From Diacronema lutheri (lineage: Eukaryota; Haptophyta; Pavlovophyceae; Pavlovales; Pavlovaceae): a stretch of DNA of 64,000 bases. The stretch covers positions 372,001 through 436,000 of the forward strand of contig JAGTXO010000020.1 in the NCBI GenBank assembly GCA_019448385.1, in the 5' to 3' direction. The translations under genes and the position numbers were made by a program. Numbering within the stretch: the stretch's first letter is position 1; each line of letters begins with the position of its first letter. The notes under the pieces are model-generated. The model had not been told where the DNA came from, searched no databases, and saw only the letters and a list, made by a program, of their open reading frames with translations. This document shows, in pieces, positions 1 through 64,000 of this stretch.

Positions 1-34
1 CCCGCCGCTCTCGCGTTCCCGCGTTCGCGCTCAT
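1..34 (-). CDS. 5' end of a further nucleoside-hydrolase/TIR gene (partial)
   Basis: The start codon at 34-32 and the codons after it mirror the first codons of the gene at 37029, inside the inverted repeat. I infer that a fourth copy of the gene continues off the left edge on the minus strand. Only about eleven codons are visible, so intactness cannot be judged. Confidence 0.45.
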   Translation of the reverse strand, partial: MSANAGTRERR

Positions 35-159
35 GAGAGACCCCGGCTCCACGCTACTGACCACAACCTCCCCCCCACACGCAAACGGACGATTTGACGA
101 GTAATCCCGTAAGTGGGTCATCCATCAAGGTGCGCACCCCCACCCTAGTCACATTTCTG

Positions 160-330
160 CCTTCGCGGGAATCAGAATCGCCGCTCTTGATTATTTTGTC
201 CTAATTCAAAAGCGACGCTTCCTTTGGTCTCCCAATATTTTTTTCAATTTTATTTTACAACATTCATACCAACGACGCTGTAGCCCCGAAATTCACACAT
301 AATTCGGGGTTTGCGCACGCCCTCTAATAA
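160..330. other. AT-rich stretch, left arm
   Basis: About 170 bp are much richer in A and T than the surrounding DNA, with runs of T and A around 238-262. The stretch lies about 130-300 bp upstream of the start codon at 34, so it may be the promoter region of that gene; this is inference. The mirrored copy is at 36733-36903. Confidence 0.4.
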
Positions 331-527
331 TCAAGTACAACCGACGCACCGCCGCCAGCAACGCCCCCGGCACCGCCCGCCGCCACAAAAAATAAAGCCA
401 CCCGGCACCAGTGAGCGGCCCTGACGCCGCCAACGAGCGCGTCGCCGCCCGTCAACAGCGAGCCGCCGCCTTCACGACGCCCGAACACTCTCCCCGACCC
501 GAGCCCCAGCCGCCACCCAGGGAATGA

Positions 528-665
528 GGCGAAATTTCGGGGCGAAACGTTTCGCCCCCGAATTCGCCCCGAAACGAAATGCCGGTTTTGGGCTCCATTT
601 CGGGGCGAAATTTCGGGGGGCGAATTTCGGGGGGCGAAATTTGGGGGGCGAAATTTCGGCATACA
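528..665. repeat. CGAAATTTCG palindromic repeat cluster (left, outer)
   Basis: Short modules alternate between TTTCGGGGCGAAA and TTTCGGGGGGCGAAA, each nearly self-complementary, repeated about eight times. The cluster can be translated in several frames, but the composition looks like a simple repeat and I do not call a gene. A second cluster is at 1055-1217. Confidence 0.8.
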
Positions 666-672
666 TTCAGTG

Positions 673-888
673 TCATGCTGCATACTCGGAGTCGTCAATC
701 ACGACGCGCCCCGCGTCAGCGCTCCGAAGGGTCCCGAGCGCGATCGGCGAGCGTGGGACGAGGGCCCAGAGCCGGCTGAGCCGCCCACCGGTGACGCCGT
801 AGGTGTCAGCCTCGAGGCAGCAGCGGCACATTCCGTCCTCAAGCAAGACCTTGACCGGCAGGCTGCCCGACTTGAAGATCTTGTGCAC
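673..888 (-). CDS. Small ORF between repeat clusters (left copy), unknown
   Basis: A 71-codon reading frame beginning with GTG, identical to 36175-36390. It contains a C-x-C-C cluster near residue 22 and otherwise ordinary composition, unlike the repeat-derived frames around it. I do not recognise it. It may be an exon or a fragment, since no ATG is in frame. Confidence 0.25.
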   Translation of the reverse strand: MHKIFKSGSLPVKVLLEDGMCRCCLEADTYGVTGGRLSRLWALVPRSPIALGTLRSADAGRVVIDDSEYAA

Positions 889-1054
889 GGTGCTCCGTCG
901 CGCTGCCGATGAGTCGCGCTTCTGCGAGTCGACTGTGACTCGCAGGTGGCGGCTTCATCCCGCCCACGCCGCCTTGAGTATGACAACATGAACATCGCGC
1001 GCACGTTAGTATGTAAGTGCCGTTAGCATGTGTGCATATGGGCCGTTGCTGCCG

Positions 1055-1217
1055 GGCGAAGTTCGCCCCGAATTTCGCCCCGAAACGGGTTTCGGAGGAA
1101 AACTAGCCCTAAATTTCGCCCCCCGAAAGAAAACCGAATATAATAATTCGCCCCATTTCGGGGCGAAATTTCGGGGGGCGAAATGGCAAAATTTAATCTG
1201 CATTTCGCCCCGAAATC
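1055..1217. repeat. CGAAATTTCG palindromic repeat cluster (left, inner)
   Basis: Same modules as 528-665, in looser form. The two clusters bracket a 390 bp segment with a small ORF, an arrangement that could be the ends of a small element. Confidence 0.75.
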
Positions 1218-1449
1218 TCATTCCCTGCCGCCACCCCGCACCCTGCTTCAAGCCCGAGCCCGCACCATCCCCATCCCTATCTAGCCAGGCGCCGCCGCGA
1301 GGCCCGTCGCCGCCACAGAGCGCGCCGCGGCCCGCTGTAAGCGTGCCAAGCGCCACGATGTCGCCCGTGCAGCTGCGCGCGCGAGCCTCGTCACCTCTAA
1401 ACCCACCGACCGGGGCGAATAGTACGTTGGTGGTTGGGAGGATCATTGG

Positions 1450-1488
1450 TGGGGGGGGGGGGGGGGGGGGGGGGGGGGAGGGAGGGGG
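1450..1488. repeat. Poly-G tract (left arm)
   Basis: An uninterrupted G run of nearly 30 bases. The matching poly-C tract in the other arm (about 35575-35615) is 3 bp longer, the only length difference seen between arms. Confidence 0.9.
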
Positions 1489-1572
1489 GAAGCGCGTTGC
1501 GCAGCGTGAGCTCCGCCGCCTCGACGCACCACGTGCGCTCGTCGGCACAGAAAATTGCGAACGGTGCTGAAT

Positions 1573-1935
1573 TGCGGCGAGGCCGCAGCGGGTAGTCGCA
1601 GATGTGCCCAAGAATGAGCAGCACGGCGATCGGCTGCTGCGCCATCGCCGGCGCCACCAGCCGCGACAGCAGGTGCCATGCCTGCCGACGGCGCGCCGCC
1701 CGCGTGCGAGATGGCCGAGCCTGAGGAGATGGAGCGGTGCACGCCCGACGTGCTGTCGCGCCACGTGCCACGCCGCAGCGACGACGCCATCGACAGCGCG
1801 CGCAGCGGCAGGCCGCCGGCAAGCGCGCACGCGCCCGGCGCGTCCGCAACGATCGGCGCGCAGCCGGCGCACAGCGGTAACGCGGCGCCAAGCAGCGCGT
1901 CGCACGTGCTGTCTGCGTGCGCGTCCAAGGCGACA
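1573..1935 (-). pseudogene. Truncated copy of ArfGAP/hydrolase gene linker (left arm)
   Basis: Mirror of 35125-35487. It matches the central linker of the intact gene at 41050-44157 but lacks both the ArfGAP zinc finger and the hydrolase-like region. Confidence 0.7.
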
Positions 1936-2019
1936 GGCCCGTACGCAGTCTTTAGCCGGACGGACGGCGAGAGCGCACTCGCACGGCGAGAGTGCGCCAG
2001 CGAAGTGCATACAACCCGA

Positions 2020-4455
2020 TCAAAGCTCAGAGCTCGGGCGTGGGGGCGTGCACATGCACGATGAAGCGCTGCGCGCGTCTGCTGCCGCGTCTAAGACGCG
2101 CCGCGCCGGCTCGAGCAGCTCGCGCAGCGTCACGTTTACATGCGAGGCGGACGCGATCTCGACCACGGCGACGAGGCGCTCGTGCACCTCGCCCGCCGCG
2201 GCGCGCGTGTTCATCACGTGGAACGTGTCGATGCCCGCGAGGATGTCGTTGCGCGTGCGCGCGTCCGCCGCGATGTGCTCGACGTGCGCGTCGCGCAGCC
2301 GCCTGCCAATCGCCTCCCACGCGTAGCAGTGCACGACCGGCTCGAGGTGCTCAAGCAGCGCGGGCCCGGCGAGAAGCACGAGCTGCTTGCACTTGGCCAT
2401 GTGTACGGGCACGTGTGCGAGCGCCTCGACGGGCGAGAATGAGATGTCGGCGCACAGCACGTCGAGCCAGACCGTCGGAGGCCGCCGGTGCATCGCGGCG
2501 AATGCAGCCGCCCATCGGCAGAGCGCGGCCGCGCGCAGGTGCGCATCGTCCTTGGCGCAGTGCACGACGTACGCGTCCGCGCACGTCAGCGGCATCCGCG
2601 CCTCGGCTACGCTTGTCGGCGAGGCGCTCAACGGCTCCGTCGGGAGGGCCGGAGCAAGCGCGAGCCATGATGGCTTCTCCGCAAGGCACTCCTGCGGCGC
2701 GAGTGCCGGCGAGCCGCATGCGGTGACGCTGGCTGTGCGCGACGCCCCCGACACAAGGGAGAAGCGCGCAAAGCGCTCGAAGCGGCCACACGACGCTTGC
2801 TGCGGGCGCGCGTCGTTCCAGTGCGCGCCGAGCCCGTGTGTTGCAATCTGCGCAAGAATGTCTGACGCGAGCGTGCACGGGCGGAAAGCATGCTCCGCCT
2901 CAACATACACGTCGTCAGGCGCGCGCTCGCCGTACCTCGAGCCGAAGCCGAGCAGCGGCGCGAGCGACGCCTCGGCGCCCGACGCGGAGCAGCAGACCCG
3001 CGCGATCAGCCGGACGAGGCGGTGCCGAAAGCCGACGAACTGCGTTGCAATTGCCTGGGCGAGCAGGAAGACGCTGGCCACGAGGTTGAGGACCAAGAGA
3101 GAACGGCTGGGTTCAGCACTCGCGTACACCCACGCGCCCGCGACTGCATCGAGCGGGCTGACCACCGCACGGTTGATCGCCAAGAAGAGCGATGCGCCGC
3201 CAAGGTGAGCCCACGAAGCGGTAAGGAGTAGCCGTGTGCTCACCCGGCAGGTGCACCGCGAGGCGATGGCGAGCGCGACAAGCGCGAAGGATCCGACGCA
3301 CCACGTCACGGTGTAGATGAGCTCTTGCGCGATCCGGTACGCCACAAAGAAACGTGTGTTGGGCGGGTCGATCACCGCCCATGCTGTCGCGTATCCCGGG
3401 GCGACAGCCGCGCGCAGGAGGGCCACGTCACCGAGGAGCACCCACGCTGTGCCAAGGAAGGCACCGAACGAGACGGCCACGTACTGCACACGCTCGCGAT
3501 GCCTTGCTGTGGGGCTGAGTGAGAGCAGGACGAAGGCGGCGCCGGTGAAGCTGCCCCAGCCCATCGTCGTGTTCGCGATTTCGGACTCGACAAGCGTTAG
3601 CCAATTGGGCACGAGCGCAGCCGCCGCAAAGGCGGCGAACGAAGCGGCCACGAGCGAGAAGCCGATCGCAAGCGTGGCCGTTGTGATTGTGCGCTGCCGT
3701 CCGCCCGCGAGCACGAGCACACCCGCGAGGAGGGCAACGACCTCCCCGCGCGAGAGCACCGCGCCGCTGAGGCGCGCATTGGCGCGCAAACGGGTACTTG
3801 CGTCCGCGTCCGGCCCGGGCGCGTGGCTCGCGCGGCCTGAGCTGCCAACCGGTACGCGCGTACCCGTTGATGCATAAGTGAACGCTTGTGGGGACGCTGT
3901 GCCCGCTTCGCCGGCGTGTGTGCAAAATTGGCGCGCTGCGCACAGCTCGGCCGGCGCCGACGGCGCGGGTGCGCTCGCGCCGCACGGCTGCACGCGCGAC
4001 GCCTTTTGGCGGGTCATGTTGCGTGGCGTTTGGAGCCCATGCTGATCTTGTCTGCTCACACGCGCCGAGCCTCCGAGCGTCGCCTGCAGGTCGAACCTGC
4101 GCACCTTGATCTTGCGGTCCGGCGACGCTGCACGCGCGTCGCGCTGTGCCGTCGTGAGGAGCACGACCTCGTGGTATGTCTGCGCGCGCGGCACGTCAGC
4201 GCAAGAGGCTTGCGACGCTTCCTCAAGCGTTACAGCGCGGGACGCGAAGTGTTCCTCGCGCGCGCAAGGGCGGCACACAGCGCTTGAGATGGCGGCAGGC
4301 GCAGCACACCTCGCGCAGCAGGTTGACGACGGGCGACGGCCTGATCGCGTGCCTCGCCTCAAGGAGGAGGAGGTGCTGCACGCCGCGGTGCTCAAAGAGC
4401 GCAGACTGCGGGAAGAGCTGCTTCGAGACGGGCAGCACCGTCATCAGCGCGATCA
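2020..4455 (-). pseudogene. 3' half of nucleoside-hydrolase/TIR gene (exons 3-4, left arm)
   Basis: Identical to the last two exons of the gene at 31198-35040: exon 3 is 4455-4310 and exon 4 is 4179-2020, with a 130 bp intron between them. It encodes the linker, about seven membrane segments and the TIR-like domain in full. The repeat arm begins inside intron 2, so its own nucleoside-hydrolase exons are absent. Upstream on the same strand lie the exons of the damaged copy at 4852-6520. A chimeric transcript is possible, but that copy has a nonsense codon near its start. The TIR part has no lesions, so it could be expressed from an internal start; I treat it as a partial gene. Confidence 0.7.
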
Positions 4456-4851
4456 CTGCGGTGGACGGGGCGCGTAATGCACGGGGATGACAACATGCGT
4501 CGGTTGACGCGTGGGGCCCATGGCTGGGCCGTCACGCGCGCTGCGGACGAGCAAAGTGGCGAGGCGCGCGATGCGCTGCGGCGGGCGGATGCGGACGGGG
4601 CGGTGTGCGATCGGCCGCGCACCGTCGTACGGCTTGACAAAGCTGTGCCGCACGCAGCGAGGGTTTGCACGAGGAGACGGGCCGCCGATGGGCGCATCAG
4701 CGCAGCGCACGCGCGGCCGATGTGCGGCGCGCGGTGCCATCGGCGTGGGCACACGCGTGTCATCGCTGCTCGCGCAGGGACCGACGCGACGCGCACGCGT
4801 CGCGATGAAGGCGCGATGGCGGCGTGCGCGCGAGGTGCGTTCAAGAAGTGT

Positions 4852-6520
4852 CCGGCATCGCCGTGCGTGCGTCGCGCTGTGCCGTCGTGAGGAGCACGAC
4901 CTCGTGGTATGTCTGCGCGCGCGGCACGTCAGCGCAAGAGGCTTGCAGCGCTAGCTCAGGCATAACGGCGTAGGACGCGAAGCGCGCGGATGGCGGCAAG
5001 CGCGGCGCACCTCGCGCAGCAGGTTGACGACGGGTGACGGCCTGATCGTGTGCTTCTCCTCGAGGAGAAGGAGGTGCTGCACGCCGCGGTGCTCGAAGAG
5101 CGCAGACTGCGGGAAGAGCTGCTTCGAGACGGGCAGCACCGTCATCAGCGCAATCACTGCGGGAAGCGAGGAGCGCGGCAAACAGGGACAGCGGACGCGT
5201 CAATTGGCGCACGGACTGGTTGAGCGGCTTCGTGCTCGGACGAGCGAGGCGGTGCAGCGCAAGACGCGTTGCAAGCGAATGCGAAGAGGCAGTTTGTGCA
5301 CTTCATTGCGCACCGTCGTACGGCTTGACAAAGCTGTGCATCAGCGCACCAGCGGGAGCCGATATCGGCGCACCAGCGCATTACACACGCAACGAATAGC
5401 GCGCACGCGGCGCGGGTGCGCGCATATCGAGAATGCGCGCGCATCGCGAGAATTTTGTTACGGCGGCGTGCGCGCGAGGTGCCCTCGTGCACACACCCGT
5501 TCAGGTGCGAGGCGATGTCCGATGCAGCATCGAGCTCGCCAAACCGGCCTTCGTCGAAAGCAGACGGGCCTTCGCCGCAAAAGGTCTCTAAGTACCACTG
5601 CGCCGCCGAGGCGCGCAGAGCAACGTGAGACGCTCTGTGCAATGTTGCGCAGGCCGAGCGCGCAGGCAAAAGACGCGCACGCGCGCGCGCACCTGCTTGC
5701 TGCAGCGCTCAGGCAGCTTGCCCGCGCACAGCTTCTGCCAAAGGCCCTCGAGCCCCAAAAACTGCGCGGCCGAAAGGTAGCGCAGCACCGGGCACGACGT
5801 GCGCTCCGCAAACGAGCGCGCGAGCTGCATCGGAAGCATCGGCACCGCGTGCCGGCTCGTGACGCTCATCGGCACGCCGTGCGCAAAGCAAAAGGCGTAC
5901 ACCGACTCCGCCGCATCCATGTCGAAGCCGTTGTTCACCGACGTGTCGGCGCGGAAGCCCGACGGGCGCGACGCGTCCGGCTCGAGTCCGCCCTGCACGG
6001 CGACGGTGTGCACCTTGCGCAACACAAGCGGCGCGTCGACCGCGAGAATGTCGGCAAAGTCGCGCAGCGATGAGATGAGCACAACGCGCACGCTCCTGGC
6101 CGGCGCGCTGCGCAGCACGTCGGCGATCAGGCGCGCGCCAGGCACGAGCCGCGCGTCGTCCACGTCGTCGTAGCCCGACAGCGCGTACTCATGCGGCATC
6201 GGCGCGCTCTCCTTGCCGGCGGTGCCCACGCCGACCGGGACCTTGTGCAGGCGCAAATGGTCAAGCAGGCAGCGCGCGAGCCGCGCGCGCTGCAGAGCCT
6301 GATGCCCGCCGTTCGCGACGACGCCGCACAGCGCGATATGCCGCTCCCTGTGCATCGTCGCCGCGATGAGCAGCGCCTTGGCGTCGTCCGGGTCAGGGCC
6401 AATGTCCGTGACAAGCAGCACGTGCGGCCGCCGCGCCCGCCCACTAAACGCGCGCTCGCCGCCGAGCAGCGCGTCTACACACAGCGCGCGGTGCACTCGT
6501 GCCTAATCGTCAGCGCTCAT
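4852..6520 (-). pseudogene. Damaged nucleoside-hydrolase/TIR gene, copy 1
   Basis: Exon 1 runs 6520-5693, exon 2 5597-5495, exon 3 5156-5011, and exon 4 starts at 4912. Each boundary has the same splice-site sequence as the intact copies (GTGCGC or GTGTGC donors, GCAG acceptors). The start codon at 6520-6518 is followed by an in-frame TAG at 6505-6503, the sixth codon. The nucleoside-hydrolase motif DIGPDPDDAK and the later NNGFDMDAA are present. Exon 4 is cut after about 20 codons, exactly where the inverted repeat begins, so the membrane and TIR parts are lost from this copy. I see a broken gene; rescue by a downstream start and exon skipping into the repeat arm cannot be excluded. Confidence 0.8.
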
Positions 6521-7019
6521 GATCCCAGCCAGACCTTTGCCGCAAGGCCGGGGCCAAATTTGATTCGCCAATCAGCATGGGCAACAGGATTTCCCCCAAA
6601 TGGAAAAGTGTAGGGTATAGATGGTCAAGCCAAATCCGATCAGGGGCACGATCGCGCCCCGAGTGCAGCGCGGGCCGTTCGGAAGGACGTCCTTGTGAGG
6701 GAGCTCTTCGCGTTTGGCGAGCGGGGGAGCACGACGCGCAGCGTTGCTGCGGCGGCGTGCGGGCGGCGAGCAGCGGTCGGGCTGCTCGCGACGAGGCCGG
6801 AGCAGACGGCGCCGTGGCCGCCGGCGCAGGTGACGCGCGCCGACGAGCCGTAGCGAGCGTCCGTGATCCGCACGGCGGTTGGAGCGGGCCGGCTGGTGCG
6901 GCGCGCTCGGCCACGGGTGGCGGCGTGCACGGTCGTGCCGCGCGCGGCACGCGTCGCCAGCCGCGCGCGACCTGGGCAGAGCCCGCAAAGCGTCGACCGC
7001 TGCGCGGCTCGGCCGTGCG
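6521..7019. other. Intergenic, no gene seen
   Basis: About 500 bp lie between the start of the damaged copy 1 gene and the stop codon of the large polyprotein gene. Open frames exist on both strands but none has recognisable motifs. A less GC-rich patch at 6540-6650 may hold the promoter of copy 1 or the 3' end of the polyprotein gene. Confidence 0.5.
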
Positions 7020-9760
7020 TCAACGCCGGCCGCGCTTCGGCCCGCGCGCGCTGCCGCCGCCGGCACTGGCGCTGGCAGCTCCGCGGGCGGGGGTGCGGGC
7101 GCGAGAGCCGCCGCCGCCACCGCCGCCGCGCCCGCCGCCGTCGTCGCCACCGCCGTCGCCGCCGCCGCCTCCCCCGCCGTCATCGTCGTCGTCGCCGCCG
7201 CCGCCTCCGTCGCCGTCGCCGTCGCCGTCGCCCTCGCCGCCGCCGCCGTCGCCGCTGCCATCGTCGTCGTCGTCGTCGTCGCCCTCGTCGTCGCCCTCGT
7301 CGTCGCCGTCGCACTCGTCGTCGCAGTCGTCGCCCTCGCCGTGCACCATGCGCTCCTCACGCTCCCACACCTCGCCGCGCGCCCACCAGGCGAGCACGAG
7401 GGCAAAGCGCTCAGGCGTCGACGTGGTGTCGCGCCCGGCCGCGTGCGCCGCCATGTCGTGCACGTCGTAGAAGATGTTGCGCGCGGCGTTGTAGTCGCGG
7501 TGCACGGGCTTCTTGCCGCCGTTGCACGCCGGGCAGATGACGAGCGCGTGCACCGTGCGCGTGCCGCCCTTTGCCACGGGCAGGCGCGGGTTCTGCGCGA
7601 GCTCCGCGCCGCAGCGCTGCAGCCTGCCGCCCTTGGCGAGCCGCGGCATCGAGCAGTGCATCGACGTGTACGGCTCGGGCACGAAGACGGCCGCGACGCC
7701 GCGCCGCCGCAGCTCGCGCAGCAGCCCCACCTGGAAGGCGGGCGGCGCGCCCTTGGGCTGCGCGCCCTTGTGGTCGCGCAGCCACTTGCCCACGCACACG
7801 AGCAGCCGGTCGCGCGTCACGCCGTCGACACAGTGCGCCGCGATGAGCGCCTCGGCGACGCGCGCCGCGTTGGACCGCCCGCCGCTGTCGCGCCGCCAGC
7901 GCTCCTTCCGGCGCGCCGGCGCGTCGTACACGTGCTCGGCGGCGCGCTCGCGCACCCGCGCGCTCTCGCGGTGGAAGGCGATGTATTTGCCCGCGTCGAG
8001 CACCTTGGCGCTGTGCGCCTCGCCAAGCCGCGCCTCGTCCGCCTCCACGCTGAACTCCTCGCCGCGCCCGTCGGTGCGCACGCGCCGCCGCGCCGCGTTG
8101 GTCTTGGCCGTCTCGCGCGCAAAGCCCGCGGCGCGCGCGCGCGCGCGCTGCGTGAACTGCCGCCAGACGGCCGCCCGCCCGACGTGCGCAGAGTAGGTGG
8201 TGATGTTGCCCATGTTCGGGTCGGCCGCGACGACGACCGCCGCCTCGACGTCGATCGCCCGCCGCAGCTCGGAGCCGAGCGCGACGGCGATGCGCCCGTC
8301 CGGCCGGCGCCAGCGGTGCAGGACGCCCGAGCCGCCGGCCGGCGCCTGCGCCTTCGGCACGAGGACGGTCCCGACGGCGTGCACGGCGACGCCATCTGTC
8401 ACCACCGACTTGACGGGCTGCCGGCCCGGGAGCGGCACGCGCGGCAGCGGCGCGAGGCCAACCCACGAGCGCCGCGCGTGCCACGGCAGATCGGCCGGCG
8501 GCCGCTCGCGCCCGGCGTAGTCGAAGACGCGGTTGGAGATGTCGAAGCGCGTCGCAAAGACCGCGTACCTGACGCGCACGTCCGACATCGGCGGGGTGTT
8601 GCCGTTTGTGCCTGTCCACTTGATCGGCTCGCCATCGTGGTCGCGCAGGTCCAGCGCCTTGAGCCGCGCGCGCAGCTCCTTGCGCTCGTCATCCGAAAGC
8701 GTCACCCAGATGGCGCTCGCGGCGAGGCGCACGTTGCGCGGCACCTGCGCGCAGCGCGCGGCGCGCGAGCGCGCGGGCGCGTGACCAACCTGGCCGCGGG
8801 GCGGCGCGCACGGCGGCGGCGCGCGCGCTTGGGCGCTCGGCGGCGGCAGCGGCAGCCACGCCTCGCGCGCACATTGTGCGTGCGCAGCGGCGCCACATTG
8901 TACCGCGGCGGCCGTCCGGTCAGCTGCGTGTGGATGTGCGCGAGCCGGCAGAGCAGCGCCTGCCCCTCGGCCACGTGCTGCAGGGTGCGGATCTGCACGA
9001 GGAAGTAGCGCGTCGTGTGCCGGTCGTAGTTCCACCTTTTCGTGGGCGTGCACTTGTAGTCGATCTTGTGGAGGACCATGTCGGGCAGGTGGCGGTCGAG
9101 CGCGGCGGGGCAGCCGACGCGCGCGCCCTCCACGTCGCCGCGCAGCAGCCGCTCGCACAGCTCGCGCACGCGCGCGTTTCGCTGCATCTCGGGCAGCGCG
9201 ACGAGCGCCTCGTCGCGCTCGACTGCCGCGCGGACGACGTCGCGGAGCAGCCCGTTCACGACGCGCGATGGGTGCATCAGGCACGCGGTGGACACCTGCG
9301 TCGCCTCCGCCTCGAGGATCTCCGTGAGGCCCACCGCGCAGACGGGCTGGACGCCCTCGGCCATCTCGCCGACGGCGCGCGCCGTCGCCGCCTTGGTCTG
9401 CGCGGCGGCTTGCTCGGCGGGCTTGCCTCGGGGCGCTGCACCGTACGTGCTCTCGTCCTTGTGCCAGCCGATGGCCGAGAAGATCGCACGGACGGATCCC
9501 TTGTCCATCGTGGTCGACGTGTGCACGCTGGTCGACGGGCCGCCCGACGCCGCGCCGACGGCCTGCGCGCTCGCCACCGCAGCCTCGTCGCGCACCACCT
9601 TGTTGATGACGCGGTACGCCTGTGTCGTGAGCCTGTGCACGGCCGCCGCGATGCGCCGCAGCTCCTTCCGCGCACCGGGCTGCGCCGTCACCGCCTGCGG
9701 CCCCGCGTTGAGCGTCGAGCGCTTGACCACGAAGCCCGGGAGCACGCTGCCGCGCGTGCG
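7020..9760 (-). other. Fanzor/TnpB-type RuvC nuclease domain
   Basis: The C-terminal part has the three RuvC acidic residues: Asp in VVAADPNMGN (codon 8222-8220), Glu in FVPEPYTSMHC (7676-7674) and Asp in HRDYNAARNI (7496-7494). Between the last two is a zinc-ribbon set of cysteines ending CPACNGGK. The tyrosine-threonine-serine segment and RDxNAARN are signatures of TnpB and its eukaryotic relatives. The N-terminal part, to about 9760, is in exon 3 (it includes MHPSRVVNGLL and YNVAPLRTHN), and a 128 bp intron (8745-8872) separates it from the RuvC exon. Fanzors are RNA-guided DNA nucleases in eukaryotic transposons. The tail is Asp/Gly-rich and ends GPKRGRR, a possible nuclear signal. Confidence 0.85.
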
Positions 9761-12700
9761 CGCCGTCGCGCCGCCGGCGGCGCGCGCGCTCGGCGCAGCG
9801 GGCTCGTCCACGCGCGCGCGCTCGACGCCGCGCGCGCGGGGAACGCTCGGCGCGCGCGCGCCCGCGGCGTCGCGCGCGCTCGCGGCGGCACCCGCCGCGG
9901 CGCGCTTGCCCGCGGCGCCCGACTCGCCGTGCGCGCGAAGCGGCGCCGACGCCAATGCCGACGCCGCGCCCGCGCCGCCGCTGCCGCTGCCCGATCCGCC
10001 CGCGCGCCGCTTCTGCTCGTCGCGCGTCTTGCGGAACTGGGCGACGAGGTCGCTGCTCACGTTGGCCTCAGGCTCCCACGTGTCGGCGCTCTCGTCGTAG
10101 CCCCGCCACCTGATCCGGAACTGGAACGTCACCTTCTTGCCCGCCTTGCGGCGCTCGTCGACGACCGCCTCGACCTCGTACGTGCGCGCCTCCTCGTCGA
10201 CGCTCGCGCCCGCCGCGCTCGCGCCCGTGTCCGGCCACCCAGCGACCGTGCCGCCCAGCCTCTCGGCGGCCGCGCGCAGCTGCCGCTCGCGCTGGGCGGC
10301 CGCGGCGCCTCGCGCGACCAGCGCGGGCAGCATGCCCGCGCCGCCCGCGAGGCCGTGCGCGCCGACGCTGGCGGTCATCAGCGCGTCGAGGCACGCGAAC
10401 GTTGCGAGCGCACGCGCGCCATCGTCGCCGCCGCGCGGCTGCGAGCGCACGACGGGCGATGGCCGCGGCTCCCCCTCGGCCGCGAGCAGCGGCCAGATCG
10501 CACTGGCCAGCGCGACGGCATGCGCGCCGACCGCGACGGCCACGTCCGCGTCGAGCGGCGCAAAGTCGTAGCGCACGAGCGCGGCCGGGCGCGAGTCGTC
10601 CGTCGGCCGGTCGGCGACGAGCAGCCCGACCGGGCGCGGCGGCTCGCCGGACGGCGCGGCGACGGGCACGCAGAGGAGCACGACGAGCAGGCGCGGCGTG
10701 CCGCCGAGCAGCGCGCGCGCGGCATCCGCCCCGTCGGCTCCGCCGCGCGCGGCCGCGGCGAGCAGCTCGGCCGCGCGCGTCGGGCCCAGCGCCGTGCGCG
10801 CGTCCTTGCGCGCGCGTGCGCGGGCCGTGTACGCGGCGCAGGCGTCGTCGAGCACCGCCGCGCTGGGCGCGGTGCCAGTCGTCGCCCACGCGCGCAGCGC
10901 GTCGCGCACCCGCGTGACGATCGCCTGGTCGACCGCCGCCTCGCCGGCAGCGTGCGCCGGCGCGCACGCCGGCGGTGCGGCGGCAGGCGCGAGCGCGGGC
11001 GCGCCGTCGGCGCCGTCAACGCCGACGGCGCCGTCGGCGCGCCGCCACGCGAGCTTCGCCTCGATCTGCTGCCGGACGGCGTGGCAGTGCCGGTCGATGC
11101 CGCGCGCGTCGTCGAGCGCGGCCAGCGCGTCCTCAGCGGCGGGACGGCCGCTCGCGTCCGCGACGGCCTGCAGGCAGAGCAGCGCGGCCGCACGCGCGTT
11201 GCACGCGCTCTGCGGCTCGGGCGCGAGCGCGAGCTCGAGCTCGAGCGGCGACGCGCCTCGCGCCGCGGCGATCGCGTCCATCAGCACGTCCAACCGCTGC
11301 ACCAGCGCCCTGTGCGCGTCGCGCGGCGCGCCCGTCGACGGCGCGCGCGAGCGCGTCGCCAGGAGCCCGAGCGCGCGCGCCGGCGCGCCCGCCGGCGTGT
11401 GCAGCACGAGCAGCGCCGCGCCCGCCAAGCTCGCGTTGCGCGTGACGAGCGCGAAGATGCGCGTCGCCTCGTGCGCGCCCACCGACGCCCAGATCGCAGC
11501 GCGATCGGCGTCCGTCTGCGCGTCGCACAGGTCGCGCACGTCGTCCGGCGCGAGCAGCGCGCCGCCGCCGGCGGAGCGCGCGACGATCGCCCGCGCCTCC
11601 GCCACGAAGACGGCCTGCGGCAGGTCGGCGTGGCGCGCGTCGACGATGGCGCGCGTCGCGTGCACGCCGAGCTCCACGCCGCGGTAGAAGGCGCGCGCGT
11701 TGGCCGCGCGCGCGTGCGCCGGCCGTCCGTCCGCGTTGCGCCTCGCGCGCGCCTGCTTGCTCGTGCGCGCGAGGCCGTCGCGTGGCGGTGGCGGCAGCGT
11801 GGCGAGGAAGCGCGCGGCGGGCGGCGGCGCGCGCACGCCGCGCTGCCGCCGTGCGATGGCCGCGAGCCGCCGGCCCGCCGCGCTGCCGCCCGCGCCGACG
11901 TGCTGCCAGCGGTTGAGCGCCGCCGGTGGCGGCGGCGGCGGCGGCGCGGCGGCGGGCGGCGGCGCGACGGCGGGCGGCGGCGCGGCGGCGGGCGGCGGCG
12001 CGGCGGTGGGCGGCGGCGCGGCGGCGGGCGGCAGCGGCGGCGGCGCGGCGGCGACGGCAGCACCAGTCGGCTTGTCCGCCCACGCACCCGAGACGCTGTC
12101 CCAGGCCTTGCCCGGTGGCGCGCGCCCACGCGGCCGCGGGTGGCGGGCTCGAGCGGCGGGGGGCGGGCGGCCGGCGCGCCAGTCGAAGACAGGTGCAACC
12201 GTGGCGGCAGGCGCCGAGTGCAGCGCGTCGGTCACAGAGCGCGTGGTGCGCGCGGCGACCGTGGCGCGCATGGCGGGCGGGCGGTGAGCAGCGCCCGCCG
12301 GCGCGCCGGCGGGCGCGGCAGCCGGCGCGCCGGCGGGCGCGGCCGCCTCGAGCCCGGCGGAGGCGCCGCGCTTGCGCTTGCGCGTGCCGCCGCGCGTGCG
12401 CCTGCGCGCGCGCCCGCCGCGCGCCCGTGCGGCCTGCGCGTCGCCAGCCGCGTCGCCGGCCGCGTCGCCGCGCCGCACGTAGACGATCGCGAACGCCTCC
12501 TCGCCGGTCCCGTCGACGCCGCCGCGCGCGCGGCGTAGGACCGACCGCCACTGCAGCCGCCGCGCGCGGCCGGGCTCGCACGCAAACCAGCGCCCACCGC
12601 GCCTGACGACGGCCACAAAGTCGTCGTCGCGCCGCCCGCGCCGGCGCGTGCGCAGCAGCACGCACTGCACGTCGAGCCAGCCCTCGTGCCAGTCGGCCGT

Positions 12701-15700
12701 GCTGGGGGCGACGCGAATCGACTGCGGGAGCTCGACGCCAAAGCCGGCGAGGCGCACGATGTGCGCGACGATGACGCTCGAAATGGCGGGGGCGCTCGAC
12801 GGGTCGTCCGCTGCAGCGAGCACCGCCTCGCCCCAGTGCTCACGCGTGACGCAATCCGCGTCCTCGACGTGCACGTGCGCCACGCTCGCGCCGAGCTGGT
12901 GCAGCAACGCGCAGATGTCGGCGTCGACCGTCCTCTCCTCCTCGGCCGCCTCGGCCGTGCCGCGGGCGGCGGCGTCGCCCGCCGGCTGCCCGAGGTACGC
13001 GATCGCCCGCTCGACGGCCGCGCGCTCCGCACGCGCTGCGCTGGCGATCGCCGCATTGCCGACGGGCGCGCGCAGCGCCGCGATCGCGTCTTGCAACGCC
13101 GTCGCGTCGCCCGTCGCCGCCGCCGCCGTCACCGCCGCCGCGCTCGCGGTGCCGTGCGCGACGGCGTGCAGCGCGGCGGCGCGCGCGGCGGGGATGCGCC
13201 CGTCCAGCGCGAGCACGAGCGGCGGCCCGGCCGGCGTCTGCTGCCGCCGGTGCCGCCGGCTCGCAGCCGGGTGGTCGGTGCGCGCGCGCTCGAGCCGCGC
13301 GCGCCGCTCGACGACGCGCGCCCAGAAGGCCTGCACCCTCGGCTGCGCGAATGCAAGCCAGCCGGCGCCGCGCGTCACGACGTGCACGACGATCCGGTCC
13401 TCGTGCCTGAGGTACTGCACGTAGAGCGCTTTGCTCACGCCGAGGACGTGCATGCCGAGCTGCAGCTGATCGCGGTGCGGCTGCGGCGGCCCGTCCTCGT
13501 GCGCCGTGGCGCCCGCCTTGGTGAGCGTCTTCACCTCGACGAGGACCTGCTCGTTGTTTTCGGGGAGGATGGCGAGCCCGTCCGGCGAGAAGGCGAACGG
13601 CGCGCTCTTGTCGTGCGGGTCCGCACGCACCATCGGCAGGTTGCACACGACGGTGATGCCGTACGCGGCCGCCAGCTTGCGCAGCGCGACGGCCTCGCCG
13701 AGGATGCCCGCGGTCGTCGCCTTGGTCCGCACCTCGCGCCGCCGCCGGTGCACGTACTCGTCGGTGAGCGTCTCGTGCGCGACGCCGGCGTTGTCGTTCA
13801 CGACGTCGCCAACCTTGCTGCCCGTGACCTCCTCCCATCGCTCGTCGTGCCAGCGCGGGCTGCGCTGCGCGGGCGCGCCCGCGCCGACGGCGTCGAGCAC
13901 GCGGCGCAGCGCTGTGCCGTCGGGCGCAGCAGGCACGCGCGCGCGGTCCTGGGCCTCGCGAGCGTCGAGGACGCGGCCCGTAGTGGAATCTTGGGGTAGG
14001 TCGAGCTTGCTCGCCTCGCCGTAGCGGCTCTCCAGCTGGCGCGGTGCGTCGGCAGGGCCGCCGTCCGTGCGCGCACCCGACGCGCCCGCCAGTGCACGCG
14101 GCGCAGCGTCCGAGGCGCCCGCCGCGCCCGCGCCGCCGCCAATCGCGCCAGCGCACGCGCGCGCCGCGACCTGCGGACGGCCAGCCGCAGGGGCCTCGTC
14201 CGCTCGGCCGGCCGCTGCGTCGGCCGTCCGCTTGGCCACCTCGCGCACGTCTCCGAGCGCGAGCGTGGCTGGCGCCGTCGAGCTCCCGTGGCGTTTGTTC
14301 CAAAACTCGAGCAGCCCGCCAAGGAAGGGCGTGCCCGTCGGGCGGTCCTCGGGCACCTCCGCCAGGATCGCGTCGACGCGCAGCGCGGCCGCCACATCGC
14401 AAAACGCGCGCGCGGCGCGCGCCATCCGCTCGGCGCGCGCGCCGCCGTCGTCCGCCGCGCGGCGGATGGCGTGGCTCACGTGCGCGACGCGGAGCGAGAC
14501 GACGGCGTGCGCCGGCGCGCCGGCGCCCGTGCCGAGCGTGTGCCGCCGGATGGCCAGCTGCCCATCGCCCATGCGCGGCGGGAGCGACGCGCACGCCGCG
14601 ACGGTCGTCGTGCCGGCCGCGCTGTCGCACAGCCAGCTCGCCTCGCCGCCGCCCGCAAACTCAAAGGTCGCGAAGCCCTCGCGGCCGAAAAGCGCGACGA
14701 AGTGGTCGAGCACCGCCTTGTTGATCGCGCGCGCCGCCGGCCGCGTCGATGCGCCGCGGGCAGCGCCACCCGCCGCGCCGCGCGCATCGCTGCACGTCGC
14801 AGGGCAGGTGCAGCCGGACGCGCGCACGCCGTCCGACCGCGTCCGCGGCAGCTCGAGCTCGCGCACCTTGGGGCAGAACCAGAGCGGGTTGGACGCCTCG
14901 AGGCACAGCACGACGAGCCGCCCGTCCGTGCCGGCCAGCGCGCGCGCGTCGCGCAGCAGCTCGACGGCGAGCTCGGACGTCGCCGCGTGCACCGCCGGCT
15001 CGCCCGTCGCGCGGTCGGGCGGGAAGAGGCCACCGCCGACGAGCGGGCTGGGGCAGCGGCCGAGCATCACGAGCAGCGGCGGCGGCGGCGTCTGCGGCGC
15101 CTGCTGCCCGACCGCAGCCGCCGTCAGCCCGGCCAGGTCGGAGCTCGTGCGGAGGGCCTTGAGCGCGACGCGCGAGCCGGTGCCCGCCTGCTCGGAAAAC
15201 GTGGCGAGCATGGCGCACGTGCTCGCCCTCGCGCCGCACTGCCAGCTGACGCGCGCGAGGAGGCCTTCCAGCGTGTCGTTTTCGCGCGGCCGCGTGACCG
15301 CGTCGAGCGCCGCCGAGTCGAGCTGGAGGCTGCCGGGCGTGACGCACAGCACCGCCTCGTGGTAGGCGCGCAGCAGCTCCCTCGGCAGCTGCTCGGCGGG
15401 CGTCGCCGCCTGCCCGCCCACCCACCGTGCACCGTGGCCGCCGTCGCCCGCGCCCGCGAGCCGCACCGCCGGCCCGCCCGTGATCGCCGAGGTCGGTGGC
15501 GTGCCGAGCGCGTCGACGAGCGCGCGCACGGGCGCGACACGCCTGCGCGCAGCGTCCGCGCCGACGGCGAGCGCGGCGATCCGAGCGCCCTCCCATGCGC
15601 GCTCCCTCGCGTCGTCCCGCGCGGCCGCCGGCGCGGCGCCCGGCCGCGCGCCGGGCGGCACCGCGCACGCCGCCGCGACGACCTCCGCGCGCGCGCCGGC

Positions 15701-17561
15701 GGCGTCGGGCGCGTGCAGCTGCGCGAGCGCGCCAGAGAGCGCGGCGGCCGAGCGGTAGCGGCCGTGCGCCGCGACGAGCGCGTAGAGCACGCGCAGCGCG
15801 GCCACGCCCGCCTGGTCGGGCGCGTCGTCAGCGATGCGCTCGACCTCCCACGTGCGCGTGGGCGGCGGGCTGCCGTCGGCCGGGTCCGGACGCAGCGCCC
15901 ACGCGCGCTCGACGATCGCGTTGAACACGCCGTGCGCGGCGCCCTCGTCAAACTCGGCGGCGCCCGCCGCGTGCGCGCACCACCCGTGCACGCGCGACGT
16001 GGGCGCGTCCACGGCGCGCTGCACGACGAGCACCGCCGGCCGGTCGACGCAGCCGAGGCTCACCGCCGCGTGCTTGCCCTCGAGCAGCGCCGCCGCCGCA
16101 GCCTCGACCAAGGCGTCACCAGGCGCGTCGCCGACGACGACGGCACAGCCGTCGCCGTACTCGGCCTGCATCGCGGCGACGCACGACGCGACAAAGTCGC
16201 CGCCCGCGGCCGCCGCGTGTCGCGCCGCCAGCATCCGGCGCGCGATGGCAAGCCAGACGTACTCGGCCGGCGCGCGCGCGGCGCGCGCGCGAGGCGCGCC
16301 GGCCGCGCCGCGTGCGCCCGCGCGTGCGCCTCCAGCGGCCGCAACGGCCGAGGCGGCTGGAGCGGCGGTGAGCGTGCGCCGCGCGCGCTTCGCCGGCCGC
16401 GTGATGGGCGATGCACCCGCCATCGCACCGCCCGCAGCAGCCGGTGCGGCCGCCACAGCGCCCGCCGCAACGCCACTCGTCACGACGCCCGTGGCGGGCG
16501 GCGCGGCGTCGGACGCGGCCGCGTCGACGGGCGTCGCGCAACTACCGCCAGCGGTCGCGGACGCGCCCGGCGACGCGTCGGCGAGGAGGTGGCGCAGCAC
16601 GCCGCGCGCGAGCGCGACTCGCACGGCGAGCGTCAGCGCGCGCAGGCGGTCGGAAGGCGAGGCGTCGCGCTCGGCGTCGGCGGACGTGGCGGCAGCAGGC
16701 GGGGCGGCGGGCGGCGCGGCGGCGGACTGGGCGGCCGCCGGCGCAACCTCGTCGGCCTTGGCCAGCCAGACGAGCCCGGCGACTGCGAGCACGACGCTGT
16801 ACGCGCCGACATCGTCACCCGCAACGCGCGCCAGCCGGGCGTGGGCGTCGGCCTCGGACACGGCGACGCGGAAGAGCACGTCGTCGCGGGCAGCTTGCTC
16901 GGCAAACTGACGCAGCTGCTTGGCCATCGTCACGCCGGCGACGCACGCCTCGCCCGCCTCTGCCTCGACCTGCTCGTCCTGGCCGATGGCGGACGCGCCG
17001 GCCTCGGCGCCAGCGTCGAGTGTCCGGCGGCGCTCGAGGGCAAAGCCACGCACACAGACGCTCTGGAGGCCGCCGAGCGCGCCCGCCTTCTCGTGCAGCG
17101 CGCACGACAGCTCGACCACCGAGTCCACGCGCCTCGCGGCGGCGCCCCCCCGCTCGCCGCGCGTGGCCGCGCGCACGACGAACACCGTGAATTGCGCGCG
17201 CTTCGCCGCGCGCGCCGACGCGCACGCGTGCTTCAGGAGCCGGCAAAGCGCGGGCCTTTGCGCCGCTGCGCCCCGCGTGCACAGCAGCAGTTGGCCGCGC
17301 TCGTCGCCCAGCTCCTGCTCGACGGCGGCCTCGAGCGCGTCGTCCGTCAAATCGCCGTGCTCCGTCGAGGCGAGCGCGCGCGCAGCCGCGAGCGCCAGCT
17401 CGCCTGCGCCCGCGCGCCGCCGGCGGCGCGCATCGGCGGGCGCGTGCGGCGCCGACGCGTGTGACGACGCCGCCGCGTCCGCGCGCGCACACGCGGCGCG
17501 CAACGCCTCGCGCGCCGAGGCGGCCGCGCGCGCCCTGGGCGCGAGCTTCAAGAACGTGCGC

Positions 17562-17612
<51 letters not shown>

Positions 17613-20600
17613 TCGCCCTCGTCGCCGGCACGCGGCGGCGGTGGCGGCGGTGGCGGCGCGGCCACGGCGGCGGCAGCAGCGGCAGCGGCGGTGGTGGTGG
17701 CGGCGGCGGCGCCCAGCGCGGGCGGCGGAGGTGGCGGCGGCGGCGGAACGGCGGCAGCGGCGGCGGCGTCTGCGGCGGCCTTGGCGCCGCGCGTCTGCCG
17801 CGGCGCTTCGGCAGCGCGATCGCGGCTGCCCCCGCCGCGCACCGCGCCCGCCCCGGCGCAGGCGCCGCTCGGCGCACGCCCGCTGACCGCGCCAGTCAAC
17901 GCGACGCGGAGGTGCTCGCCAACAGCGTACATGTCCGCCACGCTGAACGTGCGCGGCGCGGATGCACCGCCCGCCGCAGCGAGCGCGGCGTCGTTGAGCG
18001 CGCCCACCACGGCGAGGCCGCACGTCGCGCCACGCTGCGCCGCGTTGTCGAGCAGCCGCGCGCGGCGCACGGGCAAGACGTCGAGGCCCGCCGCGTGCAG
18101 CGTGGCGGTTATCGACCTGGCACGCTTGAGCGCCTGCCTGCTCGGCGACGCGAGCGTGTCGACAAGCACCGCGTCGTAGCGATGCTCGCCCGCGCGCGCG
18201 ACGCGCACGAGGCGCAACGCGGTGAAATGGCCGGAGGCGGGCGGCGTGCCATCGTCACTGCCCGCACCGCCGCGCCCGCCCGGCGGGCTCCACATGCCGA
18301 TGACCGCCTGCGTCGTCGCCTCGCTGTGCAGGCGGTGCAGCAGCGCGGCGCGCTCGGCGCCGTCCTGGAACACCGCGGGCTGAGCGGCAAGCGGTACGTG
18401 GCAGACGCGCCCTTCGCCGGCCTGCCCGTGCACGCGCAGCACGACCTCGCAGCAAGCGTCCACAGTGGAGGCGAGCATGTCGCCGCCCGCAATGCAGTCC
18501 ACCTCTGCCTGCGGGATGCCGGCGCGCGCGGCGGCATCGGCCAGCCGGAGCGCAGCCGCGTCGCCCGCCCACGCGAGCAGCGCCGGGGCGGCGGACTGGA
18601 CGTCGCGCTGCGCCACGGCGGGCTCGGCCGCGGCGGGCTGGGCAGCGGCTGGCTCGGCAGCGGCGGGCTGGGCGGGGGCTGGCGCGGCGGCGGTGGGCTC
18701 GGCGGCCGACGATTGCGTGGCAGGCTGCGACGCGGCCAAGGCGGCGGTCGGGCGGGCGGCGGAGGCGAAGGCGGCCCATGCGGCGGCCGAGCACACGGCG
18801 ACGAGCCAAAAGGCGGTGGCTGCAGACGGGCGAGCGGCCGGAGCAATGGCGGCCCGGACGGCAGAGGCGGCGACGACACTCGCGAAGATGCCGACGGCGC
18901 ACCGGACAGTGGCGACGGCGACGGCGGCACCGGCACACGGGCGGCGGTGGGGGCTGTCGGGCTCGGCGGCAGGCTCGGCGGCATGCTCGGCCGAGGGCCG
19001 ATCGGTGCGCGACGGCGGGCTGCGACTCGCGCGGCGGAGCGGCTGCGGTGCGTGCTGGCCGCCCGTCGCGCACCTGCGCTTGCGCTCGCGGCGCGCGTCG
19101 CCGCCACGCAATCGGCGGCCGACAGCCCGCTCTGACCTGTCGATTGATCTCCGCAGCCGGTCGCGCGCGCGCTTTGCCGCCCGCCGTGCGCGCCGCGGCG
19201 GTGCGCGCGGGCACTGGTCGGGCGAGCTGCGCGCGGCAGGCTCGCAGCAGCCGCCGTCGCGTGCGTGCGCGCAGCCTCGGTCGCACGGCGCGCAAACGAG
19301 GTCGTCGGCGCCATCGACGCCGTCGAGGCCGTCGCCGCGCGCTGCGGCTGCGAGCGCGCGTGCCACGCCGTCGTCGCCGGCCGCCGGCGCCGCTGCGGCG
19401 GCCGCGGCGTCGGCTGCACGGCGCTCGGGCTGCGGCTCGAGCGGCGGGACGGCGCCGGCCGCCGCGGGCGGCGCCGTGTCGAGCGGAGCAGCCGCGGCGC
19501 GCGCGCGCGCGCGCGCACCCTTTGCGCCTACCGCGAGACGCCACCCGCGCGGGCGCCACGCGCGCCGCGGCTCGGCGGCCGCGCGACCGGCGGTGCCGGG
19601 CGTGGCGGCGAGCGCAGCGCTCGAACTTGCGTCTGGCTCGGTGGCGGCGAGCCGGCGCAGTTGCCGCGCAATGCAGGGCTGCACGTCGAGGTGCGCCTCG
19701 TCGAGTCGCGAGAGGAGCTCGCGCGCGCGAGTGCCGAGCGCGGCGCCGTCGCACTCGGCACGCGCGCCCGCCGGAGCCACCGAGCCTTCGGGGTCGCGCG
19801 GCGCGAGCAGCTCGCGCGCAGTCGCGAGCAGCTCCGCCTGCTCGGCGGTGGGGATGCAGGCGCGGCGCAGCGCGAGCTCTGTGTGCGCGGGCAGGTGGGC
19901 GCCCACGGCCTCGGCGTGCATGAGTAGCGCGCGCGCCTCCGCAGGTGCGTCCGCCTCGCCCATCTCGGACGCGGCGAGCACGCCCGCCGCCTCAGCGGCG
20001 AGCGCGAGCCGCGGCGACGCGAGGTCGCGCAGCGACCGCAGCAGGTGCGGAGGCAGCGCGTGGCCACGCGCCTTGACGCGCTCGAGCAGGGCGCGCGCGC
20101 GCGCTGCATCGTCCGCAGAGCCCAGCGCGCACTGCTCGATCAGGCGGCCGGCCGCGCGCTTGTCCTCGCGAAAAAGCTGCTCGCGGTGGAGCGCGCGGCG
20201 GGTCTCGCGCTTGGCGAGCGCGTCGGCACGCGCCCTGCAGCCCTCGTCGGCGGCGGCGGCGAGCTCGGCAACGCCGCCAGGCTCGGTGGCGGCGGCAAGC
20301 GTGGCGGCGACGGCGCCTACCTCAGCGGCAGCAATGCGGTCGTCAGCGCGCTTGGCGGCAGCGCATTTGACGGCGGGCTGGTCGGCTGGCTTGGCGTCAG
20401 GCACGGTGGGAGGCTGGGCCGTGGACTGGGCGGCGGGCTCGGCGGTGGGCTTGGCAGCGGCTGGCTTGGCGGCGGGCTCGGCGGCGGGCTGGGCGGCGGG
20501 CTGGGCGGCGGCGGGCTCGGTGGCGGGCACGTCCGCCTCGGCCAACAAGAGCGGCTCGAAGCGGTTGCTCGCGCGCATGCTGGCGCGCGGATGGCTCGGC

Positions 20601-22456
20601 GGCAGAGCAGCGGGCCGAACGCCAGCGCCCGCGCCGAGGCCTGGCCGCGCTGGCTGCCAGGGCTGCTCGCGCTGCTCGCGCTGCTCGCGCTGCACGCGCT
20701 GCACGCGCTGCTCGCGCTGCTCGCGCTGCTCGCGCTGCTCGCGCTGCTCGCGCTGCTCGCGCTGCTCGCGCTGCTCGCGCTGCTCGTGCTGCGGGCACCA
20801 CGTGCGCTTGCGCCAGTTGTGCTGCGCATCCCCGCCCTCCGCTGCCGGCTCAAAATTTGCGCATGCCCAGATTTGGCCGCGCCCAACAATTGGCGTGCGC
20901 TGGTCCTGCGCGCGGCCGGCGGGCAAGAGGTCGGGCGGGCGGGAGGCGTAGGGGATGCGTGAGGGTGCTGCACGCTATACGCGCAAACTTTACCTGGCGC
21001 GAACGCAAGCGCCGGGCGCCACGCTGTGGACAGCGGACGGCGTGCGCGTGCGAGGCACTCACCGCCATTGGCAATGCGCGCGTCGCGGAGACAACTTGGC
21101 GGGCCTCGCACGCAGCTGGGCCGATCGCCGCCGCAGAGGTGTCTGCAGCCGTCTCCGCGATGCCGATCGTCGCATCTGTTGGCACCGCTGCCATCTGCCG
21201 CACCCGCGACCAGGCTGCCGACAGGGTCGGCGCGTCGGGCGCCGAGCTCGGCCACGCAGGCGATGCGGCCGACGGCGGTGACGCTGAGCCCAGCGCCGGG
21301 TCCAACGGTTCCGCGTCGAGCCGGCTGTAGAAGAGCATGCTCGCACCACTTGCCCACGCCAGCGCGTCGGACTGAGACAAGTTGTGCATCTGCGCGGGCA
21401 ACGCGCGTGCGTGCGGCAGGCGCGCGGCGCGAGCTTTCAGGCCACGCGCGCGTGCCGCGCGGGAGGACGGGGCGGCTGCGGCTGCGATCAACCGCCGGTC
21501 GCGGCGCCAAGCGGCCGTGCGCGCCGCCGCACGTTGTCGTCGTCGCACAGAAACCAAGCCCCGTTGCGGAGCACGATGGCGACAAGGTGCCCGCTCGTCG
21601 ACTCCTCGCCCAAGTGCACGACGGCGGCGACGAGGAGGTAGTCGCGCCCGCCGAGTAGCAGCCGCGGCGCGCACACGAACGCGTGCTTGTTCTTGCACTG
21701 CGAGCCATTGCCGCGCGTCGTGCGCGGCACCTCGACGGCAATGCTGGCTGGCATGAGCACGTCCGAGCGGCACGCGTCCGGGCTGCCACCCTGCGGCGGC
21801 CCAGCGACGCCCCCCAGAGCGTGTGCGAGCGTGCGCGCCGCATCGCCGCCAATGCTGACGAGGATGGCGATGCCCTCACCGCGCTCGCTCGAGGCCACAG
21901 CGATCGGCTCGAGCACTACGCGTCTGTCGTCTTCGAAGGCAGCAGCGAGCCCGGGCACTCGGCCGAGTAGCATCTGGAAGAACTCAGCAGCGTCCTGCTG
22001 CGTCCCTCGCGTGCCACGGCCCAAGATGACGTCGACGACGGACACAAGACACAGCTGTGCCGGCGCCTCGGTGTCCTCGAGCAGCGTGCCAAAGTCCCGA
22101 AAAAGCGCCTTCTCGACTCTTCCCGCACGGCGCGAAGCGGAGCGGGGCATCGGACGGAGCACGTTCAAGGCGACGAGCGATTGCGCGAGGGCGTTCACGT
22201 AGCACGCGTTGCCCTCGTTTTTCACGCCTGCGCCGCGCCGCGCAGCGCCGGGTGTGCGGGGTGCGCACGCAAGGTTTACGGCGGGTCGGAGAGAGGCCGA
22301 CTGGGAACGCGCCGAACCCGGCGAGCCGTGCAGGCGCTCACCACGCGGCACGTCGGGCACTCTCACCGGCCACATCGGGCCGATGAACGCGCCCCCCACA
22401 GGCTGCCGGCCGACGACTCGGAAGTTGCTCCAGGCGCTGCGCCGTGCACGCGTCAT
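7020..22456 (-). CDS. Giant polyprotein: USP + Ulp1-like + YqaJ + chromodomain + Fanzor nuclease
   Basis: Four exons join in phase: 22456-21533, 21389-20994, 20905-8873 and 8744-7020. Introns are 143, 88 and 128 bp, with donors GTGCGG, GTAAAG and GTGCGC and acceptors all ending GCAG. The product is about 5,025 residues. In order it has a ubiquitin-specific-protease-like domain (1-330), an Ala/Pro/Glu-rich region with REQ repeats, an Ulp1/adenain-like protease (about 1325-1405), a YqaJ-like exonuclease (about 2787-2972), a chromodomain (about 4008-4065) and a Fanzor/TnpB-type nuclease (about 4380-5025) with an acidic tail and a basic end. Exon 3 alone is stop-free for 12 kb. The start is uncertain: 22456 is an in-frame ATG, the frame stays open to 22711 without another. 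The domain set suggests a mobile-element protein processed by its own proteases, which is inference. Alternatively several genes are adjacent, though the splice phases argue for one. Confidence 0.65.
7095..7335. repeat. GCC/GTC triplet-rich coding repeat
   Basis: Irregular GCCGTC and TCGTCG triplets encode the Asp/Gly-rich tail of the Fanzor part on the minus strand. The run is low-complexity and likely variable in length. Confidence 0.8.
10030..10200 (-). other. Chromodomain
   Basis: The segment begins TYEVEAVVDERR, then FRIRWRGYDESADTWEPEANV, the aromatic-cage pattern (Y, W, W) with the classic W-x-G-Y spacing and the E-x-N-V end. Chromodomains bind methylated histone tails, and in retrotransposons and other elements they target integration to chromatin. 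It sits directly before the Fanzor part, so it may guide that nuclease; this is inference. Confidence 0.85.
11925..12060. repeat. Short tandem repeat encoding Ala/Pro-rich linker
   Basis: Units near GGCGGCGGGCGGCGGCGCG are repeated about six times and translate to Ala-Pro runs in exon 3 of the polyprotein. They probably form a disordered linker between modules. Confidence 0.7.
13310..13865 (-). other. YqaJ / lambda-exonuclease-like nuclease domain
   Basis: The segment opens with WEEVTGSKVGD, then GILGEAVAL (the conserved Glu of helix one), FAFSPDGLAIL (metal-binding Asp) and LVEVKTL (E-x-K). It continues with PHRDQLQLGMHVLG, the D..Q.Q motif of YqaJ recombinases. All signature residues of the PD-(D/E)xK fold in this family are present. 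Such enzymes resect DNA 5' to 3' and act with annealing proteins in phages; in eukaryotes they occur in mobile elements. Confidence 0.85.
17555..17770. repeat. GGC triplet repeats encoding poly-Ala and poly-Pro
   Basis: Runs of GGC on the plus strand give alanine and proline stretches in the polyprotein between the Ulp1-like domain and the region beyond it. Low complexity. Confidence 0.7.
17985..18235 (-). other. Ulp1/adenain-like cysteine protease domain
   Basis: The order His, Asp, Gln, Cys of clan CE proteases is visible: GHFTALRLV with His at 18229-18227 (residue 1333), AVLVDTL with Asp at 18160-18158 (1356), and QRGATCGLAVV with Gln at residue 1397 and Cys at 18022-18020 (1402). The Gln-to-Cys spacing of five is one short of Ulp1. 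Members cut SUMO precursors or viral polyproteins. Assignment rests on the motif and its order, not on overall similarity. Confidence 0.6.
20655..20792. repeat. 9 bp tandem repeat (GCTCGCGCT) encoding REQ repeats
   Basis: About fifteen near-perfect 9 bp units. On the minus strand they encode Arg-Glu-Gln triplets near the start of exon 3, probably a charged helix. Two units carry a G-to-A change giving Val in place of Glu. Confidence 0.9.
21313..22240 (-). other. USP (C19-type) deubiquitinase-like domain of the polyprotein
   Basis: The Cys box reads VKNEGNACYVNALAQSL, with catalytic Cys at codon 22204-22202 (residue 85 of my model). QQDAAEFF follows, as in USPs. The His box has SGHLVAIVL (His codon 21589-21587, residue 290) and then WFLCDDDN. 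After the 143 bp intron the frame continues to SMLFYSR, the usual end of a USP fold, which is strong support for that intron. Known USPs cleave ubiquitin from proteins; here the domain may process the polyprotein or remove ubiquitin in the host. All three catalytic positions appear present. Confidence 0.85.
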
Positions 22457-22711
22457 GCGCGCGCTGTTGCGGGCTACGCAGCAGAAACGACGGGGGAATA
22501 GGCGAGCGAGGGTTGGGCGCAGATCAGCGTGGTGGCGCGGCAAGACGAGCGCGCGCCGGGCGCCTGGCGCGGAGGCGCCCCGCGCGAGGACGCGAGCCGC
22601 TTCTCGCACCGGACGGGCGCCCACGCGCAAACCGGCTTTAGAGGGCCAGATGGATGGTGGCCGATGACGAATCAGCGCGGCACCCGCCTTTGAAAAAGGG
22701 CGTCGCGGCAC

Positions 22712-23460
22712 TGCCCGAAAGCGGTACGGACGAGCCGGGCGCCATGCATGGAACGATGCGACGGCGGCGTGAGCGCGGGACGATCTTGCCCAGGCAATTG
22801 TGCGCGTTCAGCGGGCGGCGCGCGCGTTGCGCGTGACGGGGCGCCGAGCGGCACACCGGCGGGGACCCGCTCGCCGCTGCCGTGGCATCCTCCGCTGCCG
22901 GCGTGCTGGCACGCACGCGCATTGCCGGCGCGAGGGGACGGCGAGTGCGCCTCGGCCGAACAGGCGCGAACGTTACGCCCGAGCGCGTGGCCGAGCACCG
23001 GATGGAAGCATGCTTCGTCATGCGGCGGCGACCCGCGCCGATTGCACGCAGCGCCGGCCTAGGCGCGCATCCGCCCGACGCGGATTTGGACGACGCGTCG
23101 ACCGGCACGCCGAGCGTCTGCGTCTGCCTCGCGGCCGGTCGCGCCGGCCCCTCTTCGGCTCGCGGCCGCACGTGCGCCGCGCGCCGCTTCGGCGCGCGGC
23201 GCGGCGCGCCTGGAACGCGCGGAACATACGCGCGGTGCGCGGGCACGCCCGCAACGCGCCATTTTAGCGCGAGCAGTTCGGCAAGCTTGCAGCTCGCGAG
23301 CAGCCGGGCATGTGCCGCGGACACACAGTTCGCTGTGTGCGCCGGCCGCGACGACACGGCGTAGCGGCGCGAGGCTGGCGGCCGGGGCCACGGGCGTAAT
23401 CGTGGCGCGACGCCATGGCATGAGTAATAAATCCATGAGTAATAAATCACGGGCCCAAGC
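22712..23460. other. Region upstream of the polyprotein gene, no clear gene
   Basis: About 750 bp between the polyprotein gene and the alanine-rich tail of the helicase remnant. A minus-strand frame covers it, but I see no motif. It may contain the promoter and 5' exon of the polyprotein gene, since no strong start codon is visible in its first known exon. A direct duplication of ATGAGTAATAAATC lies at 23419-23450. Confidence 0.5.
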
Positions 23461-24149
23461 TCACGCGCTGTACGGCCTCTCCCGCATGGCGTGTCGGATC
23501 CGCCCCGCAGCCAGGACCGCATTTTCGCTCGGCCACGCAGCGGACCACGGCGCGTTGTGCGCGCCCGGCGCGAGTGGTGCGAGTGGCGGGCCAAGCCGCG
23601 TCGCCCACGGAGCCCGCCCCCGGCTCGGCGGCACCGCTACCGCTTGCTCGCCGGGCCGCGCACCGCCGTCGCCGCCGCTGCGCGCTTGCCCTGCTTGCCG
23701 GCAGGCGGCGGCGGCGGCGGCGGCTGAGGTTGCGGCAGCGGCGCGAGCGCGACGCCGGACGGCGGCAGCGCCGACGGCACGCGCGCGGCGGCGACCCACG
23801 CGGCGTCGGGCAGCGCGCCGGCTTGAGGCCCCTGCTTGCCGGCCGCATTGGCGCCGCCCTGCGCGCCCTAGAAGGGCGCGCAGGTACGCGGGCCAGTCGC
23901 GCGGCGCGCGGTGTTGGCGAGCACCCGCCGGCTGCGCGTCGGCCGCGAGCGGCGCGGCGGGCGTCGCGCCGGCGGGTGCTGGGCAGCACCGCGCGCCGGC
24001 GTCGCGCCCGCCGCCAGCGCGCCGCCCGCCGCCGGCGCCGCGCGCGCCGTCCGAGCCGCGCCCGCCGCGCCCGCCGCCACCGCGCGCCGCCGCCGCGCAT
24101 TCGCGCGCGGCGGCGACGGCGGCCGCGGCGAACGCCGCCGCCGCCGCCG

Positions 24150-25760
24150 CCGCCTCGCCACCGCTGACCGCGCGGAGCACCTCTTTGAAGACGACGGTGC
24201 GCGTCACAGGGTCCGGGCCAAGCGCAAAGCGGATGCGCGACGCGTGCCCGACGCGCGAAGCGGCCACGTAGAGCTGGCCGTGCGTGAAGCACGGCTCGGC
24301 GAGCCACACGCCCGCGCACCCGAGCGCTTGACCCTGCGCCTTGTTACGCCGGCCGCACCGGGAACTGGCGGTGCAGCCATGCAAACGCGAACGTGCCCTC
24401 GTCGGGCGAGTGGTGGTCGATGCGCGCGATGAGCACGGTGCTGTCGCGCCCGGCGGCCGCGCCGGGTCGCGCGCACTCGAGCAGCCGGCCGCCGGCGCGC
24501 ACGCCGCGCACGACCAGCCGCGTGCCGCTGCACAGCCCCTCGCCGAGCGAGAGGAGGCGAGTGGCTACGAGCTCCGCCGGGTAGGCCGAGACGCCTCGGG
24601 CAGCTGCACGGGATCGAGCGGGAATGCGCCGGGCATGGCCCCCGCAGGCGGCACCGCCGCGGGAAAGGCGCCGTCGCCGAGGCTGCGCGGCAGCTTCGCC
24701 CACTCGCCCGCGCCGAGCGCGTCGCCCGTGTCGCGCGCCGCGTTCGAGGCGCGAGAGTTCTCGACCAAGGCGTACGGCCGATCGTGCTGCCACGATGCCG
24801 AGTACTCGAGGCAGGAGCGCACGATCTGCGCGCGCGAGCCGCGCCGCACCACCGGCAAGCACTGGCAAAAGTCGCCGGCGAGCAGCAACGTCTTGCCGCC
24901 GAAGCGCTCGTCGACGCCCGTCACGTCGCGCAAACACCGATCGAGCGAGTCGAGGCGGCCCCGCTTCTGCATCGGCGCCTCGTCCCCCACGATCATTCGC
25001 CGCGGCGGCCACGGAGCGCCCGCGCTCGGAGCGCGGCACGCCATTGAACGGCTTGCCCGTCCGAGTCGGCGCCGACGGGCACCTTGAAGGTCGAGTGGAA
25101 GGTGCGGCCGTCGGGCAGCAGCGTGGCGGCGACGCCCGAGGACGCGCACACGACGACCGCGTGCCCATCCGCGCGCACGGCGGCGATGATGGCGCGCTCG
25201 ACGAACGTCTTGCCCGTGCCGCCCGGCGCGTCGCAAAAGTGCAGCCGGTCGCCCACGCCGCGCAGCGCCGAGTCGACGACCGCGCCGTGGAGCGCGCGCT
25301 GCTGGCCGGTCTCGGTCATCGCCGCGCGCGCCGCCGCCGCGCTCGCAGCCTGCTCGGCGCGATCGTAGCCCTGCGCGCGCGCGAGCTCGCGCCCGCCCGG
25401 CCCGGCCGGCGCGCGCGCCGTGCGCAGACCGGCCACCGCCGCGAGCGCCGCCGCGCGCTCGCGCTCGTCGGGCACGTACAGCCCCGTGGAGTCGAACGTG
25501 TCGGCCCAGGCGGCCACGCTGTACGAGGCGAAGGCGTCCGAGCCGGGCTGCGGCCGCTGCTCGGCGCGCTTCGGGAGCATGACCCCGCACACGTTCCACT
25601 TGGTGCCAAACATCGAGCCCGTGAGCCCCGTGTAGACGCAGTCGAGCTGCGTGGCGATGGCGCAGACGTCCTCGTGCCGGATCTCGTCGACCGGTTCGCC
25701 ATCCGTGGCGTCCAGGATGGCGACTGCGCCCGGGCCGTGACGCCGCGGCGTCGTTCGGCT
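24150..25760 (-). pseudogene. Decayed Helitron-type Pif1 helicase
   Basis: Four consecutive segments in shifting frames match the helicase half of Helitron proteins. Segment 1 (to about 25045) has CDAPGGTGKTFV and ASSGVAATLLPDGRTFHSTFK. Segment 2 (25000-24565) has VGDEAPM and LLLAGDFCQCLPVV. Segment 3 (about 24605-24344) has SAYPAEL, GLCSGTRLVV and RQFPVR. Segment 4 (24341-24165) has NKAQGQAL, THGQLYVAASRVG and VVFKEVL. Frameshifts lie near 25020, 24600 and 24345, and at the last the usual AFAMTI stretch is deleted. No Rep/HUH domain is visible upstream, where sequence breaks down near 25760. The gene is dead. An alanine/glycine-rich open tail runs on to 23461. Confidence 0.9.
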
Positions 25761-25874
25761 GCGTCACGGAGGAGCGCCATCCGTGCGCCACGGAGGAGCG
25801 GCAGGACCACGACGCGGCGTGACGCTGGACGACGCCATGCTGTCGAGGCGCCATGCTGTCGAGCCGCCATGCTC

Positions 25875-26210
25875 CGAGGCGCCGCCGCTTTCTAAAAGGG
25901 TGTAGGGTGTAGGGTGTAGGATGCAAAACAAGCCCTCCCCACATTTGGGCCCGACGTCATTCCTTCTTTCGTCACAGCGTCATTCCTTCTCCCCCCTATG
26001 GGACTTTCATAACCGTACGTATCCTACACCCTACACTATGCAAATACCTAGAGAATAGATACATCCTACACTAAGTAAAGGTACTCGTATGTGAGTAACG
26101 TCACGGCTTCGAAGAAGGAATGACGTCGGGCCCAAATGTGGGGAGGGCTTGTTTTGCATCCTACACCCTACACCCTACACCCTTTTAGAAAGCGGCGCCG
26201 AAGGTGGGAG
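25875..26210. mobile_element. Foldback (MITE-like) element with ~90 bp inverted ends
   Basis: The segment 25880-25962 recurs as reverse complement at 26118-26206, including three GTGTAGG-type units and CCCACATTTGGGCCCGACGT. The 155 bp centre is AT-richer and contains further TACACCC units. It has no coding capacity, and both ends are followed by GCGCCG-type sequence. It lies exactly where the helicase remnant loses its N-terminal part, so its insertion or a rearrangement around it may have truncated that gene. Confidence 0.75.
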
Positions 26211-26615
26211 GATGCCACCCGTATGCGCGCGTTTGAACGTGCGCGGACGGCCGTTGGCTTCGCGCCCTTTCGCCCACGGTTTGCGCGCCAACGGACCAGT
26301 CCTCCGCGGGCGCCGCGCATCGTCTCAGGGGCGGTCGGTGTGGTACGCCGCGCGCATCGTCAGCGCCGCGGCGTCGAGCTCGGCGAGCGAGGGCGCGTAC
26401 GTGACGCCGCTCAGCACCTCGTCCGCGCCCGCCCTCGTCGCGCTCGCCGCCTCCGCAGTGCGCGCAGGCGGCTTCGTGACGGCACGCGAGGCCACGCCGC
26501 GCGCCGCAGGTGCCTTCGCGCGCTGCATCGTCTGTCTGCCGGTCCGACGCGCTCTGCTCTGAACGAACGGACGGCACGCCCGACGAGATCTCGTCGCGTG
26601 CACGCTCGCACAGCA

Positions 26616-27447
26616 TGTACCCCCAGAACGTCTCCGAGCTGCTGCCCGACGAGATCTTCGGCGACGAGCTGCTCGTCGACCGGCACTACCGCGTGCGCAT
26701 CCTTCAGCGCGTCGCCCGCCGCCGCGATGCGGCCGAGGCCAACTTTTGGCTCGACGGCGGGCCCGCCGACTCGGTCGTCGGCGCGTGCATGTGCGGCCGA
26801 ATCTACGCGCTCAAGTGCATGGGCCGGCTCGTCCGCGGCGCCCGGATCCTCGCGCTGCTGCGCAAAAATGTGGCGCTCGCCACGTGCCGCGCACACCTCA
26901 TGGGCCACATGCTCCAGCGCATCGTCGGCGACAGCGGCGTCGCGCGGCTGCTGCAGCTGGTTGCAGCTCGTTCGCGAGGATCACGACACGCTCAACGCCG
27001 AGCACCAGGCCTTGGAAGCACAGCATGACACCGGCCAAGTCATGCGACGGCATGTGCGCGCGCGCCGACGCGCTCTCCAAGGACCTCGCACGGGCGCACG
27101 AGCACGCTCACAAGCTCGATGGCTATCTGGTGTGGTGCAGCGAGCGCCTCGGTGAGAGTGACTCTTTCAACGGAGCGCTCGAGAACCTGAACACGCGGTG
27201 CAGCATGAGATGTGCTGGCTCCACGCCGAGATGTCGTCGCTCGTTGCGAGTTCGCCCGAGGCTTACGCGAACGACAGCGAGGCCACCGACTTCAAGGACC
27301 ACGGCGTGTGCGTCGAGTTCGATGTCTTCAACCGCGACGGGGTCGAGGGCGCGCCCGTGCCCGCGACCGCGCCCACGAAGGCAGAGCCGGGCATCGAGTC
27401 CGAGTGCATCGCGCCCGCACAGGCAGAGCCGGGCAGCGAGTCCGAAG

Positions 27448-27480
<33 letters not shown>

Positions 27481-27660
27481 GGCAGAGCCGCGCACCGAGC
27501 CCAAGTGAGCCAACGTGCCGCCGAACTCGCCCAAGCTCTCGTCGGTCGACAGTCAGGCCACCGAGTACAAGACCTCCTACGCGAACTCACGTGCTCGCCA
27601 CCTGCAACGCCTCGAGTTTACGCACGCGTTCGAGTCTGTGCAGGCCGAGGTCGCTTAGCC
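26616..27660 (+). pseudogene. Decayed gene of unknown function
   Basis: A coherent frame begins with ATG at about 26616 (MYPQNVSELLPDEIFGDELL) and runs to about 26965. The text then continues sensibly in another frame (REDHDTLNAEHQALEAQHD), then a third (DLARAHEHAHKLDGYLVWCSERLGE, about 27080-27190), then a fourth (HEMCWLHAEMSSL onward to about 27450). At least three frameshifts without splice sites suggest a pseudogene. The middle looks helical, the end Pro/Arg-rich. I do not recognise the family. Confidence 0.45.
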
Positions 27661-28199
27661 AAAGCGCGCCAAGGTTCCGGCCACCGGCGCATCCAGCCGC
27701 TGGCTGCGCAACACGGCGGTGCGCAACACCCGCAGCTCGGCCAACGGCAAGTAGCGCGCCGGCGCAGCGCACGGTATGCCGCGGCGAGCTCAGTCGCGAA
27801 GAGTGTCCGACTGGCCGCGCCCTCCACGGGGTGCACGCGCACTCGGCGCGGTCCGGTCAGTCAGGGGGCCTCAGCTTGCGCGATGCCAGTTGCGAGCCCC
27901 CCCGGAATCCGCCATTCTATTCTACTAGGCGTAAATCACCCAAGCCCTTCCGGTCGCCCGCATTCCGGGGTCGGACCCTCCGTCGGCCCGGCTCGGGCCC
28001 TCCGTCCGCCGCGCCCGCTCGACCCCGAATTCTACTCCAAATCGGCCGGTCAGGAGGGTGTCTCGGTCCTAGGCTCGTCATAGGCCTCGCCCCGACCCCT
28101 CGAGCGCTCATTGGCTGGCTTTTAACCCTTGATTGTACGACCCGGGTCGTACTCTCAGCCTTACACTGGCCGGACCAGCCCGGACCGCGCCCTATATAG
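27661..28199. other. Intergenic region without recognised gene
   Basis: About 540 bp with short repeated CGGGTCGGACCCTCCGTC-like phrases at 27970-28030 and a TATATAGA at 28193-28200 immediately before the first copy of the 126 bp repeat. No convincing reading frame. Confidence 0.5.
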
Positions 28200-28450
28200 A
28201 CTAACGACGCTTCCGACGGGTCAGGAAGTGCGGGGTCAGGAAGTGCGCAGCGAGGCGCCAGGCGAAGCAGGCCCAAAGGCCCACACGCGCCTAGCCACCG
28301 CGCGCCGCCGCCCGCGCGCCGCCATACTAACGACGCTTTCCGACGGGTCAACAGATGGGGTCAGGAAGTGCGCAGCGAGGCGCCAGGCGGAGCAGGCCCA
28401 AAGGCCCACTCGCGCCTAGCCACCGCGCGCCGCCGCCCGCGCGCCGCCGC
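28200..28450. repeat. Two tandem 126 bp repeats, also inverted at 31028-31122
   Basis: ACTAACGACGCTTTCCGACGGG begins a unit at 28326 and, slightly altered, at 28200. The shared body contains GGAAGTGCGCAGCGAGGCGC and CAGGCCCAAAGGCCCAC. The reverse complement of about 95 bp recurs at 31028-31122, so the DEAD-box gene and its partial duplicate lie between inverted copies. Confidence 0.85.
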
Positions 28451-28734
28451 ACCGGTGGCCGCCGTCAATCACACCACCGGCCGACGCGCACGCGCACGCC
28501 GAGGCCCGAAGATCGTCGGCGACGACCGCCACCCCCGAGCCGCCGCCTGCCACGTCGCCAAGCCGCCCGCCGCCGCTGCAGAGCGCGACGCCCGCCGCCA
28601 GCGAGCCGCCGCCCTCCCCGCCGCGTCGCAGCCCCCTGCCGCCGCCGCGAAGCGTACCGCCACCCGCCGCCAGCGTGGCAAGCGCCGCGATGCTGGCCGC
28701 GTGGCCGCGCATTAAATTGGTTGTAGGTAGTTGG

Positions 28735-29215
28735 ACGATGCAAACTCGCCGCACGCGCTCGGCGAGTGCCCACGAGGACCGGCTGCCGGCGCGTCCGGCC
28801 GGCGAGGTGCAAGCAGGTCGCCGGTTTGCTCGGCTGGCCCACGATGAAGACGACGTCAACCGCGTCAGGATGCAGTCTGCGCGCATTGTCCTCGATGGTG
28901 ACGATGAGCGGCCCGCCGGCCCGCCGCCCGGCATGCCGAGAGCGTCTGTTGCGCCGCCAGCCGCCCCCGCGCCGGGCAGCCACGCCAAGAAGCCACTCGC
29001 GAGCGCACCTTGGCGTGCGAGGAGCGCGACGCTCTTGTCGGCCCTGTCAACGGCACTCGCGTAGGCGGTCACCATGTTGTTCACGCCACCCGCCGCCGGG
29101 TCTGGACTGCCGCCACGCCGGATGAGGTGCTGAGAGCTGACGGTCAGCTTGGCCGACTTTGTACACGAAGGTGAGTGCGCTCAGCCCGTCGCGGAGCCAG
29201 CGGCGAGGTCGCGAG
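28735..29215 (-). pseudogene. Partial inverted duplicate of the DEAD-box helicase 3' region
   Basis: Read on the minus strand, this matches the C-terminal helicase lobe of the gene at 29352-30932: it contains DAVDVVFIVGQPSKPA and LHLAGRTRRQPVL, and upstream the segment before SAKLTVS. Frames are broken and motif VI has Gly-to-Arg damage (GRTRRQ for GRTGRQ). It is a decayed copy facing away from the intact gene. Confidence 0.85.
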
Positions 29216-29351
29216 ATTCGGTGAACGACGCCCGCCGGGAGACGACTGCACGGAAAGCGCTCGAGCGGAGGAAAGAGTAGGAACCGCCTGAGGATTCGTC
29301 ACTACTTTTTTAGTCTTTCCCTTCTCTTTCTTGCACAGGCGACGTCGAATA

Positions 29352-30932
29352 ATGTGGGGACGGCCCGTGCTGCTCGCGCTGCTGGCCGCGTCGCCCGCGG
29401 CGGCGGTGATACCGAGCGGGCGGCCAGCGCGTGCGCGCTCCCGCCGCGCCGCGCCGTTGGCCACCGCGCACGCTCCGCTGCCGTCAGGTCTCGGCGCGTC
29501 GCTGCCGATGCCGGCCGCGCTGAGCGCGGCGCTGCTCGCGCGCGGCATCCGCGCGCCGACGCCGATCCAGTCGGCGGCGTTTTCGCGCGTGGCGGGCGGC
29601 GAAAGCGTGGTGCTACACGCGGAGACGGGCTCGGGCAAGTCCCTCGCCTTCCTCCTCCCGCTCCTCCTCCGCCTTGCGCCCGACGAGAAGGTGCTCATCG
29701 TCGCGCCGACGCGCGAGCTCGCCGTCCAGCTCGGCGCCGACGCCGCCGGCATCACGGCCGAGCTGGGCGGCAGCGTGCAGCTCGCGATCGTCGGAACCGC
29801 GCCGACGGTCGACGCCCTCGCCACCGCGCGCGTTCTCGTCGGCACGCCCGCCGAGCTTGAGTATGCGCTGTGTGGGACCCAGCACGCGTCCGAGCTCGCC
29901 GCGCGCTTTGTGGGCAAGCTTCGCGCCGTCGTGCTCGACGAGGTGGACCGGCTGCTGCCGGTGACGCAGACGTTTGGCCCGCAGGCGGCACGCGCCAAGC
30001 GCGCGTCCAACCGCGCCAAGGAGCACGTCTCGCCCACCGAAGTCCTCCTGCTCGCGCTGCTCGAGCGGACGCCATCGCCCGCCCTGCAGCTCGTCGCCGC
30101 ATCCGCGACCGCATCCAAGACGGTCCGCGCCAAGCTGCATCGCGTGCTGCGGCGCGATCAATTTGGGCGCTGGTTCGATGCGCCGCCCGCCATCGTCCGC
30201 CCCGCCGAGCTCGGCCAGCTCGAGCTCTCCGCGCAGCCGCGCGCCGTCACAGTCCCGGCGGGCGTCGTCCACCGCGTCTGGCCCGTCCCGTCGCTCGGCG
30301 CGCGCGACCTCGCCACGGGCGTGCGCGACGCGCTGAGCGCGCTCGCGCCAGCGTCAGCGCTCGCCTTCGTGTGCAAGTCGGCCAAGCTGACCGTCAGCGA
30401 CGCGACTGCTGCGCTCAGCGCGGCCGGCGTGCCCGCCGTCGCGCTGCACGAGGCGCTCGGCTTTCGGCGTGGCGGCAGTCCGGGTGGCGGCAGTCCGGAC
30501 TCTGTGGCGGGCGGCGGTGCCGATCGGACGAACGCCGACGCGAGCGCGGTTGACGAGGCCGACGAGAGCGTTGCGCTCCTCGCGCGCCACGGCGCGCTCG
30601 CTGGCGGCTTCTCGGCCCGACTGCGCGGCGCGAGCGCGGCCGGCGGCGCAGGCGCCGTCGGCACGCCGGGCGGCGGGCCGCTCCTCGTCACCTTCGAAGA
30701 CAACGCGCGTGGGCTGCACTTCGATGCGGTCGACGTCGTCTTCATCCTCGGCCAGCCGAGCAATCCGGCGACGTACCTGCACCTTGCCGGCCGGACGGGC
30801 CGGCAGCCAGTCCTCGAGGGCACCGTCGTCACCGTCTGCACGCGGCGGAGCGCGCGCGAGCTGGACAGCTGGAGCAGCCAGCTCGGCGGCGTCGCGTTCG
30901 ATGAGCTTGAGCGCGCGCGCACGTCCGCCTGA
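29352..30932 (+). CDS. DEAD-box-like RNA helicase, probably plastid-targeted
   Basis: A 526-residue single-exon protein. Superfamily 2 helicase motifs appear in order: Q motif PTPIQ (69-73), motif I AETGSGKS (90-97), Ia PTRELA (119-124), Ib GTP (164-166), motif II DEVD (196-199, a variant of DEAD), SAT about residue 253, and motif VI HLAGRTGR about 478. The C-terminal lobe has a Gly/Asp-rich insert around 370-440. The N-terminus is a hydrophobic signal (LLALLAASPAAA) followed by an Arg/Ser/Ala-rich stretch, the bipartite form used for import into secondary plastids, so I infer action on plastid RNA. The start ATG at 29352 follows a pyrimidine-rich stretch ending TTGCACAG, which may be the acceptor of a 5' intron. 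It sits between inverted repeats and next to its own decayed duplicate. Confidence 0.85.
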   Translation: MWGRPVLLALLAASPAAAVIPSGRPARARSRRAAPLATAHAPLPSGLGASLPMPAALSAALLARGIRAPTPIQSAAFSRVAGGESVVLHAETGSGKSLAFLLPLLLRLAPDEKVLIVAPTRELAVQLGADAAGITAELGGSVQLAIVGTAPTVDALATARVLVGTPAELEYALCGTQHASELAARFVGKLRAVVLDEVDRLLPVTQTFGPQAARAKRASNRAKEHVSPTEVLLLALLERTPSPALQLVAASATASKTVRAKLHRVLRRDQFGRWFDAPPAIVRPAELGQLELSAQPRAVTVPAGVVHRVWPVPSLGARDLATGVRDALSALAPASALAFVCKSAKLTVSDATAALSAAGVPAVALHEALGFRRGGSPGGGSPDSVAGGGADRTNADASAVDEADESVALLARHGALAGGFSARLRGASAAGGAGAVGTPGGGPLLVTFEDNARGLHFDAVDVVFILGQPSNPATYLHLAGRTGRQPVLEGTVVTVCTRRSARELDSWSSQLGGVAFDELERARTSA

Positions 30933-31027
30933 GCGGCGACGAGTGTCCAACTGCCTGACGAGTGTCCAACTGCCCGGAACCTTCGTTTCTCTTTTTTTGG
31001 CAGGACTCCACCGTCATATACTCCGGT

Positions 31028-31122
31028 GGCTAGGCGCGTGTGGGCCTTTGGGCCTGCTCCGCCTGGCGCCTCGCTGCGCACTTCCTGACCCCATCTGTTG
31101 ACCCGTCGGAAAGCGTCGTTAA
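31028..31122. repeat. Inverted copy of the 28326 repeat
   Basis: Reverse complement of 28326-28422 with very few differences. Together they flank a 2.7 kb segment, the geometry of a transposon or of a duplicated segment captured between repeats. No transposase is seen inside. Confidence 0.85.
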
Positions 31123-31197
31123 TATACTCCGGAACCAACTACGACAAATCAAACTGTTAAAAGCAAGTTGCGATTGTGACGAGCACACGTCTGTAAT

Positions 31198-34100
31198 ATG
31201 AACGCCCTGCTCGTCGGCGCGCGCGGACTCGACGGGCGGGCGCGGCGGCCGCACGTGCTGCTCGTCTCGGACATTGGACCCGACCCGGATGACGCCAAGG
31301 CGCTGCTCATCGCGGCGACGATGCACAGGGAGCGGCATATCGCGCTGTGCGGCGTCGTCGCGAACGGCGGGCATCAGGCTCTGCAGCGCGCGCGGCTCGC
31401 GCGCTGCCTGCTCGATCAATTGCGCCTGCACAAGGTCCCGGTCGGCGTGGGCACCGCCGGCAAGGAGAGCGCGCCGATGCCGCATGAGTACGCGCTGCCG
31501 GGCTACGACGACGTGGACGACGCGCGGCTCGTGCCCGGCGGGCGCCTGATCGCCGACGTGCTGCGCAGCGCGCCGGCCAGGAGCGTGCGCGTTGTGCTCA
31601 TCTCGTCGCTGCGCGACTTTGCTGACGTTCTCGCGGCCGACGCGCCGCTTGTGCTGCGCAAGGTGCATTTCGTCGCCGTGCAGGGCGGACTCGAGCCGGA
31701 CGCGTCGCGCCCGTCGGGCTTCCGCGCCGACACGTCGGTGAACAACGGCTTCGACATGGATGCGGCGGAGGCGGTGTACGCCTTTTGGCTTGCGCACGGC
31801 GTGCCGATGAGCGTCACGAGCCGGCATGCGGTGCCAATGCTTCCGATGCAGCTCGCGCGCTCGTTTGCGGAGCGCACGTCGTGCCCGGTGCTGCGCTACC
31901 TTTCGGCCGCGCAGTTTTTGGGGCTCGAGGGCCTTTGGCAGAGGCTGTGCGCGGGCAAGCTGCCCGAGCGCTGCACCAAGCAGGTGCGCGCGCGCGTGCG
32001 CGTCTTTCGCCTGCGCGCTCGGTCTGCGCAACATTGCACAGAGCGTCTCACGTTGCTCTGCGCGCCTCGTCGGCGCAGTGGTACTTTGAGACCTTTTGCG
32101 GCAGAGGCCCGTCTGCTTTTGAGGAAGGCCGTTTCGACGAGCTCGATGGCGCGGCGGACATCGCCTCGCACCTGAACGGGTGTGTGCAACGCAATTCTCT
32201 GCGCCAACACACTTCTTGAACGCACCTCGCGCGCACGCCGCCATCGCGCCTTCATCGCGACGCGCGCGTGTCGCGTTGGTCCCTGCGCGAGCAGCGATGA
32301 CACGCGTGTGCCCACGCCGATGGCACCGCGCGCCGCACATCGGCCGCGCGTGCGCTGCGCTGATGCGCCCATCGGCGGCCCGTCTCCTCGTGCAAACCCT
32401 CGCTGCGTGCGGCACAGCTTTGTCAAGCCGTACGACGGTGCGCGGCCGATCGCACACCGCCCCGTCTGCATCCGCCCGCCGCAGCGCATCGCGCGCCTCG
32501 CCACTTTGCTCGTCCGCAGCGCGCGTGACGGCCCAGCCATGGGCCCCACGCGTCAACCGACGCATGTTGTCATCCCCGTGCATTACGCGCCCCGTCCACC
32601 GCAGTGATCGCGCTGATGACGGTGCTGCCCGTCTCGAAGCAGCTCTTCCCGCAGTCTGCGCTCTTTGAGCACCGCGGCGTGCAGCACCTCCTCCTCCTTG
32701 AGGCGAGGCACGCGATCAGGCCGTCGCCCGTCGTCAACCTGCTGCGCGAGGTGTGCTGCGCCTGCCGCCATCTCAAGCGCTGTGTGCCGCCCTTGCGCGC
32801 GCGAGGAACACTTCGCGTCCCGCGCTGTAACGCTTGAGGAAGCGTCGCAAGCCTCTTGCGCTGACGTGCCGCGCGCGCAGACATACCACGAGGTCGTGCT
32901 CCTCACGACGGCACAGCGCGACGCGCGTGCAGCGTCGCCGGACCGCAAGATCAAGGTGCGCAGGTTCGACCTGCAGGCGACGCTCGGAGGCTCGGCGCGT
33001 GTGAGCAGACAAGATCAGCATGGGCTCCAAACGCCACGCAACATGACCCGCCAAAAGGCGTCGCGCGTGCAGCCGTGCGGCGCGAGCGCACCCGCGCCGT
33101 CGGCGCCGGCCGAGCTGTGCGCAGCGCGCCAATTTTGCACACACGCCGGCGAAGCGGGCACAGCGTCCCCACAAGCGTTCACTTATGCATCAACGGGTAC
33201 GCGCGTACCGGTTGGCAGCTCAGGCCGCGCGAGCCACGCGCCCGGGCCGGACGCGGACGCAAGTACCCGTTTGCGCGCCAATGCGCGCCTCAGCGGCGCG
33301 GTGCTCTCGCGCGGGGAGGTCGTTGCCCTCCTCGCGGGTGTGCTCGTGCTCGCGGGCGGACGGCAGCGCACAATCACAACGGCCACGCTTGCGATCGGCT
33401 TCTCGCTCGTGGCCGCTTCGTTCGCCGCCTTTGCGGCGGCTGCGCTCGTGCCCAATTGGCTAACGCTTGTCGAGTCCGAAATCGCGAACACGACGATGGG
33501 CTGGGGCAGCTTCACCGGCGCCGCCTTCGTCCTGCTCTCACTCAGCCCCACAGCAAGGCATCGCGAGCGTGTGCAGTACGTGGCCGTCTCGTTCGGTGCC
33601 TTCCTTGGCACAGCGTGGGTGCTCCTCGGTGACGTGGCCCTCCTGCGCGCGGCTGTCGCCCCGGGATACGCGACAGCATGGGCGGTGATCGACCCGCCCA
33701 ACACACGTTTCTTTGTGGCGTACCGGATCGCGCAAGAGCTCATCTACACCGTGACGTGGTGCGTCGGATCCTTCGCGCTTGTCGCGCTCGCCATCGCCTC
33801 GCGGTGCACCTGCCGGGTGAGCACACGGCTACTCCTTACCGCTTCGTGGGCTCACCTTGGCGGCGCATCGCTCTTCTTGGCGATCAACCGTGCGGTGGTC
33901 AGCCCGCTCGATGCAGTCGCGGGCGCGTGGGTGTACGCGAGTGCTGAACCCAGCCGTTCTCTCTTGGTCCTCAACCTCGTGGCCAGCGTCTTCCTGCTCG
34001 CCCAGGCAATTGCAACGCAGTTCGTCGGCTTTCGGCACCGCCTCGTCCGGCTGATCGCGCGGGTCTGCTGCTCCGCGTCGGGCGCCGAGGCGTCGCTCGC

Positions 34101-35040
34101 GCCGCTGCTCGGCTTCGGCTCGAGGTACGGCGAGCGCGCGCCTGACGACGTGTATGTTGAGGCGGAGCATGCTTTCCGCCCGTGCACGCTCGCGTCAGAC
34201 ATTCTTGCGCAGATTGCAACACACGGGCTCGGCGCGCACTGGAACGACGCGCGCCCGCAGCAAGCGTCGTGTGGCCGCTTCGAGCGCTTTGCGCGCTTCT
34301 CCCTTGTGTCGGGGGCGTCGCGCACAGCCAGCGTCACCGCATGCGGCTCGCCGGCACTCGCGCCGCAGGAGTGCCTTGCGGAGAAGCCATCATGGCTCGC
34401 GCTTGCTCCGGCCCTCCCGACGGAGCCGTTGAGCGCCTCGCCGACAAGCGTAGCCGAGGCGCGGATGCCGCTGACGTGCGCGGACGCGTACGTCGTGCAC
34501 TGCGCCAAGGACGATGCGCACCTGCGCGCGGCCGCGCTCTGCCGATGGGCGGCTGCATTCGCCGCGATGCACCGGCGGCCTCCGACGGTCTGGCTCGACG
34601 TGCTGTGCGCCGACATCTCATTCTCGCCCGTCGAGGCGCTCGCACACGTGCCCGTACACATGGCCAAGTGCAAGCAGCTCGTGCTTCTCGCCGGGCCCGC
34701 GCTGCTTGAGCACCTCGAGCCGGTCGTGCACTGCTACGCGTGGGAGGCGATTGGCAGGCGGCTGCGCGACGCGCACGTCGAGCACATCGCGGCGGACGCG
34801 CGCACGCGCAACGACATCCTCGCGGGCATCGACACGTTCCACGTGATGAACACGCGCGCCGCGGCGGGCGAGGTGCACGAGCGCCTCGTCGCCGTGGTCG
34901 AGATCGCGTCCGCCTCGCATGTAAACGTGACGCTGCGCGAGCTGCTCGAGCCGGCGCGGCGCGTCTTAGACGCGGCAGCAGACGCGCGCAGCGCTTCATC
35001 GTGCATGTGCACGCCCCCACGCCCGAGCTCTGAGCTTTGA
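31198..35040 (+). CDS. Nucleoside-hydrolase - 7TM - TIR-like fusion protein, copy 2
   Basis: Exons 31198-31983, 32079-32181, 32605-32750 and 32881-35040 join in phase to 1,064 residues. Introns are 95, 423 and 130 bp. Residues 15-262 resemble inosine/uridine nucleoside hydrolases, with the Asp cluster SDIGPDPDDAK (about 24-34) and NNGFDMDAAE near 181. About seven hydrophobic helices span 491-730. Residues 880-1005 are a TIR-like domain of the type seen in algae and oomycetes: DAYVVHCAKDD, VWLDVLCAD, KCKQLVLLAGP and CYAWEA, the last with a Glu (967) where TIR NADases have their catalytic Glu. Nucleoside hydrolases cut the N-glycosidic bond of nucleosides; TIR domains can cut that of NAD. No signal peptide precedes the hydrolase part. 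Divergence between copies begins at the splice donors and resumes at acceptors, which supports the introns. If intron 2 is wrong, these are two adjacent genes. Confidence 0.7.
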
Positions 35041-35124
35041 TCGGGTTGTATGCACTTCGCTGGCGCACTCTCGCCGTGCGAGTGCGCTCTCGCCGTCCGT
35101 CCGGCTAAAGACTGCGTACGGGCC

Positions 35125-35487
35125 TGTCGCCTTGGACGCGCACGCAGACAGCACGTGCGACGCGCTGCTTGGCGCCGCGTTACCGCTGTGCGCCGGCTGC
35201 GCGCCGATCGTTGCGGACGCGCCGGGCGCGTGCGCGCTTGCCGGCGGCCTGCCGCTGCGCGCGCTGTCGATGGCGTCGTCGCTGCGGCGTGGCACGTGGC
35301 GCGACAGCACGTCGGGCGTGCACCGCTCCATCTCCTCAGGCTCGGCCATCTCGCACGCGGGCGGCGCGCCGTCGGCAGGCATGGCACCTGCTGTCGCGGC
35401 TGGTGGCGCCGGCGATGGCGCAGCAGCCGATCGCCGTGCTGCTCATTCTTGGGCACATCTGCGACTACCCGCTGCGGCCTCGCCGCA
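35125..35487 (+). pseudogene. Truncated copy of ArfGAP/hydrolase gene linker (right arm)
   Basis: The translation from about 35132 is closely similar to the linker after the ArfGAP domain in the gene at 41050-44157 (starting at the segment that reads FDAHAHSTYD there). It has a 2 bp deletion near 35430 that shifts the frame, and homology ends abruptly at about 35487, where the intact gene continues with CDYPLQ. The ArfGAP exon region is missing upstream. This is a remnant of a duplicated neighbour that followed the TIR gene. Confidence 0.75.
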
Positions 35488-35574
35488 ATTCAGCACCGTT
35501 CGCAATTTTCTGTGCCGACGAGCGCACGTGGTGCGTCGAGGCGGCGGAGCTCACGCTGCGCAACGCGCTTCCCC

Positions 35575-35615
35575 CCTCCCTCCTCCCCCCCCCCCCCCCC
35601 CCCCCCCCCCCCACC
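35575..35615. repeat. Poly-C tract (right arm)
   Basis: Mirror of the poly-G tract at about 1450-1488, 3 bp longer. It follows the truncated ArfGAP-gene fragment. Confidence 0.9.
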
Positions 35616-35847
35616 AATGATCCTCCCAACCACCAACGTACTATTCGCCCCGGTCGGTGGGTTTAGAGGTGACGAGGCTCGCGCGCGCAGCTGCACGGGC
35701 GACATCGTGGCGCTTGGCACGCTTACAGCGGGCCGCGGCGCGCTCTGTGGCGGCGACGGGCCTCGCGGCGGCGCCTGGCTAGATAGGGATGGGGATGGTG
35801 CGGGCTCGGGCTTGAAGCAGGGTGCGGGGTGGCGGCAGGGAATGAGA

Positions 35848-36008
35848 TTTCGGGGCGAAATGCAGATTAAATTTTGCCATTTCGCCCCCCGAAATTTCGC
35901 CCCGAAATGGGGCGAATTATTATATTCGGTTTTCTTTCGGGGGGCGAAATTTAGGGCTAGTTTTCCTCCGAAACCCGTTTCGGGGCGAAATTCGGGGCGA
36001 ACTTCGCC
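35848..36008. repeat. CGAAATTTCG palindromic repeat cluster (right, inner)
   Basis: Mirror of the cluster at 1055-1217. It starts just downstream of the truncated ArfGAP-gene fragment and the poly-C tract. Confidence 0.75.
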
Positions 36009-36174
36009 CGGCAGCAACGGCCCATATGCACACATGCTAACGGCGCTTACATACTAACGTGCGCGCGATGTTCATGTTGTCATACTCAAGGCGGCGTGGG
36101 CGGGATGAAGCCGCCACCTGCGAGTCACAGTCGACTCGCAGAAGCGCGACTCATCGGCAGCGCGACGGAGCACC

Positions 36175-36390
36175 GTGCACAAGATCTTCAAGTCGGGCAG
36201 CCTGCCGGTCAAGGTCTTGCTTGAGGACGGAATGTGCCGCTGCTGCCTCGAGGCTGACACCTACGGCGTCACCGGTGGGCGGCTCAGCCGGCTCTGGGCC
36301 CTCGTCCCACGCTCGCCGATCGCGCTCGGGACCCTTCGGAGCGCTGACGCGGGGCGCGTCGTGATTGACGACTCCGAGTATGCAGCATGA
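36175..36390 (+). CDS. Small ORF between repeat clusters (right copy), unknown
   Basis: Mirror of 673-888. The product would begin near HKIFKSGSLPV and end DDSEYAA. The frame stays open upstream without an ATG, so if real it is part of a longer spliced gene or a remnant. No family assignment. Confidence 0.25.
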   Translation: MHKIFKSGSLPVKVLLEDGMCRCCLEADTYGVTGGRLSRLWALVPRSPIALGTLRSADAGRVVIDDSEYAA

Positions 36391-36397
36391 CACTGAA

Positions 36398-36535
36398 TGT
36401 ATGCCGAAATTTCGCCCCCCAAATTTCGCCCCCCGAAATTCGCCCCCCGAAATTTCGCCCCGAAATGGAGCCCAAAACCGGCATTTCGTTTCGGGGCGAA
36501 TTCGGGGGCGAAACGTTTCGCCCCGAAATTTCGCC
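36398..36535. repeat. CGAAATTTCG palindromic repeat cluster (right, outer)
   Basis: Mirror of the cluster at 528-665. With 35848-36008 it brackets the small ORF at 36175-36390. Confidence 0.8.
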
Positions 36536-36732
36536 TCATTCCCTGGGTGGCGGCTGGGGCTCGGGTCGGGGAGAGTGTTCGGGCGTCGTGAAGGCGGCGG
36601 CTCGCTGTTGACGGGCGGCGACGCGCTCGTTGGCGGCGTCAGGGCCGCTCACTGGTGCCGGGTGGCTTTATTTTTTGTGGCGGCGGGCGGTGCCGGGGGC
36701 GTTGCTGGCGGCGGTGCGTCGGTTGTACTTGA

Positions 36733-36903
36733 TTATTAGAGGGCGTGCGCAAACCCCGAATTATGTGTGAATTTCGGGGCTACAGCGTCGTTGGTATGAA
36801 TGTTGTAAAATAAAATTGAAAAAAATATTGGGAGACCAAAGGAAGCGTCGCTTTTGAATTAGGACAAAATAATCAAGAGCGGCGATTCTGATTCCCGCGA
36901 AGG
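36733..36903. promoter_or_regulatory. AT-rich stretch upstream of nucleoside-hydrolase/TIR copy 3
   Basis: This is the mirror of 160-330. An A/T-rich segment in otherwise GC-rich DNA ends about 125 bp before the start codon at 37029. Its position suggests a core promoter or nucleosome-free region, but no defined element can be named. Confidence 0.35.
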
Positions 36904-37028
36904 CAGAAATGTGACTAGGGTGGGGGTGCGCACCTTGATGGATGACCCACTTACGGGATTACTCGTCAAATCGTCCGTTTGCGTGTGGGGGGGAGGTTGT
37001 GGTCAGTAGCGTGGAGCCGGGGTCTCTC

Positions 37029-40000
37029 ATGAGCGCGAACGCGGGAACGCGAGAGCGGCGGGCGCGCGCACTGGACGCGCTGCTCGTATCGGCACGCGCG
37101 ATCAACGGGCGGGCGCGGCGGCCGCACGTGCTGCTCGTCTCGGACATTGGCCCCGACCCGGACGACGCCAAGGCGCTGCTCATCGCGGCGACGATGCACA
37201 GGGAGCGGCACATCGCGCTGTGCGGCGTCGTCGCGAACGGCGGGCATCAGGCTCTGCAGCGCGCGCGGCTCGCGCGCTGCCTGCTTGACCATTTGCGCCT
37301 GCACAAGGTCCCGGTCGGCGTGGGCACCGCCGGCAAGGAGAGCGCGCCGATGCCGCACGAGTACGCGCTGCCGGGCTACAACGACGTGGACGACGCGCGG
37401 CTCGTGCCCGGCGCACGCGTGATCGCCGACGTGCTGCGTAGCGCGCCGGCCAGGAGCGTGCGCGTTGTGCTCATCTCGTCGCTTCGCGACTTTGCGGACG
37501 TTCTCGCGGCCGACGCGCCGCTCGTGCTGCGCAAGGTGCACACCGTCGCCGTGCAGGGCGGGCTCGAGCCGGACGCGTCGCGCCCGTCGGGCTTCCGCGC
37601 CGACACGTCGGTGAACAACGGCTTCGACATGGATGCGGCGGAGTCGGTGTACGCTTTTTGCTTCGCGCACGGTGTGCCGATGAGCGTCACGAGCCGGCAC
37701 GCGGTGCCGATGCTTCCGATGCAGCTCGCGCGCTCGTTTGCGGAGCGCACGTCGTGCCCGGTGCTGCGCTACCTGGCGGCCGCGCAGTTTTTGGGACTGG
37801 AGGGTCTTTGGCAGAGGCTGTGCGCGGGCAAGCTGCCTGAGCGCTGCACCAAGCAGGTGCGCGCACACGCGCGAGCGCTTTTAAACCGCGCATTTGTCCG
37901 CGTGCTGTGCGCCGATGCCCGCAACGCCGCGTCAAACACCGCGCGCCGCTCGCGCGCCTCGTCGGCGCAGTGGTACTTTGAGACCTTTTGCGGCAGAGGC
38001 GCGTCTGCTTTTGAGGAAGGCCGTTTCGACGAGCTCGATGGCGCGGCGGACATCGCCTCGCACCTGAACGGGTGTGTGCAACGCAATTCCCTGCGCCAAC
38101 ACACTTCTTGAACGCACCTCGCGCGCACGCCGCCATCGCGCCTTCATCGCGACGCGTGCGCGTCGCGTCGGTCCCTGCGCGAGCAGCGATGACACGTTGC
38201 TCGCGCCGCGCGCCGCACATTGGCCGCGCGTGCGCTGCGCTGATGCGTCCATCGGCGGCCCGTCTCCTCGTGCAAACCCTCGCTGCGTGCGGCACAGCTT
38301 TGTCAAGCCGTACGACGGTGCGCAATGAAGTGCACAAACTGCCTCTTCGCATTCGCTTGCAACGCGTCTCGCGCTGCACCGCCTCGCTCGTCCGAGCACG
38401 AAACCGCTCAACCAGTCCGTGCGCCAATTGACGCGTCCGCTATCCCTGTTTGCCGCGCTCCTCGCTTCCCGCAGTGATTGCGCTGATGACGGTGCTGCCC
38501 GTCTCGAAGCAGCTCTTCCCGCAGTTTGCGCTCTTCGAGCACCGCGGCGTGCAGCACCTCCTCCTCCTCGAGGCGAGGCACGCGATCCGGCCGTCACCCG
38601 TCGTCAACCTGCTGCGCGAGGTGTGCTGCACGCGCCGCCGTCGCGCGCGCTGCGAGTCGCAACGGCGCGCGCGAGCTGGCGCCCTGTCAACCTACCGCCT
38701 AACTGTGCACCGCATACCTTTTTGCGATGGCGCGCCACGCGCGCAGACATACCACGAGGTCGTGCTCCTCACGACGGCACAGCGCGACGCGCGTGTAGCG
38801 TCGCCGGACCGCAAGATCAAGGTGCGCAGGTTCGACCTGCAGGCGACGCTCGGCTCGGCACGTGCGAGCAGACAACAAGCGCAGCAGGGCTCGCAAGGGC
38901 CGCACAGGCAGGCCAATCACACAGCGTCGCGCGTGCAGCCGTGCGGCGCGAGCGCACCGGCGCCAGCGGCGCGCCTTTTCGGCGCACACGCCAGCACTGC
39001 GTGCGCAGCATCTTCGCGCGCGTCGCCCTACGCGCGGACGGGCTCGCGCGCACCATTTGGCAGCACACGCCGCGCGAGCCGAGCATTCGGGAGCCGTGGC
39101 CTCGCGTCGGACGCGGACGCAAGCGGCCGCTCGCGCGCCAACGCGCGCATTAGCGGCGCGGTTCTCTCGCGCGATGAGGTCGTTGCCCTCCTTGCGGATG
39201 CGCTCGTGCTCGCGGGCGGGCGGCAGCGCACAATCACAGCGGCCACGCTTGCGATCGGCTTCTCGCTCGTGGTCGCCTCCTTCGTCGCCTTTGCGGCGGC
39301 GGCGCTCGTGCCTGATTGGCTTACGCCCATCGAAGTGGAAGTCGCTAACTCGGCGGTGGGCTGGGGCAGCTTCAATGGCGCCGCCTTCGTCCTGCTCTCG
39401 CTCAGCTCGGCGCCCGCGCCCCGCGCGCGCGTGCAGTACGTGGCCGTTTCGTTTGGCGCCTTCCTTGGCACGGCGTGGGTGCTCCTTGGCGACGCGACCT
39501 TTTTGCGCACCCTTTTCGCCCAGGGGTATGCACCCGATGGGGCGGTGTTCGATCCGCCCAAGGCGCGTCTCTATGTCGCAGTTCGTATCGCGCAGGAGCT
39601 CGTTTACACAGTGACGTGGTGCGTCGGCTCGTTTGCGCTTGTCGCGCTCGCCATCGCCTCGAGGTGCACCCGCCGAGTGAGCACAAAGCTGCTACTCACC
39701 GCTCTGTGGGCACACTTTGGCGGCGCATCGCTCTTTATGGTGCTACACCGGGCGGTGACCGTCCCGCTCGATGCGTTCTTTGGCTCAGTACTGTACAAGG
39801 ACGCTAGGCTCGGCCGACCCCTCTTGGTCCTCAACCTCGTGGCCAGCGTCTTCCTGCTCGCCCAGGCAATCGCAACGCAGTTCGTCGGCATCCGGCACCG
39901 CCTCGTCCGGCTGATCGCGTGGGTCTGCTGCTCCGCGTCAGGCGCCGAGGCGTCGCTCGCGCCGCTGCTCGGCTTCGGCTCGAGGTACGGCGAGCGCGCG

Positions 40001-40891
40001 GCCGACAACGTGTGCGCCGAGGCGGAGCATGCTTTCCGCCCGCGTACGCTCGCACCCGTTTTCTTGGCGCACATTGAAATGTCTGGGCTCGGCGCGCGCT
40101 TGAACAACGCGCGCGCGCCTCAAACGCCCTCTGGCCGCTTCGAGCACCTTGCGCGCTCTTCCTGCTCGACGGTGGCGTTGCGCTTGGCCGCTGCGGATGC
40201 GCACGGCTTGCCGGCGCGTGCGTTGCAGGCGAGCCATGCGGCGAGGCCGACAGTGGTCGCTCCGGCCCTCCCTGTGGAGCCGTTGAGCGATCTGTCCGCA
40301 CGGGAGCCCGAGGCGCAAACGCTGCCGGCGAGTGCGGACGCGTACATCGTGCACTGCGCCAAGGACGATGCGCACCTGCGCGCGGCCGCGCTCTGCCGGT
40401 GGGCGACTGCATTCACCGCGGTGCACCGGCGGCCTCCGACGGTCTGGCTCGACGTGCTGTGCGCCGACATCTCCTTCTCGCCCGTCGAGGCGCTCGCACA
40501 CGTGCCCGTGCACCTGGCCAAGTGCAAGCAGCTCGTGCTCCTCGCCGGGCCCGCGCTGCTTGAGCATCTCGAGCCGGTCGTGCACTGCTACGCGTGGGAG
40601 GCGATCGGCAAGCGGCTGCGCGACGCGCACGTCGAGCTCGTCGCGGCGGACGCGCACACGCGCAACGACATTGTCGCGGGCATCGACACGTTCCACGTGA
40701 TGAACACGCGCGCTGCGGCGGGCGAGGTGCACGAGCGCCTCGTCGCCGTCGTCGAGATCGCGTCCGCCTCGCATGTGAACGTGACGCTGCGCGAGCTGCT
40801 CGAGCCGGCGCGGCGCGTCTTAGACGCGGCAGCAGACGCGCGCAGCGCTTCGGCGTTGCGCGCGCCCCTGCGCCCGAGCTCTGAGCTTTGA
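37029..40891 (+). CDS. Nucleoside-hydrolase - 7TM - TIR-like fusion protein, copy 3
   Basis: Exons 37029-37856, 37971-38073, 38475-38620 and 38747-40891 give 1,073 residues. The first and third introns (114 and 126 bp) are multiples of three without stops, so the DNA reads through them. The matching introns of copy 2 (95 and 130 bp) would shift the frame, which shows they are introns. Intron 3 has a CTAAC branch-like sequence at about 38699. Domains are as in copy 2: hydrolase Asp cluster SDIGPDPDDAK, about seven membrane helices, and a TIR-like end with DAYIVHCAKDD, VWLDVLCAD and CYAWEA. The linker between exon 4 start and the membrane part is the most divergent region. The first codons are shared with the inverted repeat. 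The ArfGAP gene follows 159 bp downstream on the same strand. Confidence 0.75.
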
Positions 40892-41049
40892 TTGAGTTGC
40901 ATGCACTGCGCCCGCGCGCTCTCGCCGTCCGTCCGAGTAGTGAGGATCATGCGCGCGCACCATTGCGGCGGGCGCCATTGTCCTTTGTGACTTCAAAAGA
41001 AGTGCTTGAAGGCTTGAAGGGGTGGGCCGAGGGGCAGGCGCCCGACAGC

Positions 41050-44000
41050 ATGTGGGCGCCGCGCGTGGGCCGGCGCGGCTCTGAGGATGAGGAGCTGGAG
41101 GGCAGCGAGGCGCTGTTGCACGAGGATGCGATAGCCGCGCTTGCCGAAGTGTCGCGCCGCCCGGGCAACGGCCGCTGCGCCGACTGCGCCGGCGGCGAGC
41201 CGACACCGTGGGCGGTGGTCAACTGGGGCGTCTTTGTGTGCCTCCGGTGCTGCTCGGTGCATCGGCAGCTCGGCACGCACGTCTCGCGCGTGCGCTCGAC
41301 GACGCTGGACACGTGGACGCTCGACGAGGTCGAGTTCATGCGCGTGATGGGTAACGAACGCGCCAACTCGATCTGGGAGCAGGCCGTGCCTCAAGGCTGG
41401 GTCAAGCCGGTGGCCGGCGCGGACATGAGCGAGCGAGCGGCGTGGATCGAGGCCAAGTACGTGCGCGAGGCCTTCTTCGGGATAACTACGCACGAAGAGG
41501 CCCCCGCGCACATGCCTGTCGCCTTCGACGCGCACGCACACAGCACGTACGATGCGCGGCTTGGCGCCGCACCGCCGCTGTGCGCCGGCTGCGCGCCGAT
41601 CGTTGCGGACGCGCCGGGCGCGCGCGCGCTCGCCGGCGGGCTGCCGCTGCGCGCGCTGTCAATGGCGTCGTCGCTGCGGCGTGGCACGTGGCGCGACAGC
41701 ACGTCGGGCGTGCACCGCTCCATCTCCTCAGGCTCGGCCATCTCGCACGCGGGGGACGCGCCGTCGGCAGGCATGGCACCTGCTGTCGCGGCTGGCGGCG
41801 CCGGCGATGGCGCGCAGCAGCCGATCGCTGTGCTGCTCATCCTTGGGCACATCTGCGACTACCCGCTGCAGCTCGAGCGTGAGTTTAGTGCGCGGTTACG
41901 CAGGCGCGTGGGCAAGCTGGTTGCTGCTGCACGTGGCCGAGGCTCGACGCGCGACCTACCTGCGACTGAGGCGGCCCTTGAGATCCGCGCGGTCTACTGG
42001 GCGCCAATCCTGAGGGCGGCGCACGTTGGCGTATGCAGTGGCGCGAGCGAGAATGGTGGTTGTGCCGGCACTGGCGATGGCGGCGGCAGCGATGGCGGCG
42101 GCAGCGATGGCGGCGGCGGCGTTGGCGGCGGCCCCCTGCCTGCGCCCCATCGAGCAGGCCATGCGCATGACTGCGCCAATCGGGTGGACGCGCGCGCGAT
42201 GTGCGAGCAGCCACTGACGGGCTTCGCGCCTGGCCGGCCGTTGCCGCCTCCACTCCCGCCGAGCCGTAAGCAGAGCTCGCCCGCCTTCGCGCTCGGCGCG
42301 GAGGGTCGCCACGGCGCGCACGCGGCTCGGCTCTGTGCGTTTGACGGCGCGGCGGCGGTTGTGGACGCGGACGTGATCGGCGGCGGCGAGCGCGGAGGCG
42401 ACGGCGGCTGCGTGCGTGGCTGCGCGCGCGGCGCGTGCAGTGAGTTCACCGGCGGCGGCTTGGCGCCGGGTCGGTATGCGCAGCTTGCTGCGAGCCTGCC
42501 GCACCAGGCGGGCACCTCCATGCTTGCAACGCGCCGCCTTTTAATCGACCGTCTCACTTTCTCGGCGCCGCGCGACGGCGGTCGCGCGTCGGCCGCTTCG
42601 CGCGCCGACCGCGGTAACGGCGGTGGTAACGGCGGTGGTAACGGCGGTGGTACCGGCGGTGGTAACGGCGGCTTCGACGGCAAGTTGCGCGAAGTGATGC
42701 ATGTGGTCACCCTCGTGCTCGCAGACCTCGCGCGCGCCGCTGGCGCGGAAGCGCCGCTTGTCGTCGTCGCGCACGGCCTCGGCGCCATCGTAGCAGCGAC
42801 CTTTTTGCGCGACGTGCAGGCACATGCCGCGGCTGTGAGGCGGGCGGCGCGCGTCGCGCGGCGCGGCCGGCGCGCGGGCGGCGGCGAGCGGCTCGGCGCA
42901 CGCGCGCGCTCGCGCGGCGACGGCTGCAGCGACGGCGACGACGACGGGGGCGACGGCGGGGGCGTGGATGCGACGCGCGCGGCGCGCAGCCTGCCCGAGC
43001 ACCTCGAGGCGCAGTTGGCGGCGGCGTCAGCGTCCGCCGATGTCCTCGTGCCCCCGTCACTCGCCGCGCTCGCCGCCACCGCCGCCGCCGCCGCAGCCGC
43101 AGCCGCGCGCGCGCCGGAGCGCGGCGCGGCGGAACAAGCTGCGCCCGCGGACGAGCCGCCGCCATTGCTGCTGCGCCGGCTGCGTACGCGCTTTGGCGGT
43201 AACTCGCCGCTCGAGCTCGCGCAGACGTTGTGCGCCGTGTGGACCCTTGGGAGCTCGATCACGCCCTGGCTGGGCGCGCGCGAGGCCGCCATGCTGAGTC
43301 CGGGCGCGCCGCTTTTGCCGGACAGCGGCGAGGGCGCGGGCAGCGAGGGCTTACTTGGGCCGGCGCACGCGCGCGACGGCTGGCCAACCATGCTCCGCCT
43401 CGAGCCAACGCTCGCGCACGCGCCACCCGCGCCCGCGGGCTGCGCGCCGACCGACGGTAACGGTGCGGCGGTTGGACGAAACTGCGCGTCCGCGGGCGCA
43501 GCGGCGAATGGACCAGGCGGTGCTCGCGCGCCGCTGCGCCCGGTGCCGCCCCAGCCGCGACTAGGCGTGTGCGTGCCCGCGCCCGGCGCCGCCGCGTGCC
43601 TCGCGCGCGCGCGCGGTGATCACATTGACGAAGCCGACGCCGACGCCGACGCCGGCGTCGCACGATGGCTGCCGCCGCCGCCTCCGCCGCGCGCGCCGGC
43701 GACGGGCGCGCGTGCCGGCGACGGCGAGCTGGCGCGCGCGCCTATGGCCGCCGCGGCGGCGGGCAATGGTGGCGGTGGAGGCGGCGATGGCGACTGGGGC
43801 CGGCCGCTGCCCGGCTATTGGCAAAACTTGTACCACGCCTCCGACGCGTTCGGCGCGCCGATGCGCCCGGCGTTCGCGGCGTGGGCGGACGAGGCGGCGA
43901 TGGTGGAGGACGTGGCGGTCGGGCTTGGCGGCGCGACCGTCGCGTCGGCCGGCGCGCACGGGTTGCACGCCGAGTACTTTGCCAAGCGCGCGAGCGCCGA

Positions 44001-44157
44001 CGTTGCCGCGCCCATCGCGGAGCACCTGGCAAGGTTGTGGCTCGCCGCCAACCAGCCGCTCGCGGCGGGCGCGCCGCCGCCGCGCGGCCATAGACTCGGC
44101 GATTCGTTGCGCTCGCCGCGCCGCGCGCAACGCCGGAGCAGCGGGACGGAGTCTTGA
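41050..44157 (+). CDS. ArfGAP domain fused to alpha/beta-hydrolase-like protein
   Basis: 1,035 residues from the first in-frame ATG. The ArfGAP zinc finger is complete: Cys 43, 46, 64 and 67 in C-x2-C-x17-C-x2-C, with the Arg finger at 72 (HRQLGTH) and VRSTTLDTW after it. ArfGAPs stimulate GTP hydrolysis by Arf on membranes. After a linker shared with the inverted-repeat remnants, the C-terminal half resembles a bacterial-type alpha/beta hydrolase: VVVAHGLGAIVAATFL near 570, TLGSSI, and YWQNLYHASDAFGAP and HAEYF near the end. The nucleophile elbow reads H-G-L-G where such enzymes have H-S-L-G, so the catalytic Ser is replaced by Gly and the domain is probably inactive. Gly/Ala/Pro-rich inserts are scattered through this half. 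The upstream frame is open, so an additional 5' exon is possible. Confidence 0.75.
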   Translation: MWAPRVGRRGSEDEELEGSEALLHEDAIAALAEVSRRPGNGRCADCAGGEPTPWAVVNWGVFVCLRCCSVHRQLGTHVSRVRSTTLDTWTLDEVEFMRVMGNERANSIWEQAVPQGWVKPVAGADMSERAAWIEAKYVREAFFGITTHEEAPAHMPVAFDAHAHSTYDARLGAAPPLCAGCAPIVADAPGARALAGGLPLRALSMASSLRRGTWRDSTSGVHRSISSGSAISHAGDAPSAGMAPAVAAGGAGDGAQQPIAVLLILGHICDYPLQLEREFSARLRRRVGKLVAAARGRGSTRDLPATEAALEIRAVYWAPILRAAHVGVCSGASENGGCAGTGDGGGSDGGGSDGGGGVGGGPLPAPHRAGHAHDCANRVDARAMCEQPLTGFAPGRPLPPPLPPSRKQSSPAFALGAEGRHGAHAARLCAFDGAAAVVDADVIGGGERGGDGGCVRGCARGACSEFTGGGLAPGRYAQLAASLPHQAGTSMLATRRLLIDRLTFSAPRDGGRASAASRADRGNGGGNGGGNGGGTGGGNGGFDGKLREVMHVVTLVLADLARAAGAEAPLVVVAHGLGAIVAATFLRDVQAHAAAVRRAARVARRGRRAGGGERLGARARSRGDGCSDGDDDGGDGGGVDATRAARSLPEHLEAQLAAASASADVLVPPSLAALAATAAAAAAAAARAPERGAAEQAAPADEPPPLLLRRLRTRFGGNSPLELAQTLCAVWTLGSSITPWLGAREAAMLSPGAPLLPDSGEGAGSEGLLGPAHARDGWPTMLRLEPTLAHAPPAPAGCAPTDGNGAAVGRNCASAGAAANGPGGARAPLRPVPPQPRLGVCVPAPGAAACLARARGDHIDEADADADAGVARWLPPPPPPRAPATGARAGDGELARAPMAAAAAGNGGGGGGDGDWGRPLPGYWQNLYHASDAFGAPMRPAFAAWADEAAMVEDVAVGLGGATVASAGAHGLHAEYFAKRASADVAAPIAEHLARLWLAANQPLAAGAPPPRGHRLGDSLRSPRRAQRRSSGTES
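42055..42135. repeat. GGCGGCAGCGAT-type tandem coding repeat
   Basis: A 12-15 bp unit repeated about five times encodes Gly/Ser/Asp in the ArfGAP-hydrolase gene. A similar GGTGGTAAC run lies at 42617-42672 (Asn-Gly-Gly). Confidence 0.75.
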
Positions 44158-44414
44158 GTCCCGATTCACGAAGCCTTGCACTGTGACTCCGCGTCACTCG
44201 TGACTTCTGACTACCCATTCCCTCCGCATTTTCGTGGCCCATCCATGAGCGCTTTTAAGACTTCTGTAATCAACACGGCCTCGTCGCCTCTCGTCAACGT
44301 TAATCACGCCCCGCCTTTAAACACCAAGGGCAGCGCTCGCCCCTGCGACGGACGGCACCGCTCGACTTGGCCGGCGGGGAGCCGGGCGGCGTCGACCGGG
44401 TGTGGGCACTCGCC
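44158..44414. other. Intergenic between ArfGAP-fusion and CCCH genes
   Basis: 257 bp of lower GC than the neighbours. It must hold the 3' end of the ArfGAP gene and the promoter of the CCCH gene. No defined element is visible. Confidence 0.5.
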
Positions 44415-46713
44415 ATGATGCGCGGCGAGGTACGAGCGCATAAGCATGCGAGCACGCAGCACAGGATGCCGGCGATGGCGCACCGCGCTCACACCGCGCC
44501 GAGGGCGACGGCGCCATGCGCGGCGCAGGGTGACGCGCCGGTGCACGGAAAGCAGGCGCAGCAGCTCTACAAGACGGAGCTCTGCAAGAACTTTGCCGCG
44601 TGTGGTTTTTGCCGGTGCGCGCCAGCGCGCGCGCGCTACCTCGGCGCATCGTCCGAGAGCGCGCGCTCGGTGCGGGAGCGTCGCATGCGGCTGAGTAGGA
44701 ACGGCGATGCCGTTGGACGCGACTGACCCGCGCTGGCGCCAACCCGCCACCGCGCGCGCGGCGCCACCGCGAGCCGCGCAGGTGCGGCGACACGTGCCGG
44801 TTTGCGCATGGCGAGGTCGAGCTTCGCCCGCGCCTTCGGCAGCGCAACTACAAAACCAAACCGTGTGAGTTCTTCGGCACGCCGGCCGGCTGCCCGTACG
44901 GCAGTCGCTGCGATTTCATCCACGAGGGCGAGCAGCGCCTCTCTCGCGCCGAGCGCCATATGCACCGCTGCAACTCATCCAGATCGCTCTACGGCGCGCA
45001 CTTTCTGCCGTCGGGTGCGTCGACGAGCTGCGAGGCGAATCCTTACGTGCCGCAGCCGTGGCTGATGCCGCCGCTGCCGGAGCACGCCTACTTCGCATCT
45101 GAGCATGCCTACTTCGCGGGTGCGACGGCCTCTGTTGGCCTGCATCCGCATGGCTGCGAGCGCTCGCTGCCACCAAGCCCGCCGCCCGACGGCCTCTTGG
45201 CCGAGCTCGGCTTGTGGCGCGCCCAGGCGCTGCCGCCGATCGGCCAGCCAGAGCTCGCGCACGCCGCGGCCGAGCACATGCAGGTGCGTCGCGCGGATGC
45301 ACCCCTTCGGCCGGCCGGCGAGAGCGCGCGCGTTCGAGCACAGCCAATGCGCATGGCGCGCCCCAACGGAGCCCTGCCGTTCAACACGCGCCGCCAACGC
45401 ATGCGCCACGCCCACTCGCCCGCTCGCGCGCGCAAATCCCTCCCACCGCCTTGCTCCGCGCGCAGTTCCAGTGGTCCTTCCCGCCCGCAAGCCGCCCCGA
45501 GCTGCTGCCGCATGCGCTCGAGCGCGAGGAGACCCTCTGCAAGCCGCAGCCGTCACTGCTGGCGCGCGCTGGCGAGTGGCGCGACGCTCCCGCGGCGCCG
45601 CACGAACAGCCCGACGCGTTGCGCGGCGAACGCTGTCGGCCGCCCGCGTTCATAATGCAGCCGCTAGGCCATTGCGACGCGAGCACGTACGCGCACCCGC
45701 TACGGCAGCCAGCTCCACACTGGGCGCACTCGAGCCCTCTGCTGCCGCTCGCGGCGATCGTGGCCGCGCAGCCGCGTGGCGTGTCTGGTGGCGGCATCGC
45801 CCTGCCGACGTGGGCATCGCCAAGCGGCTGCGCGGAGGAGCAGCCCGTGCTCTTCACGCGAGACAATGCGCTCGCCGGCTTTGCAGCTGCGGACGAGGCG
45901 AGCGTCTCGGCCATGCCTACCTGTGCGAGCGGCGCGCTTTGGCATTTGGCGCCGCACCTCATCGCCGCTGTGGCCGACGCCATCCCCGCCCGGGCGGCCG
46001 CTTCGCCGCAGGCCGCGACGGACGTTGGGCCATCGTCCGTGCTCGCGCGCGCTGCGCCCGCCCCGCCCGCACCGGGCGCGCTGTCCGGGCGCTGCGGCGG
46101 CTGCGCGGCGCACGGTGTCGACGCGGCGGCGCCGTCGCCGTCGGATCCTCAATCTTGTGCGGCGAACGCGGCGCGGAGAGACGCGCGGCAGCTGACGGCC
46201 GCGCTAAGCGTACACGCGCCCCTCGCCGTCCCAGGCGCAACGGAGGCCGACCGCGACGCGCTCTCTGCGAGCGAAGCCGCAACGACGTGGCTCAGCCACG
46301 GTGCGTTGTGCGCCGCGGGCACGCGCAACGCGCTCTCGACGACGGCCGCGGCAGCAGGTGCGCACGCACGAGGCGACGCGGGCGTGCAGGCGGACGTGCG
46401 CCGGAGTGCGGACGCTGGCGCCCCCTACCACCCTCCGCCACGGTGGAGCGAGACAAGCGGGGCCGAGGATGCCGCGCAGGCGCGCGCCTGCTCGCTGCTA
46501 CGCGAAGCCCTTTCAACGGCGCTCGCGTTCACGCCCGCCTCGCCGAGCGCGCTGCCAGAGCTCGAGCTCGCGGCGCGCTCGCCGCCGTGCCCACGCCGCT
46601 CGGCACCGTCGTCGAGCGCGTTGCCGCTCGCATCCACGTCCGCCGCGCTGCCGGCAACGCTGCTGCTACCTGCCGAGCTACAGCGCGTCACCGACGACGC
46701 ATTCACCTTGTAG
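44415..46713 (+). CDS. Tandem CCCH zinc-finger protein (tristetraprolin type)
   Basis: Three exons, 44415-44614, 44782-45283 and 45466-46713, give 649 residues. Both introns start GTGCG and end GCAG. Finger one begins YKTELCKNFAACGFC and is completed across the first intron to CGDTCRFAH, giving C-x8-C-x5-C-x3-H. Finger two is YKTKPCEFFGTPAGC then PYGSRCDFIH, the same spacing. The lead-in YKTELC and the VELR between fingers are hallmarks of the TTP/TIS11 family, which binds AU-rich elements in mRNA 3' ends and promotes decay. The remaining 500 residues are low-complexity, rich in Ala, Pro and Ser, with no other motif. A second ATG lies directly after the first. It converges with BMS1, whose stop is 97 bp downstream. 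Confidence 0.85.
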
Positions 46714-46810
46714 CCACGCTTGAAGAGTCACTGACATCTCGCCGCCCATTTTGCACACCCCACACCGCGTGCTTGGCGAAGAAGGGACAAGATGCGGCGC
46801 GGCCCGCGTG

Positions 46811-49800
46811 TTAGTCTCGCTCGTGCGCGCGACCGCCGCCGCCCTTCTTGGCGATCTTCGCCTTGATCTCCTCCTCGATGCCCTGCCGGCGGTAGCGCCT
46901 CTTGAGGTGCTCCTTGGTCGCCTTTGCGCGCGCGGCTTCCTCCTTGGCCATGCGCGCCGCGCGCTCCGCCGCCTTGACGCCCGCGCGCGCGCGCGCCTTA
47001 GTCTCCTTGGCGTTGCGCAGCGTCTGCAGCTGCTGCATGAAGGTGCCGACGCGCTTCTCCGCGGGCTCTACGACGACCGCGCGCTTGGTCTCGAAGGACT
47101 TGCCGCGCCGCTTGGGCGTGAGCTTCGGCTTCGATTTGAAAGGCAGCGCCGCCTGCAGGCTCGTCGGGATCTTGAGCGGGTTGAAACGGCGCGGCTCGCG
47201 CTCGATCTTGCGGTAGAGCGAGTCGCGCACCTGCGGCGCCGTCAGCCCCCGCTCGGCGCGCACCTCGCCGTGCGAGCGCATCGCGACCCAGCCGTCGGTC
47301 GCGGCGCGCGCCGCGGTGGCGGCGGCAGCCACGCCGTTCGCGCCGCCGTGCGCGGCGGCGGCTGCGGCGGCGAGCGCGCCCGCGCTCTGCCCGAGGAGCG
47401 TCGTGACCGGGTTGTACAGGTGCGGGATGTCGACGGGCACCCACGCGCGCAGCACGACAATGTCGGAGCGGAGGAGCTTGTCCTCAAACGTTGCGCGGAA
47501 GTCGCCCTTCCCGCCCGTCAGCGCCTTCTTCACCTGCCCGCGGATGCCTGAAACCGTCCGCAGCACCGCGCCCTCAAACTTGGACACCTGCAGAGCGCAG
47601 GTGCGCGCGCGGGAGATTTTTAAAAAGGGGCAGACGAAACCGAGGCGTGCAAGAAAAGGGCCGCGGCACAGCGGCGCGCGAGCGTGCGCGCGACAGTCAA
47701 GATTGAGCGCGCGCTTGGCGGCCGCGAGCGCCGGGTGACGTCCCGTCGTTACGCCGTTACGCCGTTAGACCGTTACGCCGCAGCGGTCGTGTGCAAGAGC
47801 GAGCGCGCGCGGACGCGCACCTCGAGGCCGCTCGAGAACATGTCCTTGATGAAGGCCGTGTTCTTAAAGACCTTGTACGGAGCGCCAGTCAGCTTGAGCT
47901 TCTTGACGATGGTCATCGCCTGGTCGGCCTCGAGCACGACGCCGGTCGCGCAGATGCGGAACGACGCCTTCGCCGAGGACGAGAAGGCGAGCATCCCCGT
48001 GTTGGGAGGCGTGATCGGACCCCACAGCGTCGCGAGACAGTGCATGTGCTCGGGCGTGTACTTTAAAAAGCGGCAGCGCCGGCTTGGGTCGCGCATGCCG
48101 TAGACGGGCACAGTCTGGAAGCGGCGCCAGCCGAGGCTGACGATGAGCGGGTCACGCGTCTTGAGGATCTTCTTGTGCCACCGGTGCTTCTTGACGCGCA
48201 CCTGCGGCACGCGAGCGCGCGGCGCGCACATTGTGAAGCCATCGCGTCGAAGGCCTCAGCCGTGCGCGCAGCCCACGCCCGCGTCGCGCGCCCGACGCTC
48301 TGCGGAGGGCCGCGCCGCGCGCCGACGCCGCAAGGGGAGCTGACAGCATCGCCAAAAGAAGGGAACGAGGAGAGACCCAAGCGGCGGGATTTTTTTTAAA
48401 AATCAGCCGCTGCGCTGCGCGTACCTGGAGGACGCCGCGCGCCTCCTCTCCGGCGAGGAGGGCGCCAACGAGGATGGGGCGGTGCGGGTCAAAGTGCTGC
48501 ACGAACTGGCAGGGCACCTTCGAGATGACGAGACGAGCGTACCTGCGGGAAGGAAAGGGGGACGGGGGGGGGACGGGGGGGGGGGGGGGGGAAGGGGGAG
48601 GGGCACGTGCACCGCACCGCGGTCGTTCGTGCATGAGGGCAAGAGACAATTCGAAAGATCGGCGCCCACTTTTCGAAACGAGGCGCGGCCAGGCAGCCAG
48701 CGCGCAGACCAGCACATTTCACAAAAAAGGCGCGCGTGCGCGTTGCGCGCGTTGCGCGCGTGACTCACGTGCCGGGCCTGAGGCCCTGGAGCTGCGCGAG
48801 CGCGGCCTCGTCGTCCATAGGGAACGCCTCGCGGTTGAGCCGCAGCTGCCTCTCGCGCTGCGCGAGCGCCTCGGCCGCGTACCTGCGGAGGCGGGCGGGG
48901 GGGGGGGGGGGGGGAGGGGGTGGGGGGGGGGGGGGGTTGGGAAAGATGGTGGAAAAGGGGGAAAAGGGGGAAAAAAGGGGGGGGGGGGGGGGAGGTGGTT
49001 GGGAGAGATGGTGGGAAAACGGGGAAAAGGGGGCGGGGGCGGTTGCCATTGTGGGCGATGGCGAGAGGGGCGTGGCGGCGGGATGGTGGGCGCCGCAGCG
49101 AGTGCAGGAACTGGGTTTGCTGGAGGTTGTTTGGGGGGGGGGGGGGGGGGGGGGGGGAGAGGGATGGGCAAGCGAGTGCACGAACTGGGTTTGCTGGAGG
49201 TTGTTTGGGGGGGGGGGGGGGGGGGGGAGAGAGAGAGGGATGGGCAAGGAAAGCGCGCAGCGCCATACTCCGTGGCCTCGGAATCGAAGCCGAGCCGCCG
49301 GTCCGTCAGCCCGCCCTTCCCGCCAGCTTCGCCCTTCCCGCCATCGTGCTCGCGATTAAAACGCGCCTTGGTCGCGAGCTTGGCCGCGAGCTTTGGGTTG
49401 GCGGCTGCAGCTGCGCCGCCGTCACCGTCACCGTCACCGTCACCGTCACCGTCACCCTCCCCATCGTCGTCGTCGTGCGGGCCCTCCGCGCCGGCGTCTG
49501 GCGCCACCCGTCCAACCACCTGCCACCGCGCCACAGCCACGGGGGGGGGGGGGGGGGGGGGGGGGGGTGGGCTTAGGGGGGCGGGGCAGGCGCGGGCAGT
49601 GTAATGTTACGGCCAAAGGGGGGAGGGGGTCCGGGAGGGTCGCAGCATGCACGCGTCGAGTCCGGGAGGGTCGCAGCATGCACGCGTCGAGTCCGGGAGG
49701 GTCGCAGCATGCACGCGTCGAGTCCGGGAGGGTCGCAGCGTGCACGCGTCGAGGCGCAAACAGGCGCCCCCTGGGCGCGGCAGCGCGCGCGCCCTTGACG

Positions 49801-52469
49801 TCGCGCCGTGCGAGATCGAGTATTCCGCTGCGGCCCCTGCCCCGCCGCACGGCCCCTGCCCCGCCGCACGGCCCCTGCCTCGCCGCACGGCCCCTGCCAC
49901 GCCGCACGGCCCCTGCCCCGCCGCACGGCCCCTGCCCCGCCGCACGGCCCCTGCCCCGCCGCACGGCCCCTGCCCCGCCGCACGGCCCCCGCCCCGCCGC
50001 ACGGCCCCCGCCCCGCCGCACGGCCCCCGCCCCGCCGCACGGCCCCCGCCCCGCCGCACGGCCCCCGCCCCGCCGCACGGCCCCCGCCCCGCCGCACGGC
50101 CCCCGCCCCGCCGCACGGCCCCCGCCCCGCCGCACGGCCCCCGCCCCGCCGCACGGCCCCCGCCCCGCCGCACGGCCCCCGCCCCGCCGCACGGCCCCCG
50201 CCCCGCCGCACGGCCCCCGCCCCGCCGCACGGCCCCCGCCCCGCCGCACGGCCCCCGCCCCGCCGCACGGCCCCCGCCCCGCCGCACGGCCCCCGCCCCG
50301 CCGCACGGCCCCCGCCCCGCCGCACGGCCCCCGCCCCGCCGCACGGCCCCCGCCCCGCCGCACGGCCCCCGCCCCGCCGCACGGCCCCCGCCCCGCCGCA
50401 CGGCCCCCGCCCCGCCGCACGGCCCCCGCCCCGCCGCACGGCCCCCGCCCCGCCGCACGGCCCCCGCCCCGCCGCACGGCCCCCGCCCCGCCGCACGGCC
50501 CCCGCCCCGCCGCACGGCCCCCGCCCCGCCGCACGGCCCCCGCCCCGCCGCACGGCCCCCGCCCCGCCGCACGGCCCCCGCCCCGCCGCACGGCCCCCGC
50601 CCCGCCGCACGGCCCCCGCCCCGCCGCACGGCCCCCGCCCCGCCGCACGGCCCCCGCCCCGCCGCACGGCCCCCGCCCCGCCGCACGGCCCCCGCCCCGC
50701 CGCACGGCCCCCGCCCCGCCGCACGGCCCCCGCCCCGCCGCACGGCCCCCGCCCCGCCGCACGGCCCCCGCCCCGCCGCACGGCCCCCGCCCCGCCGCAC
50801 GGCCCCCGCCCCGCCGCACGGCCCCCGCCCCGCCGCACGGCCCCCGCCCCGCCGCACGGTCCCCGCCCCGCCGCACGGTCCCCGCCCCGCCGCACGGCCC
50901 CTGCCCCGCCGCACGGACCTCTGCCCCGCCGCACGGCCCCCGCCCCGCCGCACGGCCCCCGCCCCGCCGCACGGCCCCCGCCCCGCCGCACGGCCCCCGC
51001 CCCGCCGCACGGCCCCCGCCCCGCCGCACGGCCCCCGCCCCGCCGCACGGCGGCGCGCGCAGCTGTGCGCGCGCGCGAGCGGCAGCGGCGGCAGCAGCAG
51101 CAGCAGCATCGGCGGCACGAACCTTGCCCGTTTCCAAGTCCTCAAAGCCACCCTCATCGTCACCGTCACCGCCACCGTCACCGTCACTGTCACCGCCGCC
51201 CTTGCCCCTGCCGGCGGCAGCCCCCCAATTGCCCGTGACGAAACGGTCACGGATCGCCTCCCGGACAGCGACATCCGCCCACCGGACCAGCGCGCCCGCT
51301 CCGCCGACGTCGGCGAGGAGCAGCCGCGAGGACTCGTCCTCGTCGAGCGCCCCGTCCCCGCCCCCGCCTCCGTCCCCGCCCCCGACGCCGCCACCGCCAC
51401 CGCCACCGCCACCGCCACCGCCGCCACCGCCACCGCCACCGCCGCCGCCGGCGCGCGCGCGCGCGGCCGCCGAGCCGACCTCGACGAGGAAATCGTCGTC
51501 GCCGTCGCCGCCGTCGGGCTCGCGGTCAGGGTCGACCGCTTCACCGCCCGCACCCGCGCGCGCGCGCGCCCCGGCGCCATACACTGCACGCGGCGCGCGG
51601 ACGCGGTGGGCGTGGAGAGGGTGGCGAGGAAGGCGGGGGGACGCGTGGGCGTGCGTGAGGGTGGGCATGGGGGCGCAGGTTGTGGGCGTGGTGCAAGGGA
51701 AGGGGAAGGGGAAGGGGAAGGGGAAGGGGAAGGGGAAGGGGAAGGGGAAGGGGAAGGGGAAGGGGGTGGGGAAGGGGAAGGGGATGGGGCAAGCCCAGCG
51801 CAACGTAGCCTCCGCCTCTGCCCTGGGCTTGCCCCATCCCCTTCCCCTTCCCCTTCCCCTTCCCCGCAACGTATGGCGCGGAGGCTACGTAGCCTCCGCG
51901 CCATTCGCAACTTTGACCAAAACTCCCGCCTCCGCATCCCCCGGCACCCACGCCCCCGCGCCCGCCCCCGCCCCCGCGCAGCCGCCGATTTGGCCGCTGG
52001 GCTGGCCGCCCTGCGCTCCACCGTCCCGCCCTTTTTGAAATAGATTAAAAAACAAGATGGCGCGCCACGCGCCGCGCGCTGCTGCGTCGGGCGCGCGTCG
52101 CGCGCGCGCGCTCACCGTGTGTCATGATATCGACGACGCGCGCGCGCCGCATGGACAGGTCAGCTTGCGCCCTCTGCGCAAGGCCAGCGCGCCACGGCGC
52201 GGGGACGGCGGCGGCTGCGTCCGGCAGCCCCTCGTCGCCATCGTCGCCATCGTCGCCATCGTCACCGTCGGTGTCACCGTCGGTGTCACCGTCGGTGTCA
52301 CCGTCACCGTCGGTGTCACCGTCGGTGTCACCGTCACCGTCACCGTCCGAAATGTCGTCGTCGTCCACGTGGGCAACGCGCGGACGAACATGCGAGCGCG
52401 CACGGCCGTTGCGGGCAGCGCGCTTTGCCGCTGCCGCCTCCGCCTCCGTCTCGCCCTCATCCACGTCGA

Positions 52470-52500
<31 letters not shown>

Positions 52501-52840
52501 TGCGCCGTCGCTCTCGTCGTCTCTGCCGCCGCCGCCCGCGCCGTTCGCGCCGTCAGCGCCGCCGACCGCGCCATGCGCGCCGTCGCCGCCGTCGTCGTCG
52601 AAGACTGCAAGGCGGCGCACGCGGCGCTGCTCGCCGCTTGCGCCATCGTGGGCAATGCGCTCTTCATTTAAAATGGGCGCGCCGCTTGCGCCGCGCAGCC
52701 CGCTCAGCTTTGCGCCGCGGCGCGCGCCGCCATCGTGCGCGCCGCCGCTACTGTCGCGCGCGCGCGCGCCGGCCGCGCCGTCCACCTCGCCGTTGCTGTC
52801 GTCGCCGTCGCTGTCGTTGCCCGTCTCCTCGCCGCTGCTT

Positions 52841-52882
<42 letters not shown>

Positions 52883-55751
52883 CTCGCGTCCGCGTCGCCA
52901 GCGGCGCCGCGCGCGGCGTCCGCCGCGTCCGCCGCTTTCATCGACGCGGCAGTCAGCAGCGGCCCGTCCCCGCTGAAGAGGCGAACGCCCGGGTCACTGT
53001 CCAACTTCACCGTGATCGACTCGCCCTGCCGCACGCGCTGCAGCCGGCGCACGAGGCCGACGCCCTGCGCGAACGCGTCGGCGCGCGCGCGCTCGCCACC
53101 GCCGCCGCCGTCCGCGCCGCCGTCACCGTCACCGTCACCGTCACCGTCACCGTCACCCTCCCCATCGTCGAGCGCGATCGGCGCAGCATGGCCGTCGGCG
53201 GTCGTCGGCGTGAAACGTACGGCAGAGTCCGGGAGGCTGATATAGACCGCGTCCTGGTCGTACATGAGCTCACCCAGGTCAGCCATAGGTGCATACACTC
53301 GCCGATCCCTCTCGCGCAAGCTCACGCGCGCGGTGCCGCCGCCACCACCGCCGGCGGTGGCCGCGGCCGCGGACGCCGCGGCGGGCGGCGGGCACGGGTC
53401 GGGCAGCATGTCAACTGCCGGGCGGGGCGGCGTGCGAGACGCGCAGCGAAGATGATGGCGGTGTGCGCGTGGACGCGCAGGCGCGGGGCGGGGCGCGGCG
53501 TGGCGCAGCGCGGGGCGCGGGGCGGGGCGGGGCGGGGCGGGGGGAGGCGGGTCGGGGCGGGGCGGGGCGGGGCGGGGCGGGGGGAGGCGGGGCGGGGCGG
53601 GGCGGGGCGGGATGAACCGGTCAGCTGAGAGAACGCGCGCCAGACGCGCGGTTACGACCGCCATCCCCGCGTGCTCGCGCGCGCGCGCCATGAGTGGCTG
53701 CGCGCCGTTTCATCTCCGTGAAACGGCTACGATGGATGCGCGGCGCATGCGTGGGCGGGGCGCAGGCCGCGAGAGCGAAAAAGCGCATCGCGAGGGCGCT
53801 GCTCGGCAAGGCGGGTGGGTGTTGGGGTGGGGAGGGGTGGGGGGATGGGGTGGGGGGTGGGGGCACCAGCCTAGGCGCGCCTCGCGCACGGCGCGCTCTC
53901 GCCGTGCGTCGTGCGCCGCGCGCCGTGCCGCCGCAGCCGCTGGCGATGCCGGGCACGCCATTTCGACCGTTACGACCGTTACGACGGCCCGCGCTGCCGC
54001 GCGCTGCGCGCACCCGCGTCAAGTTCGAAATCGCCCACGCCCGCAACGTGCACCATTGAGCGCGGGCGAAGGTAGGTGCCGCGCACGTACCTGCGCGGTC
54101 CCCGCCCAGGCAGGGTTAGGGTTAGGGTTAGGGTTGGGAGGTATGCGATGTCGCGCGGGGCGGTGCGCTTCCGCAAACGGTTAGGATTGGGGTTAGGGTT
54201 AGGGTTAGGGCAATGGCGCGACGTGTGCACGGGGCGGTGCGCACCCGTAGAGGGCAACGGTGCGGTCTGCGAGCGTGGAGGCGAGGAGGGTGGCGGGCGG
54301 CGTGAGGTCCTCCATGCGGTCGGCGAGGATGGCGGCGTGCGTGTTGCGCCAGGAGAGGGGACGGAAGCGCATGACTGAGATGAAGCGCGAGAGGTTTTGG
54401 ACCTCCGTCTGGGACGCCGGTGCGAGTGGGGTCGTAAAAGGGCGGTGTGTGCGGATTGGAATGAGGGGGGCGCGGGTAAGGGTAAGGGGGTTCAAGGTTA
54501 GGGTTTGGGCGTGGCTCACTCCCACCCTCCTGCCCCGATGCATGCCCCTCTGAACAGCGGCCGCGTCAAAGTGCCACAACTTGCCGTGCGCTCGCCCCCA
54601 AAGGCGCGCGCCGAGTTTTAAAACGCCCCGCGCGCACACCTTTGGGTAGCGGCCGTGCGAAAGGCCCGACAGATAGAAGAGCTTGGCGCCATCGTAGATC
54701 TCCGTCCAGAAGCGGTGCTTGAGCGCCTTCTTCGTGCGGCGCAGCGCCTTGTTGTTCTTAAAGTGGTCGAGGTGCGTGAGCACGCCCATGATGCGCGGGA
54801 AGCCGTGCACCTGCGCGCCGTTCCGGGAGGTGGTCCGGGTGAGGTACGGTGTCCGGGTGGGGTGGGGTGTCCGGACGGGACGCTCGGACGCTCAGGCCAA
54901 GCGCCGACAAGGGCGCACGTGCGGTGGCAGCCCGCGCGTGCAGAGCGGCGGGGCGCGCGTGGGCGCTCGGCGGGCGCGACTGGCTGGCGGAGGCGGGCTG
55001 CGCCGCACGCGGCCACACCGCATGCGCGCCGCCGCCGTGCGACGAGCGCCCATGCACTCGCACGGACCCCGACCCCCTCCCGTCGCGTGGCGGCCCTCGG
55101 GCGTGGAATCAGGGCCGTGCGCTTCGAGCCCCGGGGCTGGCTGGTGCACGGCGTTGCTCACGCGCAAAGCAACGCAACGCGGTGTGGCGTATTGCGCCAT
55201 CACGCGGCGCGGCGCAACGCGCGTGCCTGGCATATGTTGAGGAACTCGAAGACCTCCATCTCAAAGCCAAACGAGCCGTCGACGAGGAGGAGGACGAGGT
55301 CGGCAATCTTGGCGACGTCGCACATCGCGTGTAGATCGTTTGGGCACTCGACGAACGTCAGCCGCCGCGCCTTGCCCGTCACGACGCTGATCGGCCCCTT
55401 CACGTCGCCGGCGATCGACTGCTTCGTGTAGTGCTTCACAAGCGACTTGATCAGCGTCGACTTGCCGCAGCGCGGCGGGCCGACGACGGCGACGACGTGC
55501 GGTGGTGGCAGCGCCACCTCCGCCGTCCGATCGATCGCCGGCGCGTGCTGCTTCTTCTCGCGCTGCTCGAGCGTGCGCACAGCCGCCTTCACGCCGCCCG
55601 GCCCCTGGAACGCCTTGAACGCGCGCGGGTTGTTGTGGCGCGTGCCCTCGCCGCGGTTGGCCTTTGACGCGGCGACACGCTTTTTGTTTGCCTTGGCGCC
55701 CTTGCTCGGCTTTCGGTGCCCCTTGTTCGCCGCCCCACCATCCGAGTCCAT
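46811..55751 (-). CDS. BMS1: Ribosome biogenesis GTPase BMS1
   Basis: Eleven exons join in phase: 55751-55227, 54810-54640, 54408-54245, 54090-54014, 53414-52116, 51583-51123, 49519-49269, 48882-48769, 48542-48425, 48201-47821 and 47587-46811. The product is 1,445 residues, against 1,183-1,282 in yeast and human. Bms1 is a nucleolar GTPase that with Rcl1 drives early 18S rRNA processing in the small-subunit processome. Seen here: the P-loop VVGPPRCGKSTLIKSLVKHY in exon 1, ECPND and LLLVDGSFGFEME, the VLTHLDHF segment, RFISVMRFRPLSWR, VPCQFVQHFDP, KKHRWHKKILK, GWRRFQT, LKYTPEHMHC, KLKLTGAPYKVFKNTAFIK, RTVSGIRGQVKKAL, and the basic coiled C-terminus. Extra length is Asp/Gly repeats in exons 5-7. 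The first intron has a GC donor. The 51122 donor (GTTCGT) is the least certain boundary. Introns carry large repeats. Confidence 0.95.
47588..47820. other. BMS1 intron 10
   Basis: 233 bp between exons 10 and 11, donor GTGCGC, acceptor CTGCAG. It contains three GTTACGCCGTTA-type units at about 47748-47778. Confidence 0.8.
48545..48600. repeat. Interrupted poly-G tract in BMS1 intron 8
   Basis: G runs totalling about 45 bases lie just before the exon 9 acceptor (48543) on the transcribed strand, so in the RNA they are poly-C and probably serve as the polypyrimidine tract. Confidence 0.8.
48895..49245. repeat. Poly-G tracts and ~70 bp direct duplication in BMS1 intron 7
   Basis: Four long G runs lie at about 48897-48936, 48977-48992, 49132-49158 and 49206-49229. 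The segment GAACTGGGTTTGCTGGAGG followed by TTGTTTG and a G run occurs twice, at about 49107 and 49181, a tandem duplication. In the transcript these are C runs directly upstream of the exon 8 acceptor at 48883. Confidence 0.9.
49541..49568. repeat. Poly-G tract in BMS1 intron 6
   Basis: A 26 bp run of G lies 20 bp upstream (in transcript sense) of the exon 7 acceptor at 49520, so it reads as a C-only pyrimidine tract. Confidence 0.85.
49629..49752. repeat. 31 bp tandem repeat, four copies
   Basis: The unit starts GTCCGGGAGGGTCGCAGCAT and is repeated four times without spacers, the last with one change. It lies inside BMS1 intron 6, between the poly-G tract and the 19 bp minisatellite. Confidence 0.95.
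49831..51047. repeat. 19 bp minisatellite, 64 copies, in BMS1 intron 6
   Basis: The unit CGGCCCCCGCCCCGCCGCA is repeated 64 times with almost no variation in the middle. Early units and a few late ones have T for C, and one unit near 50906 has 20 bp. The unit has no stop in any frame on either strand and its length is not a multiple of three, so six long artificial ORFs result, each with a 19-residue period. In the BMS1 transcript the unit is G-rich with GGGG and GGGGG runs, a potential G-quadruplex array. Confidence 0.98.
51700..51790. repeat. GGGGAA hexamer array in BMS1 intron 5
   Basis: About fourteen GGGGAA units. The end of the array and 51824-51859 are inverted copies of each other around a 26 bp loop. 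Confidence 0.95.
51762..51859. repeat. Long inverted repeat (hairpin) in BMS1 intron 5
   Basis: The stem, roughly 36 bp each side, includes GGATGGGGCAAGCCCA and its complement, with loop 51798-51823. Part of the loop (ACGTAGCCTCCGC) recurs in the palindrome just downstream. Confidence 0.85.
51873..51904. repeat. 32 bp perfect palindrome in BMS1 intron 5
   Basis: ATGGCGCGGAGGCTAC is followed immediately by its exact reverse complement. There is no spacer, so it can form a hairpin without loop or a cruciform. Confidence 0.97.
52255..52360. repeat. Asp/Gly-encoding repeat in BMS1 exon 5
   Basis: GTCACCGTCGGTGTCACCGT-type units encode Asp-Gly-Asp-Thr in the acidic segment of BMS1. Similar runs lie at 52848-52885 and 53120-53160. 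Confidence 0.85.
53415..54013. other. BMS1 intron 4 with GGGGC repeats
   Basis: 599 bp. It contains GGGGCGGGGC-type runs at 53515-53612, in two blocks joined by GGGGGAGGCGGG. The donor is GTGCGC and the acceptor CGGCAG. No ORF with motifs. Confidence 0.8.
54114..54213. repeat. Interstitial telomere-like TTAGGG repeats in BMS1 intron 3
   Basis: Two clusters of TTAGGG, with variants, lie at about 54114-54137 and 54178-54210, both inside intron 54091-54244. A weaker run (AGGGTAAGG, GGTTAGGGTTTG) is in intron 2 at about 54473-54508. Coding exons flank them on both sides, so this is not a chromosome end. Confidence 0.9.
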
Positions 55752-56578
55752 CGCGCGTCGCCGGCCACGGCCGCGAGGACGGCGATGGCGGCCACGATCT
55801 TTCCGAATGTCGGAGCGGTCCGAGTGGAGGCCATGACCGAAGCTTTCCGAATGTCGGACTCGCCCATACAAATCGGCCCTCCGAGGCCTCCGCGGCCTCT
55901 TATGAGTCAGCGAGTCGGTTGCCGTTGGCGAGCAAGTACATCCCGGGCCTCAGCGCTCGCGTCGATCAGCCTGTCCGTTGGCTTGCCCGCGCCGTGCCCA
56001 GACTCCATCTCGACACGCACGAGCAACGGCGTGCCGCGCGGCGCGGCGAGCCCGCGACGTGTCACGTGCTGGGGCCCCAGCGGCGCACCTGGTTGCCATT
56101 CTTCGCCGTACCCACCACAGCCGCGCAGCGTGGCGAGCGCAACAACGCCGCCGAGCAGCTGTAGAAGCACAAGGCGAAAGGCGGAGAAGAACGCGTGAGC
56201 AAGATCGAGAAGCAGCTGTACCCGTACAGAAGGCTCGGGTGCGCGCTCGTGCGCTCAAGGCCCTTGGCGTGCACCACAAAAAGCGGCACCGCAAGGCGCA
56301 GGGCCTCCGCGGCGCGCACGTCATGCGCGCCGCGCCGTCGCGGCGGCGGGCGGGCTCACCGCGCGGCGGCGGCGGGTAGCCACACGCTGGCACGCAGCCC
56401 GGACTGGCGGGTAGGCGAGTCGTACGGGCTCTCTCGCGCGCGCGGCGGCGAGAAGGGCCGCCCACGCGACGTCGCCGACAAGGCTCGCGCTCGTGAACGA
56501 CAGCTCGCGCGAGAGCAGCGACGGCGTCCTAGGCGGCGCCAGACATCCCCCACGACGCCATCGTTGTTCGTACGCACG
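55752..56578. other. Divergent intergenic region of BMS1 and TPR gene
   Basis: 827 bp between two divergently placed start codons. It contains a repeated phrase CTTTCCGAATGTCGGA (at about 55797 and 55842), possibly a shared promoter element or an old duplication. Small open frames (for example plus strand 56210-56379, Arg/Lys-rich) have no recognisable domain. Confidence 0.5.
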
Positions 56579-57313
56579 ATGCGGGGGTGGGCGTACGCGG
56601 CGCTCGCGCTGCTCGCCGCGCTCGGTCCATCGTCCGCGGTGCGCGCCCTCTCGCGACGCGCGCTCCTGCGCGCGGCGGCCGTGGGTGGCATATTCGCCGC
56701 GCCCGCCGCGTCGCTCGGCGACTCGCCCGCCGCCGGCGCCATGGCGAGCGTGCGCGCGGGCGAGCGCAGCTTTCGCGCGGGCGACGTCGTCGGCGCAGTT
56801 GACGCGTTCGACGCGGCGCTGGCTGCCGAGCCGCGGCTCGCGCCCTACTTGTGGCAGCGCGGCATTGCGCTCTATTACGCCGGCAGCTTTGGTGAGGCCG
56901 CCGCGCAGTTTCAACGGGACGTGGCGGTGAACCCGGCGGACGTCGAGGAGGCGCTGTGGCACATGGTCTCGCGCGCGCGCGTGGACGGGCTGGCGGAGGC
57001 GCGCGCGCACCTGCTCGTCGTCGGGCGCGACCGGCGACCCGTGCTGCGCGACGTCTACGCGCTCTTCGCCGCGAGCGGCGCAGAGGCCGCCATGGCGCGC
57101 GCGCGCGTCGAGCGGTACGCAGGCGATGACGCGTCGCCCTCCGACGCCTTTTACGCGCGGCTCTACCTTGGGTTGCTCGCCGAGGCGGGCGCTGACGAGC
57201 CCGCCGCGCGCCGCTCGATCCTGGCCGCGTTGCAGACGCCGTACGCCGCGTCGAGCTCTGATTTCATGGTCGACGTGGCGCGCGTGCACGCTGCGCGCCG
57301 GCATTGGTCGTGA
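56579..57313 (+). CDS. TPR protein, probably thylakoid lumen
   Basis: 244 residues. The N-terminus has a signal-like hydrophobic stretch (about 5-20), then LSRRALLRAAAVGGIFAA, a twin-arginine stretch, ending with an Ala-x-Ala type site before LGDS. This order suits import into a secondary plastid and then Tat export into the thylakoid lumen; that is inference. Residues about 56-125 contain TPR-like helices (SFRAGDVVGAVDAFDAALAAEP, then LWQRGIALYYAGSFGEAA and NPADVEEALWH), as in a conserved family of plastid TPR proteins of plants and algae. Its exact role is unknown to me. The upstream frame is open but lacks sense, so the ATG at 56579 is preferred. Confidence 0.8.
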   Translation: MRGWAYAALALLAALGPSSAVRALSRRALLRAAAVGGIFAAPAASLGDSPAAGAMASVRAGERSFRAGDVVGAVDAFDAALAAEPRLAPYLWQRGIALYYAGSFGEAAAQFQRDVAVNPADVEEALWHMVSRARVDGLAEARAHLLVVGRDRRPVLRDVYALFAASGAEAAMARARVERYAGDDASPSDAFYARLYLGLLAEAGADEPAARRSILAALQTPYAASSSDFMVDVARVHAARRHWS

Positions 57314-57536
57314 GCGCGCGCGCCGCATCGCCGTTGGGGCGAACCGAGCCCGTTTGCTTGGACGGCCCTCTCCGGAACCCGTGGGCGGCCGCTCGGGCGG
57401 CCCCGAGGCACAGCTCGACTCGCCCGCTGTCGCCTGTCGATCAGTCGGCCCGCTGACCTGACCTGTCTTGCGCTTTGCGAGTCACGTAACTAAGCCGAAG
57501 CCGCCATCGTGCGGTCATCGGCGCGACGGCTCGCGG

Positions 57537-57962
57537 ATGACGGACGCCGAGCTCGATGCCGTGCTGCTGCCCGCGCGCGTGATGGTGGACCAGCTGCTCC
57601 AATCCCTCGCCGCCAGCTCGGACGTTACCGAGCCATCGTCGACGCTGCGCCAGATCCTCGGCGAGCAGAGCGCGCAGGCCGCAAAGCTGCACCGGATATT
57701 CGCCGAGGTGCACGGCGCCAAAGAGGCACTGAAGCTGCGCGCGCCACGACCAGCGCAGCGCCGCCCTGGCGACGAGCGCGGCTTTCAGGCCCTCGGTGCT
57801 ATGCTTGCGACGAAGCTTGAGGTTGAGCAGGAGGCCGCAGCGCGCGAGGCGCTCGCGAAACGGCGCGCGCCGCACGCCACCGTCGCCGCGCATAATGAGC
57901 TCGCGGCCGCGGCCGAGGCGCATGTGCGCGGTAAGGTGGCGAGAGCAGGGCGGCCTGCATGA
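57537..57962 (+). CDS. Small helical protein, unknown
   Basis: 141 residues from the ATG at 57537. The sequence is rich in Ala, Leu, Glu and Gln with long helices (LRQILGEQSAQAAKLHRIFAEV and a C-terminal KLEVEQEAAAREAL), so a coiled coil is likely. No family recognised. It follows the TPR gene by 223 bp and converges with the SDR gene. Confidence 0.55.
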   Translation: MTDAELDAVLLPARVMVDQLLQSLAASSDVTEPSSTLRQILGEQSAQAAKLHRIFAEVHGAKEALKLRAPRPAQRRPGDERGFQALGAMLATKLEVEQEAAAREALAKRRAPHATVAAHNELAAAAEAHVRGKVARAGRPA

Positions 57963-58173
57963 TCAGTTCGTGCACAGAGCATGGAACTCGCGGCCGCCTG
58001 AAGCGGACGTCGCGACGGCTGGTGGCGACAGCAGCTCGGCTGCCTGCCGCGTGGCACAGTGGGCAACTGGCAGCCTCAGCTGGGCAGCCTGCGTCACGTG
58101 ATCACTTCGTTCACAGGCGAGGTCGCTGCTCCGGCAGGCCGTGCGGCTCGCACACATGGCGAAGCCGACGCCC

Positions 58174-58929
58174 TCACTCGGCCGGCACGAGCGATTCCAG
58201 GTGCTGGCGCATCATGGCCTTGTGCGCGGGCTGGGTGTATGTCTCGCGCTGCCGCTTCCGGATTGCGCCGTCGATGATCGCAGCGGCGCACTCGTCCACG
58301 TCCTGCGCGCCGGGGAGCGTGCGCGAGTCCGCGCTGCCGGCGGTGAGCCCAAAGTCGGTGCCGATCACGCCGGGCGACGCGAGCGCGAAGACAATGTCCG
58401 GGTACTCGGCCGCGTGCTCGGCGGCAAACGAGCCCGTGATCCCGTTCAAAAAGTGCTTGGACGCCGAGTACGCGGAGCGGATGGTCGAGATGTGCGGGAT
58501 GCGCCCAAGCATCGACGAGACATTCACAAACGTGCCCGTCCGCCGAGCCTTGAAGTGCGGCAGCACCGCCTGCATGCAGTAGATCGCAGACATGACGTTC
58601 ACCTGCATCATGTCCGACACGTCCGCGTCGGTCAGCGCGGACGGGAGCACGTTGCACCCGCGGCCAACGTTGTTCACCCACACGTCGATCGTGCCGTGCG
58701 CGGCGAGCACGGCGGCGACCGCGCGCTCCACCTCGTCGCGCTTGCACACGTCGGCCACGATTGCCGTCACGGCCGCCGCGCCCTTGCCCGTGCACCGCGC
58801 GGCGACGGCATCGAGCGCGTCTTTCCGGCGAGCGATCAGGACGACGGTGTGGTCGGCGGCCGAGGCGAGCTGGAGCGCCATCGCCTCGCCCAGGCCGGCG
58901 CTCGCGCCGGTGATGACGACGACGGGCAT
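58174..58929 (-). CDS. Short-chain dehydrogenase/reductase (SDR)
   Basis: 251 residues, typical for a classical SDR. The cofactor motif TGASAGLG is at residues 7-14, the NNVG motif (variant of NNAG) near 86, the catalytic Ser in NVSSMLG, and Tyr-x-x-x-Lys in YSASK. The Arg after the first strand (LIARR) suggests NADP(H). Substrate cannot be told. No targeting signal is visible, so it is likely cytosolic or membrane-associated. It is divergent from CHMP5, whose start is 89 bp away, so they probably share a promoter region. Confidence 0.9.
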   Translation of the reverse strand: MPVVVITGASAGLGEAMALQLASAADHTVVLIARRKDALDAVAARCTGKGAAAVTAIVADVCKRDEVERAVAAVLAAHGTIDVWVNNVGRGCNVLPSALTDADVSDMMQVNVMSAIYCMQAVLPHFKARRTGTFVNVSSMLGRIPHISTIRSAYSASKHFLNGITGSFAAEHAAEYPDIVFALASPGVIGTDFGLTAGSADSRTLPGAQDVDECAAAIIDGAIRKRQRETYTQPAHKAMMRQHLESLVPAE

Positions 58930-59018
58930 GTGGCTGCCGGCTCGGGCACACCGAGGCTACCACCGGCCCTTGCACGCACGTTTTACGACTCTTCCGCCAT
59001 TCCTGCGGCGCTGCGGGC

Positions 59019-59829
59019 ATGAACCGCCTGTTTGGCACGGCCAAGCCCAAGGCGCCGCGGCCAACGCTCGACGGGGCGACCAAGTCGGTCCGCGCTCCAC
59101 CCGCGCAGCGCCGCGCTTCGCGCTCGCCCCTTGGCGCTCACGCCCTTCCGCCCGGCCGCGCGCGCGCGCGCGCGCGCGGCGCAGCTCGGCGACCGCGGCT
59201 CGGAGCTCGACGGCCGGATCCGGCAGCTCGACCAGGAGCTGGGGCGGTACGCCGAGCAGATGCGCAAGATGAAGCCCGGCCCCGCCAAGGCGTCCATCCA
59301 GCAGCGCGCGCTGCGCGTGCTCAAGCAGAAGAAGATGTACGAGGGCCAGCGCGACAAGATGGCGTCGACGCAGTTCAACATGGAGCAGGTCAAGTTTGCG
59401 CAGGACTCGATGGTGGACACGGTCGCGACGGTGAGCGCGATGAAGGACGCGAACGTGGCGCTCAAGAAGCAGTTCAAGTCCATCGACGTGAACCAGGTCG
59501 AGGACCTGCAGGACGACATGGCCGACCTGCTCGAGCAGTCGGACGAGATCCAATCCGCCCTCGGCCGCTCGTACAACCTCGAGGGCGTGGACGAGAGCGC
59601 GCTCGAGGACGAGCTGCGCGCGCTCGAGGAGGACCCGTCCCTCTTCCAGTCGTACGAGGAGTCGGGCGCGCTTGGCGCGCAGGAGGAAGCGGGCGCGGTC
59701 GCGGACTACCTCACGCTGCCGAGCGCCGAGACCGCAAAGGCCGACGCGCTCCCGGCGGTGCCCGAGGGGCAGGCGGCGCAGCAGCCCGCCGCGGCGCAGA
59801 CGCAGGCGGCGCCGACGGCGGCCCAATAA
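59019..59829 (+). CDS. CHMP5: ESCRT-III component CHMP5/VPS60
   Basis: Two exons, 59019-59087 and 59185-59829, give 237 residues, close to the family's ~220. The start MNRLFGTAKPKAP is nearly invariant in CHMP5. Also seen are ALRVLKQKKMYEGQRDK, FNMEQ, DVNQVEDLQDDMADL and IQSALGRSY, all family hallmarks. The intron is 97 bp with donor GTCCGC and acceptor GCGCAG; splicing removes an Arg/Ala-rich stretch and restores the helix. CHMP5 binds LIP5 and helps regulate Vps4 in multivesicular-body formation. The C-terminal tail is Ala/Gln-rich. The gene ends 33 bp from the end of the converging PIBF1-like gene. Confidence 0.95.
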
Positions 59830-59861
59830 TAATAAGAATGCGGAAAAGACGGGAAGCAAAC

Positions 59862-62800
59862 TCACGCAGCGTCCGCCGGGCCCGCGCCCTCGAGCCTGCA
59901 CGTCGGCGGCCAGGATGTCTCGCGCCCGCCGCCCGCCGCACACGCCGCGGCGGTGCTCGCCGGCGCGCCGGCGCGCGGCCCTCCGCCCCTGGGCGACGCG
60001 CCGTTGCTCCCGACACCCTTCAGCGCGACGCGCAGCGCGGCGCCCGCGCCTCCGCTCGCCTTGAGCGCCTTCTCGAGCTCGGCGCGCGTCTGCTGCAGCG
60101 CCTGCACGATGGCGGCGGGAGGGGTGGGTGGTGACAGGGGGTGGCAGGGGGTGGCAGGGGGTGGCAAGGGCGGGAAATTGTGGCGCGCGGCGGGTGCCGC
60201 GTGAGGGCGCCCGCACGTCTTGCGTCGCGTGGCGTGCGCATCGCTACTGCCTCCGCGCGGCGCGCAAGCCCGCGTAGCCCGTCGCGCGTCCCCGCACAGC
60301 CCGGCGCGCGTCCCCGCACAGCCCGTCGCGCGTCCCCGCACAGCCCGTCGCGCGTCCCCGCGTAGCCCGTCGCGCGTCCCCGCACAGCCCGTCGCGCGTC
60401 CCCGCACAGCCCGTCGCGCGTTCGACGCCCGCGTGGAAGCGGCCCGCGCGCAACGGCCCGCGCGTAACGGCGCGCGTAACGGCGCGCGTAACGGCGCGCG
60501 CACGTCTCGGCCCTGCAGCACTTTCTGCAGGTCGGCGTGAAGCTCGTGCTGCTGCGCGAGCGCCGCGCTCAACCGCGCGTCCTGCGCGCGCATCGCACCG
60601 CGTCCGCCGCTCCCCGCGCGCGTGAGGCGACGTGGCACGCGCCGCGCGCGCCGCGCGCCGCGCACGCGCGCCGGCGCGGCGGTGCGCGCGCGCGCGCGCG
60701 CGGCGCCTGCGGGCGGGCGCGCGGCGCGGCGCGGCGAGGCGCGGCGTGGCGCGGCGCGCCTTTTGGCGCAGCTCGGCGGCGAGAGCGCGCGCGGCGTCGC
60801 GCGCGCGCGCCAGCTCCGCGTCGCGCTTGCCAATCTCGTCGAGCAACACCGCCTGTGGCGAGTCGGCGTGGCGCAGCGCAGCCGTCGCCGCGGCGAGGCG
60901 CGCGTGCGCGCGCTCGAGGGCCCCGCGCGCCTCGCCGAGCTGCGCGGCGAGGCCGTCGGCGCGGCGGCGCTCGGCGAGCGCTTCGCGCGCGAGGCGCACG
61001 CCGCGCGCCGCCGCGCCCGCGCCGCCCGCCGCCGCGGCAAGCGCGAGCTCGGCGCCCGGGCGTGCGCGCGCGCGACCGCCCGCGTCAGCGTCGATGTCGT
61101 CGGCCGTGGCCGCGGCGCTGAGGACTGCCTCGTCAGCCTCGGCCTCGAGCGCGTCGATTGCGCCGGCGCGCGCGGCGAGCGCGGCGTTGGCCGCGCGCAG
61201 CCGCGCGAGCTCGTCCGCCGTCGCCGCCTGCGCCGCGTAAAACTCGGATTTTAAAATCTCCGCCTTGTCCTTCCACAACGCCAGCACCGCCTCCTCGCGG
61301 CGCAGCGCGTTGCTCGCGTCGGCGTGCGCGGCGGCGAGGCGCTCGGCCTCGAAGCGCGCGAGTGCCGCGTCGTGCCGCGCGGACGCCGCCTCCGCCGCCG
61401 CCTCCGTTCGCGCCTGCGCGAGCTCGAGCGCCAGCGCGTCCGCGCGCGTCTCGAGCGACGCCGCGCGCTCGGCCCACCGCGCCGCGTCCGCGCGCGCGCC
61501 GTCGCGGTCGGAGGCGAGCGCGTCGAGCTCGCGCGCGGATGCGGCGCGCGTCCGCTCCGCGTCGGACGCCGCGGCGTCGCGCCACTTGCCCACCTCGCTC
61601 TCCACGCGCTCGACGAGCGCGCCTTGCGCGCGCTCCGACGACTCGACGGCGCGCGCGAGCAGCGCCGCGCGGTCGGCGCGCTCGCGCTCGAGCGCGGCGA
61701 GCGCGTCGGCGAGCTGCGCGTCGGCGGCGCCAGCGCGCACCTCCGCACTGTCGGCGCGCCTGCGCTGGGCTGCCACCTCCGCGTCCAAAATTCGCCTCGT
61801 CGTCTCGGCGTCTGCGCCGCGCGCGCGCTCGCGCGCGAGCTCGGTGGTCGCGGCGCTTGCCTCGCCGCGCGCCGCCGCCGCGTCAGCGCGCGCGCTGCCG
61901 GCCGCGGCCTCGGCGGCGGCGAGCGCGGCGCGAAGGGCGCGCAGCTCGCGCACGTCCGCGCGCGCGCCGAGCTCGGCGGCCTCGTCACGCAGCGCGCGCG
62001 CCTCGGCGAGCGCCGCGTCGGCGGCCGCGCTGCGCTGCCCGGCCGCCTCGCGCGCGCCCCGCTCGCGTGCCGCGTCCTCGCGCGCGCGCGCCGCGTCGGC
62101 CTCGGCGCGCTCGGCGCGCGCGCGCTCGCGCGCGGCGGTCTCGTCGGCCTGCTGCGCCGCCGCCTCCGCGCGCGCCGAGCGCGCCGCCGACAGCTCGTGC
62201 GCGCGCAGCAGCGCAAGGTCGTGCAGGGGCAGCGCGGACGGCGGCGCGCGCCGGAGCGCGCCGAGCCGAGCGGCGATCGCGGGCGCGTCGGGCCCAGCCT
62301 CGTCGAGCGGGCGGGCGGCGAGCAGCTCGGCTCGCGCGCGTGAGATCGTCTCGTCCGCGCGTGCTTCGAGCGACTGCTGCGCCGCGCCCAGCTTGGACAC
62401 CTCCGCGGCGGTCGAGAGCTGCGCAGCTCGGAGCGCGCCGTGCGCCGTCTGCAGCTCGGCGTCCGCGAGCGCGCGCGCCGCCTCGGTGGCGGCGAGGCGC
62501 TCGGCGAGGCCGCGCGCCTGCGCGGCGAGCACGCCGCGCTCCTCCGCGTGCGCGCGCGCGCGCTCGCGCAGCTCCGCCTGCAGCTGCGAGAGCGCGGCGC
62601 GCATCGAGCGCGCGAGCGTCTCGAGTGAGCGGCGCGAAAGCGCGCCGCCGGCCGCGCCGCCGCCGCCGCCGCCGCCGCGCGGCGCGGCGGCGTGCGACGC
62701 GGCGTCGGGCGCGTCGGAGGGCGAGTCGACGGTAGACATGGACTCCGACGAGCCGCCGGGTGACGAGCTCTCGTCGCTCAGGAGCACGGACGCGAGCGCG

Positions 62801-63021
62801 CCGCTCGCGTCGCGCGGCCGCGCGCCGCCGCCGCCGCGGCGCCGCGCGCCGGGCTCGTCGTCGTCGTCGTCGAGCTCCGAGTCGGACGCGTGTGTGGACA
62901 AGCCGAGCTCGGAGAGGCTGTCGCCGAGCAGCTCGTCCTCGTCCACGTCGAGCCCGAGCTTGTCCAGCAGCGCGCTCAGCCGTGAGCGGCTGGACCCACC
63001 CCTTGGCCCAACGGTCGCCAT
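59862..63021 (-). CDS. PIBF1/CEP90-like coiled-coil protein
   Basis: Exons 63021-60760, 60581-60504 and 60101-59862 join in phase to 859 residues. Nearly the whole protein is Ala/Arg/Glu-rich coiled coil. The part near KSEFYAAQAATADELARLRAAN, and later VRLAREALAERR and SPQAVLLDEIGKRDAELARA, follows the layout of progesterone-induced-blocking-factor-1 (CEP90): a KEFY-like segment, a VHLARRVL-like segment and an R-Q/K-R-D-x-x-I-like segment before the C-terminal helices. PIBF1 is a centriolar protein needed to build cilia, reasonable in a flagellate. Exon 1 uses a GC donor (AAG then GCGCGC), exon 2 GTGCGC. The start lies 53 bp from the divergent RNASEH2C start. Coiled-coil composition makes the family call moderate. 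Confidence 0.65.
60277..60424. repeat. 22 bp tandem repeat in PIBF1-like gene intron 2
   Basis: The unit begins CCCGTCGCGCGTCCCCGCAC and is repeated about seven times. It lies in the intron between exons 2 and 3, and a 12 bp CGCGCGTAACGG repeat follows at about 60455-60500. Both are open in all frames and create artificial ORFs. Confidence 0.9.
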
Positions 63022-63074
63022 TCCCCCGGCCCTCCCCTCCCCCGAAAAAGCGCGCGAAGAAGGGCGCCGCAACG
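63022..63074. promoter_or_regulatory. 53 bp bidirectional promoter region
   Basis: Only 53 bp separate the start codons of the PIBF1-like gene (minus strand) and RNASEH2C (plus strand), so their promoters and 5' leaders must overlap. No TATA-like sequence is present. Confidence 0.6.
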
Positions 63075-63503
63075 ATGGGAGCGGGAGCGGAAGGCGAGGC
63101 GGGCGCGCTGGAGGCGCTCGGCGCAGAGGTGCGCGTGCACCATTTGCCGTGCAGGGTGAAGCACACGGGGCCGGCGCGCGTGTCAACATACTTTCACCCC
63201 GCCGAGCGCGGCGACACCGAGTCGGAGTGCACATTCCGCGGCCGCAAGCTCGTCGGCGTGCGCTTGCCCTTGCCCGACGGCGCGCGCGGCTTCGTGCTGC
63301 GCCCGAGCGCAGAGCCGGCGGAGTCGCCGGCGGAGCGGCGATGGGACGCTGCGCCATTCAGCGCGCTCACCTGGTGGGGCGCCGACTTCCCCGCCGCGCC
63401 CGGCGCCCTGCACGCCGCGGCGGCATGGCTCGAGACCGCGGCGGCCGTGCACGACGACGTGGCGCCCGAGCAGCAGCACGCCGGGCTCTGCGCGCAGGCG
63501 TAG
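63075..63503 (+). CDS. RNASEH2C: Ribonuclease H2 subunit C
   Basis: 142 residues, near the usual ~160. The segment VHHLPCRVKHTGPARVSTYF, the FRGRKLVG core, GFVL, and FSALTWWG match the AYP1/RNASEH2C family in order and spacing (LLPCEV, F.P, FRGR.L.G, F..WG in the human protein). The subunit forms, with subunits A and B, the nuclear enzyme that cuts RNA in RNA/DNA hybrids and removes single ribonucleotides from DNA. It is non-catalytic and scaffolds subunit A. Confidence 0.9.
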   Translation: MGAGAEGEAGALEALGAEVRVHHLPCRVKHTGPARVSTYFHPAERGDTESECTFRGRKLVGVRLPLPDGARGFVLRPSAEPAESPAERRWDAAPFSALTWWGADFPAAPGALHAAAAWLETAAAVHDDVAPEQQHAGLCAQA

Positions 63504-63779
63504 CGCGGGCGAGGTGGAGCGGCCCGCACTCGCGCGCACGGGCCGGCGGGCGCACCTCGCCGCAGCTCGCGCTCCGCGATGGCGGACGAATCCGCCGAGG
63601 CCCGCTGGCGGCCCGCCCCCGACTCGACGTCACCGGGCGCACTCTACTCGCGGAGTTGGAAACTCCCCGAGTCCCCGACGTGGGCGCTTGCCTATGCACG
63701 TGAGCCAGAATCGCCTCAGCGCCTGTCCGCGCCCAGCGGGGTGCCGTACCCGGCGTTCAAAAAATTCGGCAGTCAGAAC
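63504..63779. other. Intergenic, convergent
   Basis: 276 bp between RNASEH2C and the stop codon of a gene on the opposite strand. Nothing recognisable beyond a lower-GC stretch at about 63740-63790, suitable for 3' ends. Confidence 0.5.
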
Positions 63780-64000
63780 TCAGAAGGTCTCGGGCGGATG
63801 CTGAAGCGCTGTCGGCATGGCACTGCAGCGCTGGCCGGCCGCGCCGGCGCTGGCTGCGCCCGCGAGCGCCTCAAGCGTCCACGCGCGCACGGCGGCCTCC
63901 TCGTCGGCGCCGAGCGCAACGCCGGCAGCCGCGCCGGCCGCGTGCGCCTCGTCCACGCGCCGGTCGAGGCCGGCGCGCACAAAGCGCGCCTCGACCGCGA
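63780..64000 (-). CDS. C-terminal end of an unknown gene (partial)
   Basis: An open frame enters from the right edge and stops at 63780. The last 70 residues are helical and Ala-rich (VDEAHAAGAAAGVALGADEEAAV, ending QHPPETF). Other frames have poorer composition. No domain can be named from this piece. Confidence 0.45.
   Translation of the reverse strand, partial: AVEARFVRAGLDRRVDEAHAAGAAAGVALGADEEAAVRAWTLEALAGAASAGAAGQRCSAMPTALQHPPETF

Follow-up and report, generated by a model that had tools for sequence, protein, structure and literature searches.

A large, recently spread mobile element of Diacronema lutheri with an exonuclease, a chromodomain and a Fanzor nuclease in one long reading frame

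A 64,000-nt stretch of the genome of the haptophyte Diacronema lutheri (GCA_019448385.1, contig JAGTXO010000020.1, positions 372,001–436,000; here called the window, to which all coordinates refer) had been read, from its letters alone, as coding at 7020..22456 for a single-transcript polyprotein of a deubiquitinase, an Ulp1-like protease, a YqaJ exonuclease, a chromodomain and a Fanzor nuclease, belonging to a large mobile element or a domesticated system. The locus raises the questions of what kind of DNA carries this combination, whether the domains are made as one protein, and how such DNA may move. The genome of strain NIVA-4/92 has been reported to comprise 43.50 Mb with 73% G+C and 22.9% repeats, and the element is not described in the parts of that paper covered here (PMC8379373); the assembly searched holds 43.49 Mb in 103 contigs.

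Extent, copies and forms of the element

Positions 6615..28199 of the window (strand not assigned) are a single 21.6-kb copy of a large mobile element; these limits count the terminal G at both ends, and outside them the flanks vary by copy. At the left end, seven of eight fetched copies align from 6615 and the eighth from 6607, with an identical junction in all eight, and their flanks differ save for two copies with a common flank. The right end, located via a near-identical copy on contig C85, a right-end search and the reading of junctions, lies 5.7 kb past position 22456, the edge of the feature originally marked. That feature is therefore part of the element, but its limits miss both ends and a helicase described below.

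The termini are sharply defined. At the left terminus G/TATA (6615..6619, plus strand), G precedes TATAGATGG in 17 of 17 distinct flanks (18 left junctions read), and at the right terminus TATATA/G (28193..28199, plus strand), TATATA occurs in all 12 junctions read and is followed by G in ten and C in two. Both junctions were read for 10 of 12 paired copies, plus earlier loci; one single-base left flank, where the contig stops, was left out of the counts, and since junctions were located by terminal sequence, copies with altered ends escape. No target duplication beyond TATA is visible at the junctions read, and no empty, uninserted site was found. Judged by position, twelve contigs seem to start (C1, C5, C6, C10, C12, C26, C29, C80, C83, C90, C91, C92) and one to end (C8) within tens of bases of an element end. 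This could come from the way the assembler treats repeats or from linear copies that occur free.

With a 1,001-base query from the Fanzor region, at least 40 full-length matches were found at about 100% identity, counting the window copy itself; of 309 candidates, 40 were scored. All 40 left ends scored, among 267 candidates, were identical across 181 bases, and the right-end search returned 99–100% identity (40 of 263 candidates scored). Twelve left/right end pairs were found among the matches listed, six of about 31.0 kb, three of 21.6 kb, and one each of 26.3, 29.4 and 32.2 kb. Copies so alike point to recent movement. The suggestion of a large mobile element is thus borne out by sharp ends, differing flanks and many near-identical copies, which for the same reasons make a domesticated system unlikely.

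The window copy represents a short form of the element, as opposed to a long form of 31 kb. In a comparison resting on one long-form copy, 500-base blocks from 6615 to about 17.6 kb are 97–100% alike, followed by 88–89% up to about 18.6 kb. Next come 2.3 kb of the window (18.7–21.0 kb) that the long form lacks, whose own unshared sequence amounts to about 10 kb. From 21.0 to 25.7 kb, 400-base blocks are 86–98% alike, a piece near 25.7–26.2 kb is inverted, and 25.8–27.8 kb, up to the limit of the fetched long-form stretch, is 99.9% alike. Judging from these block-wise identities, private stretches and the inversion, the short form is a mosaic relative to the long form, with near-identical outer parts and differing middles. 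A query private to the short form gave at least 32 full-length matches, 30 of about 100% identity, one of 97% and one of 92%, the rest being fragments (40 of 163 candidates scored); a query private to the long form gave at least 40 identical matches (40 of 186 candidates scored), and a helicase (Pif1) search gave at least 120 matches scoring equal to the long-form copy (among 150 scored of 414 candidates). If all were full length, 120 long and 30 short copies would together occupy about 4.4 Mb, or one tenth of the genome.

The surroundings of the window copy are themselves repetitive. The element is flanked by a long inverted repeat (1–4851 and 32209–37062, 100% alike; 5488–6474 and 31202–32188, 95%), of which a further diverged copy lies in pieces from 37027 to 41872. 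A repeat with CTAACGACGCTT (28200–28448) adjoins the right end and is present at other element flanks too, and at 49831–51051 a 19-base unit is repeated about 64 times with 99% identity. Host-like genes for a DEAD-box helicase and an ArfGAP are located at 29331–30932 and 40888–44157.

The long reading frame and its domains

The core of the coding content is a minus-strand frame (8702–20926) open for 4,074 codons. It runs from the Ulp1-like region into the Fanzor and is far above chance, the maximum length in 300 first-order Markov resamplings of the stretch being 1,450. In order, it contains the Ulp1-like motif, three unmatched stretches, the exonuclease, three further unmatched stretches, the chromodomain and the N-terminal half of the Fanzor; the six stretches have no match in Pfam or PHROGs. 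The proposed joining of four exons into one frame of 5,025 residues could be reproduced, with an ATG start and without inner stops.

Upstream of this frame, the first exon of a ubiquitin-specific protease (USP, family C19; 21533..22456, minus strand) contains the Cys and His boxes in one open reading, matches PF00443 (UCH/USP) at 5.7e-15, above the cut-off, and aligns with the long form. Excision of the 143-nt intron 1 (21390..21532, minus strand), inside which the long-form copy has a one-base gap, brings CDDDN together with a USP-like C-terminus that contains SDALAWASGASMLFYSRL, so that splicing would complete the fold (DDDN to LFYSR), as had been predicted. The second exon (20994..21389, minus strand) supplies this C-terminal strand LFYSR; its 3' limit is uncertain. 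For the proposed intron 2 (20906..20993, minus strand), the evidence consists of GT-AG borders and phase; a GTGAGT site at 21062 is common to the window and the long form. The predicted 128-nt intron 3 (8745..8872, minus strand) has GT...AG borders and a junction within a stretch that runs uninterrupted in another of the genome's Fanzors. Divergence lends it no support, because in an older copy the intron is 96.1% and the adjacent exon 3 96.9% alike. Of the three introns postulated, sequence comparison supports 1 and 3, but not 2. The single-transcript polyprotein likewise stands in part: one frame connects the Ulp1-like region with the Fanzor, but the joining of the USP is not established. 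In the long-form copy, exon 2 without further splicing reads through to a stop, and about 2.7 kb separates this stop from the next frame on the minus strand that has a coding-like composition.

The Ulp1-like cysteine protease (17876..18607, minus strand) is assigned at the level of a motif. Its H-D-Q-C pattern, which was composed after being seen in the sequence, occurs once per copy and nowhere else in the frames scanned, and the region has no profile or structure match to Ulp1 (C48). A tandem array of degenerate Ulp1 domains, suspected by eye, received no support from single-sequence comparisons of ten stretches. The YqaJ/lambda-exonuclease (RecE-like) domain (13274..13999, minus strand) is matched across its length by profiles, namely PHROG 434, RecE-like exonuclease (5.7e-17), TIGR03033 (3.5e-7, positions 3–151 of 153, 30.4 bits against a cut-off of 68) and PF09588 (4e-4, 21.1 bits against a cut-off of 22). 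The chromodomain (10007..10183, minus strand), in frame with the N-terminal half of the Fanzor, matches PF00385 at 6e-12 (45.7 bits, cut-off 25.1). Of the five domain calls of the sequence-only reading, the USP, YqaJ, chromodomain and Fanzor calls thus agree with profiles, whereas the Ulp1-like call is without a profile match.

The N-terminal half of the Fanzor, at the end of exon 3 (8873..9745, minus strand), aligns with the N-terminal portion of a different Fanzor from this genome, and its profile search was without match. The C-terminal half, exon 4 (7020..8744, minus strand), comprises the RuvC parts, a zinc finger and an acidic tail. It matches the Cas12f1-like TNB profile at 1.7e-6, the TnpB model at 0.024 and the best relevant solved structure at 0.31. 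Fanzors are defined by a RuvC D-E-D triad with an alternative glutamate six residues ahead of the zinc finger (PMC10711439). The corresponding residues are found in VVAADPN, VPEPYTSMHC (E-x6-C) and HRDYNAARN, in an alignment that includes two other Fanzors from this genome (one represented by a part), which together with the TNB match upholds the Fanzor call. RuvC-I reads DPN instead of DPG, a motif that is nearly exclusive to Fanzors, but not absolute (PMC10711439).

The Fanzor is located at the element end with its 3' side facing the terminus, and a 405-nt stretch (6615..7019, minus strand) separates its stop from that end. Published guide RNAs are placed 3' of the Fanzor and run from the element into the flank (PMC10711439, PMC10432273); by position, the 405-nt stretch is where one would be expected. 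Its folding, however, does not exceed that of shuffled or resampled controls, and in two older copies the stretch is more diverged than the coding part, so that a guide RNA in this stretch is unsupported.

Two further Fanzor loci came to attention. A Fanzor on contig C86, 15 kb from an intact Pif1 frame and at first taken as a relative, is a different Fanzor beside unrelated frames. A second Fanzor family, recognized by an equal score of 43.9 bits at at least 13 loci (including L050, C85:59500–66500), is distant; in the copy read, a frame of 1,779 codons includes a long repeated extension on the N-terminal side, and this copy is without chromodomain match to the window.

Outside the long frame, a Pif1-type helicase (24568..25956, minus strand; PF05970, 2.7e-23) is split across two frames, the second spanning 24996–25763. 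The split also occurs in the long form (L028), and about 120 long-form-like copies have an equal match score among the matches listed; the cause may be a break that became fixed, an intron that escaped notice, or programmed frameshifting. An open frame of coding-like composition on the plus strand (26480..27025) belongs to no known family and is without relatives, and an SSB-like domain guessed to precede the helicase had no relevant match. None of the ORFs scanned has a Pfam match to a transposase, and a tyrosine-recombinase pattern was not found. An insertion enzyme could hide in the six stretches of the long protein that lack a Pfam or PHROGs match.

Comparison of the short and long forms, covering the USP exons, the Ulp1-like region and three neighbouring stretches, gave a dN/dS of 0.43 for the Ulp1-like region (changes at 34 of 195 synonymous and 42 of 516 other sites; Fisher p 0.0006). 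The three adjoining stretches had values of 1.39, 2.61 and 0.86, from 4 to 13 changes each, and USP exons 1 and 2 of 0.82 and 1.53. The exon 1 comparison met two stop codons and gaps of 6, 1 and 2; the long-form USP frame is nevertheless open. Against four older copies, the C-terminal half of the Fanzor showed dN/dS values of 0.87, 1.01, 0.88 and 1.27, and the N-terminal half one of 0.95 in the single older copy that has it. Values near 1, as for dead copies, give no indication that the Fanzor is under purifying selection; selection for function is therefore seen, among the parts compared, in the Ulp1-like region only. In the older copies on contigs C37 and C59 (L055, L057, L051, L060), the upstream part is missing in both: one becomes similar from the edge of the chromodomain (window 10191), the other from window 8200.

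Possible modes of movement

Tentatively, with a probability of about 0.45, we regard the locus as a large haptophyte DNA element, recently spread, that enters DNA at a TATA core and in which RNA-guided cutting and repair aid copy-back and persistence. Recombination at a short core is proposed because the ends are fixed at TATA without a longer duplication. A short direct repeat at both ends without longer duplication is what characterizes Cryptons, and a short target core is common to IS607 and Crypton-type recombinase elements (PMC10711439, PMC3627910), from which the present element differs in that a serine or tyrosine recombinase was not recognized and the core is TATA. The insertion enzyme would be an unrecognised one within the element, or be supplied in trans. 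The position of the Fanzor at the element end, and the published guide RNAs that run into the flank, suggest that the Fanzor, guided by RNA read from the element end into the flank, may cut the corresponding empty site of the sister chromosome or of the homologue; cutting of the sister chromosome has been considered to promote spread (PMC10432273). Once exonuclease and helicase had processed the break, repair would bring a copy of the element back in. In this scheme the long protein would be cleaved by the protease, the chromodomain would keep the Fanzor on chromatin, and degradation of the products would be prevented by the USP; guided cutting may in this manner be coupled to resection and chromatin targeting, as the sequence-only reading had supposed. 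Counting against this best explanation are the lack of a recognised transposase, the unsupported guide RNA, the Fanzor dN/dS of about 1, the DPN motif, the split helicase and the absence of an empty site. A farther-reaching version, in which the element is selfish DNA that dispenses with a conventional transposase, so that RNA-guided cutting beside TATA, together with its own resection and helicase machinery, lets host repair copy 21–31 kb in, cutter and resector arising from one frame, appears quite improbable.

Mobilization in trans is doubtful, but a serious competitor to TATA-core entry with guided copy-back. Here, the element would be non-autonomous or semi-autonomous and would depend for its movement on a recombinase from another locus of the genome; the genes that it carries would serve maintenance only. 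Copies mobilized in trans are usually short, whereas this element is long, coding and abundant, and its unmatched protein stretches may conceal the enzyme. The lack of a recognised transposase in the ORFs scanned fits such mobilization, as do outer parts that are near-identical between forms with differing middles, which is expected if the ends are recognized; Fanzor elements without a transposase between their ends have been reported (PMC10432273).

Helitron ends read TC...CTRR. The ends of the present element differ from this rule, no HUH-type pattern was found in any frame of the two copies scanned, and the helicase is divided between two frames. These points count against a Helitron-like, rolling-circle element that gained the Fanzor, exonuclease and proteases and would move as single-stranded DNA via a Rep-helicase; this reading is judged unlikely. 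What it would account for is the Pif1-type helicase, which Helitrons share, the lack of target duplication beyond TATA, and a hairpin predicted close to the 6615 end (7 bp, 28 nt away), and some Helitrons carry Fanzors (PMC10711439, PMC10432273). Very improbable is an integrated double-stranded DNA virus or Polinton-like element. A size of 21–31 kb, the helicase, the RecE-type exonuclease and the proteases would suit it, and such elements in protists have a literature; but capsid, packaging ATPase and DNA polymerase had no match in the selection of ORFs scanned, and viral contigs scanned with four element proteins contained no relatives.

Relation to known systems and significance

With the Fanzor-bearing transposons of eukaryotes, the element shares the RuvC triad with the alternative glutamate, the position of the Fanzor at the element end and the many copies (PMC3627910, PMC10711439). 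It differs from them by the chromodomain and RecE-type exonuclease in the Fanzor frame, the unrecognised transposase and DPN for DPG, and its 21–31 kb contrast with about 2.1 kb of the studied Spizellomyces Fanzor locus (PMC10432273). The exonuclease domain is shared with phage RecE/lambda exonuclease recombination modules, as the match to PHROG 434 indicates, but it resides in the long frame of a eukaryotic element, and no annealing-protein partner was seen among the ORFs scanned. A literature search retrieved no publication joining Fanzor and YqaJ, and in none of the other papers listed does the title or the opening of the abstract mention such a combination. Fanzors in transposons are known; the domain combination, the size and the lack of a recognised transposase set the present element apart.

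Fanzors are RNA-guided nucleases whose benefit to the elements that carry them is still an open question. A Fanzor sharing its frame with an exonuclease and a chromodomain, in an element that moved recently, makes a cut-and-copy role testable in a culturable alga, and the element points to a natural nuclease-exonuclease arrangement.
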